64,000 nucleotides of DNA from Psychroserpens ponticola (GTDB lineage Bacteria > Bacteroidota > Bacteroidia > Flavobacteriales > Flavobacteriaceae). The position numbers and the translations under genes were made by a program. Shown piece by piece: positions 1-64,000 of the stretch; positions within the stretch are counted from its first letter, which is position 1; each line of letters begins with the position of its first letter. The notes beneath the pieces were generated by a model. It made no database searches, was not told the origin of the DNA, and worked only from the letters and a program-made list of their open reading frames with translations. Location: assembly GCF_023556315.2 (NCBI RefSeq), contig NZ_CP116221.1, positions 3,114,001 through 3,178,000 of the forward strand, in the 5' to 3' direction.

Positions 1-459
1 ATCCTTAGTGAGAACAGAGCCTGCGGCAATAATAGAACCTTTTCCTATTTTTTTTACTGAAGCCGTTATGATTACTCTAGCGCCAATCCATACGTCATCC
101 TCAACAATCAAAGTTCTCATTTCTCCAGATCCTTGCTTCGACATTGGTTTATCTAATCTATCAAAATTATGATTTGCGCCATATATTAATACATCTTGTC
201 CCATCATTACATAATCTCCCATTACTACATTATTAACATAACAATTTCTTCCTATTCCTGAATGGCTACCAATTTCGATTGTAGCTCCAGTACCAATCAT
301 AGCACCTCTTCCTATATTATTAAGTTTACCGCATTTCTTAAACATTTTACTTGCCACATACGATCTAAATTTATGGCTTCCAAAAGAATAAAAATCTGTC
401 CTATGAGGTAAAAACCTAGCAAAGAAATAATAAACTAAAGTAAAAAATGTTCTTTTCAT
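1..459 (-). CDS. Hexapeptide-repeat acyltransferase (3' end cut by window edge)
   Basis: The ATG lies at 459-457 and 153 codons are visible before the frame runs off the left edge. The visible protein has isoleucine/valine/glycine-rich hexapeptide turns of a left-handed beta-helix (around IGRGAMIGTGATIEIG and VWIGARVIITASV). It also has the NHNFDRLDKPM segment typical of WbbJ/maltose O-acetyltransferase-like enzymes, where the His is the catalytic base. Such enzymes move an acetyl or other acyl group from acyl-CoA to a sugar hydroxyl or amino group. It is the last visible gene of the minus-strand glycan cluster, four bases behind the upstream gene, so it is probably co-transcribed and decorates the cluster's sugar. 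The acceptor cannot be read from sequence. Confidence 0.85.
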   Translation of the reverse strand, partial: MKRTFFTLVYYFFARFLPHRTDFYSFGSHKFRSYVASKMFKKCGKLNNIGRGAMIGTGATIEIGSHSGIGRNCYVNNVVMGDYVMMGQDVLIYGANHNFDRLDKPMSKQGSGEMRTLIVEDDVWIGARVIITASVKKIGKGSIIAAGSVLTKD

Positions 460-463
460 TGTA

Positions 464-1426
464 TTAGTATAAGGATAAACTTGACATAATAGGAAAAAAA
501 GCAGGATACTGCATTCTATTTTTATCAACCAAATATTGCGTGAATTCAAATCTATTTTTCAGGATTGAATCATTCTTTGGAATATCAAAAGGCATAGAAT
601 ATTGAAACTGATTTAATCTATATTGTAAATTTATATATTTTTTACCTAAAAACTTAAATTGACTAGGCAGCACGAATCCTTTATGAGAACTACCAAAAAC
701 ATCTGCTTTTTGAATATTAAAGTTTCCTGGCAAATTAATTTCATTTACAGGCAAGTAAAATTTTTCGTCAATAAAGAGACGCTCTAATAATAGTTTGGTT
801 TCTGTATGGAATTCTAAAATCAAGTTTGTGATTTCTTTTTTATTTGGTTGGTTTGTAAACCATATCGATCTAAATTTAAGAACTCTTTCAACTAAATCAT
901 ACAGTTTTCCTTCTGAGATGTTTAAGAGTTTCAAATCAAATGAAATAGCCTTAGCTAAAAGCAAAAAAGATCGTAATTTCACAATTTTCAACGTTTTTTG
1001 AGTATCTAAAGTTATAAACATCTTAACTAAATATTCAATTGCGATTTGTTGGTTTAAACCAGTATTATTAAGTGATTCTACCTTGTTTAAATTCATGTCC
1101 TCTCCTCCTAATAGCTGTAGGTTTGACATTAAATTATATGGTAATGCTTCTTCTAAATCCTTTTTTTCAACACCGAAAAGTCCATGAGTTAAAATCAATT
1201 TTTCATCTTGAGACAAGTTACTTCGATAATCATTTCTATTCTCAGAATCATTTTGAAAAACACAGATTAGGTCCAAATCTGAAATACCAGGATCTTTTAC
1301 AGAACCCATTTGATAAACACTTAATATTGAATTATGCGCTAACAACTCCTTAACCATTTTAGCTTTAAGTGCGCTATATTTATCTAGTGAAATAGCACTA
1401 GGATATTCAATAAGTTCAATTTTCAT
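464..1426 (-). CDS. Nucleotidyltransferase-fold protein, function unknown
   Basis: This 320-residue cytosolic protein has no signal peptide. Residues 38-56 contain a Pol-beta-type nucleotidyltransferase signature: GS at 41-42, then D50-L-D52 inside a hydrophobic strand (LDLICVF). The spacing between GS and DxD is seven residues, slightly shorter than in the classical motif. The rest is helical with no motif I recognise. Its start ATG overlaps by one base the stop of the upstream gene, which has the same fold, so the two are translationally coupled and sit inside a polysaccharide operon. It might activate or nucleotidylate a small molecule, or be a catalytically altered member. The fold is moderately sure; the reaction is unknown. 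Confidence 0.75.
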   Translation of the reverse strand: MKIELIEYPSAISLDKYSALKAKMVKELLAHNSILSVYQMGSVKDPGISDLDLICVFQNDSENRNDYRSNLSQDEKLILTHGLFGVEKKDLEEALPYNLMSNLQLLGGEDMNLNKVESLNNTGLNQQIAIEYLVKMFITLDTQKTLKIVKLRSFLLLAKAISFDLKLLNISEGKLYDLVERVLKFRSIWFTNQPNKKEITNLILEFHTETKLLLERLFIDEKFYLPVNEINLPGNFNIQKADVFGSSHKGFVLPSQFKFLGKKYINLQYRLNQFQYSMPFDIPKNDSILKNRFEFTQYLVDKNRMQYPAFFPIMSSLSLY

Positions 1427-2265
1427 TATATATCAGTTTTAATTTTTTTAAGTAATAACAACAGACTATTATAAAAGTTATCATTAACTAACTCTAAGTG
1501 TTTTTTTGGAATATTTATTGGCATAAATTTAAGTACAACCTTTCTAATTAACCTATTTGGTAGCTCTAATAATTTTCTCTGAAAACTATTGAAATGAGGA
1601 TTCCAATCATTTCTAATTTGAGAAGCCGTTTCCATTACCATCCATTCGTCCGGTGTAAAAACACCTTTCACAGCATCAAAACTTTCTCTTTTAAATATAC
1701 CTTCATTGTTTTTAGCTGAATAATAAAGACAAGGAACTAACATAATTTGACTTAAAAGACTTTTTAATTCAAATATGCTTTTAGGTCGCCATTTAGTAGC
1801 AATTTTATTTTCAAGCTGATTGACCATGTTATTTAACCCAATCTTGTAATCTGGTTTTTGTTTTATTTCAATCTTAAGTTCGATGTCTTTGGATATTGGA
1901 AATAGCGCCTTTGAATTTTCCAATATGGTCGTTGGCAAATAATACTCAGGATAATCTAACAATTGACTTTCTTTTATCTGAAACCAACCATGATGCTGAA
2001 GTGGATCAAATTTCAAGATTAATTTCATGGATTCAATCTTAAATCTTTCTAATTTTTTTGAAGCAACAAAACGATCCTTAACTATCAACAAACCATCAAA
2101 ATCACTATATGCTATTACTTCATTAGTAGCAACACTACCATGAACAATAACGGAATGAAACAATTCTGAATAGTTGCGTTCAATTAATTGAGCGATATCA
2201 GACACAAGAGTAAGATTACCATTATATCTTTCAATTTTTAAATTATGATGTTGCGTTGTACCCAT
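1426..2265 (-). CDS. Nucleotidyltransferase-fold protein, function unknown
   Basis: This 279-residue soluble protein carries a complete nucleotidyltransferase motif near its N-terminus: GS at 43-44 followed ten residues later by D55-F-D57 (VHGSVATNEVIAYSDFDGLL). These are the metal-binding carboxylates and nucleotide-binding turn of the Pol-beta superfamily. The remainder is probably a helical substrate domain. The gene overlaps the flippase gene upstream and the second nucleotidyltransferase-fold gene downstream by one base each, so all three are coupled. The proteins have the same fold and similar size but differ outside the motif, so they may be old paralogues or form a heteromer. The substrate is unknown. 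Confidence 0.75.
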   Translation of the reverse strand: MGTTQHHNLKIERYNGNLTLVSDIAQLIERNYSELFHSVIVHGSVATNEVIAYSDFDGLLIVKDRFVASKKLERFKIESMKLILKFDPLQHHGWFQIKESQLLDYPEYYLPTTILENSKALFPISKDIELKIEIKQKPDYKIGLNNMVNQLENKIATKWRPKSIFELKSLLSQIMLVPCLYYSAKNNEGIFKRESFDAVKGVFTPDEWMVMETASQIRNDWNPHFNSFQRKLLELPNRLIRKVVLKFMPINIPKKHLELVNDNFYNSLLLLLKKIKTDI

Positions 2266-3701
2266 TATTTAGCCTTCTCCTTTAAAACTTTTAAAATCTC
2301 AATAAGTGTGTTTTTGTGAAATATGTAAAGTATCATAACCGAAACAACAAGCATAGTCAACAAAAGCGTCCATGGGCTTACCACCAGATAGTTGAAGTGA
2401 ACTAATGCATAAATAAGACTTAAACTTATAAATGAGACCATAGGTCCTTTTAGGCTATTGAACAATTGAATTATAGAAAATGGAATATAAGAATAAAGCA
2501 CTACTAAAAACAATAAAAATGATAGTACCTTTGCGATTACAAGTAAATAGGCTACCCATAAAACTCCGTATTGTACTCCAATAACTATTGCCAGAACGGT
2601 CAATATAGTCCTACCAACTGATATGTAAAGAGTAATCTCTGGTTTTCCAATACTTGAAAAAATAACACCTCCAAATTGGCTTACGGATTGAATGGCTCCA
2701 GCAAAACAAAGAATTTTGACAATAGCAATAGCTCCATCCCATTTTTGACCAAAACCAATATGAATTATTAAATCTGCATTAAAAGCAAGAATCGTCATTG
2801 CAGGTATAGACACTAAAGCAATTAAATTAACGGATTTAAAATAGCCACTAATAATTTTTTCTTTATCATTTTTAAATGAAGAAAATGAAGGAAATAACAC
2901 CTCACTAAATATATAAGAAATACGTTTTACAGGTGTGTACATTATATTATATGCGAATGCATAATAACCCAAAATGACACTTGAGAAAAACTTTCCTAAG
3001 ATTAGATAGTCAATGTTTCTCTCAAAATACCTGACCATATTAGATGCCTTATACTTTAAGGAATACCAAACCATAGACTTTATTTCATGAAAATTGAAAT
3101 AAAAACTAGGCAACCACCTTCTGTAAATCATTACCATAAACAACCTAACCACAGAAACTACTAAAGACTGAAGAATCAGTGCATAAACACCCAAACCTAG
3201 ATATGCTCCTATTACGGCCGCAATTGATCCAATAAGGATACCTGATAAATTAATTTTACTTATGGTTCTAAACTCCAAATCTCGTTCTAACAGTTTGTAT
3301 TGAACGATGTAAAATGGAAATATCAAAAGATTAAAAGCAGCAACAAAAACTATAGAAGTTAACTTAGGTTCATTATAAAAATTGGCAGCAAATTGAGACG
3401 TTGATATGATGACTAGAAATGAAAATACAGACAGCCCATAATTTAACCAATAAATTGAGGACAGTTGTTTTTGACTCGTCTCACTTTCGTAGATTATAGA
3501 CGACCCAAAGCCCATATTAGTGAATAATGTAATAAAACCAATATAAGTCATCGTCAATGCCACCAAACCGAAATCTTCTGGCAGTAACAAACGAGCAAGT
3601 ACAATATTTACAACTATGGCTAATAGTTGTGACAACACATTAACTATAGTTAAATAAAAACCACCTTTTATGATTTTATTTTTCTTTTTCGCGTCGCTCA
3701 A
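2265..3701 (-). CDS. Wzx/WzxC-type polysaccharide flippase (MOP superfamily)
   Basis: The 478-residue protein is almost wholly hydrophobic, with roughly 12-14 predicted membrane helices. It opens like lipopolysaccharide flippases of the WzxC/polysaccharide-synthase family: a short basic N-terminus, a first helix from about residue 14, then VLARLLLPEDFGLVALTM, which is characteristic of this family. Such proteins move undecaprenyl-linked sugar units from the cytoplasmic to the periplasmic leaflet. Its position between a glycosyltransferase and the nucleotidyltransferase pair fits a Wzy-type pathway, although no polymerase is in the window. Its 5' end overlaps the glycosyltransferase gene by 26 bases. 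Confidence 0.9.
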   Translation of the reverse strand: MSDAKKKNKIIKGGFYLTIVNVLSQLLAIVVNIVLARLLLPEDFGLVALTMTYIGFITLFTNMGFGSSIIYESETSQKQLSSIYWLNYGLSVFSFLVIISTSQFAANFYNEPKLTSIVFVAAFNLLIFPFYIVQYKLLERDLEFRTISKINLSGILIGSIAAVIGAYLGLGVYALILQSLVVSVVRLFMVMIYRRWLPSFYFNFHEIKSMVWYSLKYKASNMVRYFERNIDYLILGKFFSSVILGYYAFAYNIMYTPVKRISYIFSEVLFPSFSSFKNDKEKIISGYFKSVNLIALVSIPAMTILAFNADLIIHIGFGQKWDGAIAIVKILCFAGAIQSVSQFGGVIFSSIGKPEITLYISVGRTILTVLAIVIGVQYGVLWVAYLLVIAKVLSFLLFLVVLYSYIPFSIIQLFNSLKGPMVSFISLSLIYALVHFNYLVVSPWTLLLTMLVVSVMILYIFHKNTLIEILKVLKEKAK

Positions 3702-4845
3702 TTTCTTCTACAATTATTTTTTGTGCCTTGGCATAAGTATTTCCTAATATGTGCTCATAAGCACAATTTGCTTTCTGTTTACTCAAATCAGGATTATCTA
3801 AAATGAATTTTATTTTATCCACCAATAAATTTGAATCATCTGGCTTAATATAATGGACCATATCATCTGAATATCGTTCTCTTAAAGCAGGAAGGTCTGA
3901 ATATATCACTGGATTTTTACTTTTAAAATAAGCACTAGATTTACCAGGCCCTAAAAAACACCTATTATATTCAGTATCCGGATAATAACTAACCAATACA
4001 TCAGCTGCTCTTATGATATTTTCATACGCTTCAATTTTTTGAAAAGGGAATAGTATTAAATTAGACAAGTTAAATGATTCATAATGAGCTTGAGATTCTT
4101 GATTTACACCAACAATTACAAATTGATACTGAGGTAATTTTTTAGCAGCTTCTAGCATGTAATCAACTTCCTTCGATCCAACAGCTACTTTACCTGCATA
4201 TAATATGTACTTAGTACCATCTTGGAAACCAATTTCTTTTCTTAATTCTTGCTTATCAAAATGCTTATCACTCTCACTTTGGTAAAAACGCTTAGGTGTT
4301 CTTATAACTTTATTTTCATTTGCCTTATTTAATTTTATCTGATTTTCCAATTGCCCTACAGAAGTAACAACATAGTCGGAATTATTTATAATAAAATTAT
4401 GTAACCAAGTGTTCTTTATATGCTGAGCCTCAAACACAAATACTGTTTTAAGCATTCTCATTTTTTTTAAGAACAGAAAAGGCACAGATGATATAAAACA
4501 CTTACTATACACGAGATCATATTTAAATGATTTTTTCGTTCTTAACACAAATTTTAAACTTTCTTTTAGCTTTTGATAACCTAATTTTGATTTCGGATCC
4601 TTTTGTTCAGTATCCTCCAAAAATTGGGTTGCCATCTCAATAATATTAAAATTAGGATCAAGCTTGTAGAGGCCAAAAACTTCAGAAAATTCCACCTTAT
4701 ATTCTTTTCGTTGCACACTTGGAGTAAGCATATCTACATCCATTCCATTTTGCGCAAAACCATCACAACTGTTCATCATGTGAACAGCGTCTGACCTATT
4801 TTTCCTCATGTCTCTTGGAGAAATGTATAGTAACTTTTTAAACAT
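3676..4845 (-). CDS. Glycosyltransferase, GT4-like (GT-B fold)
   Basis: The 389-residue soluble or peripheral protein has a GT-B layout. The N-terminal domain begins KKLLYISPRDMRKNRSDAVHMMN, and a C-terminal nucleotide-sugar domain follows (KYILYAGKVAVGSKEVDYMLEAA around residues 210-240, then VLVSYYPDTEYNRCFLGPGKSSAYFKS with the conserved Gly/Lys and acidic region). GT4 enzymes transfer a sugar with retention of configuration. The gene is within the flippase operon and probably adds a sugar to the lipid-linked repeat unit. It ends 26 bases inside the flippase gene. Donor and acceptor are unknown. Confidence 0.85.
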   Translation of the reverse strand: MFKKLLYISPRDMRKNRSDAVHMMNSCDGFAQNGMDVDMLTPSVQRKEYKVEFSEVFGLYKLDPNFNIIEMATQFLEDTEQKDPKSKLGYQKLKESLKFVLRTKKSFKYDLVYSKCFISSVPFLFLKKMRMLKTVFVFEAQHIKNTWLHNFIINNSDYVVTSVGQLENQIKLNKANENKVIRTPKRFYQSESDKHFDKQELRKEIGFQDGTKYILYAGKVAVGSKEVDYMLEAAKKLPQYQFVIVGVNQESQAHYESFNLSNLILFPFQKIEAYENIIRAADVLVSYYPDTEYNRCFLGPGKSSAYFKSKNPVIYSDLPALRERYSDDMVHYIKPDDSNLLVDKIKFILDNPDLSKQKANCAYEHILGNTYAKAQKIIVEEIERREKEK

Positions 4846-4882
4846 ACATAAAAACTCTTTATTATTTTCAGATAAAACTATC

Positions 4883-5425
4883 CTAAACTATTGTTTGCAA
4901 AAATTTCAATTTTGATAAGTGCTCATCTAAAAAATCGATAGTCATGTTTATATTCCTATAACTCACTTGGTCAGTAACATCTTCAACAACTTTTATGTCA
5001 TTTTCTTTGCAGAAATTTTCTAAATCTTCGTGATTCCCTTCATCTTCTAATAAAAATTTACAGATGCCATTAGAATAAATAAACTTATCTAAATGGATAT
5101 CTTTTTTTATAGAACGTCTTTTACAAACAAAAGGAGTGCCTATTAACTCTGAATAATTTATGGCTTTGCTATCTAGATAATCTACAGTTTTTTTTGCAGC
5201 TTCATTAGATAGTCTTTCTTTAGTAACTCTAACATATTTACGATTTAATGAATGTAAATCGATAATTAATTTCAGCTTAGTCTCTATATTATCAGAACCA
5301 GCTACAAACCATTGAAATATGATGAATTCCCTATCCCATGTTTCTTCTTTATTAAAATCTTGAATTATAAATTTACGCTCAATTTCATTAACTTTTACGC
5401 TCTTTATAACATGGTGCTTATCCAT
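4883..5425 (-). CDS. CYTH-like domain protein
   Basis: The 180-residue protein starts with EIERKF at residues 14-19, the ExExK signature that opens CYTH (CyaB/thiamine triphosphatase) tunnels. It continues with alternating charged strands as expected for that fold: KLKLIIDL, KYVRVTKER, FVCKRRSIKKDIHLDKF and FLLEDEG. CYTH enzymes bind metal and act on triphosphorylated substrates (triphosphate, thiamine triphosphate, RNA 5' ends, or ATP in class IV cyclases). Here the gene overlaps the ATP-grasp gene upstream by 8 bases and lies in a glycan cluster, an uncommon place. It could hydrolyse a phosphorylated by-product of, or partner with, the ATP-grasp enzymes. The family call is from motif reading only. 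Confidence 0.6.
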   Translation of the reverse strand: MDKHHVIKSVKVNEIERKFIIQDFNKEETWDREFIIFQWFVAGSDNIETKLKLIIDLHSLNRKYVRVTKERLSNEAAKKTVDYLDSKAINYSELIGTPFVCKRRSIKKDIHLDKFIYSNGICKFLLEDEGNHEDLENFCKENDIKVVEDVTDQVSYRNINMTIDFLDEHLSKLKFLQTIV

Positions 5426-6587
5426 TTTTAAACAGTTTTTCGTTTACGATTTTATTTAATTCAACGTTAGTAAGATCTTTGTTTTTGTGTATTACTGTGA
5501 AGATGAAATCTGCATTACTTTGAAATTTTCCAGACTTTTCAGGACTAAGTAAATTTTTAAGAATTTTATGTTCCCCTAAGATAGGCTCTAGCGTTTTTTC
5601 GATTTCAATTACATTAATTTCAATCGGTTTTCCAGAAAGGTTATACACATAATCCATTAACCTACTTTCAGATGGCATATTCGCTTTACTTACCTGCTCC
5701 TTTAAAATCAAGTTGATGTATTCACTATTTAAATCGTAGTCAAATAACTTAGATAAATATTGTTTGTAGTATGTTCCGCCTCCAACTCCTATATCCATTT
5801 CTATCATGTCAATATTTTCAGCACTAACTAATATATCAGCTTTCAAAATCACATCTTGAACACCACATTCCTTAATAAAATTCATGAAATAGTCTTCAAT
5901 TCTTTTACTGTGTTTATCATCATATGATAAACGGCCTAGAAAAACAGTACCTTCATAAGAATCTCTAACAACAGGAGCTAATAACTTTAACTCCCCATTT
6001 TGCACTAGTGCTAACACTCTATATTCTAAGCCTTCTCTAAACTCCTGAACAATAGTCTCGTCACCATATTTGTTTTCATTAATAGCAGAAATAAGATCGT
6101 TTTTATTAACAATTTCTACTCCAGAACTTCCACGTCCAACCGTAGGTTTGACAATAAATTTATTAACACCATCTATAATATTAAGATTTTGAGTAATCTC
6201 TTTAATATTCCAAGACGCAATTGTAGTTAACCTGTATTTTTCATACAATTCTTGTTGAGAAAACTTATCCATTCCTACCATTAACTCAGTAGGAATTTCA
6301 GTATGCAAGTTTAATGCTTTATTTACTACTTGTAATGTTCTAATTGCTTGTCCACCAGAATAAGACCCTACAGCATCAATTTTTTTAGAAAAACTCTGTA
6401 TCCAATTAAGTACTTCGGCTTCATTATGAGTATTAACTTCAGCAAATTCATCACATAATTGTATTGCTTTTTCAGAATTTCTGCCTTTACCAATAGCAAC
6501 GACATAATGACCTTTATCTTTTAAAGACTTAATAAAATCAATTTGCGGATAACCAGCTCCGATTGAAAGTATAACTTTTTGTTTCAT
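5418..6587 (-). CDS. ATP-grasp ligase
   Basis: The 389-residue soluble protein has an N-terminal Rossmann-like pre-ATP-grasp domain (KVILSIGAGYPQIDFIKSL), then the ATP-grasp core. The core shows a lysine strand and flexible glycine loop, KFIVKPTVGRGSSGVEIV, and the late metal-binding segment IDMIEMDIGVGGGTYYK. The layout recalls PurK/PurT and D-Ala-D-Ala-ligase-type enzymes, which activate a carboxylate as acyl phosphate and join it to an amine or thiol. It is one of two adjacent, clearly different ATP-grasp genes, separated by one base. In a glycan cluster such enzymes can add amino acids to sugars or lipids. The substrates are unknown. Confidence 0.8.
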   Translation of the reverse strand: MKQKVILSIGAGYPQIDFIKSLKDKGHYVVAIGKGRNSEKAIQLCDEFAEVNTHNEAEVLNWIQSFSKKIDAVGSYSGGQAIRTLQVVNKALNLHTEIPTELMVGMDKFSQQELYEKYRLTTIASWNIKEITQNLNIIDGVNKFIVKPTVGRGSSGVEIVNKNDLISAINENKYGDETIVQEFREGLEYRVLALVQNGELKLLAPVVRDSYEGTVFLGRLSYDDKHSKRIEDYFMNFIKECGVQDVILKADILVSAENIDMIEMDIGVGGGTYYKQYLSKLFDYDLNSEYINLILKEQVSKANMPSESRLMDYVYNLSGKPIEINVIEIEKTLEPILGEHKILKNLLSPEKSGKFQSNADFIFTVIHKNKDLTNVELNKIVNEKLFKNG

Positions 6588-6588
6588 A

Positions 6589-7719
6589 TTAAATATCTTT
6601 CTTTAATTCCGAGAAATAAACGGAAATAGAATCCTCTTTTAAATACACGTCGTTTTGAACCCAGTTTTGATACTCATTAAAGAATGACAACTCATCATAT
6701 TGATGAAAAACTGGTTGATTATTATTATCTAAATCTTGGTGAATTCCGCCTGACCAAAAATACGTTATATCTTCTTTATAAATTGAAGAATAATTATATT
6801 CTTCATTAATTAAACCGAAATCTAATGCAAACTTATAGAACAGATCCATGTTAGCATCTAATATCAGCTGAGATGGTCCCCAAAGTCTTGGATTTGCTTC
6901 AATCATATAAACCTCATCATTAAACGCCTTAACTTCTATCATTATAAGGCCTACAAAACCTTTTTTGACAAATAAATCGGCATACTTATCTGCTATATTA
7001 TTGTGATGAAAATCAGATGACTTTGCTCCAATTATTGACAAACCATTGTCTTGTTGAATTAGGTTTTTTTGAGAAAAAACACTGTATTCACCATTTTTTG
7101 AGAAGTAATATAATAAATAGAAAGAATCTCCACCAACAAACTCTTGATAGTAAAAATCATCTTTATTTTTTTGTTGATTAAAGGATTCATAGTCTCCTTT
7201 ATTCATTATTAAAACAGGTTTTTCATTAGTGATTTTTCCATCTATGAAATACTGTTTTGGTTTTGCAACAAAAGGAATATTTGCTTCATCGATACTCCTA
7301 TATTCTTTAGGAATCCTAATATCATTCTTTTCACATAATTCACAAAAACTATACTTATCAGAAACTTCTTGATATAGTTTTTCATCTGTAAGAGGGACAA
7401 TAAAGTTGTTTTCTTCTAATTCAGTCAAGTTATCAAGCAAAAATCGATTAAGAAATTCGCTAGAAGGAAGAACCACTAGTTTGTCGATGTCATGTTTCTC
7501 TTTAATTTTATTTTTATACAACAGAAAATCATCAAGATGCAATGCTTTAGACTTCCTTTTTAAGATTATATATTTACTATATTCTGTAAAGTTGATTATG
7601 TCGTCTTCACCCATAGCGATTATAAAAAAAGAGATGTCATTTTTTTCACAAAACCTACAAAAAGAAACAACAGCTCTATTATTATAGCCTGACATTATTA
7701 ATACAACATTCTTACCCAT
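6589..7719 (-). CDS. ATP-grasp ligase
   Basis: This 376-residue protein has a pre-ATP-grasp domain (KNVVLIMSGYNNRAVVSF), a central PFVAKPKQYF strand with the ATP-binding lysine, and the metal-binding strand YMIEANPRLWGPSQ, whose ExNxR pattern is the hallmark of the CarB-like ATP-grasp group. It probably forms an amide or ester bond through an acyl phosphate. It lies one base upstream of the second ATP-grasp gene in the same operon, suggesting two sequential ligations or a two-component ligase. The C-terminal 60 residues look like an extra domain that I do not recognise. Confidence 0.8.
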   Translation of the reverse strand: MGKNVVLIMSGYNNRAVVSFCRFCEKNDISFFIIAMGEDDIINFTEYSKYIILKRKSKALHLDDFLLYKNKIKEKHDIDKLVVLPSSEFLNRFLLDNLTELEENNFIVPLTDEKLYQEVSDKYSFCELCEKNDIRIPKEYRSIDEANIPFVAKPKQYFIDGKITNEKPVLIMNKGDYESFNQQKNKDDFYYQEFVGGDSFYLLYYFSKNGEYSVFSQKNLIQQDNGLSIIGAKSSDFHHNNIADKYADLFVKKGFVGLIMIEVKAFNDEVYMIEANPRLWGPSQLILDANMDLFYKFALDFGLINEEYNYSSIYKEDITYFWSGGIHQDLDNNNQPVFHQYDELSFFNEYQNWVQNDVYLKEDSISVYFSELKKDI

Positions 7720-7758
7720 TATTCAATCTGTTTTTTTTAGCCCTTTTAATAAATTTTC

Positions 7759-8841
7759 TTAATGATTCTGACTACTAAGCAAAACGCTACATATCATAGC
7801 TATTTCTTCTTTAGATAAGTCAACATATAATGGCAAACACAATACTCTTTTAGAAATGTCATCTGTAATATCTAGGCTTTCATTTTTCACGTATGGCAAA
7901 GCCATTGATAAGCTAGGATAAAAATACCTTCTAGAATAAATTTCCTTACTTTTTAAATCTTCCATGCATTTCAACAAAAACGCTTCACTCTCTAAAACAA
8001 TAGGATAATACGCATAATTTATGCTCGCTTCAGAATGCCATTTAGGTTTAAAAGCCTTAAAATGATTTAAGTGCTCATCATAGCTATCTGTTAATTCCTT
8101 TCGTTTTTGATGTATGGTTTGAATGTGTTCTAAATTTGCCAATCCCATTGCTGCATGAAATTCCGAGTTTTTGCCATTGATTCCGAGCTCAGCAAAAGTC
8201 TCTGGACCAACAAATCCAAAGTTACGAATGTAGGCCATCTTTTTTAATAAGTCTGGATCTTTAGTAACAACTAAGCCTCCTTCTGTTGAATGGTATAATT
8301 TTGTAGCATGCAAACTACAGGTGCTTATATCACCATATTCAAAGATTGATTTACCATATATTTCTACACCAAAAGCATGTGCTCCATCATATATTACCTT
8401 TAAATTGTGCTTTTTAGCTATTTTTTCAATAGCCAAAACATCACAAGGATTTCCATAAACATGAGTTGCCAAGATTGCAGTTGTATGTTTTGTAATTGCT
8501 GCTTCAATTTTAGTAGCATCGATATTTAAGGATTCATTATCAATATCGACAAAAACGGGCTCACATCCTTCCCAAACAATACTACTTGTAGAAGCTACAA
8601 AAGAAAATGGTGTGGTAATAATTTCTCCTTTCAAATTTAATGCTTTAATAGCCATTTGAAGCGCTATTGTTCCGTTTGTGACGAACAGTAAATGTTTAAG
8701 CTTTAAATGATTTTTTAGTTTCATTTCTAATTCATTCGCCAAAGGTCCCATATTGGTTAACCATTGACGCTGCCATATCCCTTTTAAAAACGCTTCATAT
8801 TCTTCTTGCTTAGGCAAAAAAGGTTTTGTTATTGGTATCAT
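7759..8841 (-). CDS. DegT/DnrJ/EryC1/StrS family sugar aminotransferase
   Basis: The 360-residue PLP enzyme has the full family pattern: WLTNMGPLANELE near residue 27, NGTIALQMAIKAL for PLP phosphate binding, the PLP-stacking aspartate D152 in YDGAHAFG, and the Schiff-base lysine K181 in SLHATKLYHSTEGG. The family transfers an amino group from glutamate to a nucleotide-linked keto-sugar. With RfbA and RfbB upstream supplying dTDP-4-keto-6-deoxyglucose and no rfbC or rfbD visible, it may aminate that sugar or a 3-keto isomer. That product assignment is inference. The gene begins 344 bases behind rfbA, so it could have its own promoter, though I found no convincing one. Confidence 0.88.
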   Translation of the reverse strand: MIPITKPFLPKQEEYEAFLKGIWQRQWLTNMGPLANELEMKLKNHLKLKHLLFVTNGTIALQMAIKALNLKGEIITTPFSFVASTSSIVWEGCEPVFVDIDNESLNIDATKIEAAITKHTTAILATHVYGNPCDVLAIEKIAKKHNLKVIYDGAHAFGVEIYGKSIFEYGDISTCSLHATKLYHSTEGGLVVTKDPDLLKKMAYIRNFGFVGPETFAELGINGKNSEFHAAMGLANLEHIQTIHQKRKELTDSYDEHLNHFKAFKPKWHSEASINYAYYPIVLESEAFLLKCMEDLKSKEIYSRRYFYPSLSMALPYVKNESLDITDDISKRVLCLPLYVDLSKEEIAMICSVLLSSQNH

Positions 8842-9185
8842 TTTTTGTTTTTTAAGAGGTTTTCGAACACCATTGTTTTTATTCTAATAAATCTTGACAT
8901 TTCACTAATTCACAATTAGACAATATATAAATTACGCCTTAACATTTTGAATTATAGGTATTACTAAAATCCTAAATGGCAAAAACGAACCACTATCATC
9001 ATTTATAATGAAAGAAAAAGGATGGCAATATAACTTTTTTCTGTTAAGTAGTCGAGCAACCAATAATCCGATTACTCTAATCACAATTCATATAAATCAA
9101 ATGTGACTATTAATTAATTGCTTGTAAAAACGCCAAGAAAACTCAAAAATAAACTATTTATAGCTTTCTGTTTTAAAACTTACTA
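8842..9185. other. Intergenic spacer, no gene seen
   Basis: These 344 bases separate the 3' end of rfbA from the aminotransferase start. They are AT-rich, have stops in all frames, and show no convincing hairpin terminator and no clean CAAAnnTA (minus-strand -7) box. A promoter for the downstream glycan operon may exist but cannot be supported. Confidence 0.5.
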
Positions 9186-10055
9186 CTATGAAATAATGGC
9201 TTTTAAATACTCAAAGTAGTCGCCTTTAAGATCTTTAACTTGTAATGCCAATCCTTCCTTTGTAATCCATTTATAACTTAAGGCAATTTCTTCTAAACAA
9301 GCAATTTTAAGACCTGTTCGTTTTTCTACAGCCTTAACAAATTCTGTGGCTTCTGTTAGTGCTTCATGTGTACCAGTATCTAGCCATGCAAAGCCTCTAC
9401 TTAATATTTGCAATTTTAAATTTTCCTGTTCAAGATACGCTTGATTTACGGTTGTGATTTCTAATTCACCTCGATGAGATGGTTTTACATTTTTTGCGAT
9501 TTCAACTACAGAATTAGGGTAAAAATACAATCCGACTACTGCAAAATTAGATTTAGGATTTGCTGGTTTTTCCTCAATACTTAACACATTACACTCTTTA
9601 TCAAACTCAGCCACGCCATAGCGTTCTGGATCTTTGACATAATTTCCAAAAATAACAGCTTTTCCATCATCGTTTACAGTTGTTATAGCGTCTTTTAATA
9701 TTTTTTGCAATCCAGCTCCATAAAAAATATTATCACCTAACACTAAGCATACATTATCGTCACCTATAAAATCTTCTCCTAAAATAAATGCTTGTGCCAG
9801 ACCATCTGGACTGGGTTGTTCTACATAACTTAATTCGATTCCAAACTGACTTCCATTTCCTAATAATTTTTTAAAATTTGGAAGATCCTGTGGTGTAGAA
9901 ATTATTAAAACCTCTTTAATTCCAGCCAACATCAAAACTGATAATGGGTAATAAATCATAGGTTTATCATAAATCGGCAATAACTGCTTACTCACTGCTA
10001 ATGTTAATGGATGTAAACGAGTTCCTGATCCTCCTGCTAGAATAATTCCTTTCAT
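9186..10055 (-). CDS. rfbA: Glucose-1-phosphate thymidylyltransferase
   Basis: The 289-residue enzyme has the normal length for the short RmlA form. It opens [18 protein letters not shown], where the GGxGTRL loop binds the nucleotide phosphates. It continues with the family blocks [27 protein letters not shown] (Asp for Mg) and [10 protein letters not shown]. It joins dTTP and glucose-1-phosphate to make dTDP-glucose, the first step of the dTDP-6-deoxysugar pathway. It follows rfbB by 69 bases on the same strand, so the two are likely co-transcribed. Neither rfbC nor rfbD is in the window, so the dTDP-sugar may be diverted to an aminated product. Confidence 0.97.
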
Positions 10056-10124
10056 TTTGATGTTCTTTATTAGGTTTTGATATTTAATTGGTATTGATTA
10101 GACAAGGTCTAACATTGGTCTCTG

Positions 10125-11174
10125 CTATTTGTATTGTTGAGCATAATATTTTAAATAATCGCCACTGGTTACGTTTTCTAACCATTCTGAATTATTTAAA
10201 TACCAATCTATTGTTTTGGTTAAGCCTTCTTCAAAGGTAACACTTGGTTCCCAACCTAGTTCTTTACTGATTTTTGTCGCATCAATAGCATATCTTAAAT
10301 CGTGACCAGGTCGATCTTTTACAAATGTGATTAGTTGTTCACTTGTACCTTGTTTTCTATTTAATTTAGCATCCATTTGATTGCATAATAATTTAACCAA
10401 ATCAATATTTTTCCATTCATTAAAACCACCAATATTATACGTTTCACTTAAAACACCTTTGTGAAAAACTAAATCGATAGCTATCGCATGATCAATAACA
10501 AATAACCAATCTCTAGTATAGTTTCCATCTCCATATACAGGTAAAGGTTTATTATTTATAACGTTATTAATGAATAATGGGATTAGTTTTTCAGGAAATT
10601 GATATGCACCATAATTATTTGAGCAATTTGATATTAAATATGGTAAATTATAGGTTTCACCATAAGCTCTAACAAAATGATCTGAACTCGCTTTAGATGC
10701 AGAATATGGCGAATTTGGACTATATGGTGTAGACTCTTCAAACAAACCTTCACTTCCTAATGAACCATAAACTTCATCTGTACTAATATGATAGAATAAT
10801 TTATTCTCGAAATTATTTGTCCATAAATCCTTAAAGGCATTAAGTAATACCATAGTACCAATAATATTAGTCTTAGCAAAAGCTAAAGGATCGGAAATAG
10901 ATCGGTCTACATGAGATTCTGCTGCTAGATGAATAATACCATCTGGTTTTTCAGTTTTAAATAAGTGATTGATAAAACCCTCATCTGTAATATCTCCTTT
11001 AACAAATTTATAGTTTTCTTTATCCTCAATGTCAGAAAGATTCATAAGATTACCAGCATATGTTAAGCTATCTAAATTTATAATTTGATAGTTTGGATAT
11101 TTATTTACAAACAGTCTTACAACATGAGAACCTATAAAACCAGCACCTCCCGTAATTACAATTTTTTTTTGCAT
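10125..11174 (-). CDS. rfbB: dTDP-glucose 4,6-dehydratase
   Basis: The 349-residue extended short-chain dehydrogenase has the NAD-binding GGAGFIGSH at residues 8-16, the ISTDEVYG block with the catalytic Thr-Asp-Glu, and the catalytic pair in YSASKASSDH (YxxxK). These are diagnostic of RmlB. It converts dTDP-glucose to dTDP-4-keto-6-deoxyglucose. It is the first gene of the minus-strand glycan block and is divergent from the T9SS cargo array, with 442 bases between them. Length and motifs are complete. Confidence 0.97.
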   Translation of the reverse strand: MQKKIVITGGAGFIGSHVVRLFVNKYPNYQIINLDSLTYAGNLMNLSDIEDKENYKFVKGDITDEGFINHLFKTEKPDGIIHLAAESHVDRSISDPLAFAKTNIIGTMVLLNAFKDLWTNNFENKLFYHISTDEVYGSLGSEGLFEESTPYSPNSPYSASKASSDHFVRAYGETYNLPYLISNCSNNYGAYQFPEKLIPLFINNVINNKPLPVYGDGNYTRDWLFVIDHAIAIDLVFHKGVLSETYNIGGFNEWKNIDLVKLLCNQMDAKLNRKQGTSEQLITFVKDRPGHDLRYAIDATKISKELGWEPSVTFEEGLTKTIDWYLNNSEWLENVTSGDYLKYYAQQYK

Positions 11175-11616
11175 GAATACATTTATTATACAAATACTAC
11201 TTTTAAATCGTAGTATTTTAACTCTTCTACTTAAAAACGCATAGTCTCATTATATTGGAATAACTATTAATAAAACCATATTATTAGCTACAAATCTAAA
11301 ACAAATAAAACATTAATGAAATTCATTATGCATTTTGGTGTATTACATAGATAATTAGTATGAAATTAAAGCTAAAAGGCAAAAGTTTCAATAAATCATC
11401 ATCCCATTCACTAAATTTGAGATCGTGACAATAAACAAAATCAAGTGTCTAAACTATAATTTGAAATTTATTTATAACAGCACAATTTAAAATCTGGCTT
11501 TTATCTGAAGTTTCACCATTAACAAGTTTACACTATATTTGTATATTCTATAATATTGATTATCAATTCTATTACTTTAAAACCGCAATATTACAGATAC
11601 CTTATTTTATAATCCT
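11175..11616. promoter_or_regulatory. Divergent intergenic region between rfbB and the cargo array
   Basis: These 442 AT-rich bases carry no gene. A CAAATCTA at 11291-11298 reads TAGATTTG on the minus strand and matches the Bacteroidota -7 box (TAnnTTTG) for rfbB. TATATTTG at 11534-11541 matches it on the plus strand for the first cargo gene. Neither has a well-spaced TTG -33 element, so both are tentative. Confidence 0.4.
11534..11541 (+). promoter_or_regulatory. Candidate -7 promoter box for the first cargo gene
   Basis: TATATTTG fits TAnnTTTG, the -7 element used by the Bacteroidota primary sigma factor. It lies 76 bases before the ATG at 11617, which would give a leader of about 70 bases. 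No clear TTG is seen at the expected upstream distance, so this is a partial match. Confidence 0.4.
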
Positions 11617-13869
11617 ATGATAAAATTTTACTTACTTTTATTCGCCCTAATGATCTCTTTTTCAGCAATTGGGCAACAAGAAATCAATGGTATTGATTTT
11701 AATAATTCAAACTCCGACAGTACTAATATTAATAAAACTATAGGTGCAACTAATCCTAATTGGATTACTACTGGTAATTCAGATAGTAACACACAGATTT
11801 CTGTAACAACTAATAATAGTATTGCTGAGCGTAATTCTGAATTAATTTTTATAAAATTAAGAGTTAGCACTAACGATAATTCTTACAATACTGACATCTA
11901 TTTTAATGATAATGCTAGTCTTGGGTTTGATTTAGGATTTGATGCCGCTATTTTTGGAGTTATTCCAAATTTTGCACTTTATTCTCATTTGGTTGAAGGC
12001 AACACAGGTTTAAATTTAGCTTTGCAAGCAGTTAACACAACTGATCTTTCTGGAGTAACAATTCCATTAGGTGTAGATGCAAATCAAGGTGAGCAAATTA
12101 CATTTACTATAGCTACCTCAACACTACCACCTTTAACAAATGTTTATCTTGATGATACTGTTACTAGTTCATCAACCCAATTAAATAACTCAGATTACGT
12201 ATTCACACCTGCAACTGCATTGTCTGGAACTGGACGTTTCTTTCTTAGAATTGAGCTACCTCCTATTACTTACACATATAATGGCACTTGGTCTCCTAGC
12301 GATCCTAATGGAGCAGCTACTGCTGGTGATGATATCGTTATAGAATCTGGTGATGCTGTGATTGGGTCTAATACAACGTGTAATAGTGTAACGGTTAATC
12401 CTGGCGCTGGTCTTACTGTTAATTCTGGAATAACGCTCACTGCAACTAATGGGTTGACTTTAGAATCTAGTTCTACGAGTTACTCTAGTTTAATTCTTGA
12501 TGGAACTGTAGATGGAACAATGACTTACCAACGTCATGTGAATATTAATGCTAGTTCTGGTACAACAACTGGTAGTAACGATTTAGTTTCTGCTCCTTTA
12601 ACAGGACAACCTTTTAATACATTTGCCGCTGCAAACCCTAATATTCTAACCAATGCTGGTGGTACTTTGTATTTATTTGGTCCTTTTGAAAAAGTAACTG
12701 GTCAATATGTTACTTGGGCTGATACTGAAACATCTACGCTTGATCCTGGTGTTGGATACAGAGCTGGTTCTGTTGATAATGATACTTTTACATTTACTGG
12801 TACAGCTAACAATGGCGTTGTGACTAACGACCTTGTTAACGCTGGATCTAATAATGCTATATGGAACTTAGTTGGTAATCCTTATCCTTCTTATATGAAT
12901 GTTTGGGATTTCCTTGCTCATGATTTAGGAGATGGCACAACTAACATTCAACTTTTTGATACTGGTACGGAAGCTATATATGGTTATGATGGTAGTCATG
13001 GTAATGGTTGGACTATTTACAACTTTGCTACTACTTTACCGTCTACTGTTATTGCTCCTGGTCAAGGATTCATGGTCAGTGCTAATGCTGCTCAAACTGC
13101 TGGTTATGATCTAGAATTCTCTCCTGATATGAGAAGAACGGGTTCTAGTGATGATTTCATTGTAGGTCGTAATGCACAATTGACATATGTGAAGTTAGAT
13201 TTAAGTACTGCTAATAAGTCTTATGGTACTGATATCTACTTTAACAACAATGCAAGTTCTGGATTTGATGCAGGATATGATGCTAGTATTTGGGGTGAAA
13301 CTGCTCCTGATTTCGCAATCTATTCTCACTTAATTGAAGAAAACAATGGTAAAGCAATGGCGTTACAAGCTGTTAATCATAATGAGCTATCAAACATTAG
13401 TATTTCATTAGGTGTTAATGCAAACCAAGGAGAACAATTAAGGTTTAGCATTTCTGAAATGACTTTACAAGCTTCTGTTAATGTATATCTTGAAGATAGA
13501 GTAGAAAATACAATTACATTATTAAATAACGCGGATTATCTGATTACACCTTCAACTCCATTATCTGGAACGGGTCGTTTCTTCTTAAGAACGTCTCAAG
13601 AGGCTTTATCAACTATAGACAACTCTATTTCTAAATTAGACATCTATACGTTAAAAGCTTCTGATGAACTTGTTATTAGTGGAGAACTACTAAGTGATAA
13701 TACAATGCTAAATGTATTCGATATTCAAGGTCGATTAGTATTAAATACTAAACTTGATGATACCATTTTAGAAAATCGTATCAATGTATCTAGTATTAAC
13801 TCAGGTGTGTACATTGTTACGGTTCAAAATAACAGTCAAGAGGAAACTAAAAAGGTAATTATAGACTAA
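11617..13869 (+). CDS. T9SS type A sorting domain-containing secreted protein (paralogue 1)
   Basis: The 750-residue exported protein starts with a Sec signal peptide (MIKFYLLLFALMISFSAIG, cut near residue 19). It ends in a T9SS type A domain of about 75 residues (VFDIQGRLVL, then SGVYIVTVQNNSQEETKKVIID), which directs passage through the outer membrane. Residues about 220-660 are the module shared by all seven paralogues, with the blocks NLVGNPYPSY, IAPGQGFMVSA and SGTGRFFLR. Residues about 65-212 are a diverged second copy of the last part of that module (SELIFIKLRVST to LSGTGRFFLR), so the protein is an internal duplication without a separate binding domain. DNA from 12279 to 13516 nearly equals that of paralogue 5. 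The ligand is unknown. Confidence 0.9.
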   Translation: MIKFYLLLFALMISFSAIGQQEINGIDFNNSNSDSTNINKTIGATNPNWITTGNSDSNTQISVTTNNSIAERNSELIFIKLRVSTNDNSYNTDIYFNDNASLGFDLGFDAAIFGVIPNFALYSHLVEGNTGLNLALQAVNTTDLSGVTIPLGVDANQGEQITFTIATSTLPPLTNVYLDDTVTSSSTQLNNSDYVFTPATALSGTGRFFLRIELPPITYTYNGTWSPSDPNGAATAGDDIVIESGDAVIGSNTTCNSVTVNPGAGLTVNSGITLTATNGLTLESSSTSYSSLILDGTVDGTMTYQRHVNINASSGTTTGSNDLVSAPLTGQPFNTFAAANPNILTNAGGTLYLFGPFEKVTGQYVTWADTETSTLDPGVGYRAGSVDNDTFTFTGTANNGVVTNDLVNAGSNNAIWNLVGNPYPSYMNVWDFLAHDLGDGTTNIQLFDTGTEAIYGYDGSHGNGWTIYNFATTLPSTVIAPGQGFMVSANAAQTAGYDLEFSPDMRRTGSSDDFIVGRNAQLTYVKLDLSTANKSYGTDIYFNNNASSGFDAGYDASIWGETAPDFAIYSHLIEENNGKAMALQAVNHNELSNISISLGVNANQGEQLRFSISEMTLQASVNVYLEDRVENTITLLNNADYLITPSTPLSGTGRFFLRTSQEALSTIDNSISKLDIYTLKASDELVISGELLSDNTMLNVFDIQGRLVLNTKLDDTILENRINVSSINSGVYIVTVQNNSQEETKKVIID
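12279..13623 (+). repeat. Near-identical cargo-module DNA repeat, copy 1
   Basis: This coding stretch recurs almost base for base in 28342-29686. By eye I counted about nine mismatches and no indel between 12279 and 13516 and its counterpart. Shorter versions occur at 20979-22125 and 41119-42270. Many synonymous sites are identical, so selection on the protein alone does not explain it; recent duplication or gene conversion does. Confidence 0.9.
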
Positions 13870-14640
13870 TCTTAAATTTATTTAGTAGAACAAATAAACA
13901 TACTTATCAAAACACACCTATAAACAAATAATATACTAAAACTAGTATTTTCATATTGAAAGATAAAACTAAGGTTACATATGCTAATTATGACCAAAAA
14001 CAAATTTAGCAGTTCTTTTTAACCAAAAATATTTTTCATAATTTATCACTTCTAAGATTCAATTTTTGATTTTTACTTGGATTATTTTTGCAATTTAAAA
14101 AGCAGAAAAAACCTAATCTAACTGTATTTAAAAATCTCATTTACAAGGAATAATAAAATAATAATTATATTTTATAAGTTTTTTCCTACTAAAACTTACG
14201 CTTTGTCGAAAAAAATAGATATTTCACACTTATATCTGTGAACCTTTCATTATATTTGACTTCCCTTTTATCGAATACTAATCTTTATTACAATTATAAT
14301 TAAGAAATAGAATTAACCTACAATATGAAAAACATCTACTTAACATCAGTTGTTATACTCTAAATTTCTATAGAGTTATTAATATACCTTCATTACTACA
14401 GACGAATTTAAAATTTTAGTAATACTACAATTAATGTGAGTATAGTTGTAATTCTATAACAAATCGAAATAAAATAAAATCAAAAAAATGCAACTTACTA
14501 AATAAAACAAAAGCATAAATATCTAAAAACTTGACGCTTAACTAATAAAACAACCTTTAATAGAACATTTTTTGAGGTATAAAACACAACCTTTACATTT
14601 AACCCTCCCTACATATTGCTAATATTAAATCTATCTTATT
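13870..14640. other. Long AT-rich spacer, no gene seen
   Basis: These 771 bases lie between the first two cargo genes. They contain no long open frame and no hairpin terminator like those behind the other cargo genes. A 12-codon frame at 14325-14363 begins like the cargo signal peptides (MKNIYLTSVVIL, then stop) and could be the stub of a lost paralogue, but it is too short to call. The absence of a terminator is notable. Confidence 0.5.
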
Positions 14641-17600
14641 ATGAAAAAAACTACGCTTTTATTAATTACAATGCTATCCTTGTTATGGCAAACTCAGGCA
14701 CAGCATAACTTTGCCACTATTTTAGGTCCAGAAAATGTAGCTCAAGGTTCGCCAGTAACATTATCAATAAACACTGTTGGAAATACTGCAGCAGTTCCCA
14801 CTGATTCGTATGAAATCTTTACAGTCACAGCAGACTGGGTAAATGTTAGCGATGCTTATTCTAGTGAAGCTGATCTTACTTTAACAACAACTGCTGGAAG
14901 TGTTACTATTGACCCACCCTCTTCTGGCTCATTTGATAGTTTTGCTTCTACAACGCTGACTTTTAGTGGTACTTTGCCTAGCGGAAGTTATGACCCTAGT
15001 ATTGACGGATTTCTTGAGATTACATTAAACCAATCTTATGCTGGTTCTAGTGCAAACTGGTCAAATATTGTGGTAAGTATTTCAGCACCTCTTTATAGTG
15101 GACCTCCTATTGGTGTTACTTGTTCAAGCGGAAGCTCTTCATTTGTTTTTACTGAAAATTTTGAATCTGATCCACCAAGCGGATGGACTGGCACAGGTTT
15201 TAGTGGTACAAATGGAAATTGGGATATAACAAATGCTAATACTAACTCAAATAATACTGGACCATCTATTGCTTATGACAATGGTAGTGGCATGCACTTA
15301 GAATATGAAGCTTCTGGTGATTCATCAGCGACAGCTTCGGCTATTAGTCCTGCTATTGACCTAACTTCTACAGTAGATGATGCTGAATTATCATTTTATC
15401 TACATGCCTATGGAGCAGCTATGGGAACACTAAATGTTGGTGTATCAAATTCTGCCTCTGGGCCATTTACAACTTTGTTTACTCAAAGCGGACAAATACA
15501 AACTGCAGCTGGAGATGCATGGACGCATTTTGGAGTTAATTTAGGTGCTTATGTTGGTCAAACTATATATATCGAATTTAGACATACAGGTTCAGGCACA
15601 GACTATACTGGTGACATGTCAATTGACTACATAAGAGTTGAAGCTTGTGACCCACCATGCCCAACACCAGACAATATTGTTGTTTCAAATATTGGCAGCA
15701 CAACTGCAGATATAACTTGGGATGCAGGTGACTCTGAAACTGATTGGGAAATTGTAGTACAACCTGATGGAACTGGAATTCCTGGTGGAGTTGGTACAGC
15801 AACAACAAATAATAACCCATATAATGCTACAGGTTTAACACAACTTACAGCATACGAAATTTATGTAAGAGCAGATTGTGGAATGGTTGATGGTTATAGT
15901 GACTGGGTTGGACCTATAGATTTTACAACTCTAGCTGCATGCCCAGATATCACTAGTTTAACCATAGATAGCTATACAGCTTCATCTGCTAACATAAGCT
16001 GGACAGCTGGTTCTACCGAAACCGATTGGGAAATTGTAGTACAGCCTGATGGAACAGGCATTCCTGGTGGAGCTGGCACAGCAACAACAAACAACAACCC
16101 ATATATCGCATCAAGTTTATCACAACTTACTGCATATGAAGTCTATGTAAGAGCAGATTGCGGAATGGTTGATGGCTATAGTAACTGGGTTGGCCCTGTA
16201 GATTTCACTACTGGACCTGCTAATGATGATTTTGCTAACGCAACACCTATTTCATGTGGAAATATCTATATTGGTGATACGTCTTCTGCTACAATTGATG
16301 AAGCAGGTGCACCAGACGTAAGCACTGTTGAACCTGACACTGATACTGATAATGACTCTCCAAATGTTTGGTTTCGTTTTATTGGTACAGGTGACCCTGT
16401 AACTTTATCGACTTGTACAAATACTAGTTATGACTCTGAAATAATTGTTTTTACAGGAACCTCAGGAAGTTTAACTAATATCGCTGAAGGTTATGATGAA
16501 TGTGGAGCTGCTTATGAAGCAGAAGTGACATTTAGTTCAGTTCTTGGCGTTTCTTATTCTATCTCAGTCGAAGGATGGAATGTTGGTAATACTGGAACTT
16601 TTGAATTATCAGTAATCTGTACACCTCCTGCACCAGTAACCTATACCTATAGTGGCTCATGGTCACCTAGTGATCCAAGCGGAATTGCTACTGCTGGAGA
16701 TGATATTGTAATTGCTTCTGGAGATGCTAGTATTAATTCTAATACTACTGTAAATTCAGTAACAGTAAATGCTGGAGCTGGTCTTACGGTTGATTCAGGA
16801 GTAATCCTTACAGCAACAAATGGGTTAGTTTTAGAATCTAGTTCTACAAGTTATTCAAGTTTAATTCTTGATGGGACAGTTACTGGGACTTTAACTTATG
16901 AACGACACGTAAATATTAATGGAAGTGGAGATACAGGGAGCAACGATTTAATATCCGCACCATTAACAGGGCAAGCTTTTAATGCATTTGCTACAGCTAA
17001 TCCTAATATTTTAAATAACGGAACCTTATACTTATTTGGTCCTTTTGACAAAACAACAGCTAATTACCTTTTATATGCTGGTTCTGAAACCGCAACCTTA
17101 AATGCAGGAGTTGGTTACAGAGCAGGCTCTAGTGATAATGGAACATTTACATTTACTGGTGTTGCTAACTCTGGAATTGTAAGTTATAATATTGAAAATT
17201 ATGGCCCTCCTGAACCTGCTGAAGCAGAATGGAACCTTGTTGGTAACCCATACCCTTCTTATCTTAATGTTCATGCTTTTCTTAACCATGAAGTTAGTGT
17301 AGGTGTTTCTAACCTTGCATTATTTAAACCTGAAACAGCAGCTATCTATGGATATGATGGAAATGCTTTAGATGATTGGACTATTTACAACTTAGCGAAT
17401 ACGACAGCTTCAACAGTAATTGCTCCTGGACAAGGATTTTTTGTAAGTGCAAATGTAACAAATGTACCTCTATACGATTTAGAATTCTCTCCCGATATGA
17501 GAAGAACAGGTTCTGGTGATGACTTTATTGTAGGTCGTAATGCACAATTGACATATGTGAAATTATATTTAAGTACTGCTAATAAGTCTTATGGTACTGA

Positions 17601-18234
17601 TATCTACTTTAACAACAATGCAAGTTCTGGATTTGATGTAGGATATGATGCTAGTATTTGGGGTGAAACTGCTCCTGATTTTGCAATCTATTCTCACTTA
17701 ATTGAAGACAACAGTGGTAAAGCAATGGCATTACAAACTCTTAATCATACTGATTTATCAGACATTAGTATTTCATTAGGTGTTAATGCAAACCAAGGCG
17801 AACAATTAAGGTTTAGTATTTCTGATATGACTTTACCAGATTCTGTTAATGTATATCTTGAAGATAGAGTAGAAAACACGATTACATTATTAAATAACGT
17901 TGACTATGTAATTACGCCTTCAACTCCATTATCTGGAACGGGTCGATTCTTCTTAAGAACGTCTCAAGAGGCTTTATCAACTATTGACAACAATATTGAT
18001 AACTTAACTATTTTCGCTTTAAACACTTCTAAAGAAATAGTCGTTAACGGTCAATTAAAAGAAAATACTATTTTAAGTCTTTATGACATACAAGGTAGAA
18101 AGGTATTAAGTACAACACTTGATGATTCAAATCTTACAAACCGTATTGACATATCTGATTTAAATGGAGGTGTATACATTGTTACTGTTCAAAATAACAG
18201 TCAGCAAAAGACTCAAAAAGTGGTTATCAAATAA
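14641..18234 (+). CDS. T9SS type A sorting domain-containing secreted protein with MAM-like, FN3 and PPC-like domains (paralogue 2)
   Basis: The 1197-residue protein has a signal peptide ending in WQTQAQ (about residue 21). The N-terminal domain to about 155 is similar to that of paralogue 7. About 167-335 is a MAM/choice-of-anchor J-type domain (ENFESDPPSGWTGTGFSG). Two fibronectin type III repeats follow at about 339-432 and 434-525 (ITWDAG, TAYEIYVRADCG), then a pre-peptidase C-terminal-like domain at about 527-660 (PNVWFRFIGTG). The shared module starts near 667 and a type A sorting tail ends the protein (YDIQGRKVLS, GGVYIVTVQNNSQQKTQKVV). FN3 and MAM domains usually bind proteins or glycans. 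A 53-codon peptide gene begins 18 bases after the stop. Confidence 0.92.
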   Translation: MKKTTLLLITMLSLLWQTQAQHNFATILGPENVAQGSPVTLSINTVGNTAAVPTDSYEIFTVTADWVNVSDAYSSEADLTLTTTAGSVTIDPPSSGSFDSFASTTLTFSGTLPSGSYDPSIDGFLEITLNQSYAGSSANWSNIVVSISAPLYSGPPIGVTCSSGSSSFVFTENFESDPPSGWTGTGFSGTNGNWDITNANTNSNNTGPSIAYDNGSGMHLEYEASGDSSATASAISPAIDLTSTVDDAELSFYLHAYGAAMGTLNVGVSNSASGPFTTLFTQSGQIQTAAGDAWTHFGVNLGAYVGQTIYIEFRHTGSGTDYTGDMSIDYIRVEACDPPCPTPDNIVVSNIGSTTADITWDAGDSETDWEIVVQPDGTGIPGGVGTATTNNNPYNATGLTQLTAYEIYVRADCGMVDGYSDWVGPIDFTTLAACPDITSLTIDSYTASSANISWTAGSTETDWEIVVQPDGTGIPGGAGTATTNNNPYIASSLSQLTAYEVYVRADCGMVDGYSNWVGPVDFTTGPANDDFANATPISCGNIYIGDTSSATIDEAGAPDVSTVEPDTDTDNDSPNVWFRFIGTGDPVTLSTCTNTSYDSEIIVFTGTSGSLTNIAEGYDECGAAYEAEVTFSSVLGVSYSISVEGWNVGNTGTFELSVICTPPAPVTYTYSGSWSPSDPSGIATAGDDIVIASGDASINSNTTVNSVTVNAGAGLTVDSGVILTATNGLVLESSSTSYSSLILDGTVTGTLTYERHVNINGSGDTGSNDLISAPLTGQAFNAFATANPNILNNGTLYLFGPFDKTTANYLLYAGSETATLNAGVGYRAGSSDNGTFTFTGVANSGIVSYNIENYGPPEPAEAEWNLVGNPYPSYLNVHAFLNHEVSVGVSNLALFKPETAAIYGYDGNALDDWTIYNLANTTASTVIAPGQGFFVSANVTNVPLYDLEFSPDMRRTGSGDDFIVGRNAQLTYVKLYLSTANKSYGTDIYFNNNASSGFDVGYDASIWGETAPDFAIYSHLIEDNSGKAMALQTLNHTDLSDISISLGVNANQGEQLRFSISDMTLPDSVNVYLEDRVENTITLLNNVDYVITPSTPLSGTGRFFLRTSQEALSTIDNNIDNLTIFALNTSKEIVVNGQLKENTILSLYDIQGRKVLSTTLDDSNLTNRIDISDLNGGVYIVTVQNNSQQKTQKVVIK

Positions 18235-18252
18235 TTCAAACATTCAAGAAAA

Positions 18253-18414
18253 ATGAAAGAAAATAAAAAACAGGATAACATCACAAGAAAGGATGCCCTT
18301 AAAAAAATGGGTAAGTATGCTGCGCTAACAGCTATTGGAACATTTATAATATTAAACCCTAAACAAGCGCAAGCATCTTCTCCTCCTGATCCAGGTGGAA
18401 ATCCTTTTGAATAG
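18253..18414 (+). CDS. 53-residue peptide with RK-type signal sequence, copy 1 (PPDPGGNPFE tail)
   Basis: This small ORF starts at the ATG 18 bases after paralogue 2 and encodes 53 residues. It has a polar start, then TRKDALKKMGKYAAL, a hydrophobic run (AALTAIGTFIIL) and NPKQAQA, a good signal peptidase I site. That leaves a 12-residue mature tail, SSPPDPGGNPFE. The TRKxA box resembles a degenerate Tat motif (TRRxFLK) but lacks the second Arg and the Phe. Residues 22-53 are identical in the two other copies (29948 and 42593), while the N-terminus varies. Conservation of frame, spacing and sequence argues for a real gene. An intrinsic terminator follows directly. The function is unknown; see the kinase/nucleotidyltransferase genes beside copy 3. 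Confidence 0.82.
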   Translation: MKENKKQDNITRKDALKKMGKYAALTAIGTFIILNPKQAQASSPPDPGGNPFE

Positions 18415-18435
18415 TTTCAAACCTTTAAAATCATT

Positions 18436-18468
18436 AAAAATCGCACTAGTAATAGTGCGATTTTTTTT
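18436..18468 (+). terminator. Intrinsic terminator behind peptide copy 1
   Basis: The stem TCGCACTA (18441-18448), loop GTAA and TAGTGCGA (18453-18460) are followed by eight T, with A:T pairs extending the stem. It ends the paralogue 2/peptide unit. Confidence 0.9.
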
Positions 18469-18663
18469 ATCCAATTATAAAAACTAAACCAAAATAACAT
18501 AAAGCACTGAATTACAATCGTCTAACAAAAAAGCTTTTAAACGAAAAAAAAACTTCTAATACTGATAAAATGACTTTTCAACGGAAAATTTTCATTTTAC
18601 ACATTGACAATGAATAACTTAGTCATATCCCTACAGTAAAAAAAATGAACTTTAACCAAAATT

Positions 18664-21600
18664 ATGTTAACCATGAAAAAAATCTACTTTTTACTTTTAG
18701 CATTAAGCTTTACGATGCTTGGCTTTGCCCAAGTAACCATTTATGAAGAAAACTTTACTGGACAAAATGGAAAAGGTATAATTGGAGCTGCCTTTGGCGG
18801 AACAAATACTGACTTATCAGGAATAAATTGGACAATTGATGTTTCTTCTGCTAACATTGGCGCTAACTTTTTTGGAGGCAATGAAGATTACTTCTATGTC
18901 AACAACGAATCGTTTTCTGCTAAGGACACCGATGGAAATGCCTTTTGGTTATCACCATCTATACCTATTGCTGGCTACAACAACGTAAGTTTCTCGTTTG
19001 ATGCTTCAACCTCAGGTAATAATGATAATACTGACACCTTTTTAACACAATATCGTATTGATGGTAGCGCATGGATAACAGCTACTACAAACGGTAATTT
19101 AAATAACGACTTTAACCTTGTGGTGAGTCAAAATGGCCTTTCTGGTAACACGCTCGAGATTAGAATTCGAGTTGATAACGATTCTGATAATGAAATTACT
19201 ACATTTGATAATGTTTTAGTTCAAGGAACTCCACCACCATGCCCAAACATTAACGGCTTAACAATTGATAACTTTACTTCTACCTCTGCAAACATTAGCT
19301 GGACGGCAGGAGGTACTGAAACTGGATGGGAAATTGCTATACAAACAGCAGGAACAGGTACTCCTGTTGGATCTGGAACTACTGTTGCTACAAATTCTTA
19401 TACTCACAACACATTAAATGGATCAACAACATACGAAGTTTATGTAAGAGCTGATTGTTCTAATACCAGCAATGGCTTTAGTCTTTGGACTGGACCAGTT
19501 AATTTCACAACACCACTACGATCACCACAAGGAGTTACTTGCTCTGCAGGATCTTCTAGTTATATTTTTACTGAAAATTTTGAATCCGATCCGCCAGCCG
19601 GTTGGACAGGAACAGGGTTTAGTGGCGATAATGGAGATTGGGACATTACTAATGCAAATACCAATTCAAATCAAACCGGACCATCAAATTCATTTGATAA
19701 TGGCAATGGAATGCATTTAGAATATGAAGCATCTGGTAATTCTTCTGCTACAGCTTCTGCGATAAGTCCAGCTATAGACTTAACTTCAGTTGTAGATGAT
19801 GCCGAATTATCATTTTATTTACATGCCTATGGTTCAGCAATGGGAATACTAAATGTAGGAGTATCAAACTCTGTTTCTGGTCCTTTTACTACCATCTTTA
19901 CACAAGACGGACAATTACAAAACTCTGAAGGTGCAGCTTGGGTACCTGTAGGAATTAGCCTAAATGCCTATTTAGGTCAAATTATATATGTAGAATTTAG
20001 TAATACTGGTTCTGGTTCAAGTTATCAAGGTGATATGTCTATTGACTTTTTAAGAGTTGAAGCTTGTGAACCTTGTCCTTCACCAAATAATATCATTGTG
20101 TCTAATATTAGCGGAACATCTGCTGACGTCTCTTGGAATGCAGGTGGATCTGAAACGGATTGGGAAATTGCTGTGCAAACTGCTGGCACAGGTATTCCTA
20201 CTGGGTCAGGAACTGCCATAGCCACTAATTCATTTACAAATAACACACTTGAACCTCTTACTGCTTATGAAGTGTATCTAAGAGCAGATTGTGATACTGA
20301 TGGTAATAGTAATTGGGCTGGACCTATCAATTTTTCAACACTTCTAGCTAATGACAATTTCGCTGATGCAATACCTATTTCATGTGGGAACAGTTATACT
20401 GGCGACACTACCACTGCAACAATTGATCAAGTAGGCGCTCCAGATGTAAGCATCATAGAACCTGACACAGATACGGATAATGATTCTCCAAATGTATGGT
20501 TCAGTTTTATCGGAACAGGGAACCCAGTTACTTTATCAACATGCGCAAATACTAGTTTTGATACTGAAATAATTATTTTTACTGGAACGTCAGGAAATCT
20601 GACTAATATTGCTGAAGGATATGATGAGTGTAGTAATTCGACTTATGAAGCTGAAGTCACTTTTAATTCAGTTTATGGCACTACATATTCCATTTCAGTT
20701 GAAGGATGGAATGTTGGTAATACTGGAACTTTTGAATTATCGGTTACCTGTCCTACTCTAGCACCAAACACATACACTTTTACTAATGGCTCATGGGATG
20801 GTTATGGAAATCCAGATGGTGTTTCCACTGTTAATGATGATATTCTAATTACATCAGGTAATGCAACTATTTCTTCTAACACAATATGTAATAGTACAAC
20901 AATTAACCCTGGAGCAGGCCTAACGGTTGATACTGGTGTGACACTTACTGCTACAAATGGTTTAACTCTTGAATCTAATTCTACGAGTTACTCTAGTTTA
21001 ATTCTTGATGGAACTGTAGATGGAACCATGACTTACCAACGTCATGTGAATATCAATGGTTCGGGTCCTACTGGAAGTAACGATTTAGTTTCTGCTCCTT
21101 TAACAGGACAACCTTTTAATACATTTGCCACTGCAAACCCTAATATTCTAACCAATGCTGGTGGTACGTTGTATTTATTTGGTCCTTTTGAAAAAGTAAC
21201 TGGTCAATATGTTACTTGGGCTAATACTGAAACATCTACGCTTGATCCTGGTGTTGGATACAGAGCTGGTTCTGTTGATAATGATACTTTTACATTTACT
21301 GGTACAGCTAATAATGGCGTTGTGACTAACGACCTTGTTAACGCTGGATCTAATAATGCTATATGGAACTTAGTTGGTAATCCTTATCCTTCTTATTTAA
21401 ATGTTTGGGATTTCCTTGCTCATGATTTAGGAGATGGCACAACTAACATTCAACTTTTTGATACTGGTACGGAAGCTATATATGGTTATGATGGTAGTCA
21501 TGGTAATGGTTGGACTATTTACAACTTTGCTACTACTTTACCGTCTACTGTTATTGCTCCTGGTCAAGGATTCATGGTCAGTGCTAATGCTGCTCAAACT

Positions 21601-22368
21601 GCTGGTTATGATCTAGAATTCTCTCCTGATATGAGAAGAACGGGTTCTAGTGATGATTTCATTGTAGGTCGTAATGCACAATTGACATATGTGAAGTTAG
21701 ATTTAAGTACTGCTAATAAGTCTTATGGTACTGATATCTACTTTAACAACAATGCAAGTTCTGGATTTGATGTAGGATATGATGCTAGTATTTGGGGTGA
21801 AACTGCTCCTGATTTCGCAATCTATTCTCACTTAATTGAAGAAAATAATGGTAAAGCGATGGCGCTACAAGCTGTTAATCATAATGAGCTATCAAACATT
21901 AGTATTTCATTAGGTGTTAATGCAAACCAAGGAGAGCAATTAAGGTTTAGCATTTCTGAAATGACTTTACAAGCTTCTGTTAATGTATATCTTGAAGATA
22001 GAGTAGAAAATACAATTACATTATTAAATAACGCGGATTATCTGATTACACCTTCAACTCCATTATCTGGAACGGGTCGATTCTTCTTAAGAACGTCTCA
22101 AGAGGCTTTATCAACTATAGACAACAATCTTGACAACTTAACTATATACGCTTTAAATACATCTAAAGAAATAGTCGTTAACGGACAATTAAAAGAGAAC
22201 ACTGTTTTTAACCTTTATGATATCCAAGGCAGAAAAGTATTAAGTTCTAAACTTGATAAAACACACCTTGAAAGCCGCATTGATGCTTCATCATTAACTA
22301 GTGGAGTTTATGTTGTGATCGTTCAAAATAACAGTCAGCAAAAATCACAAAAAGTGATTATTAAATAA
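18664..22368 (+). CDS. T9SS type A sorting domain-containing secreted protein with FN3, MAM-like and PPC-like domains (paralogue 3)
   Basis: The 1234-residue exported protein has a signal peptide ending LGFAQ. I kept the first ATG because ATT-ATG precedes most sister genes; a second ATG at 18673 (MKKIYFLLL) is equally possible. A jelly-roll-like N-domain runs to about 190 (FSFDASTSGNNDNTDTF). FN3 follows at about 193-285, a MAM/choice-of-anchor J domain at about 300-468, FN3 at about 471-560 and a PPC-like domain at about 562-700. The shared module starts near 703 and the T9SS type A tail closes (LYDIQGRKVLS, SGVYVVIVQNN). The middle domains match paralogue 2 closely, but the N-domain differs. 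No peptide gene follows; a terminator does. Confidence 0.92.
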   Translation: MLTMKKIYFLLLALSFTMLGFAQVTIYEENFTGQNGKGIIGAAFGGTNTDLSGINWTIDVSSANIGANFFGGNEDYFYVNNESFSAKDTDGNAFWLSPSIPIAGYNNVSFSFDASTSGNNDNTDTFLTQYRIDGSAWITATTNGNLNNDFNLVVSQNGLSGNTLEIRIRVDNDSDNEITTFDNVLVQGTPPPCPNINGLTIDNFTSTSANISWTAGGTETGWEIAIQTAGTGTPVGSGTTVATNSYTHNTLNGSTTYEVYVRADCSNTSNGFSLWTGPVNFTTPLRSPQGVTCSAGSSSYIFTENFESDPPAGWTGTGFSGDNGDWDITNANTNSNQTGPSNSFDNGNGMHLEYEASGNSSATASAISPAIDLTSVVDDAELSFYLHAYGSAMGILNVGVSNSVSGPFTTIFTQDGQLQNSEGAAWVPVGISLNAYLGQIIYVEFSNTGSGSSYQGDMSIDFLRVEACEPCPSPNNIIVSNISGTSADVSWNAGGSETDWEIAVQTAGTGIPTGSGTAIATNSFTNNTLEPLTAYEVYLRADCDTDGNSNWAGPINFSTLLANDNFADAIPISCGNSYTGDTTTATIDQVGAPDVSIIEPDTDTDNDSPNVWFSFIGTGNPVTLSTCANTSFDTEIIIFTGTSGNLTNIAEGYDECSNSTYEAEVTFNSVYGTTYSISVEGWNVGNTGTFELSVTCPTLAPNTYTFTNGSWDGYGNPDGVSTVNDDILITSGNATISSNTICNSTTINPGAGLTVDTGVTLTATNGLTLESNSTSYSSLILDGTVDGTMTYQRHVNINGSGPTGSNDLVSAPLTGQPFNTFATANPNILTNAGGTLYLFGPFEKVTGQYVTWANTETSTLDPGVGYRAGSVDNDTFTFTGTANNGVVTNDLVNAGSNNAIWNLVGNPYPSYLNVWDFLAHDLGDGTTNIQLFDTGTEAIYGYDGSHGNGWTIYNFATTLPSTVIAPGQGFMVSANAAQTAGYDLEFSPDMRRTGSSDDFIVGRNAQLTYVKLDLSTANKSYGTDIYFNNNASSGFDVGYDASIWGETAPDFAIYSHLIEENNGKAMALQAVNHNELSNISISLGVNANQGEQLRFSISEMTLQASVNVYLEDRVENTITLLNNADYLITPSTPLSGTGRFFLRTSQEALSTIDNNLDNLTIYALNTSKEIVVNGQLKENTVFNLYDIQGRKVLSSKLDKTHLESRIDASSLTSGVYVVIVQNNSQQKSQKVIIK
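20979..22125 (+). repeat. Near-identical cargo-module DNA repeat, copy 2
   Basis: From TTCTACGAG onward this segment follows copies 1, 3 and 4 almost base for base. The exception is a short divergent patch around 21050-21075, where the encoded NGSGPTGSND replaces the ASSGTTTGSND version. Identity with copy 1 stops at the end of the shared GACAAC near 22125, where the C-terminal tails change type. Confidence 0.88.
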
Positions 22369-22392
22369 ACTTACACTTTAAGTAAATTATTA

Positions 22393-22422
22393 AAGCGCAC
22401 TACAATTGTAGTGCGTTTTTTT
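22393..22422 (+). terminator. Intrinsic terminator behind paralogue 3
   Basis: CGCACTA (22396-22402), loop CAATTG and TAGTGCG (22409-22415) are followed by a run of seven T. The core CGCACTA/TAGTGCG is the same as behind the peptide copies. Confidence 0.9.
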
Positions 22423-22484
22423 GTTAAAAAACAACTCATTACGACATTAATAATTTATTAATCCTTTTTTATTAATTTATTAAC

Positions 22485-22500
22485 ACGAAAACGTTTTCGT
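22485..22500. promoter_or_regulatory. Perfect 16-bp palindrome, LacI-family-like operator
   Basis: ACGAAAACGTTTTCGT is a perfect inverted repeat with a central CG, the shape of LacI/GalR-family operators (AAACGTTT core). It lies 65 bases upstream of the chosen ATG of paralogue 4 and is not seen before the other cargo genes. It suggests that this gene alone is controlled by a carbohydrate-type repressor. Confidence 0.55.
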
Positions 22501-22564
22501 ATAAAGCTTGTATAAAAACTTTTATATATTTACCTCAACTAGTTTAAAATTAATTAATCTTATT

Positions 22565-24787
22565 ATGAAGAAATTATACATTTTATTTACAGCAATTCTA
22601 TTGTCAAGCTTTAGTAGTTACGCTCAATTAGGAACAGATGTGTTTTCTGTCGGAGATGATGACGCAAACAATTATGGAGGTGGTTGGGGAACTACTAATC
22701 TAGGCACTGGTTTTAGTGATTGGACCTTTGACAATAGTGGAGGCAGTGGATTTTACGGAAGTTTTATTGGTTCTTTTTCTGGAGCATTAGATGTTAGCAG
22801 CAATTCATTTGCTTTATATGCCAATAGTGACGCTAGTGCATATTCTGGAGTTGCAACCACAATGCCTAAATCTCTTGAAGAAGGCGATTCATTTGTAGTA
22901 TCTGTTGGTATTAACTACAGAGATGGTAACAAAGGTTTCGATTTAAGAAACTCTTCAAATACTACGATTATAAATTTTAATGTAGGAAGTGATGAATATA
23001 ATATTACAGGAACTTCTGGACTCTACGGAAATGCTTATGACGCTAATACGGTAATTACATTTACATTTACTCAAAACGCAACAGATGTTTCATGGACAGC
23101 GGTTAGATCAGGAGGTCTTTCTGGTACAGAAAGTGGAACAATTGGAAGTATTAGTCCAGGAACTATTGAGAATATTAGATTTTATAACGCAAGTGCTGGC
23201 AGCAATGGTGATGGTGGAGCTGGTCAAAGAAACTTATTTTTTAATTCATTAGAATTTAATAGCTTATATACAATAACTGAAAGCAGTACTGTTACCTCTT
23301 CTGGAGACATTACTATACCATATTTAGACATTCAAAGTGGAAGTACTTTAAATATTCCTTCAACTAGTAATGTAACGGTTTCTGGAAACTTAAATAATGA
23401 TGGAACTTTAAACTTAACATCAACAAGTACTAGCTATCCAAGTGTGATACCAAATACTGTTAGCGGAAGTGGCACATCAACCTATAATAGATTTGTTAAC
23501 TCAAATGCTAATGGAAATGATTTAATTTCTTCTCCAGTGGCAAGTCAAAGTTGGGCTAGTTTTTTAACTGATAATGGAGCTGCTCTTTTAGATGATGGTA
23601 ATGTTGGCCCAACTGAATATGCATTTGCTCCTTTTGATAAAACTTCTGGAAGTTATGAAAACTATACAGATGCATCATCTGAAACAATTACAAATGGAAC
23701 TGGATATAGAGCTGCTACCGATTCTGGTACTACTCTAGCTTTTTCTGGAACTTTTTCTGCAGGAACTGAAACAGTAGGAATTATGGATTCTGGTTCTGAA
23801 TTTACTGAATGGAATCTTATTGGTAATCCTTATCCTTCTTATATTAACGTTGAAGACTTCTTAAACAATACTACAAATGGAACCTTATTAGACGAAACAA
23901 GTGTTGGTATTTATGGTTATGATGGTGATGCTTCTAACGGTTGGACAATATACAACCTTTCTAATTCTACTGCGACAACTGTAATTGCTCCTGGTCAAGG
24001 ATTCTTTGTTGCAGCTGAAAGTGCTGGTAATATTGAATTCACTTCAAATATGAGAAGAACTGGTTCAACAGATGACTTTATAGCTGGAAGAAATGCAGAG
24101 CTTATATATCTAATGCTCCAATTAAGTACTAATACATCAAACTATAAAACTGATTTTTATTTCAACACTAATTCCTCATTAGGTCTTGATGCAGGATATG
24201 ACACTAAAGTTTGGGGTGAATCTGCACCTAGTTTAGCTATTTACTCTCATCTTGTCGAAGACAATATAGGATCAGAATTAGCTATTCAGTCTTTAAACAC
24301 TTCAGACTTGAGCGATGTTACAATTCCATTAGGCGTGAATGCTAATCAAGGAGAACAATTAACCTTCAGTATTGCTGATATGACATTGCCCGAATCTATA
24401 AATGTATATCTTGATGATGTTGTGGCTAATACTTCAACATTGTTAAATAACTCAGATTATGTGATGACTCCAACTACAGTTTTATCTGGAACTGGACGTT
24501 TCTTTTTAAGAACTTCTGAAGATGCATTATCAACCATAGAAAATTCTTTTGACGCTTTAAATATTTTCGCTTTAAACACATCTAATGAAATCGTGGTTAG
24601 CGGACAATTAAAAGAAAGTACCGTTTTGAGTCTTTATGATATTCAAGGTAGAAAAGTATTAAGTACTGCTCTTGATAATACAAATCTTGAAAACCGTATT
24701 AATGTTTCTAGTTTAAATAGTGGAATTTATATTGTGAATGTTAAAAACAACTCACAGCAAAAATCACAAAAATTAGTTATTAACTAA
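22565..24787 (+). CDS. T9SS type A sorting domain-containing secreted protein (paralogue 4)
   Basis: The ATG at 22565 gives 740 residues and a normal signal peptide (MKKLYILFTAILLSSFSSYAQ). An upstream TTG at 22508 would add 19 residues with no homology and is rejected. Residues about 22-230 form a glycine- and serine-rich beta domain (FDNSGGSGFYGSF, GDSFVVSVGINYRDGNKGFDL, NIRFYNASAG) resembling jelly-roll carbohydrate-associated domains, without a confident family. The module shared with the sister proteins starts near 236, in a more diverged form than in paralogues 1, 3, 5 and 7. The T9SS type A tail ends the protein (LYDIQGRKVLS, SGIYIVNVKNNSQQK). A LacI-like palindrome precedes it and a strong terminator follows. 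Confidence 0.9.
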   Translation: MKKLYILFTAILLSSFSSYAQLGTDVFSVGDDDANNYGGGWGTTNLGTGFSDWTFDNSGGSGFYGSFIGSFSGALDVSSNSFALYANSDASAYSGVATTMPKSLEEGDSFVVSVGINYRDGNKGFDLRNSSNTTIINFNVGSDEYNITGTSGLYGNAYDANTVITFTFTQNATDVSWTAVRSGGLSGTESGTIGSISPGTIENIRFYNASAGSNGDGGAGQRNLFFNSLEFNSLYTITESSTVTSSGDITIPYLDIQSGSTLNIPSTSNVTVSGNLNNDGTLNLTSTSTSYPSVIPNTVSGSGTSTYNRFVNSNANGNDLISSPVASQSWASFLTDNGAALLDDGNVGPTEYAFAPFDKTSGSYENYTDASSETITNGTGYRAATDSGTTLAFSGTFSAGTETVGIMDSGSEFTEWNLIGNPYPSYINVEDFLNNTTNGTLLDETSVGIYGYDGDASNGWTIYNLSNSTATTVIAPGQGFFVAAESAGNIEFTSNMRRTGSTDDFIAGRNAELIYLMLQLSTNTSNYKTDFYFNTNSSLGLDAGYDTKVWGESAPSLAIYSHLVEDNIGSELAIQSLNTSDLSDVTIPLGVNANQGEQLTFSIADMTLPESINVYLDDVVANTSTLLNNSDYVMTPTTVLSGTGRFFLRTSEDALSTIENSFDALNIFALNTSNEIVVSGQLKESTVLSLYDIQGRKVLSTALDNTNLENRINVSSLNSGIYIVNVKNNSQQKSQKLVIN

Positions 24788-24808
24788 ACTGCACATCTGT
24801 TTAACATC

Positions 24809-24843
24809 AAAAAGTACACTTAAATTAAGTGTACTTTTTTTTT
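24809..24843 (+). terminator. Intrinsic terminator behind paralogue 4
   Basis: A long stem of AAAAAGTACACTTAA against TTAAGTGTACTTTTT with a tiny loop runs into nine T. Its core (GTACACTT) differs from the CGCACTA core behind other cargo genes. Confidence 0.9.
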
Positions 24844-24980
24844 GCTTCAAATCAAAAACAACAACAATTCAACTTAGACTACTATTGGTTTACCAAATAT
24901 TCTTAAAATTTGAATATTGAAGATATCTGACTTCCAATTATTGTTATTCCTAACCATCAACATTGTTAATATCATTATAA

Positions 24981-24998
24981 TTTAAACATTTGTTAATA
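24981..24998 (+). promoter_or_regulatory. 18-bp element shared upstream of paralogues 5 and 6
   Basis: TTTAAACATTTGTTAATA occurs here, 101 bases before the ATG of paralogue 5, and again at 30293-30310, 133 bases before paralogue 6. It contains a TTG that could act as a -33 element, but no exact TAnnTTTG stands at standard spacing. It may be a regulatory site or a relic of duplication. Confidence 0.4.
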
Positions 24999-25081
24999 TC
25001 TGAAATACCGTCATAAATATCTTTACATTATCTTTATAGCTTGTTATTGCTATTAACAACACAACAAATTATTTAAATATT

Positions 25082-28000
25082 ATGAAAAAAATTTACACAC
25101 TTTTACTCGCCTTAACGATGACAAGTTTTGGCTTTGCACAAACAAGTCCTGGCGATATCGCATTTACAGCATTTAATGCTGATGGAACTGACGAATTTGC
25201 TTTTGTTACTTTAGTTGACATTCCAGCTAACACAACTATTTGGTTTACAGACAATGAATGGGATGGAGATTCATTTAATAACATAAATGAAGGGGAAATT
25301 GAATGGTCACATACGAGTGCAGTTCTAGCTGGAACAGTAATCTTAATTGAAAACACTAATGGTAGTTCTCCCACTGTAAATATAGGAGCTGTATCTGGTG
25401 GTGGAGCAAATTTAGGAGCTAGTAATGAAGAATTATTCGCTTTATTAAGTGAACCTAGTGCTTCTGTAATGCCTACACCTGGTTTTTTAGCAGGTATTGC
25501 AAACGACATCAGTGGCTCTGTACTTACAGGAACTGGTCTTACTGAAGGTACAAATTTTCTGAACTTTGATGATGATGGAGACGGTTATGAGTATACTGGA
25601 TCTATCAGTAGTGAATCTGCTTTTGCTGATTATTTACCTCTTATTATGGATACAGATAATTGGCAAATCGAATCTTCAAATGGTAACCTCATATTACCTA
25701 TCTCAACGGTAGCGTTTACTATAACAGGAAGTGCTACTGACACCGAAGTCCTTTTTACTGGAACTTCAATTTCAATTTCAGAAGGTGATGGTATTTTTGA
25801 ATTAGAGTTTACAATACTAAATGAAGATGCTGCAGCAACAAGTTTTGATGTGGTACTTACAAGTGGAGACAATGCAGATATTGATGGCTACACTACAGAA
25901 ACAGTAACTTTTCCTGGAGGCTCAGCCGCAGATCAAGTTGTTGAATTAACAATTACTGATGATGCTGTTTTTGAAGCTGATGAAACTTTAACCTTCGAAA
26001 TTCAAAATGTGTCAGGAGGAAGCAACGCAGGTGTTGGTACAAATGGGTCTTTCGATTTAACAATAACAAACAATGATGCACCTCCTACAATTGCATTACC
26101 TTATTCTGAAGATTTCACTAATTGTGGCACTGCATTATGGACTCCATATAGTGAAGCAGCTGACAATTCTTGGACTTGCGCAGCTGGAGCATATACAATG
26201 AACGGTTTTCCAAATCCAGATGATATTGATTGGTTGATTTCTAGTTTTAGTATTGATTTTGACTTGACTAGCAATGAAAACATTGCAGTAACTACTTCAG
26301 AACAACATGGAGATGCTATCAATGATGCTGGTGAGTTTGAATTATTCTATTCCACAAATTATGCTGGATATGGTGATCCGACTGGAGCAACATGGATTCC
26401 TTTAACTTTTAACCCAAACAATACATCAACAGGTTTTGGTACATCTCCCGATTCTGTGACTGTAGTAGATGCTACCAGCATTACTGGAACTGCATACCTA
26501 GCGTTTTATTATGATGCAGCTGCAGGTTCAGGACCTGAAGAATGGAACATTACAGATATTTTAATACAAGAAGGTGCTTTACCAACTAGTGTTGAGCTCG
26601 TTAGTACTTCTGCATCTGTTGCAGAAGACTCTAGCACTTATGACCTAGAATTTTCAATTACTAACGAAGATGCAACTAATGCAACAATATTTGATCTTGT
26701 ATTAACTGTAGGTGATGCTGCAGATATTGACTCATACACGACGCAAGCAGTTACATTTCCTGCTGGAACTTCAGCAAACCAAACCGTAACAATTACTATT
26801 ACTGATGATGCTTTACAAGAAGCTGACGAATTATTAACTTTTGAAATACAAAACGTTACAGGTGGAAATACTGCTGCAGTTGGAACAAATTCTTCTTTTG
26901 ATTTAACTATTCTAGAGAATGATGAGCCTGTTATAGAAGGGACGTTGTATGATGCAGATTTTTCTAATGATGGTGATGGATTCGCAGCGCATACATCAAG
27001 TTCTCCTCCAGCTGCTGGACCAGCTTCTGCAGGACCTTTTGGAACTGCACCAAACGCATGGTCTTTATCTTATGATACAACACCAGGAACAGATGGGTCA
27101 GATAATACTTTTGAAGTTGTTTTGGGAGAATTACAAAGTGATGATTGGGGAGGTCAAGGTATTTTTACCAGTCAATTAATTGATGTTTCCGGAGTTAACA
27201 CAGTTGATATCTCTGCTACTGGTGTGAATTCTGGTGCTAATGAAAATAATTTCAACTATTTCTACATAATAGATGGTGGTTCTAGAGTAGATGCTGCAAA
27301 CATTTCATCAAGCAATGGTGACCCTGTCAATTATTCTATCATTGGTTTAGATGTATCTGGCGCAAGTACTTTAGAAGTTGGTTTTGAATTCTTTGAAAAT
27401 GGTGGTGGAGATGGTTATGATGTTTCTGAGTTTCTTGTGATTGAAGGTGCAACAAATACTTCAGTTCAATTAACATCAACTTCAGCTTCAGTTTTTGAAG
27501 ATGTAGGAACTATTGACCTTACTTTTGAAGTTCTAAATGAGGATGCTGTAAATGACACAACCTTTGATGTGGTTTTAACTGTTGGTGATGCTGCCGATGT
27601 TAATTCTTATACAACGCAAACAATAACGTTCCCAGCAGGACCAGGCCCAAACCAAGGTCTTACAATAACTATTACTGATGATATGATTGAAGAATCTACT
27701 GAGGTTCTTACTTTTGAAATTCAAAACGTGAGTGGAGGTGATGCTGCAGTTGTTGGAGCAAACAATTCATTTGAATTAACTATTCAAGATAATGACGGCA
27801 GTGTAGTATTACCTGGCGATATCGTGATTTCTGAAATCATGTATAACTCAACTAGTTTTGATGATGAATGGATTGAAATTTATAATGCATCAGGTGCTGA
27901 TATTACTTTAGATGGTGATTGGCAGTTGAGTTACGGCTCTAATACTTTTGATTTTACAGGAACTTTGATTACTGCAGGTGACTATTTAACAATTGCACTT

Positions 28001-29929
28001 GGTAGCAATGGTGATGGCACTTATAATAACGATAATCCTTTTACACCAGATGTTAGTGCAATTGCTACTCCTGCTGCTACAACTGACAATACTAATAATC
28101 TTGGGAATAGTAGTGCTACAATCGCACTTGTATTTGAACCAAGTGGCGCAAATACAACTGTAGACTCTGTAACATACGATGATGGTGCTCCTTGGCCAAC
28201 GGCTGCAGATGGTAATGGCCCTTCATTAGAACTAATTGATGTAGCCTTTGATAATGCATTAGGTGGAAGTTGGGTCTCTTCTGGAGATTATGATGGTGGT
28301 ACGCCAGGCGCAGCATATGTTGCTCCTATAATTTTTACTTTTAATGGCACTTGGTCTCCTAGCGATCCTAATGGAGCAGCTACTGCTGGTGATGATATCG
28401 TTATTGAATCTGGTGATGCTGTGATTGGGTCTAATACAACGTGTAATAGTGTAACGGTTAATCCTGGCGCTGGTCTTACTGTTAATTCTGGAATAACGCT
28501 CACTGCAACTAATGGATTGACTTTAGAATCTAGTTCTACGAGTTACTCTAGTTTAATTCTTGATGGAACTGTAGATGGAACCATGACTTACCAACGTCAT
28601 GTGAATATTAATGCTAGTTCTGGTACAACAACTGGTAGTAACGATTTAGTTTCTGCTCCTTTAACAGGACAACCTTTTAATACATTTGCCGCTGCAAACC
28701 CTAATATTCTAACCAATGCTGGTGGTACGTTGTATTTATTTGGTCCTTTTGAAAAAGTAACTGGTCAATATGTTACTTGGGCTGATACTGAAACATCTAC
28801 ACTTGATCCTGGTGTTGGATACAGAGCTGGTTCTGTTGATAATGATACTTTTACATTTACTGGTACAGCTAACAATGGCGTTGTGACTAACGACCTTGTT
28901 AACGCTGGATCTAATAATGCTATATGGAACTTAGTTGGTAATCCTTATCCTTCTTATTTAAATGTTTGGGATTTCCTTGCTCATGATTTAGGAGATGGCA
29001 CAACTAACATTCAACTTTTTGATACTGGTACGGAAGCTATATATGGTTATGATGGTAGTCATGGTAATGGTTGGACTATTTACAACTTTGCTACTACTTT
29101 ACCGTCTACTGTTATTGCTCCTGGTCAAGGATTCATGGTCAGTGCTAATGCTGCTCAAACTGCTGGTTATGATCTAGAATTCTCTCCTGATATGAGAAGA
29201 ACGGGTTCTAGTGATGATTTCATTGTAGGTCGTAATGCACAATTGACATATGTGAAGTTAGATTTAAGTACTGCTAATAAGTCTTATGGTACTGATATCT
29301 ACTTTAACAACAATGCAAGTTCTGGATTTGATGCAGGATATGATGCTGCTATTTGGGGTGAAACTGCTCCTGATTTCGCAATCTATTCTCACTTAATTGA
29401 AGAAAACAATGGTAAAGCAATGGCGTTACAAGCTGTTAATCATAATGAGCTATCAAACATTAGTATTTCATTAGGTGTTAATGCAAACCAAGGAGAACAA
29501 TTAAGGTTTAGCATTTCTGAAATGACTTTACAAGCTTCTGTTAATGTATATCTTGAAGATAGAGTAGAAAATACAATTACCTTATTAAATAACACTGACT
29601 ATGTAATTACACCTTCAACTCCATTATCTGGAACGGGTCGTTTCTTCTTAAGAACGTCTCAAGAGGCTTTATCAACTATAGACAACAATCTTGACAACTT
29701 AACTATATACGCTTTAAATACATCTAAAGAAATAGTCGTTAACGGACAATTAAAAGAGAACACTGTTTTTAACCTTTATGATATCCAAGGCAGAAAAGTA
29801 TTAAGTACTAAGCTTGATAAAACACACCTTGAAAGCCGCATTGATGCTTCATCATTAACTAGTGGAGTTTATGTTGTGATCGTTCAAAATAACAGTCAGC
29901 AAAAGACTCAAAAAGTGATTATCAAATAA
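25082..29929 (+). CDS. T9SS type A sorting domain-containing secreted protein with Calx-beta and lamin-tail domains (paralogue 5)
   Basis: The 1615-residue protein has a signal peptide ending SFGFAQ. An N-terminal domain of about 200 residues follows (GDIAFTAFNADG, TTIWFTDNEWDG) that recurs inside paralogue 6. Calx-beta repeats lie at about 228-335, 510-615 and 800-905 (FDVVLT, LTITDDA, LTFEIQNVSGG). Between them are two choice-of-anchor-like beta domains. A lamin-tail domain at about 915-1035 (VISEIMYNSTSFDDEWIEIY) precedes the shared module from about 1084 and the type A sorting tail. Calx-beta domains bind calcium through acidic residues and are common in large adhesins. A peptide gene starts 18 bases after the stop. 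The C-terminal module DNA nearly equals paralogue 1, and the last 249 bases nearly equal paralogue 3. Confidence 0.93.
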   Translation: MKKIYTLLLALTMTSFGFAQTSPGDIAFTAFNADGTDEFAFVTLVDIPANTTIWFTDNEWDGDSFNNINEGEIEWSHTSAVLAGTVILIENTNGSSPTVNIGAVSGGGANLGASNEELFALLSEPSASVMPTPGFLAGIANDISGSVLTGTGLTEGTNFLNFDDDGDGYEYTGSISSESAFADYLPLIMDTDNWQIESSNGNLILPISTVAFTITGSATDTEVLFTGTSISISEGDGIFELEFTILNEDAAATSFDVVLTSGDNADIDGYTTETVTFPGGSAADQVVELTITDDAVFEADETLTFEIQNVSGGSNAGVGTNGSFDLTITNNDAPPTIALPYSEDFTNCGTALWTPYSEAADNSWTCAAGAYTMNGFPNPDDIDWLISSFSIDFDLTSNENIAVTTSEQHGDAINDAGEFELFYSTNYAGYGDPTGATWIPLTFNPNNTSTGFGTSPDSVTVVDATSITGTAYLAFYYDAAAGSGPEEWNITDILIQEGALPTSVELVSTSASVAEDSSTYDLEFSITNEDATNATIFDLVLTVGDAADIDSYTTQAVTFPAGTSANQTVTITITDDALQEADELLTFEIQNVTGGNTAAVGTNSSFDLTILENDEPVIEGTLYDADFSNDGDGFAAHTSSSPPAAGPASAGPFGTAPNAWSLSYDTTPGTDGSDNTFEVVLGELQSDDWGGQGIFTSQLIDVSGVNTVDISATGVNSGANENNFNYFYIIDGGSRVDAANISSSNGDPVNYSIIGLDVSGASTLEVGFEFFENGGGDGYDVSEFLVIEGATNTSVQLTSTSASVFEDVGTIDLTFEVLNEDAVNDTTFDVVLTVGDAADVNSYTTQTITFPAGPGPNQGLTITITDDMIEESTEVLTFEIQNVSGGDAAVVGANNSFELTIQDNDGSVVLPGDIVISEIMYNSTSFDDEWIEIYNASGADITLDGDWQLSYGSNTFDFTGTLITAGDYLTIALGSNGDGTYNNDNPFTPDVSAIATPAATTDNTNNLGNSSATIALVFEPSGANTTVDSVTYDDGAPWPTAADGNGPSLELIDVAFDNALGGSWVSSGDYDGGTPGAAYVAPIIFTFNGTWSPSDPNGAATAGDDIVIESGDAVIGSNTTCNSVTVNPGAGLTVNSGITLTATNGLTLESSSTSYSSLILDGTVDGTMTYQRHVNINASSGTTTGSNDLVSAPLTGQPFNTFAAANPNILTNAGGTLYLFGPFEKVTGQYVTWADTETSTLDPGVGYRAGSVDNDTFTFTGTANNGVVTNDLVNAGSNNAIWNLVGNPYPSYLNVWDFLAHDLGDGTTNIQLFDTGTEAIYGYDGSHGNGWTIYNFATTLPSTVIAPGQGFMVSANAAQTAGYDLEFSPDMRRTGSSDDFIVGRNAQLTYVKLDLSTANKSYGTDIYFNNNASSGFDAGYDAAIWGETAPDFAIYSHLIEENNGKAMALQAVNHNELSNISISLGVNANQGEQLRFSISEMTLQASVNVYLEDRVENTITLLNNTDYVITPSTPLSGTGRFFLRTSQEALSTIDNNLDNLTIYALNTSKEIVVNGQLKENTVFNLYDIQGRKVLSTKLDKTHLESRIDASSLTSGVYVVIVQNNSQQKTQKVIIK
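28342..29686 (+). repeat. Near-identical cargo-module DNA repeat, copy 3
   Basis: This copy aligns with 12279-13623 at a constant offset of 16063 bases, with about nine substitutions over the first 1.24 kb and no indel. The match begins abruptly inside the coding frame at TAATGGCACTTGG, downstream of unrelated N-terminal sequence. Confidence 0.9.
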
Positions 29930-29947
29930 TTCAAACATTCAAGAAAA

Positions 29948-30109
29948 ATGAAAACAAATATAAAACAGGATAACATCACAAGAAAGGAAGCCCTTACTAA
30001 AATGGGCAAATATGCGGCCTTAACAGCTATTGGGACGTTCATTATTTTAAACCCTAAACAAGCGCAAGCTTCTTCTCCGCCAGATCCAGGTGGAAATCCT
30101 TTTGAATAA
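29948..30109 (+). CDS. 53-residue peptide with RK-type signal sequence, copy 2 (PPDPGGNPFE tail)
   Basis: The 53-residue ORF begins 18 bases after paralogue 5, and the 18-base spacer is identical to that before copy 1. The N-terminus reads MKTNIKQDNITRKEALTKMGK. It is followed by the invariant hydrophobic segment, the NPKQAQA signal peptidase site and the tail SSPPDPGGNPFE. Its 3' half shares a 60-base identical stretch with copy 3 (42593), while its 5' part resembles copy 1, so the copies have exchanged DNA. A terminator with the CGCACTA core follows. It is probably co-transcribed with the cargo gene. The mature product would be a 12-residue secreted peptide if processed at AQA-S. Confidence 0.82.
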   Translation: MKTNIKQDNITRKEALTKMGKYAALTAIGTFIILNPKQAQASSPPDPGGNPFE

Positions 30110-30130
30110 TTTCAAAACCTTATAAACTTT

Positions 30131-30164
30131 AAAAAATCGCACTAGCAATAGTGCGATTTTTTTT
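30131..30164 (+). terminator. Intrinsic terminator behind peptide copy 2
   Basis: AAAAAATCGCACTA, loop GCAA and TAGTGCGATTTTTTTT form a strong hairpin with a T tract. It differs by one loop base from the terminator behind peptide copy 1, another sign that the whole 3' unit was duplicated. Confidence 0.9.
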
Positions 30165-30292
30165 ACTGCAAATAACATGACTAAACCAAAAACTAGTAAC
30201 AACTTATAAACTCATTTACGAAATTAAAACTTATGACTATTCACAAATTTAATGTCATAATTTCATATAGAAACAAGTCTATATGAGCAAGA

Positions 30293-30310
30293 TTTAAACA
30301 TTTGTTAATA
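30293..30310 (+). promoter_or_regulatory. 18-bp element shared upstream of paralogues 5 and 6, second copy
   Basis: This is the same TTTAAACATTTGTTAATA as at 24981. Downstream lie two -7-like boxes, TAACTTTG at 30331-30338 and TATATTTG at 30342-30349. Neither is at an ideal distance from a TTG, so the active promoter is uncertain. Confidence 0.4.
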
Positions 30311-30425
30311 ATTTGAAGTTTCAACATTAATAACTTTGTAGTATATTTGCTAGCCCTATATTTTTATCTATATTGTTTGATAGCCTACTATTAATAATTC
30401 TGATTGACACTAATTTAATATAACT

Positions 30426-33400
30426 ATGAAACACATTTACACACTTTTACTTGCCCTAATGATGACTGCTTTAGGGTTTGGGCAGACTACAGTAACCTAT
30501 GATTTTTCTGACGGAGGCGCAGTCACAGGACTAAATGAAGCATCACCTGGTATCACTGTTGATTCTGATCCAAATATAGGTTTTGGTAGTTTCAAAAACT
30601 CTGGTACTTCAAACCCTGCACTCAATAGTGGCCAATTACGTTTATATCAAAACGCCACCAAAGGAGGTTCAATTATTATTTACGCGAACAGTGGTGTAAC
30701 CATAACTAATATTATTGTTAATGCGTCATCGCTAATTGGAGATGCTGGTTATATTGTTGATGGAGGATCGCAAGTTAACTTATCAGGAGGAAGTACTTAT
30801 ACTATTAGCGGAATAAGCTCTACTTCACAAGTAGAATTTTTTCAAAGAGAAAGTGGAAGCGGAAACAGAATATATGTAGATACTTTTGATGTTACTTATA
30901 CTTCTGGTGGTGGTGGTTGTACAGCTCCTACAACCCAAGCTTCGGTTTATAACACAACGTCTATAGGAACCACAAGTGCTACATTAAATTGGACTGATGG
31001 TGATGGTGATGAAGTATTAGTACTTGTTAAAGCAGGCTCGGCTGTTGATGCAGACCCTACAAATGGAACAGGATACACAGGAAATACAGTTTTCACATCT
31101 GGTGATCAAATTGGCACAGGTAATTATGTGGTACAATCTGGTTCGGCTACAAGTTCGGTTAGTATTACTGGTCTAACTGCTGCTACCACTTATCATGTTG
31201 CTGTATATGAATATAATACGACTGATACATGTTATGAGTTAACGGAATTAACAGGTAACTTTACCACGGGTTGTTCAACGCCTTCAGATGTGACTGCATT
31301 TACGGCAACTGCAGGTAATACTGAAGTTGATTTAAGTTGGACGAATGGGAGTTGTTTTGATGAGATTTTAGTCGTAGCCAAAGCAACTTCTGCCGTAACA
31401 GTAACACCAACTGGTGATGGCACTGCTTACACTGCAAATGCTGCTTTTGGTTCTGGTACCGATTTAGGGACTAGTGAATATGCTGTTTATAAAGGTTCTG
31501 GTACTTCGGTAACCATTACTGGTTTAACAAATGGTACAACCTATCATTTTGAAGCTTTTGCTCGCAAAGTAACCACATGGAGTTCGGGTGTAACTGATTC
31601 TGCTGCACCAATTGATCAATTAGGCGCTGGAGACATTGCCTTTACAGCCTTTAATGCAGATGGAGGTGATGAATTTTCATTTGTGGCTTTAGCAGATATT
31701 CCAGCCAACACTACGATTTGGTTTACAGATAATGAATGGGATGGCAATTCATTTAATAACATAAATGAAGGCGAGATTGAATGGTCTCATACAAGTACAG
31801 TTACAGCTGGTTCAGTTATTATTATTGAAGATACTAGTGGAGGCTCTCCTACTGTAAATATAGGAAGCGTATCTGGTGGTAGTGTTAATTTAGGTGCTAG
31901 TGATGAACAATTATTCGCCTTATTAAGTACGCCTTCTGCTTCAACAATGGCAACACCTGGATTTTTAGCTGGAATATCTAATGATCTTACTGGCTCAACG
32001 TTAACAGGAACTGGACTTACTGATGGTACAGATTTTCTTGACTTTGATGACGATGGTGATGGTTATGAATATACGGGTTCTAGATCTAGTGAATCTGCTT
32101 TTGCTGATTATTTGCCTCTTATTATGAATACAACTAATTGGCAGATTGAAACTTCAAATGGTAACAATATATTACCGATTTCAACTACTGTTTTCACACT
32201 AGCTTCAGGCTGTACTGCTCCAACGACTCAAGCTTCTGCTTATAACACTACATCAATTGGTTCTACAAGTGCAACATTAAACTGGACTTCAGGAAATGGT
32301 GATGAAGTTATGGTTGTTGTTAAAGAAAGTTCTGCAGTTGACATGGATCCTACTGATGGAACAGCTTACACAGGAAATACAGTTTTTACATCAGGTGACC
32401 AAATTGGTACAGGTAATTATGTTGTACAATCTGGTTCTGCTACAAGTTCTGTTAGTATTACTGGCTTAACTGCTGCTACTACTTATCATGTAGCTGTTTA
32501 CGAATACAACACAACTGGTACATGTTATGAATTAACGGAATTAACTGGTAACTTTACTACAGATTGCCCAACACCTTCTGATGTGACTACATTTACAGCA
32601 ACATCAGGTGATACTACTATTGATTTAAGTTGGACTAATGGGAGTTGTTTTGATGACATTTTAGTCGTTGCAAAAGCAACTTCAGCTGTAACGGTTACAC
32701 CAACAGGTGATGGCACTGCATACACTGCAAATACCGTTTTTGGTTCTGGTACCGATTTAGGAACTAACGAATATGCTGTTTATAAAGGTACAGGAACATC
32801 TGTTACAGTAACGGGTTTAACAAATGGCACAACATATCACTTTACAGCTTTTGCTCGTAAAACGACAACTTGGAGTGCTGGTGTAACTGATTCTGCAACG
32901 CCAAACACGGTTGAAGAAGCGGTTGCTGGTGACTTAATTATCACTGAAGTTTCTGGTGATGGTTCTGCTACTGGAAATGATAATGGATATATGGAAATTT
33001 ACAATAGAAGTAATAAAATTATCAACCTAGATAATATTGAAGCTAGGTATTTCAATTCAAATCCTGGTAGCTCTACACAACAAGTTACTCTTAGCGGCAC
33101 ACTAAGTCCTGGTAGCTTTGTTATAGTGACTCAAAATGCAGGCAACTATACTACTGAATATAGTGATACGGCTGATGCAACAGGAAGTGATTTCTACTTT
33201 AATGGCGGAGATGATGGTTGTGATGTATACCACACTACAAATGGTGTGATCGATCAATTTAACGATAATGGAAGTGGACAAAGCCCATGGAATTGGAGTG
33301 ACAGCTTTACTTACTACAGAAACAGTACTGGTAGTGGTGCAATTGAAGACAACTGGACGCAAGATGGCACAGACAACCCAAGATCAAAAACTAATTTGTT

Positions 33401-35039
33401 CTTCTGGACAGGAGCTTCTGATAGTTCTTGGACTAATACAAGTAACTGGGATGAAGCTGCGGCGCCATCAAGTACAACCGATGTTGTAATTACAGATCAA
33501 ACTAACGAACCTTCAATTACTACTTCTGTTGAAGTTTCTAATATCACAATTGAAACGAGTACAGACATTATTGTAGAAAAAACCGGTAATCTTGAAGTAT
33601 CTGGAAACTTAAACAACTCTGGTAACCTTAGTTTAGAGTCTGATTCAAATGAATACTCAAGTTTAATTATTGATGGTACTTCTAATGGAACCATCAACTA
33701 TGAACGTCACGTAAATATTAATGGTTCTGGAACCACTGGAAGTAATGATTTAATATCTGCTCCATTAACTGGACAACAATTTGACGATTTTGCAACTGCT
33801 AATTCTAACATTTTAAGTAATGGTGCAGGTACATTATTCTTATTTGGCCCTTTTGATAAAACTTCTGGAGAATATCTAACTTATGCAGACACTGAGACTG
33901 CTACATTAGATGCTGGAGTTGGATATAGAGCTGCATCAGATGACAATGGAACATTTACATTTACTGGAACCGCAAACAATGGAACCATCACTAATGATAT
34001 AATAAACTCTGGTCCTTCAGAACCTGCAGAATCAGAATGGAACCTAGTTGGTAACCCATACCCTTCTTATATAAATGTTCAAGATTTTCTTAACCATGAA
34101 GTTAGTTCTGGCATTTCAAACCTTGATTTATTTGATGCTGGTACAGCTGCAATTTACGGTTATGATGGTAATGCTTTAAATGGCTGGACGGTTTATAACT
34201 TAGCTAACACGACTGCTTCTACAGTAATTGCTCCTGGACAAGGATTCTTTGTAAGTGCTGATGCAACTTATGCACCACTATACGATTTAGAATTCTCACC
34301 AACAATAAGATCTACAGGAACTACTGACGATTTCATTGCAGGTCGTAGTGGAGGACTAACCCATTTTACTCTTCAGGCATCTTCAGCTGCAGATTCATAT
34401 AGTACTGAGTTTTATTTTAATCCAATAGCTACTCGTGCATTTGATTTAGGACATGACGCCGAAATATTTAGCATTAATCTGCCGTTTGTTTTATACTCAC
34501 ATCTTGTTGAAGAAGATGAAGGAGCCCACTTAACATTACAAGCTCTAAACACAACCGATCTTATGGATGTAACCATCCCAATCGGGATTAATGCAAATCA
34601 AGGTGTACAAGTAACCTTTACAATGTCACTAAATGAATTGCCAGAAAATCATTTTGTTTATTTTATAGACACAGTAGAAAATACAACAACGCTATTAAAT
34701 GACTTAGATTATGTATTAACCCCTTCAACTGCTTTATCTGGAATTGGACGTTTCTATATTAGAGTTTCAGAAGTCGCTTTATCTACAATTGAGAATAGCT
34801 TTAATGAATTAACTATTTTCGCTTTAAACGAATCAAATGAAATCGTAGTTAATGGACAATTACAAAAAAATACAATATTAAACCTATATGACATTCAAGG
34901 TAGAAAAGTGTTATCAACACAACTTGATAATACTAGCCTTGAAAACCGTATTGATATTTCTTCTTTAAGCGGAGGTGTATATGTTGTAAATGTTCAAAAT
35001 AACGAACAGCAAAAATCACAAAAAGTGATTATAAAATAA
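30426..35039 (+). CDS. T9SS type A sorting domain-containing secreted protein with FN3-like and lamin-tail domains (paralogue 6)
   Basis: The 1537-residue protein has a signal peptide ending ALGFGQ. A first beta domain runs to about 160. An FN3-like pair follows (SATLNWTDGDGDEVLVLVK, TEVDLSWTNGSCFDEILVVAK). Then comes the GDIAFTAFNADG domain at about 402-590, also the N-domain of paralogue 5. The same FN3-like pair returns from about 592, so residues about 165-390 and 595-820 are an internal duplication. A lamin-tail domain begins near 834 (AGDLIITEVSGDGSATGNDNGYMEIYN). The shared module starts near 993 in a diverged form, and the type A sorting tail follows (LYDIQGRKVLS, GGVYVVNVQNNEQQKSQ). 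It ends in its own terminator, with no peptide gene. Confidence 0.92.
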   Translation: MKHIYTLLLALMMTALGFGQTTVTYDFSDGGAVTGLNEASPGITVDSDPNIGFGSFKNSGTSNPALNSGQLRLYQNATKGGSIIIYANSGVTITNIIVNASSLIGDAGYIVDGGSQVNLSGGSTYTISGISSTSQVEFFQRESGSGNRIYVDTFDVTYTSGGGGCTAPTTQASVYNTTSIGTTSATLNWTDGDGDEVLVLVKAGSAVDADPTNGTGYTGNTVFTSGDQIGTGNYVVQSGSATSSVSITGLTAATTYHVAVYEYNTTDTCYELTELTGNFTTGCSTPSDVTAFTATAGNTEVDLSWTNGSCFDEILVVAKATSAVTVTPTGDGTAYTANAAFGSGTDLGTSEYAVYKGSGTSVTITGLTNGTTYHFEAFARKVTTWSSGVTDSAAPIDQLGAGDIAFTAFNADGGDEFSFVALADIPANTTIWFTDNEWDGNSFNNINEGEIEWSHTSTVTAGSVIIIEDTSGGSPTVNIGSVSGGSVNLGASDEQLFALLSTPSASTMATPGFLAGISNDLTGSTLTGTGLTDGTDFLDFDDDGDGYEYTGSRSSESAFADYLPLIMNTTNWQIETSNGNNILPISTTVFTLASGCTAPTTQASAYNTTSIGSTSATLNWTSGNGDEVMVVVKESSAVDMDPTDGTAYTGNTVFTSGDQIGTGNYVVQSGSATSSVSITGLTAATTYHVAVYEYNTTGTCYELTELTGNFTTDCPTPSDVTTFTATSGDTTIDLSWTNGSCFDDILVVAKATSAVTVTPTGDGTAYTANTVFGSGTDLGTNEYAVYKGTGTSVTVTGLTNGTTYHFTAFARKTTTWSAGVTDSATPNTVEEAVAGDLIITEVSGDGSATGNDNGYMEIYNRSNKIINLDNIEARYFNSNPGSSTQQVTLSGTLSPGSFVIVTQNAGNYTTEYSDTADATGSDFYFNGGDDGCDVYHTTNGVIDQFNDNGSGQSPWNWSDSFTYYRNSTGSGAIEDNWTQDGTDNPRSKTNLFFWTGASDSSWTNTSNWDEAAAPSSTTDVVITDQTNEPSITTSVEVSNITIETSTDIIVEKTGNLEVSGNLNNSGNLSLESDSNEYSSLIIDGTSNGTINYERHVNINGSGTTGSNDLISAPLTGQQFDDFATANSNILSNGAGTLFLFGPFDKTSGEYLTYADTETATLDAGVGYRAASDDNGTFTFTGTANNGTITNDIINSGPSEPAESEWNLVGNPYPSYINVQDFLNHEVSSGISNLDLFDAGTAAIYGYDGNALNGWTVYNLANTTASTVIAPGQGFFVSADATYAPLYDLEFSPTIRSTGTTDDFIAGRSGGLTHFTLQASSAADSYSTEFYFNPIATRAFDLGHDAEIFSINLPFVLYSHLVEEDEGAHLTLQALNTTDLMDVTIPIGINANQGVQVTFTMSLNELPENHFVYFIDTVENTTTLLNDLDYVLTPSTALSGIGRFYIRVSEVALSTIENSFNELTIFALNESNEIVVNGQLQKNTILNLYDIQGRKVLSTQLDNTSLENRIDISSLSGGVYVVNVQNNEQQKSQKVIIK

Positions 35040-35061
35040 GACTCTTTTAATGATCTTCTAT

Positions 35062-35095
35062 AAGCGCACTAGAACCATCTAGTGCGCTTTATTTG
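35062..35095 (+). terminator. Intrinsic terminator behind paralogue 6
   Basis: AAGCGCACTAGA (35062-35073), loop ACCA and TCTAGTGCGCTT (35078-35089) form a perfect 12-bp stem followed by a short T-rich tract. The core again is CGCACTA/TAGTGCG. Confidence 0.88.
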
Positions 35096-35198
35096 TTAAA
35101 TAAACGGGTACAAAATTGAATGAAATCGTTAAAAAATCAATTATTCTAAATTATTTCACATTTTATTAACAAAAAGTTCAAAAACTGTTAAGATTTGT

Positions 35199-35206
35199 TA
35201 TATTTG
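35199..35206 (+). promoter_or_regulatory. Candidate -7 promoter box for paralogue 7
   Basis: TATATTTG matches TAnnTTTG and lies 135 bases before the ATG at 35341. No clean TTG -33 element is seen. If used, the leader would be about 128 bases. Confidence 0.4.
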
Positions 35207-35340
35207 TTTTTCGATTTAGTTACAATCCATCCGATATATTACTAAATCATCCCTAAATCTTCAGAAACTTCCTATTAATGTTATACATGCATTCATGCAT
35301 AAACAATGCTATTAACTGAGCTATTAACTAAATTAACATT

Positions 35341-38300
35341 ATGAAAAAATTTACATTGTTACTACTTGCTATGCTTGCCTTTTGTTGGCAATCTCAAGCA
35401 CAATTCACGTTTCCAACAGAAGGACCACTTAATGTGGTCAGTGGAACACCTGAAGAAATAGGTTTAAATACAGTCGGTAATACAGCTGGTGTAACTGCTG
35501 CTGAATATGACTCTTTTGAACTAACTGTAACCTGGACAGCTGGAGGTGGAGGTCCTTGGTCTAGTGAAGCTGAAGCTTTAATTACAACATCTGCAGGTTC
35601 TGTCGATGTTGATGGGCCATCTTCTGGAGGTGCTAATGATGGTACTACAACTACACTAACGTTCATTGGTAATTTTCCAGCCAATTATAACCCTAGTGTC
35701 AATGGCTTATTAGGAGTTGCTTTTGACACCTCTTATGGTGGGTCTGATATGGATTTAACAGATATTGTAATGGTTCTCTATGAGGCTCCTACATGTGATG
35801 TGGTTTCTGGTATTACTATTGATGCTTTTACAGATACAACAGCAGATGTTAGCTGGACAGCTAGTATCACTGGAGAAACAGCATGGGAAATTGCTTTTCA
35901 AGGAAGTGGAGCTGGCGCTCCTGCAGCTGCTGGTGATCCAGCTACAAGTGTATATAATAAAACGGGGCTAACAGAATCTACAACATATGATGTGTATGTT
36001 AGAGCAGATTGTACTGGTGGTGATTATGGCGACTGGGTTGGCCCAGTTAGCTTTACTACTCCAGCTTCTCCTGTTTCAATAACGTGTCCTGGACCTGATT
36101 TGAATGAGACATATTGCTATTCTAATAATGACGAAACTGAATTTAAATATGTAAGTTCAGATGGTTCAAATTTAAGAGTAACATTTAATGCAGGAGATAC
36201 TGAAGACACTTATGACGAATTAATTATTTTAGACTCAGATGGTGTAACAGAATTATATAATGGTTATGGAGCATCTGGAGACTTAACTGGTGTTTCTGCT
36301 ACTTCTTCTGGAGATAGTATTACTGTAAAAGTAAGTTCTGATGGCTCAACTACTGAATGTTCAACAGGTGCTGATTGGGATTGGGATATTGAATGTTTAG
36401 CATGTACTCCATCTATAGTAGATACAATAACAGTAATTGAAGATTGTGGATCAGGTACATTTGATGTTGAAGTTACATTTTCAAGTCTTGGTGATGCGTT
36501 ATTTATTGTAGGAACAAGTGAACCATACCCTTTTGAATCTGTCGTACCTGGTACTTTTACTTATACATTATCAGGTTATATTTCAGGAACTGATGCTGAT
36601 CTTTCTATAAATCATTCAAGTCCTGTTTGTGATTACGATTTAGCAACGCAAACTTATAACTGTCCACCAGATAATGATTTATGTGCAGACGCTACAGCTA
36701 TTGCTTGTAATGATACACTTACAGGTCAATCTACTATTAGTGCAACTGGAGCAAGTGCTACATCTTGTGATGGATCAATTGGTAATGATGTATGGTACCA
36801 ATATACTGGTGATGATAGTGATGTTACTATAACTGTAAACGCAACTGTAGAAGAAGCACAAATTGGTGTTTTTACAAGTACTGATGGCGCCTGTTCAGGA
36901 ATCACTTTAGGAAGTTGTTCTGATTCATCTGCTGGTAGTGGTGGTAACCCAGTTTCGGTTACATTTGCTGCTGATGTAGGTACAGAATACTTTATACAAG
37001 TTGGAAATTGGATTAATGGAGACCCTGGATTAGAGTTTGAAATTTCAGCAACATGTATTCCTTACCCAACTACAGCTCCTGATTGTCCAGCTACATATAC
37101 TGCGACTCCAGATGCTACTTGTGGTTCTTTAGAAACAACATTAGCTTGGGATGCTTCAACTCCTGTTGTAGCCGATGGATATTACTTAACTGTTGGTACA
37201 ACAATGGGTGGAAATGATATCATTGATAATGTAGATCTTGGCAACGTATTGACGACTACAGTTTCGTCTCAAACCGTAAATACACAATATTACTATACAA
37301 TATCTCCTTATAATGATTTTGGAACTGCAGTATGTGCTGAACAAACATATACTACTATTGCTGCTGGATGTTATTGTACATCTGAGCCAACTTCTAATGA
37401 TAATAATGGAATCTCAAATGTAACAATTGATGCAACATCGTTCCCAACTGGTGACGTAACTTATTTTGATCATTCTGGAACTCCAGTAGATTTTAGCCAA
37501 GGACTTACAGCTCCTGTTTCAATTACATTTGAAACTGGGTATGCGTATGGAACAAATATTTGGATTGATTTTAATGATGATTATATTTTAGATCCTTCTG
37601 AATTAGTATTCTCTGGAGAATCTCTTTCGACTAATCCTACTACTTTTGATGCAAGTTTCCCAATGCCAGTATCAGCGACATTAGGAACTCACAAAATGAG
37701 AATAGGTACTGCTTATAGTGGACAAGATACACCTAACGCATGCTATAATGGTTCTTATGGTGTAACATTAGATTTTGATGTTAATATCGTAGCTCCATCT
37801 TGTACAGCAATTGCAATAAATAGTTCAACTATAGTTGAAAATTGTGGAGCAGGTACTTTTGATGTTGTTATTGATGTAGCGTCAATTGGTGCTGCTACTT
37901 TTAAAGATGATGCCGTAAATGGTTCTGAAGCTATTGTTGCAGGTATTAACACATATACTTACAACCTTGGCGAAGTTCCAGACATTACAATTTTACATTC
38001 TGATATAGCTTGTAATTTGGCTTTAGGTACTTTCCAATATGATGATTGCCCAACACTTGTTGATTGTGCTGGTGGAACACCAGTAAATACAACATTTTGT
38101 TACACAAATAATGATGAAACTATGTTCGCATATCAAAGTTCAGATGCTTCAAGTCTTAAAGTAACATTTAATGCAGGAGATACTGAAAACAATTATGATG
38201 AACTAATTATTTTAGATTCTGACGGTGTTACAGAATTATATAACGGTTATGGTGCAGCTGGTGATTTAACAGGTGTTACTGCTAATTCTACAGGTGATAT

Positions 38301-41300
38301 AATTTACGTAAAAGTATCGTCTGATGGTTCTTCAACATCATGTTCTTTTGGTGATGACTGGGATTGGGATGTAGAATGCTTGGCATGTACTCCTGGAGTA
38401 GTAGATACTACAGTAATTAGTGACACTTGTGGTGGCACTGACGAATTTACTGTTACTGTTAATTTAACAACAGTAAATGACGCTACTGGAGTTTCTGACG
38501 GAACAAACACCTATGCATTTACAGGATCTACAGCAGTTGCAGGACCTTATCCTGTTGGAACAACAGAAACATTAACATTATTACATACAGATGTTTCTTG
38601 TGACTCTTCTTTAGGTGATTTCACTTATGTATGTCCTCCAGCAAACGATGCTTGTGCTAACGCAATAGCGCTTACAGTTAATCCTGATTTTGCTTGTGGT
38701 ACAGTTACGTCTGGAGATCTTTATGGTGCAACCGCAGATGGTGAAAGTGAAGCAACTTGTGCTGGAGCTGAAAATGATGATGTATGGTATACGTTTGTAG
38801 CTACTTCAACAGCACACAGAATAGAACTATCAAATATTTCTGGAACTCCTACTGACATGTACCATTCTCTATGGGAAGGTGCTTGTGGTACGTTAACAAA
38901 CTTAGTATGTAGTGATGGAAACACTAGTAATCCTACAGGATTAACTATTGGTAACACATATACTGTAAGAGTAAATTCTTATAGTGGTAATGCTGGTGCA
39001 ACAACTACGTTTGATATTTGTATTGGGACACCACCACCACCACCTGCTAATGATGAATGTATTGATGCTATTGCACTTACAGTAAATCCTGATTATGCTT
39101 GTGGTACGGTAACTGCTGGTACAATTCAAAGCGCAACTGCTTCTGGAGAAGATGAAGCAACTTGTTCTGGAGCAGAAACTGACGATGTATGGTATACGTT
39201 TGTAGCTACTGCAACAACACACAGAATAGAAATACAAAATGTTACGCCTTATACTGACATGTATCATTCTTTATGGGAAGGTGCTTGTGGTACATTAACT
39301 AATGTAGATTGTACTGATTCAAACACTAGTAATCCTACAGGATTAACTATTGGTAATACATATACGCTAAGAGTAAATTCTTATGGAACTTCTTCTAGCT
39401 CATCAACTTTTGATATTTGTATTAGTACAGCTCCTCCAGCTCCTGCTAATGATGAATGCGCAGATGCTATTGCACTTACCGTAAATCCTGATTATGATTG
39501 TGGCACTGTAACTGCTGGTTCAATTGCTGGCGCTACTGCATCTGGAGAAAGTGAGGCAACTTGTAGTGGTACTGAAAATGATGATGTATGGTATACATTC
39601 GTGGCTACACATACTGAACACAGAGTAGAATTATCAAATGTAACTGGAACACCTACAGATTTATATCATTCTGTATGGGAAGGCGCTTGTGGTACATTAA
39701 CTAACTTAACATGTAGTGATTCAGATACAAGTACAACATCTGGATTAACTATTGGTAATACATATACTGTAAGAGTAAATTCTTATAGTTCTAATTCTGG
39801 TGCATTTACTTCTTTTGATATTTGCATTGGTTCACAACCACCACCACCAGCAAATGACACTTGTGCTGGCGCAGTGGTAGTTACTCCTGGAGCATATGGA
39901 TCATGTACTACAACAAGTTTTGATAACGAATTTGCAACGTATAGTGGTGCATTAGGATCTTGTGAATCTTTTGACGTTGGTACAGAACAAGATGTATGGT
40001 TTACATTCTCAACTGATGCTGTTTCTACTTCTATAAATGTTGAAGTAACTGATGGTACTCCTGGGAATCTTGATATGAGTGTATATGATGCTTGTGCTGG
40101 AACAGAAGTAGCTTGTGCAGCAACTTTAACTGCAGGGTTAAATACACTTACAGGTCTGACACCTAGTACAACGTACTGGTTACAAGTTTGGACAGAAAGC
40201 ACTACTTCTGGAGCATATGATTTATGTTTCTCTTATCCTCCACTATGTACACCTGTAGATGTTACAAGTTCAACGGTTGTAGAAAACTGTGGTGCTCAAC
40301 AATTCTCTATAGAGATTGTGGTTGCTGATGAAGGATCTGCTGGATCTGTATTTGATGATGGAACTGCAACAACTCCTGTTGTTTCTGGAACTACAACTTT
40401 AGGACCTTATAATTTTGGTGATAACATTACTGTAAATATTACAGCTGTTGATTCAAACTGTGATGGTTCATTAGGAACATTTAATAGTACTTGTCCTCCA
40501 CCAAATGATGATTTTGCAAATGCAATTGCATTAAATTGTGGTGATACAGTATTTGGTGATACTACTACTGCAACTTTAGATGAGGACGACGCTCCTGATG
40601 CAACAGGCTTTAATGCAGATACAGATTCGCCGAATATGTGGTATTCATTCTATGGAACTGGAGAAACTTTAGACTTAGATACTTGTCTTGATGGTACTGA
40701 CTTTGATACAGAAATTCTTGTATTCACTGGAACTTCTGGCAACTTGACTTTAGAAGCTTCTGGTTATGATGACTGTAATGGTACAAATTCAGATTATCTT
40801 GCACAGGCTAGTTTAGTAACATCTCCTGGCATCCAATATTGGATTTCTGTTGAAGGTTATAACGTAGGCAGTATAGGTGCTTTCGAAATGTCTGTAACGT
40901 GTTCAGGTACAGCTGCATTTGTTTATAATAATGGATGGGTAGATGGTAGTAATCCTATTGGAACAACAACCACTAATGACATTGTAATTGCATCTGGTGA
41001 TGTTAATCTTACAGCGAATACAGGTTGTAATACATTTACAGTTCTACCAGGTGCTGGTGTAACTGTTGATGCTGGTGTTACGCTTACTCCAACTGCAGGA
41101 TTACTATTAGACTCTAACTCTACGAGTTACTCTAGTTTAATTCTTGATGGTACTGTAACTGGAACTATGACTTACGAACGTCATGTGAATATTAATGCTA
41201 GTTCTGGTACAACAACTGGTAGTAACGATTTAGTTTCTGCTCCTTTAACAGGACAGCCTTTTAATACATTTGCCGCTGCAAACCCTAATATTCTAACCAA

Positions 41301-42516
41301 TGCTGGTGGTACGTTGTATTTATTTGGCCCTTTTGAAAAAGTAACTGGTCAATATGTTACTTGGGCTGATACTGAAACATCTACGCTTGATCCTGGTGTT
41401 GGATACAGAGCTGGTTCTGTTGATAATGATACTTTTACATTTACTGGTACAGCTAATAATGGCGTTGTGACTAACGACCTTGTTAACGCTGGATCTAATA
41501 ATGCTATATGGAACTTAGTTGGTAATCCTTATCCTTCTTATTTAAATGTTTGGGATTTCCTTGCTCATGATTTAGGAGATGGCACAACTAACATTCAACT
41601 TTTTGATACTGGTACGGAAGCTATATATGGTTATGATGGTAGTCATGGTAATGGTTGGACTATTTACAACTATGCTACTACTTTACCGTCTACTGTTATT
41701 GCTCCTGGTCAAGGATTCATGGTCAGTGCTAATGCTGCTCAAACTGCTGGTTATGATCTAGAATTCTCTCCTGATATGAGAAGAACGGGTTCTAGTGATG
41801 ATTTCATTGTAGGTCGTAATGCACAATTGACATATGTGAAATTAGATTTAAGTACTGCTAATAAGTCTTATGGTACTGATATCTACTTTAACAACAATGC
41901 AAGTTCTGGATTTGATGCAGGATATGATGCTGCTATTTGGGGTGAAACTGCTCCTGATTTCGCAATTTATTCTCACTTAATTGAAGAAAACAATGGTAAA
42001 GCAATGGCGTTACAAGCTGTTGATCATACTGATCTATCAGACATTAGTATTCCATTAGGTGTTAATGCAAACCAAGATGAAGAATTAAGGTTTAGCATTT
42101 CTGAAATAACTTTACCAGCTTCTGTTAATGTATATCTTGAAGATAGAGTGAAAAACACAATTACGTTATTAAATAACGCGGATTATGTGATTAACCCTTC
42201 AGCTGCATTATCTGGAACGGGTCGATTCTTCTTAAGAACTTCTCAAGGTGCTTTAACAACTATAGACAACTCTATTTCTAAATTAGACATCTATACGTTA
42301 AAAGCTTCTGATGAACTTGTTATTAGTGGAGAACTACTAAGTGATAATACAATGCTAAATGTATTCGATATTCAAGGTCGATTAGTATTAAGTACTAAAC
42401 TTGATGATACCATTTTAGAAAATCGTATAAATGTATCTAGTATTAACTCAGGTGTGTACATTGTTACTGTTCAAAATAACAGTCAAGAGGAAACTAAAAA
42501 GGTAATTATAGACTAA
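35341..42516 (+). CDS. Giant T9SS type A sorting domain-containing protein with CUB-like, GEVED and tandem repeats (paralogue 7)
   Basis: At 2391 residues this is the largest protein in the window. After the signal peptide (LAFCWQSQAQ) come an N-domain like that of paralogue 2, an FN3 repeat and a CUB-like domain from about 248 (YDELIILDSDGVTELYNGYG). A PPC-like stretch, an FN3-like stretch and a GEVED domain at about 680-815 (WIDFNDDYILDPSELVFSGE) follow, then a second CUB-like copy near 908. Three tandem repeats of 133-135 residues begin at codons 1101, 1236 and 1369 (DDVWYTFVAT, HSxWEGACGTLTN, GLTIGNTYTxRVNSY), with a diverged fourth at 1504. A PPC-like domain, the shared module and a type A tail like that of paralogue 1 close the protein. 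Cysteine pairs are frequent. It is likely an adhesin or surface protein. No terminator follows, so transcription probably enters the peptide and kinase genes. Confidence 0.92.
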   Translation: MKKFTLLLLAMLAFCWQSQAQFTFPTEGPLNVVSGTPEEIGLNTVGNTAGVTAAEYDSFELTVTWTAGGGGPWSSEAEALITTSAGSVDVDGPSSGGANDGTTTTLTFIGNFPANYNPSVNGLLGVAFDTSYGGSDMDLTDIVMVLYEAPTCDVVSGITIDAFTDTTADVSWTASITGETAWEIAFQGSGAGAPAAAGDPATSVYNKTGLTESTTYDVYVRADCTGGDYGDWVGPVSFTTPASPVSITCPGPDLNETYCYSNNDETEFKYVSSDGSNLRVTFNAGDTEDTYDELIILDSDGVTELYNGYGASGDLTGVSATSSGDSITVKVSSDGSTTECSTGADWDWDIECLACTPSIVDTITVIEDCGSGTFDVEVTFSSLGDALFIVGTSEPYPFESVVPGTFTYTLSGYISGTDADLSINHSSPVCDYDLATQTYNCPPDNDLCADATAIACNDTLTGQSTISATGASATSCDGSIGNDVWYQYTGDDSDVTITVNATVEEAQIGVFTSTDGACSGITLGSCSDSSAGSGGNPVSVTFAADVGTEYFIQVGNWINGDPGLEFEISATCIPYPTTAPDCPATYTATPDATCGSLETTLAWDASTPVVADGYYLTVGTTMGGNDIIDNVDLGNVLTTTVSSQTVNTQYYYTISPYNDFGTAVCAEQTYTTIAAGCYCTSEPTSNDNNGISNVTIDATSFPTGDVTYFDHSGTPVDFSQGLTAPVSITFETGYAYGTNIWIDFNDDYILDPSELVFSGESLSTNPTTFDASFPMPVSATLGTHKMRIGTAYSGQDTPNACYNGSYGVTLDFDVNIVAPSCTAIAINSSTIVENCGAGTFDVVIDVASIGAATFKDDAVNGSEAIVAGINTYTYNLGEVPDITILHSDIACNLALGTFQYDDCPTLVDCAGGTPVNTTFCYTNNDETMFAYQSSDASSLKVTFNAGDTENNYDELIILDSDGVTELYNGYGAAGDLTGVTANSTGDIIYVKVSSDGSSTSCSFGDDWDWDVECLACTPGVVDTTVISDTCGGTDEFTVTVNLTTVNDATGVSDGTNTYAFTGSTAVAGPYPVGTTETLTLLHTDVSCDSSLGDFTYVCPPANDACANAIALTVNPDFACGTVTSGDLYGATADGESEATCAGAENDDVWYTFVATSTAHRIELSNISGTPTDMYHSLWEGACGTLTNLVCSDGNTSNPTGLTIGNTYTVRVNSYSGNAGATTTFDICIGTPPPPPANDECIDAIALTVNPDYACGTVTAGTIQSATASGEDEATCSGAETDDVWYTFVATATTHRIEIQNVTPYTDMYHSLWEGACGTLTNVDCTDSNTSNPTGLTIGNTYTLRVNSYGTSSSSSTFDICISTAPPAPANDECADAIALTVNPDYDCGTVTAGSIAGATASGESEATCSGTENDDVWYTFVATHTEHRVELSNVTGTPTDLYHSVWEGACGTLTNLTCSDSDTSTTSGLTIGNTYTVRVNSYSSNSGAFTSFDICIGSQPPPPANDTCAGAVVVTPGAYGSCTTTSFDNEFATYSGALGSCESFDVGTEQDVWFTFSTDAVSTSINVEVTDGTPGNLDMSVYDACAGTEVACAATLTAGLNTLTGLTPSTTYWLQVWTESTTSGAYDLCFSYPPLCTPVDVTSSTVVENCGAQQFSIEIVVADEGSAGSVFDDGTATTPVVSGTTTLGPYNFGDNITVNITAVDSNCDGSLGTFNSTCPPPNDDFANAIALNCGDTVFGDTTTATLDEDDAPDATGFNADTDSPNMWYSFYGTGETLDLDTCLDGTDFDTEILVFTGTSGNLTLEASGYDDCNGTNSDYLAQASLVTSPGIQYWISVEGYNVGSIGAFEMSVTCSGTAAFVYNNGWVDGSNPIGTTTTNDIVIASGDVNLTANTGCNTFTVLPGAGVTVDAGVTLTPTAGLLLDSNSTSYSSLILDGTVTGTMTYERHVNINASSGTTTGSNDLVSAPLTGQPFNTFAAANPNILTNAGGTLYLFGPFEKVTGQYVTWADTETSTLDPGVGYRAGSVDNDTFTFTGTANNGVVTNDLVNAGSNNAIWNLVGNPYPSYLNVWDFLAHDLGDGTTNIQLFDTGTEAIYGYDGSHGNGWTIYNYATTLPSTVIAPGQGFMVSANAAQTAGYDLEFSPDMRRTGSSDDFIVGRNAQLTYVKLDLSTANKSYGTDIYFNNNASSGFDAGYDAAIWGETAPDFAIYSHLIEENNGKAMALQAVDHTDLSDISIPLGVNANQDEELRFSISEITLPASVNVYLEDRVKNTITLLNNADYVINPSAALSGTGRFFLRTSQGALTTIDNSISKLDIYTLKASDELVISGELLSDNTMLNVFDIQGRLVLSTKLDDTILENRINVSSINSGVYIVTVQNNSQEETKKVIID
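38641..39849 (+). repeat. Three tandem coding repeats of 405, 399 and 405 bases
   Basis: Repeats begin at 38641, 39046 and 39445, each opening with codons for ANDxC and TVNPDxxCGTVT. DNA similarity between units is high, with shared phrases such as GATGTATGGTATACGTT, which shows recent tandem amplification inside paralogue 7. A weaker fourth unit starts at 39850. The units look like PPC-type beta domains with conserved cysteines. Confidence 0.88.
41119..42270 (+). repeat. Near-identical cargo-module DNA repeat, copy 4
   Basis: This copy follows copies 1-3 almost base for base from TCTACGAGTTACTCTAG to about 42010. It then diverges moderately (VDHTDLSDISIPLG) before joining a tail that is nearly identical to that of paralogue 1. 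Confidence 0.88.
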
Positions 42517-42592
42517 TCTTAAAAAATAAAGGTCAAAAATTAATGACATTAAATAAATTTTATTATTTTTGACCTTTATCATAACAATACGT

Positions 42593-42754
42593 ATGAAAAA
42601 TATTAATTCAGAAAATCAGATCACTCGTAAGGAGGCAATCAAAAAAATGAGCAAATATGCTGCTTTAACAGCTATTGGGACGTTCATTATTTTAAACCCT
42701 AAACAAGCGCAAGCTTCTTCTCCACCAGATCCAGGAGGAAATCCTTTCGAATAA
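42593..42754 (+). CDS. 53-residue peptide with RK-type signal sequence, copy 3 (candidate modified-peptide precursor)
   Basis: I chose the ATG at 42593 because it gives exactly 53 residues, the length of both other copies. An in-frame TTG at 42569 would add eight unmatched residues. The N-terminus (MKNINSENQITRKEAIKKMSK) differs from the other copies. The rest, from YAALTAIG through NPKQAQA to SSPPDPGGNPFE, is identical. Seventeen bases downstream starts a PqqD/HPr-kinase-like gene, followed by a nucleotidyltransferase gene. This peptide is therefore the member physically joined to possible modifying enzymes, and the leader-plus-invariant-core pattern suits a RiPP precursor. Alternatively it is an ordinary small exported protein. 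I know of no described family. Confidence 0.82.
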   Translation: MKNINSENQITRKEAIKKMSKYAALTAIGTFIILNPKQAQASSPPDPGGNPFE

Positions 42755-42771
42755 TATTATTTTTTTTTGAT

Positions 42772-43920
42772 TTGAAAACAAATCTATCACCACAGTTAAT
42801 TCAGGATATTAATGAAAATGCTGTTTTACTTTGGTTTGAAAAATCAAACAGATATCTTGTTACTTCAAAAATAAATAGTGAATTTATAAAACTATATATG
42901 AATCCCGATGAAAGTCGGGATTCATTTGTTGTTAACCTTCATCAAAATTTTGATTTTGATGAAAATACAGCAAACACCATCTATAATGATATAACCATTT
43001 TCCTAAAAGATGTCAATATAGATGAAATAACTAATGCTACTTCTAATATCATATCTACAATTGCTCCAACTCAATATATAAAACAATCTTATAAGTTTAA
43101 TGATAAAATTGTTAGTATAAGATATGAGTCTGAAGTAATAAAAAGCTTGGTTCACCCTCAAATTTCTCATCATTCAATAGAAAACACGACAGAATTTGAT
43201 GTTCTATTTGATATTTTCAAAACTGATGATAATTTACATCTATTGGAGAATGGCAAACATGTAGGGAGTTTTAAAACACAATCTTTTCATTTTTTACAAG
43301 GCAAATTTGCTTTACAACTCACAAATACAATTCATAATACTGAAATTGGTAATTGGATAGCAACATTTCATGCTTCTACAATTTCTAATGGAAAAGAATC
43401 TATTATGATTGTAGGAGATTCAGGTAACGGTAAAAGTACACTATCCGTTTTATTAATGGCTAATGGCTTTGATATCCTCTGTGATGATTTCACGCCGCTT
43501 TATGAAGACAACCTCAATCTGTTTCGTTATCCCGCTGCTACATCTATTAAAAAAGGAGCTTTTAAAGCCTTAAAACCTTATCTAAAAGATATAGATGAAC
43601 TAAAAACCCATACTAGTGGGCCAAAAAAAGTAAACATTAAATATGTACCACCTCTAGTTAATTATGAGAGTCAAACTTCAAGCTTTCCGTGTACAAAAAT
43701 TGTATATGTTAAATACAATGCTTTAGAAAAAGATAGCATTACAAAAGTGTCTTCAGATAAAATTCTAGAAACTTTAATACCAGATTCTTGGATTTCACCA
43801 AAAAAAACTCATGCTTTAAAGTTTATAAATTGGTTTAAGAAAATTGATTGTTATCAATTAAATTACAATAATAATAACTTTGCCATTTCAAAATTTAAAG
43901 ACCTCTTCAAAGAATCTTAA
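42772..43920 (+). CDS. HPr-kinase-like protein with PqqD-like N-terminal domain
   Basis: The 382-residue soluble protein starts at a TTG; the next in-frame ATG, at 42898, would remove half of the first domain. Residues about 10-85 (ENAVLLWFEKSNRYLVTSK, then NTIYNDITIFLKDVN) have the strand/helix order of PqqD-like RiPP recognition elements. From about 190 the protein resembles the HPr kinase P-loop fold. It has a Walker A at about G215-T223 (GDSGNGKST) and the Walker B-like DILCDDFTPL, as in HprK and the kinases of some lasso-peptide clusters that phosphorylate a precursor. It lies between the peptide gene (17 bases) and the nucleotidyltransferase gene (36 bases). Peptide phosphorylation is inferred, not shown. 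Confidence 0.72.
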   Translation: MKTNLSPQLIQDINENAVLLWFEKSNRYLVTSKINSEFIKLYMNPDESRDSFVVNLHQNFDFDENTANTIYNDITIFLKDVNIDEITNATSNIISTIAPTQYIKQSYKFNDKIVSIRYESEVIKSLVHPQISHHSIENTTEFDVLFDIFKTDDNLHLLENGKHVGSFKTQSFHFLQGKFALQLTNTIHNTEIGNWIATFHASTISNGKESIMIVGDSGNGKSTLSVLLMANGFDILCDDFTPLYEDNLNLFRYPAATSIKKGAFKALKPYLKDIDELKTHTSGPKKVNIKYVPPLVNYESQTSSFPCTKIVYVKYNALEKDSITKVSSDKILETLIPDSWISPKKTHALKFINWFKKIDCYQLNYNNNNFAISKFKDLFKES

Positions 43921-43956
43921 ATGTTTTACTTACTTTTAAATTCTTAAAAAGAGCCT

Positions 43957-44994
43957 TTGTCTTTCACTAAAAATTCATATAAAAATACGTTACAACTCAT
44001 TGCTGATATTTTGAGTTATGAAAACTCAATTGAAACTTTAAAACAAGACATGATTTCCAACACAATAAATTGGGAACAATTTGTTTATATAGCAAGTGAT
44101 TATTTAGTTTTAACCACATGTTATTGTAGACTTAAAGATAAGAATTTACTACAATACCTTCCTGAAGAACTAGTAATGTATCTAGATGAAATAACAACTA
44201 TCAATAGAAATAGGAATAACACATTACTAAATGAAATTAAAAGTATTGCTGATATTTTAAACACAAATAAGATTGATTTTGTATTTCTAAAAGGAAGCGC
44301 GTTTCTAATAAAAAATTTATATCAAGACGTGGGAGAAAGAATGCTTGGTGACATTGACATTCTGGTTGATGAGGATCAAATAGATCATACTTATCAATTA
44401 TTATTAAAAAATGATTATACTGGAACTGATCAAGGTATAAGTGCAAAATATTTTGACAATAAGCATTTGCCGAGATTACAATCCAAATTGAAATTAGCTG
44501 CAGTTGAAGTACATCGAAAAGTTGTCATAAAGTCATACAATGGAGTTTTGGATGTAAAAGATATTTTAGAAAAAAAAGAATCAGTTCAAAACATCTATGT
44601 TCCTTCTAAAAAACATTTGGTTTATCATACCATTTTAAATTTTCAAGCAAATGATTCTGGCTATATTTATAGCAGAATCAGTTATAAATCTATTTATGAT
44701 TTACTTATTTTAAAAAAAGCATATAATTTCAGTTTTGACAAAACTTTCAATCCTTCATATTTTAAAAACTACTTCTCTATTGCAAAAATTTTCTTTAATG
44801 ACTTCTCTAATTTTAAGTCTAAAACATTAATAAATTATATTTTTTTACAAAAATTAAAGCATCCATTTCTAAGGAAGTTTATCGATTCATTTTTAAGTAA
44901 ATTTCAATTTATAAAGACTGTTATAACAACAAGAATTGGTTTCTTTATTAAGAACAGAAACTATAGAAGAGATATAATAAATAAATATAAATGA
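43957..44994 (+). CDS. NTP_transf_5-like nucleotidyltransferase family protein
   Basis: The 345-residue protein starts at a TTG just after an in-frame stop at 43945-43947, so it cannot begin much further upstream. Residues about 105-140 carry FVFLKGSAFLIKNLYQD and RMLGDIDILVDEDQID. That is the LKG...R.m.DiDiLV signature of the uncharacterised nucleotidyltransferase family PF14907, with DID as the metal-binding pair. A helical C-terminus is rich in Phe and Lys. PF14907 proteins accompany HPr-kinase-like enzymes in some lasso-peptide clusters. Here it is the last gene of the peptide-kinase unit. It may nucleotidylate the peptide or a phosphorylated form, which is inference. Confidence 0.75.
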   Translation: MSFTKNSYKNTLQLIADILSYENSIETLKQDMISNTINWEQFVYIASDYLVLTTCYCRLKDKNLLQYLPEELVMYLDEITTINRNRNNTLLNEIKSIADILNTNKIDFVFLKGSAFLIKNLYQDVGERMLGDIDILVDEDQIDHTYQLLLKNDYTGTDQGISAKYFDNKHLPRLQSKLKLAAVEVHRKVVIKSYNGVLDVKDILEKKESVQNIYVPSKKHLVYHTILNFQANDSGYIYSRISYKSIYDLLILKKAYNFSFDKTFNPSYFKNYFSIAKIFFNDFSNFKSKTLINYIFLQKLKHPFLRKFIDSFLSKFQFIKTVITTRIGFFIKNRNYRRDIINKYK

Positions 44995-45102
44995 ATTTTT
45001 AAAGAAAAAAATCTTAAATGAATTCTTTTTAATGTAATAAGTTTACTGTTTCTTTGTAAATTAGAGCTTAAAGCATATATTTGATTTAACTTATTTTTAA
45101 CT

Positions 45103-45705
45103 ATGAGAAATTTAGTTTTATTTTTAATGTTGGTGTCATTAATTAGTTTTAATGGCAATTCACAAACTACTTCAGATACTGAATATGATACTACTTCAGA
45201 ATCTGATTTTATAAATGCTCCTTGGAAGCTAAGTGTTGGTGTAAATTCTGTTGGAAGTTTAGGAACAAGACAACCTCTTGAACGTTTAGGAGATTTTCAA
45301 TTTAAAAACCCCTTAGCACTAGCCATTGAACATAAATGGTCAAAGTTTTTTGCTCTTGAACAAGATTTAACTTTGAATGGATATGAGGCTAAAAGCCAAA
45401 TAGACAATGGTGTATTAACTAAAGACTATACATACATTTCAACTAACACATATGTGAAATACTATTTCTCAGATGCTCTATTTGCTATAAATTGGTTAGA
45501 TCTCTATACTGGTGTTGGATTTGGACTGTTTTCTGTTGATGAACTTAACTCATCTGGTAACGTAGTCTGTGGTGGAACAATATGGATTTCAGATAAGATT
45601 GGTGTTAGACTTCAAGGTGTTGGTAAATTTGCAATTAATGCTAAAGACAGACAGTTTGACAACAACCACTTTCAATATATGTTACAAGCAGTTTTTAAAT
45701 TGTAA
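45103..45705 (+). CDS. Outer-membrane beta-barrel protein, function unknown
   Basis: The 200-residue protein has a signal peptide (MRNLVLFLMLVSLISFNGNSQ) and a short acidic/threonine linker. About eight amphipathic strands follow (WKLSVGVNSVGSLG, LALAIEHKWSKFFALEQDLTL, TNTYVKYYFSD, WLDLYTGVGFGLFSV, KIGVRLQGVGKFAI), ending in Phe-Lys-Leu after an aromatic-rich last strand. This suits a small OmpW/OmpA-type barrel as is common in Bacteroidota. It has no T9SS tail or C-terminal peptidoglycan-binding domain. It stands alone on the plus strand, convergent with the MtfA-like gene and only three bases from it. The specific role is unknown. Confidence 0.75.
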   Translation: MRNLVLFLMLVSLISFNGNSQTTSDTEYDTTSESDFINAPWKLSVGVNSVGSLGTRQPLERLGDFQFKNPLALAIEHKWSKFFALEQDLTLNGYEAKSQIDNGVLTKDYTYISTNTYVKYYFSDALFAINWLDLYTGVGFGLFSVDELNSSGNVVCGGTIWISDKIGVRLQGVGKFAINAKDRQFDNNHFQYMLQAVFKL

Positions 45706-45708
45706 GTT

Positions 45709-46593
45709 TCAATAACCTGAAAAATTAAAATTTAGCATTCCTTTTACTTTTATATAAATCTCTGGAAATTGAGACCTAAACTCATGTGGCGTTTCAATAA
45801 AAGTTTCGATGATAACTGCTAAGAATTCAAATTGATTTGTAAAAGCGTATTCTCTTATATAATCTGAAGACACTAATTCTGCTTTTAAACTACTATTCTT
45901 ATCTAAATCTTGGGTAAGCTCATAAAACGAATCTAAAAATATTGCAGAGCTTGTACTTCGCTTTCTAACGTTCATATAATAAAAGTGAATGGCGTGAATA
46001 AACTCATGGACTGCTAAATTTAAGTTATCATCATCAATATGATAGCCATGCAATACGTCTTTCCAAGATAATACTATAGCTCTATAACCAAAGTTAAACT
46101 CACCTTTATGATAATTCTTATTTATTTGAGAATAAAACGCTTCTGGATAAATAAGAATACGTTCTACTGAATCAATCTTATAATCTCTTAAGCCAAAAGT
46201 AAGCTTAACTAACGTTGCGGAAATTACAAGCTTCATTTCATCACTCACATCCAATTCTTTTCCAATAAATTCGGTCCGATTTATTATTTTATAAACTCTA
46301 TGCTCAAAGTAAGATTGATGCTTCTTAGATAAATTATTATAAAATTTAATTTTTTGCTTAAGAATAGATTTGTGATTTTGTGATAGCGTCTTTTTATTAA
46401 AATATAAATGATTATAAAACAAACGCTTTTTAATGTATTCTATATAAGCCATTTCAATAAAATTAAATAACTTGAAAAGCATAAAAAATACAGCTAAAGA
46501 AATGATAAATAATAAAAGGGCATCAAAAACCAACTCTGCTTCAGGTGAGAGTTCTTGCTTTGGTTGTCTAAAAAGAAGGAGTAGGTTGAGCAT
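45709..46593 (-). CDS. MtfA-like zinc metallopeptidase (M90 family), membrane-anchored
   Basis: The 294-residue protein has one hydrophobic helix at about residues 24-42 and a soluble domain. The domain contains VHEFIHAIHF, a HExxH zinc site at H196-H200. It has the FNFGYRAIVLSWKDVLHGY block that precedes the motif in MtfA/DgsA-regulating peptidases, and a late Phe/Glu-rich helix (YAFTNQFEFLAVIIETFIE) that may supply the third ligand. E. coli MtfA is cytosolic and binds the Mlc repressor; the membrane segment here points to a different arrangement. The gene is convergent with the barrel protein. Substrates are unknown. Confidence 0.82.
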   Translation of the reverse strand: MLNLLLLFRQPKQELSPEAELVFDALLLFIISLAVFFMLFKLFNFIEMAYIEYIKKRLFYNHLYFNKKTLSQNHKSILKQKIKFYNNLSKKHQSYFEHRVYKIINRTEFIGKELDVSDEMKLVISATLVKLTFGLRDYKIDSVERILIYPEAFYSQINKNYHKGEFNFGYRAIVLSWKDVLHGYHIDDDNLNLAVHEFIHAIHFYYMNVRKRSTSSAIFLDSFYELTQDLDKNSSLKAELVSSDYIREYAFTNQFEFLAVIIETFIETPHEFRSQFPEIYIKVKGMLNFNFSGY

Positions 46594-46760
46594 TTATGCT
46601 TTAAACGATAAATGAGGATTAATATAGAGATCTCTTCTCAAAAATACACTTTTATATATTAACATTCCATATTCAAAATTATCAGAGACATTAGCACTTA
46701 AAATGTATGGTTCATAAAGACACTCTTGAATCTCTATTCCTATAAATTTCGTTTTTAAAA

Positions 46761-46817
46761 CAGAAAAACTCTGATTATAAATTCAAGCAAGCTTGATTTA
46801 ACACAGAGTTTTTTTAT
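46761..46817 (-). terminator. Probable terminator behind tRNA-Arg
   Basis: On the minus strand AAACTCTG (from 46813) pairs with CAGAGTTTTT (to 46764) around an inner TCAAGC/GCTTGA hairpin, followed by a T-rich tract. It lies directly behind the tRNA and would also act on the plus strand because of the opposite T run. Confidence 0.6.
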
Positions 46818-46824
46818 TTATTAG

Positions 46825-46898
46825 TGACCTCGAGAGGATTCGAACCTCCAACCCTCAGAGCCGAAATCTGATATTCTATCCAGTTGAACTACGAGGCC
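46825..46898 (-). tRNA. tRNA-Arg (anticodon UCG)
   Basis: The reverse complement folds into a 74-base cloverleaf. The acceptor stem is GGCCTCG with CGAGGTC (one G-U), discriminator A. The anticodon stem is TCAGA/TCTGA with loop TTTCGGC, giving anticodon UCG, which reads CGA-type Arg codons. The T arm holds GGTTCGAATCC. The CCA end is not encoded. The yqeY-like gene ends seven bases upstream, so the two may be co-transcribed. Confidence 0.95.
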
Positions 46899-46905
46899 AA
46901 TATCG

Positions 46906-47352
46906 TTATGACAATTTATCTTTTACAATAGTAGATATTGTTTTACCATCTGCTTGTCCTGCCAATTGCTTATTAACCATTCCCATCACTTTCCCCATAT
47001 CTTTCATACCTTGAGCTCCAATTTGTTCAATAGTTAGTAGAACCACTTTTTCTATATCTTCTTCACTTAGCTGAGCAGGTAAAAATTGAGAAATAATTGC
47101 AGCTTGAGCCAGTTCTGGATCAGCTAAATCATTCCTATTTTGCTCAGAAAATATTGCTGCACTATCTTTACGTTGTTTTACTAACTTAGATAAAATTTTT
47201 AGTTCTTGTTCTTCAGTTAGAACTTCTCCAGAACCAGAGGTTTGAGCTAATAATATTTCCGATTTAACTGCTCTTAATGAAGCCAAAGCAACTTGATCCT
47301 TATCTTTCATTGCTACTTTCATTGCAGTCATAATATCATTTTGTAAACTCAT
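46906..47352 (-). CDS. GatB/YqeY domain-containing protein
   Basis: The 148-residue soluble protein spans the YqeY family over its full length. It begins LQNDIMTAMKVAMKDKDQVALASLRAVKSEIL, has the middle block LSKLVKQRKDSAAIF, and ends with MGKVMGMVNKQLAGQADGKTISTIVKDKL. This helical domain matches the tRNA-binding tail of GatB, but the free-standing form has no established reaction. It sits between the ftsZ terminator and tRNA-Arg on the same strand, a placement behind ftsZ that I believe is common in this phylum. Start and length are normal. Confidence 0.93.
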   Translation of the reverse strand: MSLQNDIMTAMKVAMKDKDQVALASLRAVKSEILLAQTSGSGEVLTEEQELKILSKLVKQRKDSAAIFSEQNRNDLADPELAQAAIISQFLPAQLSEEDIEKVVLLTIEQIGAQGMKDMGKVMGMVNKQLAGQADGKTISTIVKDKLS

Positions 47353-47428
47353 AATATGTAATTTAATTTAGACAGTAAAGATATGAAAAAACTTAGCGTT
47401 TTTAGTTTGGCAATACATATTAAAGCAT

Positions 47429-47466
47429 AAAAAACCCGAAAAGCTTTTTCAACTTTTCGGGTTTAA
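47429..47466 (-). terminator. Intrinsic terminator of the dcw cluster behind ftsZ
   Basis: AAACCCGAAAAG (47432-47443) and CTTTTCGGGTTT (47453-47464) form a perfect 12-bp stem with a nine-base loop. On the minus strand it is followed by a run of T. It closes the long mraZ-ftsZ transcription unit. Confidence 0.93.
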
Positions 47467-47496
47467 CAAAGTGCAAACACTAAACTAAATTTGCTA

Positions 47497-49416
47497 TTAA
47501 TCTACGTTGTCGTGTAAAAATGAATTATTGCTTCTTAATTGAATATCATCGTTGTCATCTGTGGCAACAGAAGTTCTTGAAGCTTTTGTATCTGAAGAAT
47601 GCTGAGAATCTTCTAGATTAACACCTTGTCTTTTATATGCAGGTTCTTTTTCAATATCGTCAATTTTTGCCGTATTGAATTTGTAATTAAAATCTTTCAT
47701 CTTACGTCTTCGCTCATCAGCTCTTTCTATAAGTAATTCTGAAATTGGACTATTCATTGGATCAATTTCTTCTTTTACTTCTTCTTCAAAAACTTCAGAT
47801 TCTAATGTCTTTTTTTCAAACACAATTTCTTCTTCTACTTCTGGCTGAACTTTCGTTTTAGTTTCATTGATTGAAGACTCATAAGTCATAAAATCATCAA
47901 GTGCATAGCGCTTCTCACCTTCTTCGTTTGCTTCGGTAACAGAAACAATTTCAATATGATCAGTTACATCTAAATCTTTCACTTCATCATCCAATGCAAA
48001 GATAGTAGTCTCTTCGACTTCTGGTGTTTCCAATTCTTCTTGACCAAAAGATAATGGCAAATCAAACGTTAAAGTAATTTGTTCTTCTTCAACTCCTTCA
48101 ATATTACTTTCTTCAACTTCTTGAACAGGAGTAATAATAAAATCCTCTTCTTTAGCATTATGATCTAAAACTTCATCATAAACTACATTTATATTTTTGA
48201 TAATGTCAGTTGTTGTGATTAAATCTGTTTCAAAATTTTCATTTACATTTACCTCATCTTCTTCCATTAATGTATGAACTACAACTTCAGGTTTTACTTC
48301 TTCAGTTTCAAGAACGATGTCTGGAGTAATGATTGCTGGATCACTTTCTTTAATATAGACATCATCATTTCTATCGTCTTCTAAAGCATGTACAACTTTC
48401 TTTTGTTCTGTATTAGAGATATCGTGCTGTTGATCTATATCGAAACCAGTAGCGATAATAGTTACAGCGATAGATTCTTCTAATGATTCGTCTTCACCAA
48501 CACCCATAATAATATTTGCACCATGACCAGCTTCATTTTGAATGTGATCATTGATTTCTCCTATTTCATCGATAGTAATTTCCTGAGATCCTGAAACGAT
48601 TAGCAACAATACGTTTTTGGCTCCTGTAATTTTATTATCATTTAACAGTGGTGAATCTAGAGCTTTCATAATAGCTTCTTGTGCTCTGGTCTTACCTGAA
48701 GAGGTTGAAGAACCCATGATTGCTGTACCACTATTACTCAATACAGTTTTAGCATCACGTAAATCAATATTTTGAGTATAGTGATGTGTAATTACTTCTG
48801 CTATACCGCGTGAAGCTGTTGACAATACTTCATCAGCTTTAGAGAAACCTGCTTTAAAACCTAAATTACCATAAACTTCACGAAGCTTATTATTGTTAAT
48901 CACAACCAAAGAATCTACATGTGAACGAAGTGTTTCAATACCTTTAGCAGCTTGCTCATTTCTTGTTTTTCCTTCAAACTGAAATGGCATCGTCACAATA
49001 CCAACAGTTAATATTTCCATCTCTTTAGCAAGTTTGGCAATGATTGGTGCAGCTCCAGTTCCTGTACCTCCACCCATTCCTGCTGTGATAAATACCATTT
49101 TTGTATTGGTACCTAACATTCGTCTTAAATCTTCAAGACTTTCAACGGCAGCTTGTTCTCCTACTTCAGGATTTGCTCCTGCTCCTAAACCTTCGGTTAA
49201 ATTTACTCCTAATTGGATCTTGTTTGGGACACCACTATTTTGTAATGCTTGGGAATCTGTATTACAGATAACGAAGTCAACTCCTTTAATCCCTTGTTGA
49301 AACATGTGATTAATAGCATTGCTTCCTCCTCCACCAACTCCAATCACTTTGATGACATTTGATTGGTTCTTTGGCAAATCGAATGAAATATCGCCTAATT
49401 CAATGTTGTTGCTCAT
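47497..49416 (-). CDS. ftsZ: Cell division protein FtsZ
   Basis: The 639-residue tubulin-like GTPase polymerises into the Z ring. Residues about 20-330 hold the whole GTPase core: IKVIGVGGGGSNAINHM, the tubulin signature GMGGGTGTGAAP near residue 115, and the T7 loop region FSKADEVLSTASRGIAEVI. The remaining 300 residues are an acidic, glutamate-rich linker, far longer than in E. coli FtsZ (383 residues in total) and typical of Flavobacteriia. A short C-terminal peptide ends it (DDIQLRSNNSFLHDNVD). It is the last gene of the dcw cluster, 67 bases after ftsA, and is followed by a strong terminator. Confidence 0.98.
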   Translation of the reverse strand: MSNNIELGDISFDLPKNQSNVIKVIGVGGGGSNAINHMFQQGIKGVDFVICNTDSQALQNSGVPNKIQLGVNLTEGLGAGANPEVGEQAAVESLEDLRRMLGTNTKMVFITAGMGGGTGTGAAPIIAKLAKEMEILTVGIVTMPFQFEGKTRNEQAAKGIETLRSHVDSLVVINNNKLREVYGNLGFKAGFSKADEVLSTASRGIAEVITHHYTQNIDLRDAKTVLSNSGTAIMGSSTSSGKTRAQEAIMKALDSPLLNDNKITGAKNVLLLIVSGSQEITIDEIGEINDHIQNEAGHGANIIMGVGEDESLEESIAVTIIATGFDIDQQHDISNTEQKKVVHALEDDRNDDVYIKESDPAIITPDIVLETEEVKPEVVVHTLMEEDEVNVNENFETDLITTTDIIKNINVVYDEVLDHNAKEEDFIITPVQEVEESNIEGVEEEQITLTFDLPLSFGQEELETPEVEETTIFALDDEVKDLDVTDHIEIVSVTEANEEGEKRYALDDFMTYESSINETKTKVQPEVEEEIVFEKKTLESEVFEEEVKEEIDPMNSPISELLIERADERRRKMKDFNYKFNTAKIDDIEKEPAYKRQGVNLEDSQHSSDTKASRTSVATDDNDDIQLRSNNSFLHDNVD

Positions 49417-49483
49417 AAATATTCTTTTTACTGGTTGTTGTTTTGTACTTAATATGTTTTATTCAATAGATTTATTTCTCTGA

Positions 49484-50821
49484 TTACTCAGCGTTGTCTA
49501 AAAAATCTTTGACACGCTCAGTCAATTTATCTAAAAACGATTTACGTTCTTTTTTTGGTTGCTGAATACGTTCTTCTTCATGTGTAATTTGCTCTTCGGA
49601 ATGCTCTTCCATAGCAAGTTCCATTTCTTCTACTTCTTTCTCTACGCGTTTTCGTTCTTGACGCTTTAAGCCATCCATTACTAATCCAACAGCTGTTGCA
49701 AATAAAGGACTTGCAATATCATCATCACTGTCTCCAGCTAAATGCTCATTAGGATAGCCAATTCTAGTATCCATTCCTGTTATGTATTCTACTAATTGCT
49801 TTAAGTGTTTTAATTGGCTTCCACCACCTGTTAAAACAATACCTGCAATTAATTTCTTTTTTTGTTCTTCGTGACCATAATTTTTGATCTCTACATAAAC
49901 TTGTTCTACGATTTCTACGACTCTTGCGTGTATAATTTTAGACAAATTCTTTAAAGTAATCTCTTTAGGCTCACGACCACGTAAACCAGGAATAGATACA
50001 ATTTCGTTGTCTTTATTTTCTCCTGGCCATGCTGAACCAAATTTTATTTTTAACAATTCAGCTTGCTTTTCAATTATAGAGCAACCTTCTTTTATGTCTT
50101 CAGTAACCACATTTCCTCCAAAAGGAATCACTGCTGTATGGCGAATAATTCCATCTTTAAAAACAGCTAAATCTGTTGTTCCTCCTCCTATATCAATCAA
50201 AGCTACTCCTGCTTCTTTTTCTTCTTGACTTAACACTGCATTTGCTGATGCTAAAGGTTCTAATGTGATGCCTTCTAATTCTAAACCAGAACTTTTTACA
50301 CAACGACCAATATTTCTAATCGACGATACTTGTCCGACAACGACATGGAAGTTCGCTTCTAATCGTCCACCATACATCCCAATTGGTTCTTTAATTTCTG
50401 GTTGACCATCAATTTTATATTCTTGAGGAAGGACATGAATAATCTCTTCACCAGGCAACATTACTAATTTGTGCACTTGATTGATTAATCTATCAATATC
50501 TTCTTCGTCTATAACGACTTCAGAATTTGCTCTAGTGATATAATCACTATGTTGCAAACTTCTAATATGCTGACCAGCTATACCAACAGTGACATCTTCA
50601 ATTTTCATTCCTGCTTCTGCTTCTGCTTCTTGAACAGCTTGCTGAATCGACTGTATTGTTTGTGTAATATTATTTACGACACCTCTATGCACGCCTAAGC
50701 TTTTGGATTTACCAATACCCAAAATTTCTGCCTTTCCATATTCATTCTTACGACCAATCATAGCCACAATTTTTGTGGTTCCGATGTCTAATCCTACTGA
50801 AATTTTATTGTTCTCCATCAC
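49484..50821 (-). CDS. ftsA: Cell division protein FtsA
   Basis: The 445-residue actin-like ATPase tethers FtsZ to the membrane. It shows phosphate-1 (VGLDIGTTKIVAMIG), phosphate-2 (VALIDIGGGTTDLAVF) and the adenosine motif (GIVLTGGGSQLKHLKQL) of the actin/Hsp70 superfamily, with the SHS2/1C subdomain between them. A charged glutamate-rich linker precedes the C-terminal amphipathic helix (RKSFLDKLTERVKDFLDNAE) expected to bind the inner membrane. The start overlaps none of ftsQ, being one base behind its stop. A second Met follows directly and would serve equally. Confidence 0.98.
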   Translation of the reverse strand: MMENNKISVGLDIGTTKIVAMIGRKNEYGKAEILGIGKSKSLGVHRGVVNNITQTIQSIQQAVQEAEAEAGMKIEDVTVGIAGQHIRSLQHSDYITRANSEVVIDEEDIDRLINQVHKLVMLPGEEIIHVLPQEYKIDGQPEIKEPIGMYGGRLEANFHVVVGQVSSIRNIGRCVKSSGLELEGITLEPLASANAVLSQEEKEAGVALIDIGGGTTDLAVFKDGIIRHTAVIPFGGNVVTEDIKEGCSIIEKQAELLKIKFGSAWPGENKDNEIVSIPGLRGREPKEITLKNLSKIIHARVVEIVEQVYVEIKNYGHEEQKKKLIAGIVLTGGGSQLKHLKQLVEYITGMDTRIGYPNEHLAGDSDDDIASPLFATAVGLVMDGLKRQERKRVEKEVEEMELAMEEHSEEQITHEEERIQQPKKERKSFLDKLTERVKDFLDNAE

Positions 50822-51541
50822 TTATTTTTTGGTGCAAATAACTTGCTTATCAAACTTTAAATTCACAACACTATAACTATCTAATGTTTTATCTTTTATA
50901 GCCTTTAAATAAAACGCTTTTAGGTTATTAATTTTTTTATCTAATAGATTTAAACGTCCTAAATGCACATTAAAATCGGCATTACGCAATCTCAAATCAA
51001 TAGATTGATCTTCATTTTGATGAATCTCAACAACGTGCTTTTTCAAAAACGCATCCGATTTAACTTTTTGAGCTATAGTGAATACATTTGATAAATTATT
51101 TTTTTCAATTACTCCAGTTACTAAAGGCACACGAGCTGTGTAATTTGTTGATAAAGGCATAAACGAACCTTGCTCATCAATGTAATAGGAGGCATTTGTA
51201 CTTACTCTTGCTATAGGTTTTTTTTGTTCAATATTAGCAGTGATAGAGCCTTCAACACTCATAAACACTTGCGCTTGCTTAATCATTGGATTGGAATTCA
51301 GGGCAGTTTCCAACGCGTTCAAATCTATAATATCTTTAGGCTTATTCGCAACACTCTCCTGATTTTGTATTAACAATTTACTAACATTCTCTTGTGTTAC
51401 AAACAGGTTATCATCACCAACAAATTGTATCATTGGAGCATTCACTGTTCTAATAGAATTTCTAAACGATGAAAACACGTATAGAAAACCAACTAGTAGC
51501 ACTAATAATAAGACCTTTATGTGATTATAATTAACTCGCAA
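50822..51541 (-). CDS. ftsQ: Cell division protein FtsQ
   Basis: The 239-residue bitopic membrane protein has a short basic N-terminus and one membrane helix at about residues 9-27 (VLLLVLLVGFLYVFSSF). A POTRA-like region follows (NDDxLFVTQENVSKLL to SVEGSITANIEQKKPIARV), then the FtsQ beta domain (SYYIDEQGSFMPLSTNYTARVPLVTG). In the divisome it links the cytoplasmic ring to septal synthases. Sequence is poorly conserved, so the call rests on layout and on its place between murC and ftsA, as in other dcw clusters. It overlaps murC by 11 bases. Confidence 0.93.
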   Translation of the reverse strand: MRVNYNHIKVLLLVLLVGFLYVFSSFRNSIRTVNAPMIQFVGDDNLFVTQENVSKLLIQNQESVANKPKDIIDLNALETALNSNPMIKQAQVFMSVEGSITANIEQKKPIARVSTNASYYIDEQGSFMPLSTNYTARVPLVTGVIEKNNLSNVFTIAQKVKSDAFLKKHVVEIHQNEDQSIDLRLRNADFNVHLGRLNLLDKKINNLKAFYLKAIKDKTLDSYSVVNLKFDKQVICTKK

Positions 51542-52883
51542 TACTTAATGCTTTTTTAATATGTTTTACCTCTTCTCCAATATCTCCTGCTCCAATAGTT
51601 AAAATAACGTGAGCCGAAGATTCTTTTATATGTTGAATTAATTCCGTTTTTTGAATTAATTTTTTATGTTCATTGTTAATTTTATTTAAAAGCCATTCTG
51701 AAGTCACACCTTCTAATGGTAATTCTCTTGCTGGATAAATGTCTAACAAAATAACCTCATCAAAACGTGATAAACTCTTAGCAAAATCGTCTACAAAATC
51801 TTTTGTTCTACTGAATAAATGCGGCTGAAAAATAGCTAATACTTTTTTATTTGGGTACATTTCTCTAACAGCTTGATGAACTGCATTTATTTCTTCTGGA
51901 TGATGTGCATAATCATCAATAAACACTAAATTTTCACTTTTAATCTGGTACGTAAATCTACGCTTCACTCCTTTATAGGATGCTAAAGCTTTGGCGAGCT
52001 GTGGTTTAGGGATTCCGTATTCTACAGTCATCGCCAAGGCAATTAAAGCATTCGACAGATTGTGTCTACCAGGTAGGCTAAATTTAAAATCTTCGAGCAG
52101 CTCATTTGGTGTTTTTACATCAAATACATAGCTACCATTTATTATTTTTATGTTTTGTACAGAATAATCTGAATCGTCTTCGATGCCATAAGTAATCCCT
52201 TGTATTGGCAATCCACTTTTAACGAACAGTTTTCCGTTTGGTTTAATTTTATTTGAAAAATCTTCAAAAGATTTCACTAATTCTGAAGCATCTCCATAAA
52301 TATCCAAATGATCAGGATCCATAGACGTAATGCATGCATAATCTGGAGATAAGGTTAAAAAGGAACGATCAAATTCATCAGCTTCAACAACTGTGACATC
52401 AGTTCCATTAAGGATAAGGTTAGAATTGTAGTTTTCACTAATTCCGCCTAAAAATGCGGTAACTTTAACATCACATGCGTTGAGCAAATGACCTAAAATA
52501 CTTGTTGTTGTTGTTTTTCCATGCGTACCTGCAACTGCCAAACAAAACGTTTGTCTTGTAATTTCCCCTAGAACAGCTGAACGTTTTAAAACCTCAAACC
52601 CATTTGAATCGAAATAATTTAACTCCTTGTGACTTTTAGGAATTGCTGGAGTATAAACAATAAGCGTATCATCATTTCTTAAAAATACTTCATTAATTTG
52701 CTCTACATTATCTTCAAAATGAATAGAAACACCTAAATCTACTAGTGTATTCGTAATATCAGTTTTAGTTTTATCATAACCACCAACCGTTAACCCTTTA
52801 GCTACAAAATAACGTGCTAAAGCACTCATACCAATGCCTCCAATACCTATAAAATAAACGCTATTTATATGTTTTAAACTCAT
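51531..52883 (-). CDS. murC: UDP-N-acetylmuramate--L-alanine ligase
   Basis: The 450-residue Mur ligase adds L-alanine to UDP-MurNAc. It has the N-terminal UDP-binding turn VYFIGIGGIGMSALARY, the ATP loop GTHGKTTTTSILGHLL, the EADEFDRSFL block and the third-domain signature FIDDYAHHPEEINAV, with the HHP typical of MurC. It is cytosolic. It directly abuts murG (no spacing) and overlaps ftsQ, so translation is probably coupled. Confidence 0.98.
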   Translation of the reverse strand: MSLKHINSVYFIGIGGIGMSALARYFVAKGLTVGGYDKTKTDITNTLVDLGVSIHFEDNVEQINEVFLRNDDTLIVYTPAIPKSHKELNYFDSNGFEVLKRSAVLGEITRQTFCLAVAGTHGKTTTTSILGHLLNACDVKVTAFLGGISENYNSNLILNGTDVTVVEADEFDRSFLTLSPDYACITSMDPDHLDIYGDASELVKSFEDFSNKIKPNGKLFVKSGLPIQGITYGIEDDSDYSVQNIKIINGSYVFDVKTPNELLEDFKFSLPGRHNLSNALIALAMTVEYGIPKPQLAKALASYKGVKRRFTYQIKSENLVFIDDYAHHPEEINAVHQAVREMYPNKKVLAIFQPHLFSRTKDFVDDFAKSLSRFDEVILLDIYPARELPLEGVTSEWLLNKINNEHKKLIQKTELIQHIKESSAHVILTIGAGDIGEEVKHIKKALSIAS

Positions 52884-53978
52884 TTATTGCTTCAACAGTT
52901 TTTCTACTTCGTTTGCGATATCTTTTGTTGCATTTACCAATGCCAACCCTTTTATATTCTGACTTAAATCTTCTCTTTTCTCTGCTGATTTTAACACCTC
53001 GGAAAACCCATTCTCAAATTGATCATCTAAATCACTTTCCTTAATCAAAATCGCTGCACCTTTATCTGCTATTGATTTAGCATTTTTGGTTTGATGATCT
53101 TCAGCGACATTTGGAGATGGTATAAAAATCACAGGTTTTCCTACGACACACAGTTCAGACACCGAACTCGCTCCAGCTCTTGAAATAATAATATCTGCTG
53201 CAGCATAAGCCATATCCATATTATTCAAAAAGGCGTGAACTTGCACATGATCTAACTTGTTATACTTCTTATACTGCTGATAGTACAGTTTCCCACATTG
53301 CCAAATCAACTGTACATTTAGCGACATGAAATACTCCAACTTGCTTTCTATTAATTCATTGATTCGTCTTGCACCTAAACTTCCTCCTAAAATCAAAAGC
53401 GTGTGCTTACTATGTATTAATGTAAACGCATCTTTTCCTTGAATATGCTTATCTCCAACATTTAATAAGTCTTTACGAATTGGATTTCCTGTCACTATTA
53501 TTTTTTCCTTAGGAAAGAATTTTTCAAGACCTTCATAAGCGACACATATAGTGTTCACCTTTTTTCCTAATAGCTTATTTGTAATTCCTGGATATGAATT
53601 TTGCTCTTGAATTAAACTAGGAATTCCTTTTGAAGATGCAACTTTCAATAATGGACCACTAGCAAAACCTCCTGTTCCAATTGCCACATCAGGATTAAAC
53701 GTATTGATGATTTTTCTTGAACGCAATAAACTAACGATTAATTTAAATGGAAACATAAGGTTTTTCAACGTCAGTTTACGCTGAAGCCCTGAAATCCATA
53801 AACCTTCAATATCATAACCTGCTTCAGGAACTTTTTCCATTTCCATGCGATCAGAAGCACCAACAAATAAAAACTGAGCATCTGGAAAGCGAGATTTTAA
53901 TTCATTTGCAATAGCGATTGCAGGATAGATATGACCTCCTGTTCCTCCACCAGACAATATAATTTTATAGTGACTCAT
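52884..53978 (-). CDS. murG: UDP-GlcNAc--undecaprenyl-PP-MurNAc-pentapeptide GlcNAc transferase
   Basis: The 364-residue GT-B (GT28) enzyme sits peripherally on the inner membrane and converts lipid I to lipid II. It has the glycine loop [17 protein letters not shown], the second loop [16 protein letters not shown] and the UDP-GlcNAc site [21 protein letters not shown], all diagnostic. It overlaps ftsW by one base upstream and abuts murC downstream. Length is normal for the family. Confidence 0.98.
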
Positions 53979-55171
53979 TAAATTGTTTCGCTTAATATTT
54001 CAAGCGGATTATCTTCATTAATTTCTTGTTCTTTTATTTCTTCACGCTTTGCGCTTACACTTAAAATTATTCCGATAGCTAAACAGGTCATCCAAATAGA
54101 TGTTCCTCCACTACTTATTAATGGTAAGGTCTGTCCTGTTACTGGGAATAATTCTACCGCAACAGCCATATTTATCAATGCCTGAAATACAATAGGCAAA
54201 CCAACACCTAACACTAACAACTTACCGAAAATCGTATCCGACTTTTGAGATACGATTACAATTCTAAACAACAGCCAAGAGTACATTATCAATAAAAAAA
54301 AGCCTCCAATTAATCCATATTCTTCTATAATTATTGCGAAAATAAAATCTGATGACGATTGAGGCAACACATTTTTCTGTGTACTTTTACCTGGACCTTT
54401 TCCAGGAATTCCACCTGAAGCAATAGCTATTTTAGCATTTTCAATTTGATAATCCCCTTCGGTATCTTCGCCATTTGAAAAATTTTCAATTCTACTTATC
54501 CATGTATCAACACGATTTGGCATCGCATCTGGGAATGCTTTTGCAATCAAAACAAAAAGAGACAACGCAACAATACCTGTACCTATAATTACAGCCAAAT
54601 ATTTTATTGGATAGCCGCCAATAAATGCCAGCATCATAATCATGAGAAACATAATAGCAGTTGTAGAAAAATTTGCAGGTAATATGAGTATTAAAATCAA
54701 AAATACTGGAGCCCAAAGTGGCAAGAGTGTCTCTGTAAATGTTACTTTTCTGTCTTGAATTTTCGATAAATATCTAGCCACATACACCATTAAAACAACC
54801 GCAGCCAAAGTTGATGTTTGAAATGACATACCTACAAACGGAATTTGTATCCAACGGCTTGCGTTTGCGCCATCGATGGTCGTTCCTTGAAACATTGTAA
54901 CAATAAGTAACACAATTACAATAGGAATCATAATCATTGACAATCCTCTGAAATATCGATATGGAATTTTGTGCACTCCATACATAATTGCAAATCCTAA
55001 AAACAAATGCATGAAATGCTTAATAAAAAACCCGAAGGTATTTCCTGAACCTCCGACATAAGCTAAATTACTTGCAGCACTATACACAGGAAGAAATGAG
55101 AAAACTGCCAATAAAGCAGCAATTGCCCAAATTAATCGATCTCCTTTTATGTTTTTAAATAGTGTTTGCAC
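53978..55171 (-). CDS. ftsW: SEDS-family septal peptidoglycan glycosyltransferase FtsW
   Basis: The 397-residue protein has about nine or ten membrane helices and the SEDS pattern: [13 protein letters not shown] near the start, the [21 protein letters not shown] region, [22 protein letters not shown], and the C-terminal [18 protein letters not shown]. With its partner FtsI it polymerises lipid II at the septum. It lies 109 bases behind murD and overlaps murG by one base. The dcw context favours FtsW over the paralogue RodA. Confidence 0.97.
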
Positions 55172-55280
55172 TTTTTTATCACTTATATTAATATTTGTCT
55201 TTTTATTCAGAGTAAAGCGAAGAATCTCAATATTTATAGATTCTACAATAGTTCCTCATTTTGAATGACAAACTACTTTT

Positions 55281-56618
55281 TTATAAATTTCTCACAGCAT
55301 CTTTAAATTGACGTCCTCTATCTTCATAGTTTTCAAACAAATCAAAGCTTGCACAAGCAGGCGATAACAATACATTCTCACCAGCTTCTGCAATTTTATA
55401 TGCAATTTTTACAGCTTCACTCATATATTGAGTTTCAACAATCACATCAACCATATGTCCAAAATTAGCCATGAGTTTCTCATTATCAACTCCTAAACAA
55501 ATAATTGCTTTTACCTTTTCATTCACAAACTGAAACAACTCCTGGTAATCATTACCTTTATCTTGTCCACCAACAATCCAAACTGTTGGAGCATCCATAC
55601 TTTCCAATGCGTAATAAGTTGCATTAACATTAGTTGCTTTTGAATCATTTATGTATTGCACTTTATTAATCTTGAGTACATTTTCCAGACGATGCTCAAC
55701 ACCTTGAAAGTTTTCTAAACTCTCACGAATGGTTTGTTTTCTTATTTTTAATAAGTGCGCTACTGTTGAAGCAGCCATTGCATTTTTAACGTTGTGCTTA
55801 CCCTCTAATGCTAGATTTTTTGTTGGCATAATTATCTGGTTATTATCTATTGTTATTTTAATATTGTCTTTGTCTAAATACGCTCCATTTTCAATTTGTT
55901 TTGTTAATGAAAACGGCAATAATGTGGATTGAATAGGATGTTGCATTAACCACGACTCGATGACTTCATCATCTGCATCATAGATGAAATAATCCTCTTT
56001 AGCTTGGTTTTTTATTATTCTGAATTTTGAAGCGATGTAATTTTCAAAAACGTAATCATATCGATCTAAATGGTCTGGTGTGACATTAAGTAAAACTGCT
56101 ATTTTTGGTTTAAACTCTATAATATCATCCAACTGAAAACTGCTAATCTCCAACACATAGTTTGGATAATTTTCTTCTAATATTTGCTTAGCGAAACTAT
56201 CACCAATATTGCCTGCCAATCCAACATTTAATTCTTGCTTTAACAAGTGATGTGTTAGACTCGCAGTTGTTGTTTTACCATTACTACCAGTAATTGCAAT
56301 TAAAGTAGCTTTGGTAAAATTTGACGCAAACTCAATTTCTGAAACGACCTTAATTCCTTTTGCTCTAATCTGTTTTATTAGAACCACTTTATCGGGAATT
56401 CCAGGACTTTTCATTATTATGTCTGCATTTAAGATTTTAGCCTCTGTATGCTGTCCATCTTCAAATTCAATCTCATTATGTATAAGAACTTTTTTGTACT
56501 TTTCTTTTATTATTCCTTTATCTGAAACAAAAACTTCATATCCTTTATCTTTCCCAAGAAGCGCTGTACCTACTCCACTTTCTCCTCCTCCAAGAATTAT
56601 TAATCTTTGTTTCTTCAT
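55281..56618 (-). CDS. murD: UDP-N-acetylmuramoylalanine--D-glutamate ligase
   Basis: The ATG at 56618 gives 445 residues beginning MKKQRLIILGGGESGVG. A TTG three codons upstream is possible but not needed. The Mur ligase shows the ATP loop ITGSNGKTTTASLTHHLL near residue 110, VLNVTPDHLDRYD, and the third-domain block YINDSKATNVNATYYAL. The last two are the MurD versions of the family motifs. It adds D-glutamate to UDP-MurNAc-L-Ala in the cytosol. A 109-base spacer without a gene separates it from ftsW. Confidence 0.97.
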   Translation of the reverse strand: MKKQRLIILGGGESGVGTALLGKDKGYEVFVSDKGIIKEKYKKVLIHNEIEFEDGQHTEAKILNADIIMKSPGIPDKVVLIKQIRAKGIKVVSEIEFASNFTKATLIAITGSNGKTTTASLTHHLLKQELNVGLAGNIGDSFAKQILEENYPNYVLEISSFQLDDIIEFKPKIAVLLNVTPDHLDRYDYVFENYIASKFRIIKNQAKEDYFIYDADDEVIESWLMQHPIQSTLLPFSLTKQIENGAYLDKDNIKITIDNNQIIMPTKNLALEGKHNVKNAMAASTVAHLLKIRKQTIRESLENFQGVEHRLENVLKINKVQYINDSKATNVNATYYALESMDAPTVWIVGGQDKGNDYQELFQFVNEKVKAIICLGVDNEKLMANFGHMVDVIVETQYMSEAVKIAYKIAEAGENVLLSPACASFDLFENYEDRGRQFKDAVRNL

Positions 56619-56666
56619 TTTATTCAATACCTACTAGGTTTTAAAAACTTTTCAGGAAAATTCAAA

Positions 56667-57908
56667 TTATCTAATTTTCAATGTCACAATAGTTAGTATG
56701 GCAAGTAAAATGCCAACAATCCAAAAACGCGTTACAATTTTGCTTTCGTGATATCCTGATTTTTGATAATGGTGATGTAATGGCGACATTTTAAATATGC
56801 GTCGACCTTCACCATGCTTCTTTCGTGTGTATTTAAACCAACTCACTTGCATGACGACGGATAAATTCTCTGCTAAGAAAATTCCACATAACAACGGAAT
56901 TAACCATTCTTTTCTAACAGCAATGGCAATAACTGCTATAATTCCGCCAATTGTCAAACTCCCTGTATCTCCCATAAACACTTGAGCTGGATACGTATTG
57001 TACCACAAAAACCCAATTAATGCACCAACGAACGCAGCGATATATATGGTGATTTCCTCTACTCTTGGGATGTACATAATGTTGAGATAATCTGAAAAAA
57101 TGATGTTACCAGAAACCCAAGCAAAAATCCCTAATGTGAGTACAATTATGGCAGATGTTCCTGCCGCTAAACCATCAATTCCATCAGTGAGATTTGCGCC
57201 ATTAGAAACTGCAGTTATAATAAAAATCACAACTATGATAAAAATCAACCAAGAGTATTTTTCCAAATCAGGATGGATCCATGTTACTAAATCTGAATAA
57301 TTGAATTCGTTGTTTTTTACAAACGGAATTGTAGTTTTAGTCGATTGTTCTTCGACTTGAAACAATTTAAAAGGTGAAATGTTTGGATCTTCAGCAAGCA
57401 ATTCTTGTTGTTGTTCTATCGGAAGTTTTTCCCTTATAGTTACATCGTTATGGAAAAACAATGTCACTCCAACTATAATCCCTAAGCCAATTTGCCCAAG
57501 AACTTTAAAACGTCCTTTTAGACCTTCTTTATCATTTTTAAACTTCTTTATATAGTCATCAATAAATCCGATGACTCCCATCCAAACTGTTGTAACAATT
57601 AGTAAAATGATGTATATATTCGCTAATTTTGCTAATAACAATACAGGAATTAAGGTCGCAAGAATTATAATGATTCCACCCATTGTTGGTGTTCCAGCTT
57701 TTTGAGCCTGACCTTCTAAACCAAGATCTCTAATGGTTTCTCCTACTTGTTGTTTTTGTAAAAAACGAATGATTCGTTTTCCATACACAATGGAAATAAG
57801 CAACGACAAAATCATTGCAATAGCAGCTCTAAATGTTAGAAACCCAAAGAGACTAGCTCCAGGAAACTGAAACTGTTTTTCTAAATATTCGAATAGGTAA
57901 TATAACAT
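56667..57908 (-). CDS. mraY: Phospho-N-acetylmuramoyl-pentapeptide transferase
   Basis: The 413-residue polytopic inner-membrane enzyme makes lipid I by transferring phospho-MurNAc-pentapeptide to undecaprenyl phosphate. Motifs are complete: [31 protein letters not shown] (Asp pair), [13 protein letters not shown], and the late histidine cluster [17 protein letters not shown]. It is about 50 residues longer than E. coli MraY (360) because of a hydrophilic insert near residues 155-210 ([16 protein letters not shown]). I believe related bacteria have this insert too. It is 8 bases behind murE. Confidence 0.98.
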
Positions 57909-57916
57909 TGGTTAAT

Positions 57917-59380
57917 TTATTTCTGTAACTGCTTTAAACATTCTTGCACTATTTGGTAATCATCAAAATCGAAGCGTTCACCATTAATTTCTTGATACGT
58001 TTCGTGTCCTTTTCCAGCTATTAAAATGATATCATTTGAATTCGCCATTTGACAAGCGGTTTTAATTGCTTGTTTTCTATCTGAGATTGAAATTACTTTC
58101 TTAAAGTTTTGAGGTTCAACACCTTTTTCTATACCTTCAATAATTACTTCAGGTTTTTCACTTCTTGGATTATCACTAGTAAAAATCACTTTATTACTTA
58201 ATGCTGAAGCAATGTGTCCCATTTTTGGACGCTTGGTTTTATCTCTATCTCCACCACAACCAACAACAGTAATCAACGCTTCGTTTTTAGTACGAATGCT
58301 ATTTATAGTTTCTAATACATTTTTAAGTGCGTCAGGCGTATGTGCATAATCTACGATAGCAGTAATTTTTTCATCTGAAATCATATATTGGAATCGACCA
58401 CTTACACTTTCCAACTCACTAATCAACCTTAAGATTTCAACTTTTTCAAGACCTAATAACTCAGCAGTTCCATAAATTGCTGCTACATTATAAGCATTAA
58501 AATCCCCTATTAGTCTCGTCCACAATTCGCTTTCATTAAGCTTCAAAAGCAGGCCACTTAATTCATTTTCGAGAACTTGAGCTTTATAATCAGCATATGT
58601 TTTTAATGCATATGAATACTGTTTAGCCTTTGTATTTTGCAACATCACTACCCCATTTTTATCATCAATATTCACAAGTGCAAAAGCTTGTTTTGGTAAG
58701 TGATCAAAAAATGATTTCTTGACGTCTCTATATTCAGCAAACGTGCTATGATAATCTAAATGATCGTGAGATAAGTTAGTAAAGACACCACCTTCAAATT
58801 GTAATCCTTCAGAACGTTTTTGGTGAATTCCATGTGAACTCACTTCCATGAAACAAAATTCAACACCAGCATCATTCATTAACTTTAGATATTTATTTAT
58901 GGTTATAGAATCTGGAGTTGTGTGTGTTGCTTTATATTCGGTATTATCTACCATAATTTTAACTGTAGATAATAAGCCAACTTTATAACCTGCTTTTTTA
59001 AACAGCTGATATAAAAGTGTTGTCACTGTTGTCTTTCCGTTAGTTCCAGTAACACCAATTAATCTCAAGTTACTTGATGGATTATCATAATAATTTGAAG
59101 CCATATAAGCTAAAGCACTACTTGTATCTTCAACTTCTATATAGGTAATTCCATTTTGTATATCATCAGGAAGTGTTTCGCAAACGACAGCAATAGCACC
59201 TAAACTTAATGCCTTTTGAATATAATCATGACCATCGACAGTAGCACCTTTTATAGCTACAAAGACATCTCCTTTTGAAACAGCTCGTGAATCAAAATGA
59301 ATGTTATTTATAGCAACACTAGTGCTTCCAACCACTGCATTGATAGTAACCTTATATAATATGTCTTTTAATTCTGCCAT
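57917..59380 (-). CDS. murE: UDP-MurNAc-tripeptide synthetase (meso-diaminopimelate-adding)
   Basis: The 487-residue Mur ligase has the ATP loop GVTGTNGKTTVTTLLYQL near residue 112, the carbamylated-lysine region and VDYAHTPDALKNVL. It also has TSDNPRSEKPEVI in the C-terminal domain. DNPR is the motif that binds meso-diaminopimelate, so the cell wall is predicted to be of the mDAP type. It adds the third residue of the stem peptide in the cytosol. Its ATG overlaps the ftsI stop by one base. Confidence 0.98.
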   Translation of the reverse strand: MAELKDILYKVTINAVVGSTSVAINNIHFDSRAVSKGDVFVAIKGATVDGHDYIQKALSLGAIAVVCETLPDDIQNGITYIEVEDTSSALAYMASNYYDNPSSNLRLIGVTGTNGKTTVTTLLYQLFKKAGYKVGLLSTVKIMVDNTEYKATHTTPDSITINKYLKLMNDAGVEFCFMEVSSHGIHQKRSEGLQFEGGVFTNLSHDHLDYHSTFAEYRDVKKSFFDHLPKQAFALVNIDDKNGVVMLQNTKAKQYSYALKTYADYKAQVLENELSGLLLKLNESELWTRLIGDFNAYNVAAIYGTAELLGLEKVEILRLISELESVSGRFQYMISDEKITAIVDYAHTPDALKNVLETINSIRTKNEALITVVGCGGDRDKTKRPKMGHIASALSNKVIFTSDNPRSEKPEVIIEGIEKGVEPQNFKKVISISDRKQAIKTACQMANSNDIILIAGKGHETYQEINGERFDFDDYQIVQECLKQLQK

Positions 59381-61377
59381 TAAATATTTAACACAACAAC
59401 TTGGTTAGACGTTACTTTTACCCCTTTGGTTATTGATTGATTTTTAACAACTCCAACACCTTGTAGCTTCACTTTTAATCCCATATTTTCTAATAAAGCC
59501 AATGCGTCCATCGTTGGCAATCCAACAACATTTGGCATTATCGTTTTATATGTATTTGCAATATCATAATAAGCTTCAAAAGAGGTATTAACCTCATTAT
59601 TTACGACTTCTAATGACTCTACTTCATCTATCAAAGGTGTTTCTGTATATATTTTTTGTGCAATTCTTTTAAACACAGGGCCAGACACATCAGCACCATA
59701 AAACCCAACTTTAGTACTTGGTTTATGAATCACAACGATGCAAGAATATTTAGGGTTATCTACTGGAAAATAACCAGCGAATGATGAAATATATCTCGGA
59801 TTCTCCTTCCAATCCTTCATCCAATACTCAGTTCTAGCCGTTCCTGTTTTACCTGCCATAGAGAAATTTTTAGAATACATTCGTCTACCTGTACCTCTAA
59901 TCACTACATTTTTAAGTATCTCTCGTATTTCTCCTAAAGTTTTATCAGAACAAATATTTTGATGGATTATTTCTTTTTCAAACGTTTCAATTTCCCTATC
60001 AAATTCTTTAACCGATTTAATAAATCTTGGCTTTACCATTTCTCCATCATTTGCAATCGCATTGTAGAATGCTAATGTTTGCAATGGAGTCATTCTAAGA
60101 TTATAACCATATGCCATTGAAGGAAGTGCATTCTTACTCCATAACTTATGACCTGGTTCAGGAATTACAGGCTGCCCTTCTCCAATAATAGAAATACCTA
60201 GCGGCTCATTTAATCGCCAACTTTTTAAACGGTTAATAAGCTTTTTGGGTTTTTCAGAATAATGTTCATCTACAATAGTTGCTAAACCAATATTTGAAGA
60301 CACTTCTAAAGCTCTAGCTGCAGAAATTTCACCATAACCTCTTGAATCTGTAATCGTTCTTCCATAGAAACGTTTTGAACCTCGCTTCGTATCAATAATT
60401 GTAGATGTATCAATCACTTTATCTTCTAAAGCAGCCATTAATGCCATGACTTTAAAAGTAGAACCAGGCTCATGACTTTCTCCAACAGCATAATTTAAAC
60501 GCTCATAGTACTTTCCGTTTTTATTTCTTCCAAGGTTTGAAATCGCTTTGATTTCTCCAGTTTTCACATCCATAACCACTGCACAACCATGTTCAGCCTC
60601 ATATTTTTCTAGTTGACCTAATAAAGAATGATGAGCGATATCTTGAATATTGACATCAATCGTTGTATACACGTCGTAACCATCTTGAGGATCCACTTGA
60701 TTATAATCTACAATAGGTTTCCATTGTCCGTTGCCAATTTTCTGTTTCAATCTAGAACCATTAACACCTCTTAAATATTTAACTCCAAAAGCACCATCGA
60801 TTCCTGGACGTGTTACATTTCCGTTTTCATCTTCCCTTTCATACCCAATGGTTCGCTCAGCAATTCCTCCCATTGGATGCTCTCGTCTTGTTGTTTGCTC
60901 TACGATAAGTCCTCCTTTAATTGCACCCAGCTCCAGCATTGGAAAATTTCTCAATCTGATGTAATCTGAATAACTAATATTTCTGGCTAAAAGGAAATAT
61001 CTATTTTTATTAGATCTCGCTTTTGTGATAGAATTTTGATAATAGCTTGAAGTTTTATCTGTATATTTTGCTAAAGAATCTGACAACGGCTTTATATATT
61101 TATTAAACGTAGCCTGTTTCGGTTGAATAGCATCAAATCTGATATCATATTTAGGAATTGACGTTGCCAACAGACTTCCATCGGCAGAATACACATTACC
61201 TCTATTCGCTGGAATGTCATGATTTTTAACGGTTCGTTCTTGAGCAAGTGCTCTATACTCATCACCTTGAACAAACTGAATGGTACACAATTTAAAAACA
61301 ACAGCCAAAGCGAAGACAAACATACATCCAGCTATGAAATACAATCTGTTTAATATGTTAGTTTCGGTTGTTGCCAC
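59380..61377 (-). CDS. ftsI: Septal penicillin-binding protein (FtsI/PBP3-like) with C-terminal PASTA domain
   Basis: The 665-residue class B transpeptidase has one N-terminal membrane helix (about 10-30, FIAGCMFVFALAVVFKL) and a pedestal domain with the VKNHDIPANRGNVYSADG block. Its transpeptidase domain shows all active-site motifs: the nucleophile serine in STFK (HEPGSTFKVMAL), SSN (EVSSNIGLAT) and KTG (MAGKTGTARTEY). A single PASTA domain ends the protein (MPNVVGLPTMDALALLENMG), as in Bacteroidota and Gram-positive homologues but not in E. coli FtsI. It cross-links septal peptidoglycan with FtsW. The ftsL-like gene lies five bases upstream. Confidence 0.97.
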   Translation of the reverse strand: MATTETNILNRLYFIAGCMFVFALAVVFKLCTIQFVQGDEYRALAQERTVKNHDIPANRGNVYSADGSLLATSIPKYDIRFDAIQPKQATFNKYIKPLSDSLAKYTDKTSSYYQNSITKARSNKNRYFLLARNISYSDYIRLRNFPMLELGAIKGGLIVEQTTRREHPMGGIAERTIGYEREDENGNVTRPGIDGAFGVKYLRGVNGSRLKQKIGNGQWKPIVDYNQVDPQDGYDVYTTIDVNIQDIAHHSLLGQLEKYEAEHGCAVVMDVKTGEIKAISNLGRNKNGKYYERLNYAVGESHEPGSTFKVMALMAALEDKVIDTSTIIDTKRGSKRFYGRTITDSRGYGEISAARALEVSSNIGLATIVDEHYSEKPKKLINRLKSWRLNEPLGISIIGEGQPVIPEPGHKLWSKNALPSMAYGYNLRMTPLQTLAFYNAIANDGEMVKPRFIKSVKEFDREIETFEKEIIHQNICSDKTLGEIREILKNVVIRGTGRRMYSKNFSMAGKTGTARTEYWMKDWKENPRYISSFAGYFPVDNPKYSCIVVIHKPSTKVGFYGADVSGPVFKRIAQKIYTETPLIDEVESLEVVNNEVNTSFEAYYDIANTYKTIMPNVVGLPTMDALALLENMGLKVKLQGVGVVKNQSITKGVKVTSNQVVVLNI

Positions 61378-61382
61378 TTAAT

Positions 61383-61700
61383 TCAATCTTGTGATTTTAC
61401 TTTTATTTTTTTTGGCGGAATCTCTGATATTACGATTCCTTTATCTGCTACTTTTTTAATTATTGATGATTCCATTTTGAGTCTCATCAATTTTGATCTG
61501 CCATCTACAAATGCAGACCTCAACTCTTTTACTTCATTTTTAAGTCGTGCTATCTCATAAACTTTTTGATCTGCACTATGCGAACTAGCAATCATAATAA
61601 TCGCTAAAAACGAAATGAAAATGATGATTCTCCAATTTTTAAAGGAGTCATCACTCACTAAAAACTTACCTCTTAAAATGCTGTAAATATTTTTTTTCAT
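61383..61700 (-). CDS. ftsL: FtsL-like cell division protein
   Basis: The 105-residue bitopic protein has a cytosolic basic N-terminus, one membrane helix at about residues 24-41 (WRIIIFISFLAIIMIASS) and a periplasmic coiled-coil-like segment (KVYEIARLKNEVKELRSAF). Sequence identity in this family is very low. The call rests on size, topology and position between rsmH and ftsI. In the divisome it would pair with a DivIC/FtsB-like partner and FtsQ. The start overlaps the rsmH stop by four bases. Confidence 0.88.
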   Translation of the reverse strand: MKKNIYSILRGKFLVSDDSFKNWRIIIFISFLAIIMIASSHSADQKVYEIARLKNEVKELRSAFVDGRSKLMRLKMESSIIKKVADKGIVISEIPPKKIKVKSQD

Positions 61701-62602
61701 AATTTTTCAGCAATACGAAGCTTTGCGCTTCTAGCTCTATTATTTATAGCTACTTCTTCGTTGGCTGGAACAATTAGATTACCCACTTTTTTTAAAGGCA
61801 CTTCAAAATTCCCAAAGACATCACGCTCAGGCTCACCTTCAAACATGCCATTTCTTATAAAACGTTTTACCAATCTATCTTCTAACGAATGGTACGAGAT
61901 CAAGCTTAATCGCCCACCTTTAACTAAAACTTCTGGTGTTTGCATCAAAAACTCTTTTAAAGCCTCTATCTCCTGGTTCACCTCTATTCTAATAGCTTGA
62001 TAAATTTGAGCCAATACTTTATTTTCTTTTTTATGATTTAAAAACCGCTTCAAAACCGTTTTTAATTGTTGACTCGTTTTTATTTCGTCATTTTTTCTTT
62101 CTTCAACAATAGCTTTTGCCATTGCTGGCGCTTGTCTTAATTCACCATACAGAAACAAGACTTGTCTTATTTGCTCCTCATCATAATCATTAACCACATG
62201 ATAGGCCGAAACCGCATCATCTTGATTCATTCTCATATCCAAGTCAGCTTCAAAGCGTGTAGAAAATCCACGTCCAGCAACATCAAACTGATGAGATGAG
62301 ACCCCAAAATCGGCTAAGACTCCGTCTACTTCTTTTGCACCATAGAATCGCAAAAACCGCCTAACATATCTAAAATTCTCATTGATCAATGTGAATCGAT
62401 CATCATCAATCGTATTTAAAAGAGCATCTTTATCCTGATCGAAAGCAAATAGTTTTCCACTAGGACCTAATCGCTTTAAAATTTCTTTACTGTGACCACC
62501 ACCACCAAACGTCACGTCGACATATATTCCATCTGGCTTTATATCCAAACCATCAACGGTCTCTTTAAGTAAAACTGGATTATGATATTCCATCTTCATC
62601 AT
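61697..62602 (-). CDS. rsmH: 16S rRNA (cytosine(1402)-N4)-methyltransferase
   Basis: The 301-residue SAM-dependent enzyme has the SAM motif VDVTFGGGGHSKEIL near residue 29, DFGVSSHQFDVAGRGFS, the inserted helical domain and the C-terminal SYHSLEDRLVKRFIRNG. These are the signature blocks of MraW/RsmH. It methylates N4 of C1402 in the 16S rRNA decoding centre. Its start lies 23 bases inside the 3' end of mraZ; three Met codons stand close together (residues 1, 2 and 4), and I kept the first. Position as second dcw gene is canonical. Confidence 0.98.
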   Translation of the reverse strand: MMKMEYHNPVLLKETVDGLDIKPDGIYVDVTFGGGGHSKEILKRLGPSGKLFAFDQDKDALLNTIDDDRFTLINENFRYVRRFLRFYGAKEVDGVLADFGVSSHQFDVAGRGFSTRFEADLDMRMNQDDAVSAYHVVNDYDEEQIRQVLFLYGELRQAPAMAKAIVEERKNDEIKTSQQLKTVLKRFLNHKKENKVLAQIYQAIRIEVNQEIEALKEFLMQTPEVLVKGGRLSLISYHSLEDRLVKRFIRNGMFEGEPERDVFGNFEVPLKKVGNLIVPANEEVAINNRARSAKLRIAEKL

Positions 62603-63047
62603 CTTGTCCCATAACTTCTTCTGCTAAATCAGCAAAATCACCTGTGGCATCATCAATAGCTTTTTCATACTTATCCTTATCCCAAATTTCAATAATATTA
62701 ATTGCTGAAGACACTACAACTTCTTTAGTAATACCAGAAAAAACAACTAAATCTTTCGGAATCAATAATCGACCAGCTGCATCAACTTCTACCATTTTCA
62801 AGCCAGCTGTAAATCGACGAATGAAATCATTATTCTTTTTTTTAAAACGATTTAACTTATTCACTTTCTGCATCAAAACCTCCCACTCACTCATTGGATA
62901 AAGCTCTAAACAAGGCTGAAAAACAGCGCGCTTCAAAACAAAACCGTTTTGCAAAACTGGAAGCAACTGCTTTTTTATTGCAGCCGGAAGCATAAGCCTT
63001 CCTTTGGCATCCACTTTACATTCATAAGTTCCAATTAATGGGTTCAA
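62580..63047 (-). CDS. mraZ: Transcriptional regulator MraZ
   Basis: The 155-residue protein consists of two SpoVT/AbrB-type swapped-hairpin halves, with the two signatures VDAKGRLMLPAAIK (about residue 13) and VDAAGRLLIPKDL (about residue 90). MraZ forms rings, binds spaced repeats in its own promoter and, in E. coli, represses the dcw operon. It is the first gene here. Its upstream region holds three GTGG boxes at 10-bp spacing, so autoregulation is likely. The length is normal. Confidence 0.98.
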   Translation of the reverse strand: MNPLIGTYECKVDAKGRLMLPAAIKKQLLPVLQNGFVLKRAVFQPCLELYPMSEWEVLMQKVNKLNRFKKKNNDFIRRFTAGLKMVEVDAAGRLLIPKDLVVFSGITKEVVVSSAINIIEIWDKDKYEKAIDDATGDFADLAEEVMGQDDEDGIS

Positions 63048-63081
63048 ACTGATTGATTTAACGCTACTAGCGATTAAGAGT

Positions 63082-63107
63082 CAAATATATCGAAAAATAT
63101 CCCACAA
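63082..63107 (-). promoter_or_regulatory. Candidate promoter of the dcw cluster (mraZ)
   Basis: On the minus strand TATATTTG (63089-63082) matches the Bacteroidota -7 box TAnnTTTG, and a TTG (63107-63105) stands 15 bases upstream as a possible -33 element. The spacing is shorter than usual. Transcription would start about 30 bases before the mraZ ATG at 63047. Confidence 0.55.
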
Positions 63108-63125
63108 TTTACCACTATACTCCAC
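63102..63125 (-). promoter_or_regulatory. Three GTGG boxes at 10-bp period, probable MraZ operator
   Basis: On the minus strand GTGG occurs at 63125-63122, 63115-63112 and 63105-63102, exactly ten bases apart, just upstream of and overlapping the -33 position of the mraZ promoter. MraZ from E. coli binds TGGGN repeats with five-base spacers (the same 10-bp period), and mollicute MraZ binds AAAGTG-type repeats; the first box here reads AAAGTGG. Confidence 0.7.
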
Positions 63126-63308
63126 TTTTGTTGATAAATTTTCAATCGATCATGATTTTCGACCGATTTCAAAGCCCTTATTAAGTATTAAGATTTTAAA
63201 AATCAGAGCTCTAATGAAAAAAAATCAATCCCAAAATCATTGTTAACATCTCATTAGCATTAGATTAATTACAATTAAAAATTATAGAAATGTTTTAATT
63301 GAAATACC

Positions 63309-63316
63309 TATATTTG
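63309..63316 (+). promoter_or_regulatory. Candidate -7 box for the alpha/beta hydrolase gene
   Basis: TATATTTG on the plus strand lies 26 bases before the last possible leader base of the hydrolase ATG at 63342. A matching -33 TTG is not evident at the usual distance, so this is a partial promoter match. Confidence 0.4.
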
Positions 63317-63341
63317 TTTTTGATCAAATGACCTATAATTA

Positions 63342-64000
63342 ATGGCGTATCGTTTAAAGAAGGAAAAAGAATTCAGTTATATTGAAGTTGGTGAAGGCAC
63401 ACCAATTATAGTATTACATGGACTAATGGGTGGATTAAGCAACTTTGATGCAGTAACTACTTTTTTCAGTGAAAAAGGCTATAAAGTTCTGATACCAGAG
63501 CTGCCTATATATTCGATGTCGCTGATAAAGACTAATGTGAAAAATTTCGCAAAATACCTTTATGATTTTATAGAGTTCAAAGGTTTTGATGAAGTTATCT
63601 TGTTAGGAAATTCTCTCGGAGGACATATTGGTCTCTATCATACAAAATTATATCCAACTAAAGTTAAAGGACTAATAATTACTGGAAGTTCTGGTTTATA
63701 TGAAAGCGCAATGGGTGGAGGTTACACAAAACGAGGTGACTATGAAGTGATTAAGAAAAAAGCACAAGAAGTTTTTTATGATCCAGAAGTTGCAACTAAA
63801 GACATCGTTGATGAAGTTTACGAAACGGTTAACGACAGGAATAAACTCATAAAAACACTTGCTATAGCAAAAAGCGCAATAAGACACAATATGGCTAAAG
63901 ATTTGCCGAAAATGGCTTTGCCAGTTTGTATAATTTGGGGCAAAAATGACACTGTCACTCCTCCAGAAGTAGCAAATGAATTCAATCAACTTTTACCAAA
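63342..64000 (+). CDS. Alpha/beta hydrolase (3' end cut by window edge)
   Basis: The frame from the ATG at 63342 stays open to the window end (219 codons visible). It encodes an alpha/beta hydrolase: IVLHGLMGGLSNF gives the HG oxyanion region, LLGNSLGGHIGL is the nucleophile elbow with the catalytic serine in GNSLGG, and IWGKNDTVTPP carries the catalytic aspartate. The final histidine would lie beyond the edge. There is no signal peptide, so it is cytosolic. It is divergent from mraZ, sharing a 294-base promoter region. The substrate cannot be read from sequence. Confidence 0.9.
   Translation, partial: MAYRLKKEKEFSYIEVGEGTPIIVLHGLMGGLSNFDAVTTFFSEKGYKVLIPELPIYSMSLIKTNVKNFAKYLYDFIEFKGFDEVILLGNSLGGHIGLYHTKLYPTKVKGLIITGSSGLYESAMGGGYTKRGDYEVIKKKAQEVFYDPEVATKDIVDEVYETVNDRNKLIKTLAIAKSAIRHNMAKDLPKMALPVCIIWGKNDTVTPPEVANEFNQLLP

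Follow-up and report, generated by a model that had tools for sequence, protein, structure and literature searches.

A peptide, kinase and nucleotidyltransferase gene unit paired with one class of T9SS surface proteins in Psychroserpens ponticola: a probable linear RiPP-like maturation system

Gene organization and the precursor peptides

The window analysed here is a stretch of 64,000 nucleotides of the Psychroserpens ponticola genome (contig NZ_CP116221.1, positions 3,114,001 to 3,178,000), in which a short peptide gene, a kinase gene and a nucleotidyltransferase gene follow one another closely on the same strand (Table 1). A sequence-only reading of this DNA had proposed these three genes as a peptide-modification unit; the unit proves to be real and larger than first described, and the coordinates and spacings given for it were borne out. 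Besides the three peptide copies of the window, a fourth copy encoding the same tail lies elsewhere in the genome (G000:C1:2627069-2627227, minus strand), again with a T9SS cargo gene immediately 5'. The small protein encoded 3' of the nucleotidyltransferase is probably an accessory part of the system.

Table 1. Features of the locus, numbered from the first nucleotide of the window
Feature	Position	Strand	Remarks
Precursor peptide gene, copy 3	42593..42754	+	53 codons plus stop; leader ITRKEAIKKMSKYAALTAIGTFIILNPKQAQA; predicted mature tail SSPPDPGGNPFE; conserved Ser43
Kinase	42772..43920	+	382 aa; TTG start; 17 bases 3' of peptide copy 3
PF14907 (NTP_transf_5) nucleotidyltransferase	43957..44994	+	345 aa; TTG start; 36 bases 3' of kinase
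Precursor peptide gene, copy 1	18253..18414	+	
Precursor peptide gene, copy 2	29948..30109	+	
T9SS type A cargo immediately 5' of peptide copy 1	14641..18234	+	Choice-of-anchor J/MAM, fn3, Por secretion tail
T9SS type A cargo immediately 5' of peptide copy 2	25082..29929	+	
T9SS type A cargo immediately 5' of peptide copy 3	35341..42516	+	2391 aa
T9SS cargo with same C-terminal region, without peptide gene 3'	11617..13869	+	
T9SS cargo with same C-terminal region, without peptide gene 3'	18664..22368	+	
T9SS cargo with same C-terminal region, without peptide gene 3'	22508..24787	+	
T9SS cargo with Por secretion tail, without peptide gene 3'	30426..35039	+	C-terminal-region match unlisted; 7 candidates scored in genome
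Small protein, outer-membrane-barrel look (by eye)	45103..45705	+	No Pfam match; relative in 53/80 related loci

From residue 21 to residue 53 the window's three copies do not differ, and the tails of copies 1 and 3 differ by synonymous differences only. The first 20 residues had been described as varying from copy to copy; they do not vary freely, since I10, T11, R12, K13, A15, K18 and M19 are invariant across the four copies of this genome. The proposed invariance of the 12-residue tail stands within this genome, where all four copies carry it, and fails across genera, where the family alignment reveals the leader to be the better conserved half of the peptide; the tail, a short Pro-Gly sequence, is nearly identical inside one genome and different between genera. 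A serine two residues after an AxA-type site, the site by which the cut is predicted to be placed, is present in 105 of 107 distinct peptides, counted after four sequences without the leader motif had been dropped. Threonine never occurs at this position, the preceding residue varies, and the two exceptions are one tyrosine and one peptide ending ahead of the position. Glutamine occupies tail position 1 in 44 of the 107 peptides. The leader cores are under purifying selection: among the 71 cores that lack the three-residue insert and have the serine as their last residue, mean pS is 0.72 and mean pN 0.16, and pN equals or exceeds pS in 0 of 2485 pairs. The peptide is very small and is probably exported.

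The kinase and the nucleotidyltransferase

The kinase comprises an N-terminal PqqD/RRE-like domain (approximately residues 1-82) and an HprK-like kinase domain, an architecture that the sequence-only reading had suggested and that is upheld by profile-profile comparison, a structure model and Foldseek. Residues H200, K221, D238 and D239 are invariant in 74 aligned kinases. Compared by hhalign with a profile of 19 PqqD proteins, picked by eye from 25 loci with five other-looking proteins omitted and one locus holding no candidate, the kinase N-terminus gave an E value of 4.2e-5, a probability of 69.8 and a score of 29.0, the maximum of 100 shuffles being 17.3. The structure model (pLDDT 93.9) has the N-terminal order strand-strand-strand-helix-helix-helix (bbb-aaa), as in PqqD, and it is on account of the profile-profile match and this predicted order that we regard the N-terminus as PqqD-like. 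Pfam calls such a domain in two of the 74 aligned kinases and leaves it uncalled in the window kinase, PF05402 has no match in the window genome at E <= 0.001, and no PqqD chain is present among the 50 Foldseek matches listed for the model. Foldseek matched the model to PEPCK and HPr kinases with modest TM-scores (0.33-0.44 for PEPCK by query length and up to 0.51 for HPr kinase by target length). Against the NCBIfam model TIGR04352 (HprK-related kinase A), each of the 74 aligned kinases gives a match at E <= 0.01, the best at 2.5e-23 and the window kinase at 3.6e-12, which corresponds to 46 bits and lies under the curated cut-off of 200. The HprK-related kinase A family is generally accompanied by a separate PqqD protein.

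The nucleotidyltransferase belongs to PF14907, as proposed from the sequence, matching this family at 116.2 bits against a cut-off of 31.2, and its residues K112, G113, R128, D132, D134, E184 and H186 are invariant. When 199 family genomes were searched, 18 of the 19 PF14907 matches over the cut-off were the enzyme of the peptide-kinase system. A sequence search of the PDB with the nucleotidyltransferase returned nothing relevant, its sole match being a chance-level fumarase (E 0.068). Antiphage defence was considered separately, and PADLOC gave no match for either enzyme.

Surface-protein partners and co-occurrence across genomes

All seven cargo genes of the window encode a type A C-terminal domain (TIGR04183 or PF18962), and the cargo proteins have in common a distinctive C-terminal region that co-occurs with the peptide and the kinase. 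The association with T9SS cargo, first noticed in this window, holds widely: of 82 peptide ORFs, 79 have a cargo gene as their nearest upstream ORF longer than 150 aa, and in multi-copy genomes a cargo gene lies 5' of most copies. With a profile made from peptide-adjacent cargo, and with a dividing line set after the gap between 157 and 129.5 bits had been seen, the cargo subtype was found in 29 of the 29 kinase genomes and also, without peptide or kinase, in three genomes, including the single-contig genome G121. The generic form alone is present in 90 of the 124 genomes having such a cargo region. About seven cargo candidates were scored per genome, and cargo absences are therefore softer than absences of the peptide or kinase.

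Among 299 family genomes, the kinase was found in 29, the peptide in 33 and both in 28 (Fisher p 3.6e-33, relatedness ignored); the 249 more complete genomes include 24 with both, none with the kinase only and two with the peptide only. Enzymes regularly occurring without the peptide, which the sequence-only reading had named as the finding that would speak against it, are not seen in the family: the kinase lacks a detected peptide in one of 29 genomes, the incomplete G048 (82% complete, its kinase lying where a contig begins). A peptide match without the kinase occurs in five genomes, four of them 82-92% complete and the fifth, G152, matching at E 0.006. Of 80 kinase loci (the best 80 of 205 relatives), 74 have the peptide nearby; for five of the remaining six genomes it is on another contig or elsewhere. 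In at least two genomes with both genes, G123 (one contig) and G149, these are far from each other; in G055 and G067 they are on separate contigs, but the peptide lies at the end of its contig or close to it, and the two may in fact be neighbours. Phylum-wide, 335 genomes gave seven peptide-profile matches, two of which are the starts of hydrolase-like proteins, a different thing. The peptide, the kinase, the nucleotidyltransferase and the cargo subtype co-occur, including in unlinked cases, and because peptide, enzymes and surface proteins do so with such regularity they probably form one working system.

No exporter or signal-peptidase gene was recognized among the recurring downstream neighbours within 6 kb in related loci, where the eight commonest groups were identified through window Pfam matches (three groups) or by eye (the others). 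Likewise, no SpI-like peptidase or MsbA-like exporter was recognized among the scanned window genes of at least 120 aa between 464 and 55171, a scan in which four upstream genes had no Pfam match. The neighbouring polysaccharide locus was rejected as a regular partner, since the five of its proteins that were compared occur in 0 to 29 of 80 loci, the figure of 29 belonging to an RmlB-like protein, the most general of them.

Relation to known systems and proposed mechanism

The closest known system is that of the linear polyphosphorylated peptides (LPPs) of Bacillota, linear phosphorylated peptides with an HprK-like kinase and an NTP transferase encoded alongside (Popov et al., 2026; PMC13381572). 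This report means that the unit can be called new, as the sequence-only reading had called it, only with qualification. The discussion of that paper describes LPPs as confined to Bacillota, and the string 'bacteroid' appears nowhere in its main text; our own literature search, covering mostly openly accessible journals and main texts, found no paper on a Bacteroidota peptide-kinase-cargo system. As LPPs are described in that main text, both systems have a small precursor with a conserved N-terminal part and a variable end, an HprK-like kinase, an NTP transferase and a link to cell-surface loci. LPPs need no macrolactam cyclase, and none was recognized here among the scanned window genes, with which the PF13471 result given below agrees. 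The target serine is near a signal-peptidase-type cut in both, being Ser3 in LPPs and the second residue after AxA here, and LppK takes Ser and refuses Thr or Tyr (PMC13381572). The systems differ in that the RRE is a discrete protein in LPPs whereas here the kinase itself carries a fused PqqD-like domain, and in that LPP clusters contain an SpI-like leader peptidase and an MsbA-like exporter, neither of which was recognized beside the present genes. The leader alignment here contains neither the [Y/W]xxP of RRE-bound leaders nor a leader of the YxxPxVLxHQxIxFETxxS type seen in LPPs (PMC13381572); the present leader instead resembles an export signal, and the occurrence in Bacteroidota and the pairing with T9SS cargo are further differences.

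Phosphorylated lasso peptides of the paeninodin/pseudomycoidin type also have a kinase with the H-K-D-D residues, which matter by mutation, and a nucleotidyltransferase partner (PMC9266682). One such partner, PsmN, puts hexoses on phosphoserine, although the review leaves open that nucleotidylation comes first and the hexoses are then supplied by the E. coli host; in these peptides the phosphorylated serine is at the core C-terminus, whereas the candidate serine here is at the core start (PMC9266682). PF13471 (the lasso leader-peptidase B2 family), PorU and TatC were sought in the 24 genomes that are at least 90% complete among the 28 having both peptide and kinase. PF13471 was found in 0 of the 24 and in two of 14 control (ring) genomes; a lasso peptide was rejected on this ground, and the result agrees with the lack of a lasso leader protease noted from the window itself. 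A likeness to Tat signals was also seen: in two other genomes the peptide profile catches the Tat-signal-like SRREFLDKASKYA with which hydrolase-like proteins begin, and the relative L155 carries TRR. However, a twin arginine occurs in one of 122 distinct leaders and RK in 113, so that the leaders do not follow the twin-arginine pattern, and the peptide sequence is conserved past the needs of a signal. TatC is present in 24 of 24 genomes and is therefore uninformative on Tat export of the peptide.

We propose with moderate confidence that these genes constitute a linear RiPP-like peptide maturation system tied to one T9SS surface-protein class, of which we infer the modification, export, cleavage and role. 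The PqqD/RRE-like domain of the kinase would bind the conserved leader in the cytosol, and the HprK-type domain would phosphorylate the invariant serine, the second residue past the AxA-type site. That phosphate would then probably be extended by the PF14907 enzyme with a sugar or nucleotide. The signal-like leader may carry the product across the inner membrane, where a signal peptidase would cut after AxA, and the resulting short phospho- or phosphoglyco-peptide, 12 residues here, is expected to work at the cell surface with the neighbouring cargo.

Other readings can be set against this one. It is unlikely, though conceivable, that the matured peptide is secreted as a signal or as an antagonist, with the surface proteins only co-regulated or serving as receptors or immunity proteins: the short defined tail, near-identical in a genome and differing between genera, is pheromone-like and there are several copies per genome (four here, six each in G389 and G603), but the consistent pairing with surface proteins and the cargo before most copies better match a structural role, and the recurring downstream neighbours include no recognized exporter. 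Somewhat more doubtful is a scheme in which the enzymes target the cargo or a surface glycan and the peptide is a membrane-inserted helper or chaperone rather than a substrate. The cargo subtype is indeed as strict in its co-occurrence as the peptide, the mature part is very short and conservation of the leader goes beyond that of the tail; nevertheless, a near-invariant serine and a PqqD-like domain are what a peptide-modifying enzyme needs, and exported cargo would be unlikely to meet a cytosolic kinase. A spurious short ORF, or the remnant of a decayed signal peptide, can practically be dismissed given purifying selection and co-occurrence with the enzymes, even though the ORF is very short and one relative, L093, is visibly degenerate.

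We consider it improbable that the matured peptide is an acceptor or linker joined by the sortase PorU to the cargo C-terminus, replacing or extending the aminoacyl linking sugar. The same low expectation applies to the version in which the kinase and nucleotidyltransferase would build a sugar-phosphate on the serine and the glyco-phosphopeptide would be the covalent anchor of the adhesin-like cargo. The linkers known from T9SS are N-aminoacyl sugars, with a seryl group in P. gingivalis, a glycyl group in T. forsythia (PMC7468200) and an alanyl group in P. intermedia (PMC11969387). A free N-terminus with a sugar-phosphate on serine would be chemically analogous to them, the PorU model was matched in 23 of the 24 genomes tested and the cargo has a type A sorting domain. 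Against this, most genomes with such a cargo region have the generic form alone, the glutamine frequent at tail position 1 could cyclise and block the amine, and G004 has the peptide system yet no PorU match. Elsewhere, the anchoring of T9SS cargo mostly does without a peptide of this kind, which also counts against a linker. Were the peptide a linker after all, a ribosomal peptide would be an acceptor in protein sorting, and leader, kinase, nucleotidyltransferase and cargo C-terminal region would evolve as a single sorting system.

If the favoured reading of a linear RiPP-like maturation system is correct, linear phosphorylated RiPPs would extend from Bacillota to Bacteroidota, with the leader-binding domain and the kinase in one protein and a leader that is itself like an export signal. 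One T9SS surface-protein class provides a clear genetic partner for a type of peptide that its discoverers describe as having no known role (PMC13381572), and opens that role to tests by gene deletion and mass spectrometry. The system may bear on the anchoring or tuning of surface proteins in Flavobacteriaceae.

Peptide family, leader and tail

Re-reading of the sequence confirmed the peptide, kinase and nucleotidyltransferase genes proposed in the sequence-only reading at the coordinates tabulated here. The host genome (4.03 Mb, one contig) carries four copies of the peptide gene, three of them in the window, and a large gene for a T9SS surface protein (cargo) lies immediately 5' of each. The cargo-to-peptide gaps of the three window copies are 18, 18 and 76 bases, and the kinase and nucleotidyltransferase genes follow the third window copy only.

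Features of the window (strand given where reported)
Feature	Coordinates	Strand	Remarks
Polysaccharide locus	464-11174	minus	flippase, glycosyltransferase, DegT aminotransferase, sugar nucleotidyltransferase, dehydratase
Cargo array	11617-42516		seven T9SS cargo genes
Peptide gene copies	18253-18414; 29948-30109; 42593-42754		53 codons
Kinase	42772-43920
Nucleotidyltransferase	43957-44994		PF14907
Small putative outer-membrane barrel protein	45103-45705		by look; no Pfam match
FtsZ	47497-49416		639 aa; FtsZ domains end near residue 326

A profile built from the four host copies matched 33 of 299 Flavobacteriaceae genomes (E <= 0.01). Relatives were taken from 35 genome stretches, of which 23 include the kinase as well, and from 80 kinase loci, which are the best 80 of 205 relatives and are biased towards near kin of the window kinase. 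Four sequences without the leader motif (two pieces from L093, plus L141 and L069) were left out, and 107 distinct peptides remained. The leader consensus, [ST]RKEA[IL]KKMGKYAALTAxGTFxILNPxxAQA, is followed by one variable residue, usually Q, S, T, A or N, and then by a serine (105/107). The tail contains Pro-Gly in 90 and F or W within its final four residues in 91 of the 107. A three-residue insert precedes KYAAL in 28 of 122 distinct leaders, some of them from Tenacibaculum and Polaribacter. Tails are near-constant inside one genome and unlike between genera: SSPPDPGGNPFE ends all four host copies, and SPExPGxGF-type tails occur in G389 and G603 (six copies each; one copy has a short extension). 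The 12-residue tail previously claimed to be invariant is therefore a within-genome feature. Codon comparison indicated purifying selection on the peptide genes. None of the 46 aligned peptides was matched by an NCBIfam model below E 0.01; a hydrolase and a Tat-target model are among the best weak matches. One Lutibacter agarilyticus locus (L090) has three peptide genes with unlike tails and, besides the kinase, a further short ORF resembling it (13645-14013). In a Mariniphaga MAG (L134), a short ORF 5' of the kinase (9433-9585) starts like the leader (EITRKE) and then diverges, and is perhaps a decayed peptide copy; that genome has a complete copy on a separate contig (L155).

With an AxA-type site at its end, the leader looks like a Tat signal, and the L155 copy from the Mariniphaga-labelled genome has TRR; but RK stands in place of RR in 113 of 122 distinct leaders. 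In 335 phylum genomes, a thin sample outside the family, the peptide profile also matches the starts of hydrolase-like proteins, with SRREFLDKASKYA or similar. Two such proteins, dienelactone-hydrolase-like by eye, were seen in L163, which has SRREFLDKASKYA, and L164; the matched start reads as a Tat signal, a hint that the leader may have arisen from such a signal. TatC was found in all 24 of the peptide-plus-kinase genomes that are at least 90% complete. Export, cleavage and modification of the peptide are predictions from sequence; post-translational export would leave time for modification in the cytosol.

Association of peptide, enzymes and cargo

Among the 299 family genomes, 29 have the kinase, 33 the peptide and 28 both. 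Only G048 has the kinase without a detected peptide; it is 82% complete, and its kinase lies where a contig begins. A peptide without the kinase was found in G136, G275, G283 and G295 (82-92% complete) and in G152 (a doubtful match, E 0.006). The 249 more complete genomes include 24 with both, none with the kinase only and two with the peptide only, and Fisher values on such counts overstate independence because the genomes are related. Peptide and kinase lie apart in G123 (on one contig) and G149, so that shared neighbourhood by itself cannot account for the association; G055 and G067 are uninformative here, as the peptide sits on a separate contig from the kinase and at or close to a contig end. 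Within the best 80 of 205 kinase loci, the nucleotidyltransferase is present in 79 and the peptide in 74. Five of the six loci without an adjacent peptide belong to genomes with a peptide elsewhere, one of which (that of L111) has a second kinase locus, L133, with an adjoining peptide; none was detected for L119. Four of the 80 records (L128, L131, L134, L142) are labelled Prolixibacteraceae, Mariniphaga or Bacteroidetes. The gene order in L054, L132 and L133 is peptide, nucleotidyltransferase, kinase, as against the kinase-first order.

These best 80 of 205 loci hold 82 peptide ORFs of 40 aa or more, and for 79 of them the nearest same-strand upstream ORF longer than 150 aa encodes cargo with a shared C-terminal region. 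Between 4 and 1687 bases separate the two, and one cargo is common to two peptides in five loci. The exceptions are L093 (degenerate), L089 and L131, the last two lacking an upstream ORF of this kind; in L131 the contig end cuts off a cargo gene, leaving a fragment. A profile of this region, excluding the sorting domain, matched 124 of the 299 genomes (E <= 1e-20) with bimodal best scores: 34 genomes score above about 157 bits and the remaining 90 no higher than 129.5. The high group comprises the 29 kinase genomes, G275 and G283 (peptide without kinase) and G066, G121 and G292 (neither); because peptide-adjacent cargo went into the profile, the informative part is that the high-scoring form is rare elsewhere. 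Over 345 aligned residues, the C-terminal regions of the cargo at 25082-29929 and 14641-18234 are 95% and 75% identical, respectively, to that at 35341-42516, suggesting recent duplication or conversion in the array.

The polysaccharide locus adjoins the cargo array and is not a regular neighbour in related loci. Relatives of the putative barrel protein adjoin the module in 53 of the 80 loci and are absent from most remoter ones. The commonest downstream neighbours, M90 peptidase, YqeY and FtsZ, look like shared chromosomal position; the window FtsZ has, by eye, a long glutamate-rich tail.

The two enzymes

The window kinase matches HprK_rel_A at 46 bits (cut-off 200), and each of the 74 aligned kinases also matches this model. 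In the PDB, the kinase profile picks out HPr kinases (best 5.8e-5). Its AlphaFold2 model is confident (pLDDT 93.9, pTM 0.90), and Foldseek groups it with PEP carboxykinases and HPr kinases (44 matches with E <= 0.001, modest TM-scores), which belong to the same fold superfamily. Residues 9-81, preceded by a short helix, are modelled as strand-strand-strand-helix-helix-helix, the order found in PqqD and RRE domains. In a profile comparison, residues 1-95 scored 29.0 over 70 columns against 19 Bacteroidota PqqD proteins, compared with 17.3 for the best of 100 column shuffles and 14.2 and 15.7 for two other kinase parts. The 50 Foldseek matches listed for the whole model include no PqqD chain, which may be expected because the domain is a small part of a large query. 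H200, K221, D238 and D239 are invariant, and the same residue types are essential in lasso-peptide kinases according to a review (PMC9266682). In G040 (L045, 8221-9367) the kinase gene is split over two overlapping frames and may be broken or mis-sequenced; the peptide and nucleotidyltransferase frames are open.

The nucleotidyltransferase belongs to PF14907 (116.2 bits, cut-off 31.2), and K112, R128, D132, D134, E184 and H186 are among the residues invariant in 60 relatives. Its profile matches 28 of the 299 genomes, one weakly (G246). It was not detected in two kinase genomes, G067 and G151, the contig of the latter ending shortly past the kinase. Of 19 PF14907 proteins above the cut-off in 199 family genomes, 18 are the module enzyme and one (G058) is not; a match in G041 falls below the cut-off.

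Relation to known systems and proposed role

By analogy, the fused RRE-like domain would present the leader to the kinase, which would phosphorylate the near-invariant serine, and the nucleotidyltransferase would then extend the phosphate. In the linear polyphosphorylated peptides (LPPs; PMC13381572), LppK phosphorylates Ser3 in a linear core but neither Thr nor Tyr, and LppN, the counterpart of the nucleotidyltransferase, was inactive in a heterologous host; in the lasso-peptide pair, PsmN adds hexoses to the serine that PsmK has phosphorylated (PMC9266682). The module shares with LPPs the enzyme pair, a linear product and a serine close to the cut. Unlike the module, LPPs have their RRE as a separate protein, a leader bearing the YxxP motif, and both an SpI-like peptidase and an MsbA-like exporter; according to their authors they are restricted to Bacillota (PMC13381572). 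Neither a peptidase nor an exporter of these kinds was recognised next to the module genes, and we therefore file the module as a variant that works like an LPP yet fails several tests of LPP membership.

A bolder reading is that the matured peptide is itself a T9SS sorting linker. The known linkers are aminoacyl sugars (PMC7468200, PMC11969387), which leaves room for this role; all seven window cargo genes have a type A sorting domain, and PorU was matched in 23 of the 24 genomes tested. Only three of the seven are directly followed by a peptide gene. We consider the linker role improbable. The most likely site of action is the surface, together with the cargo.
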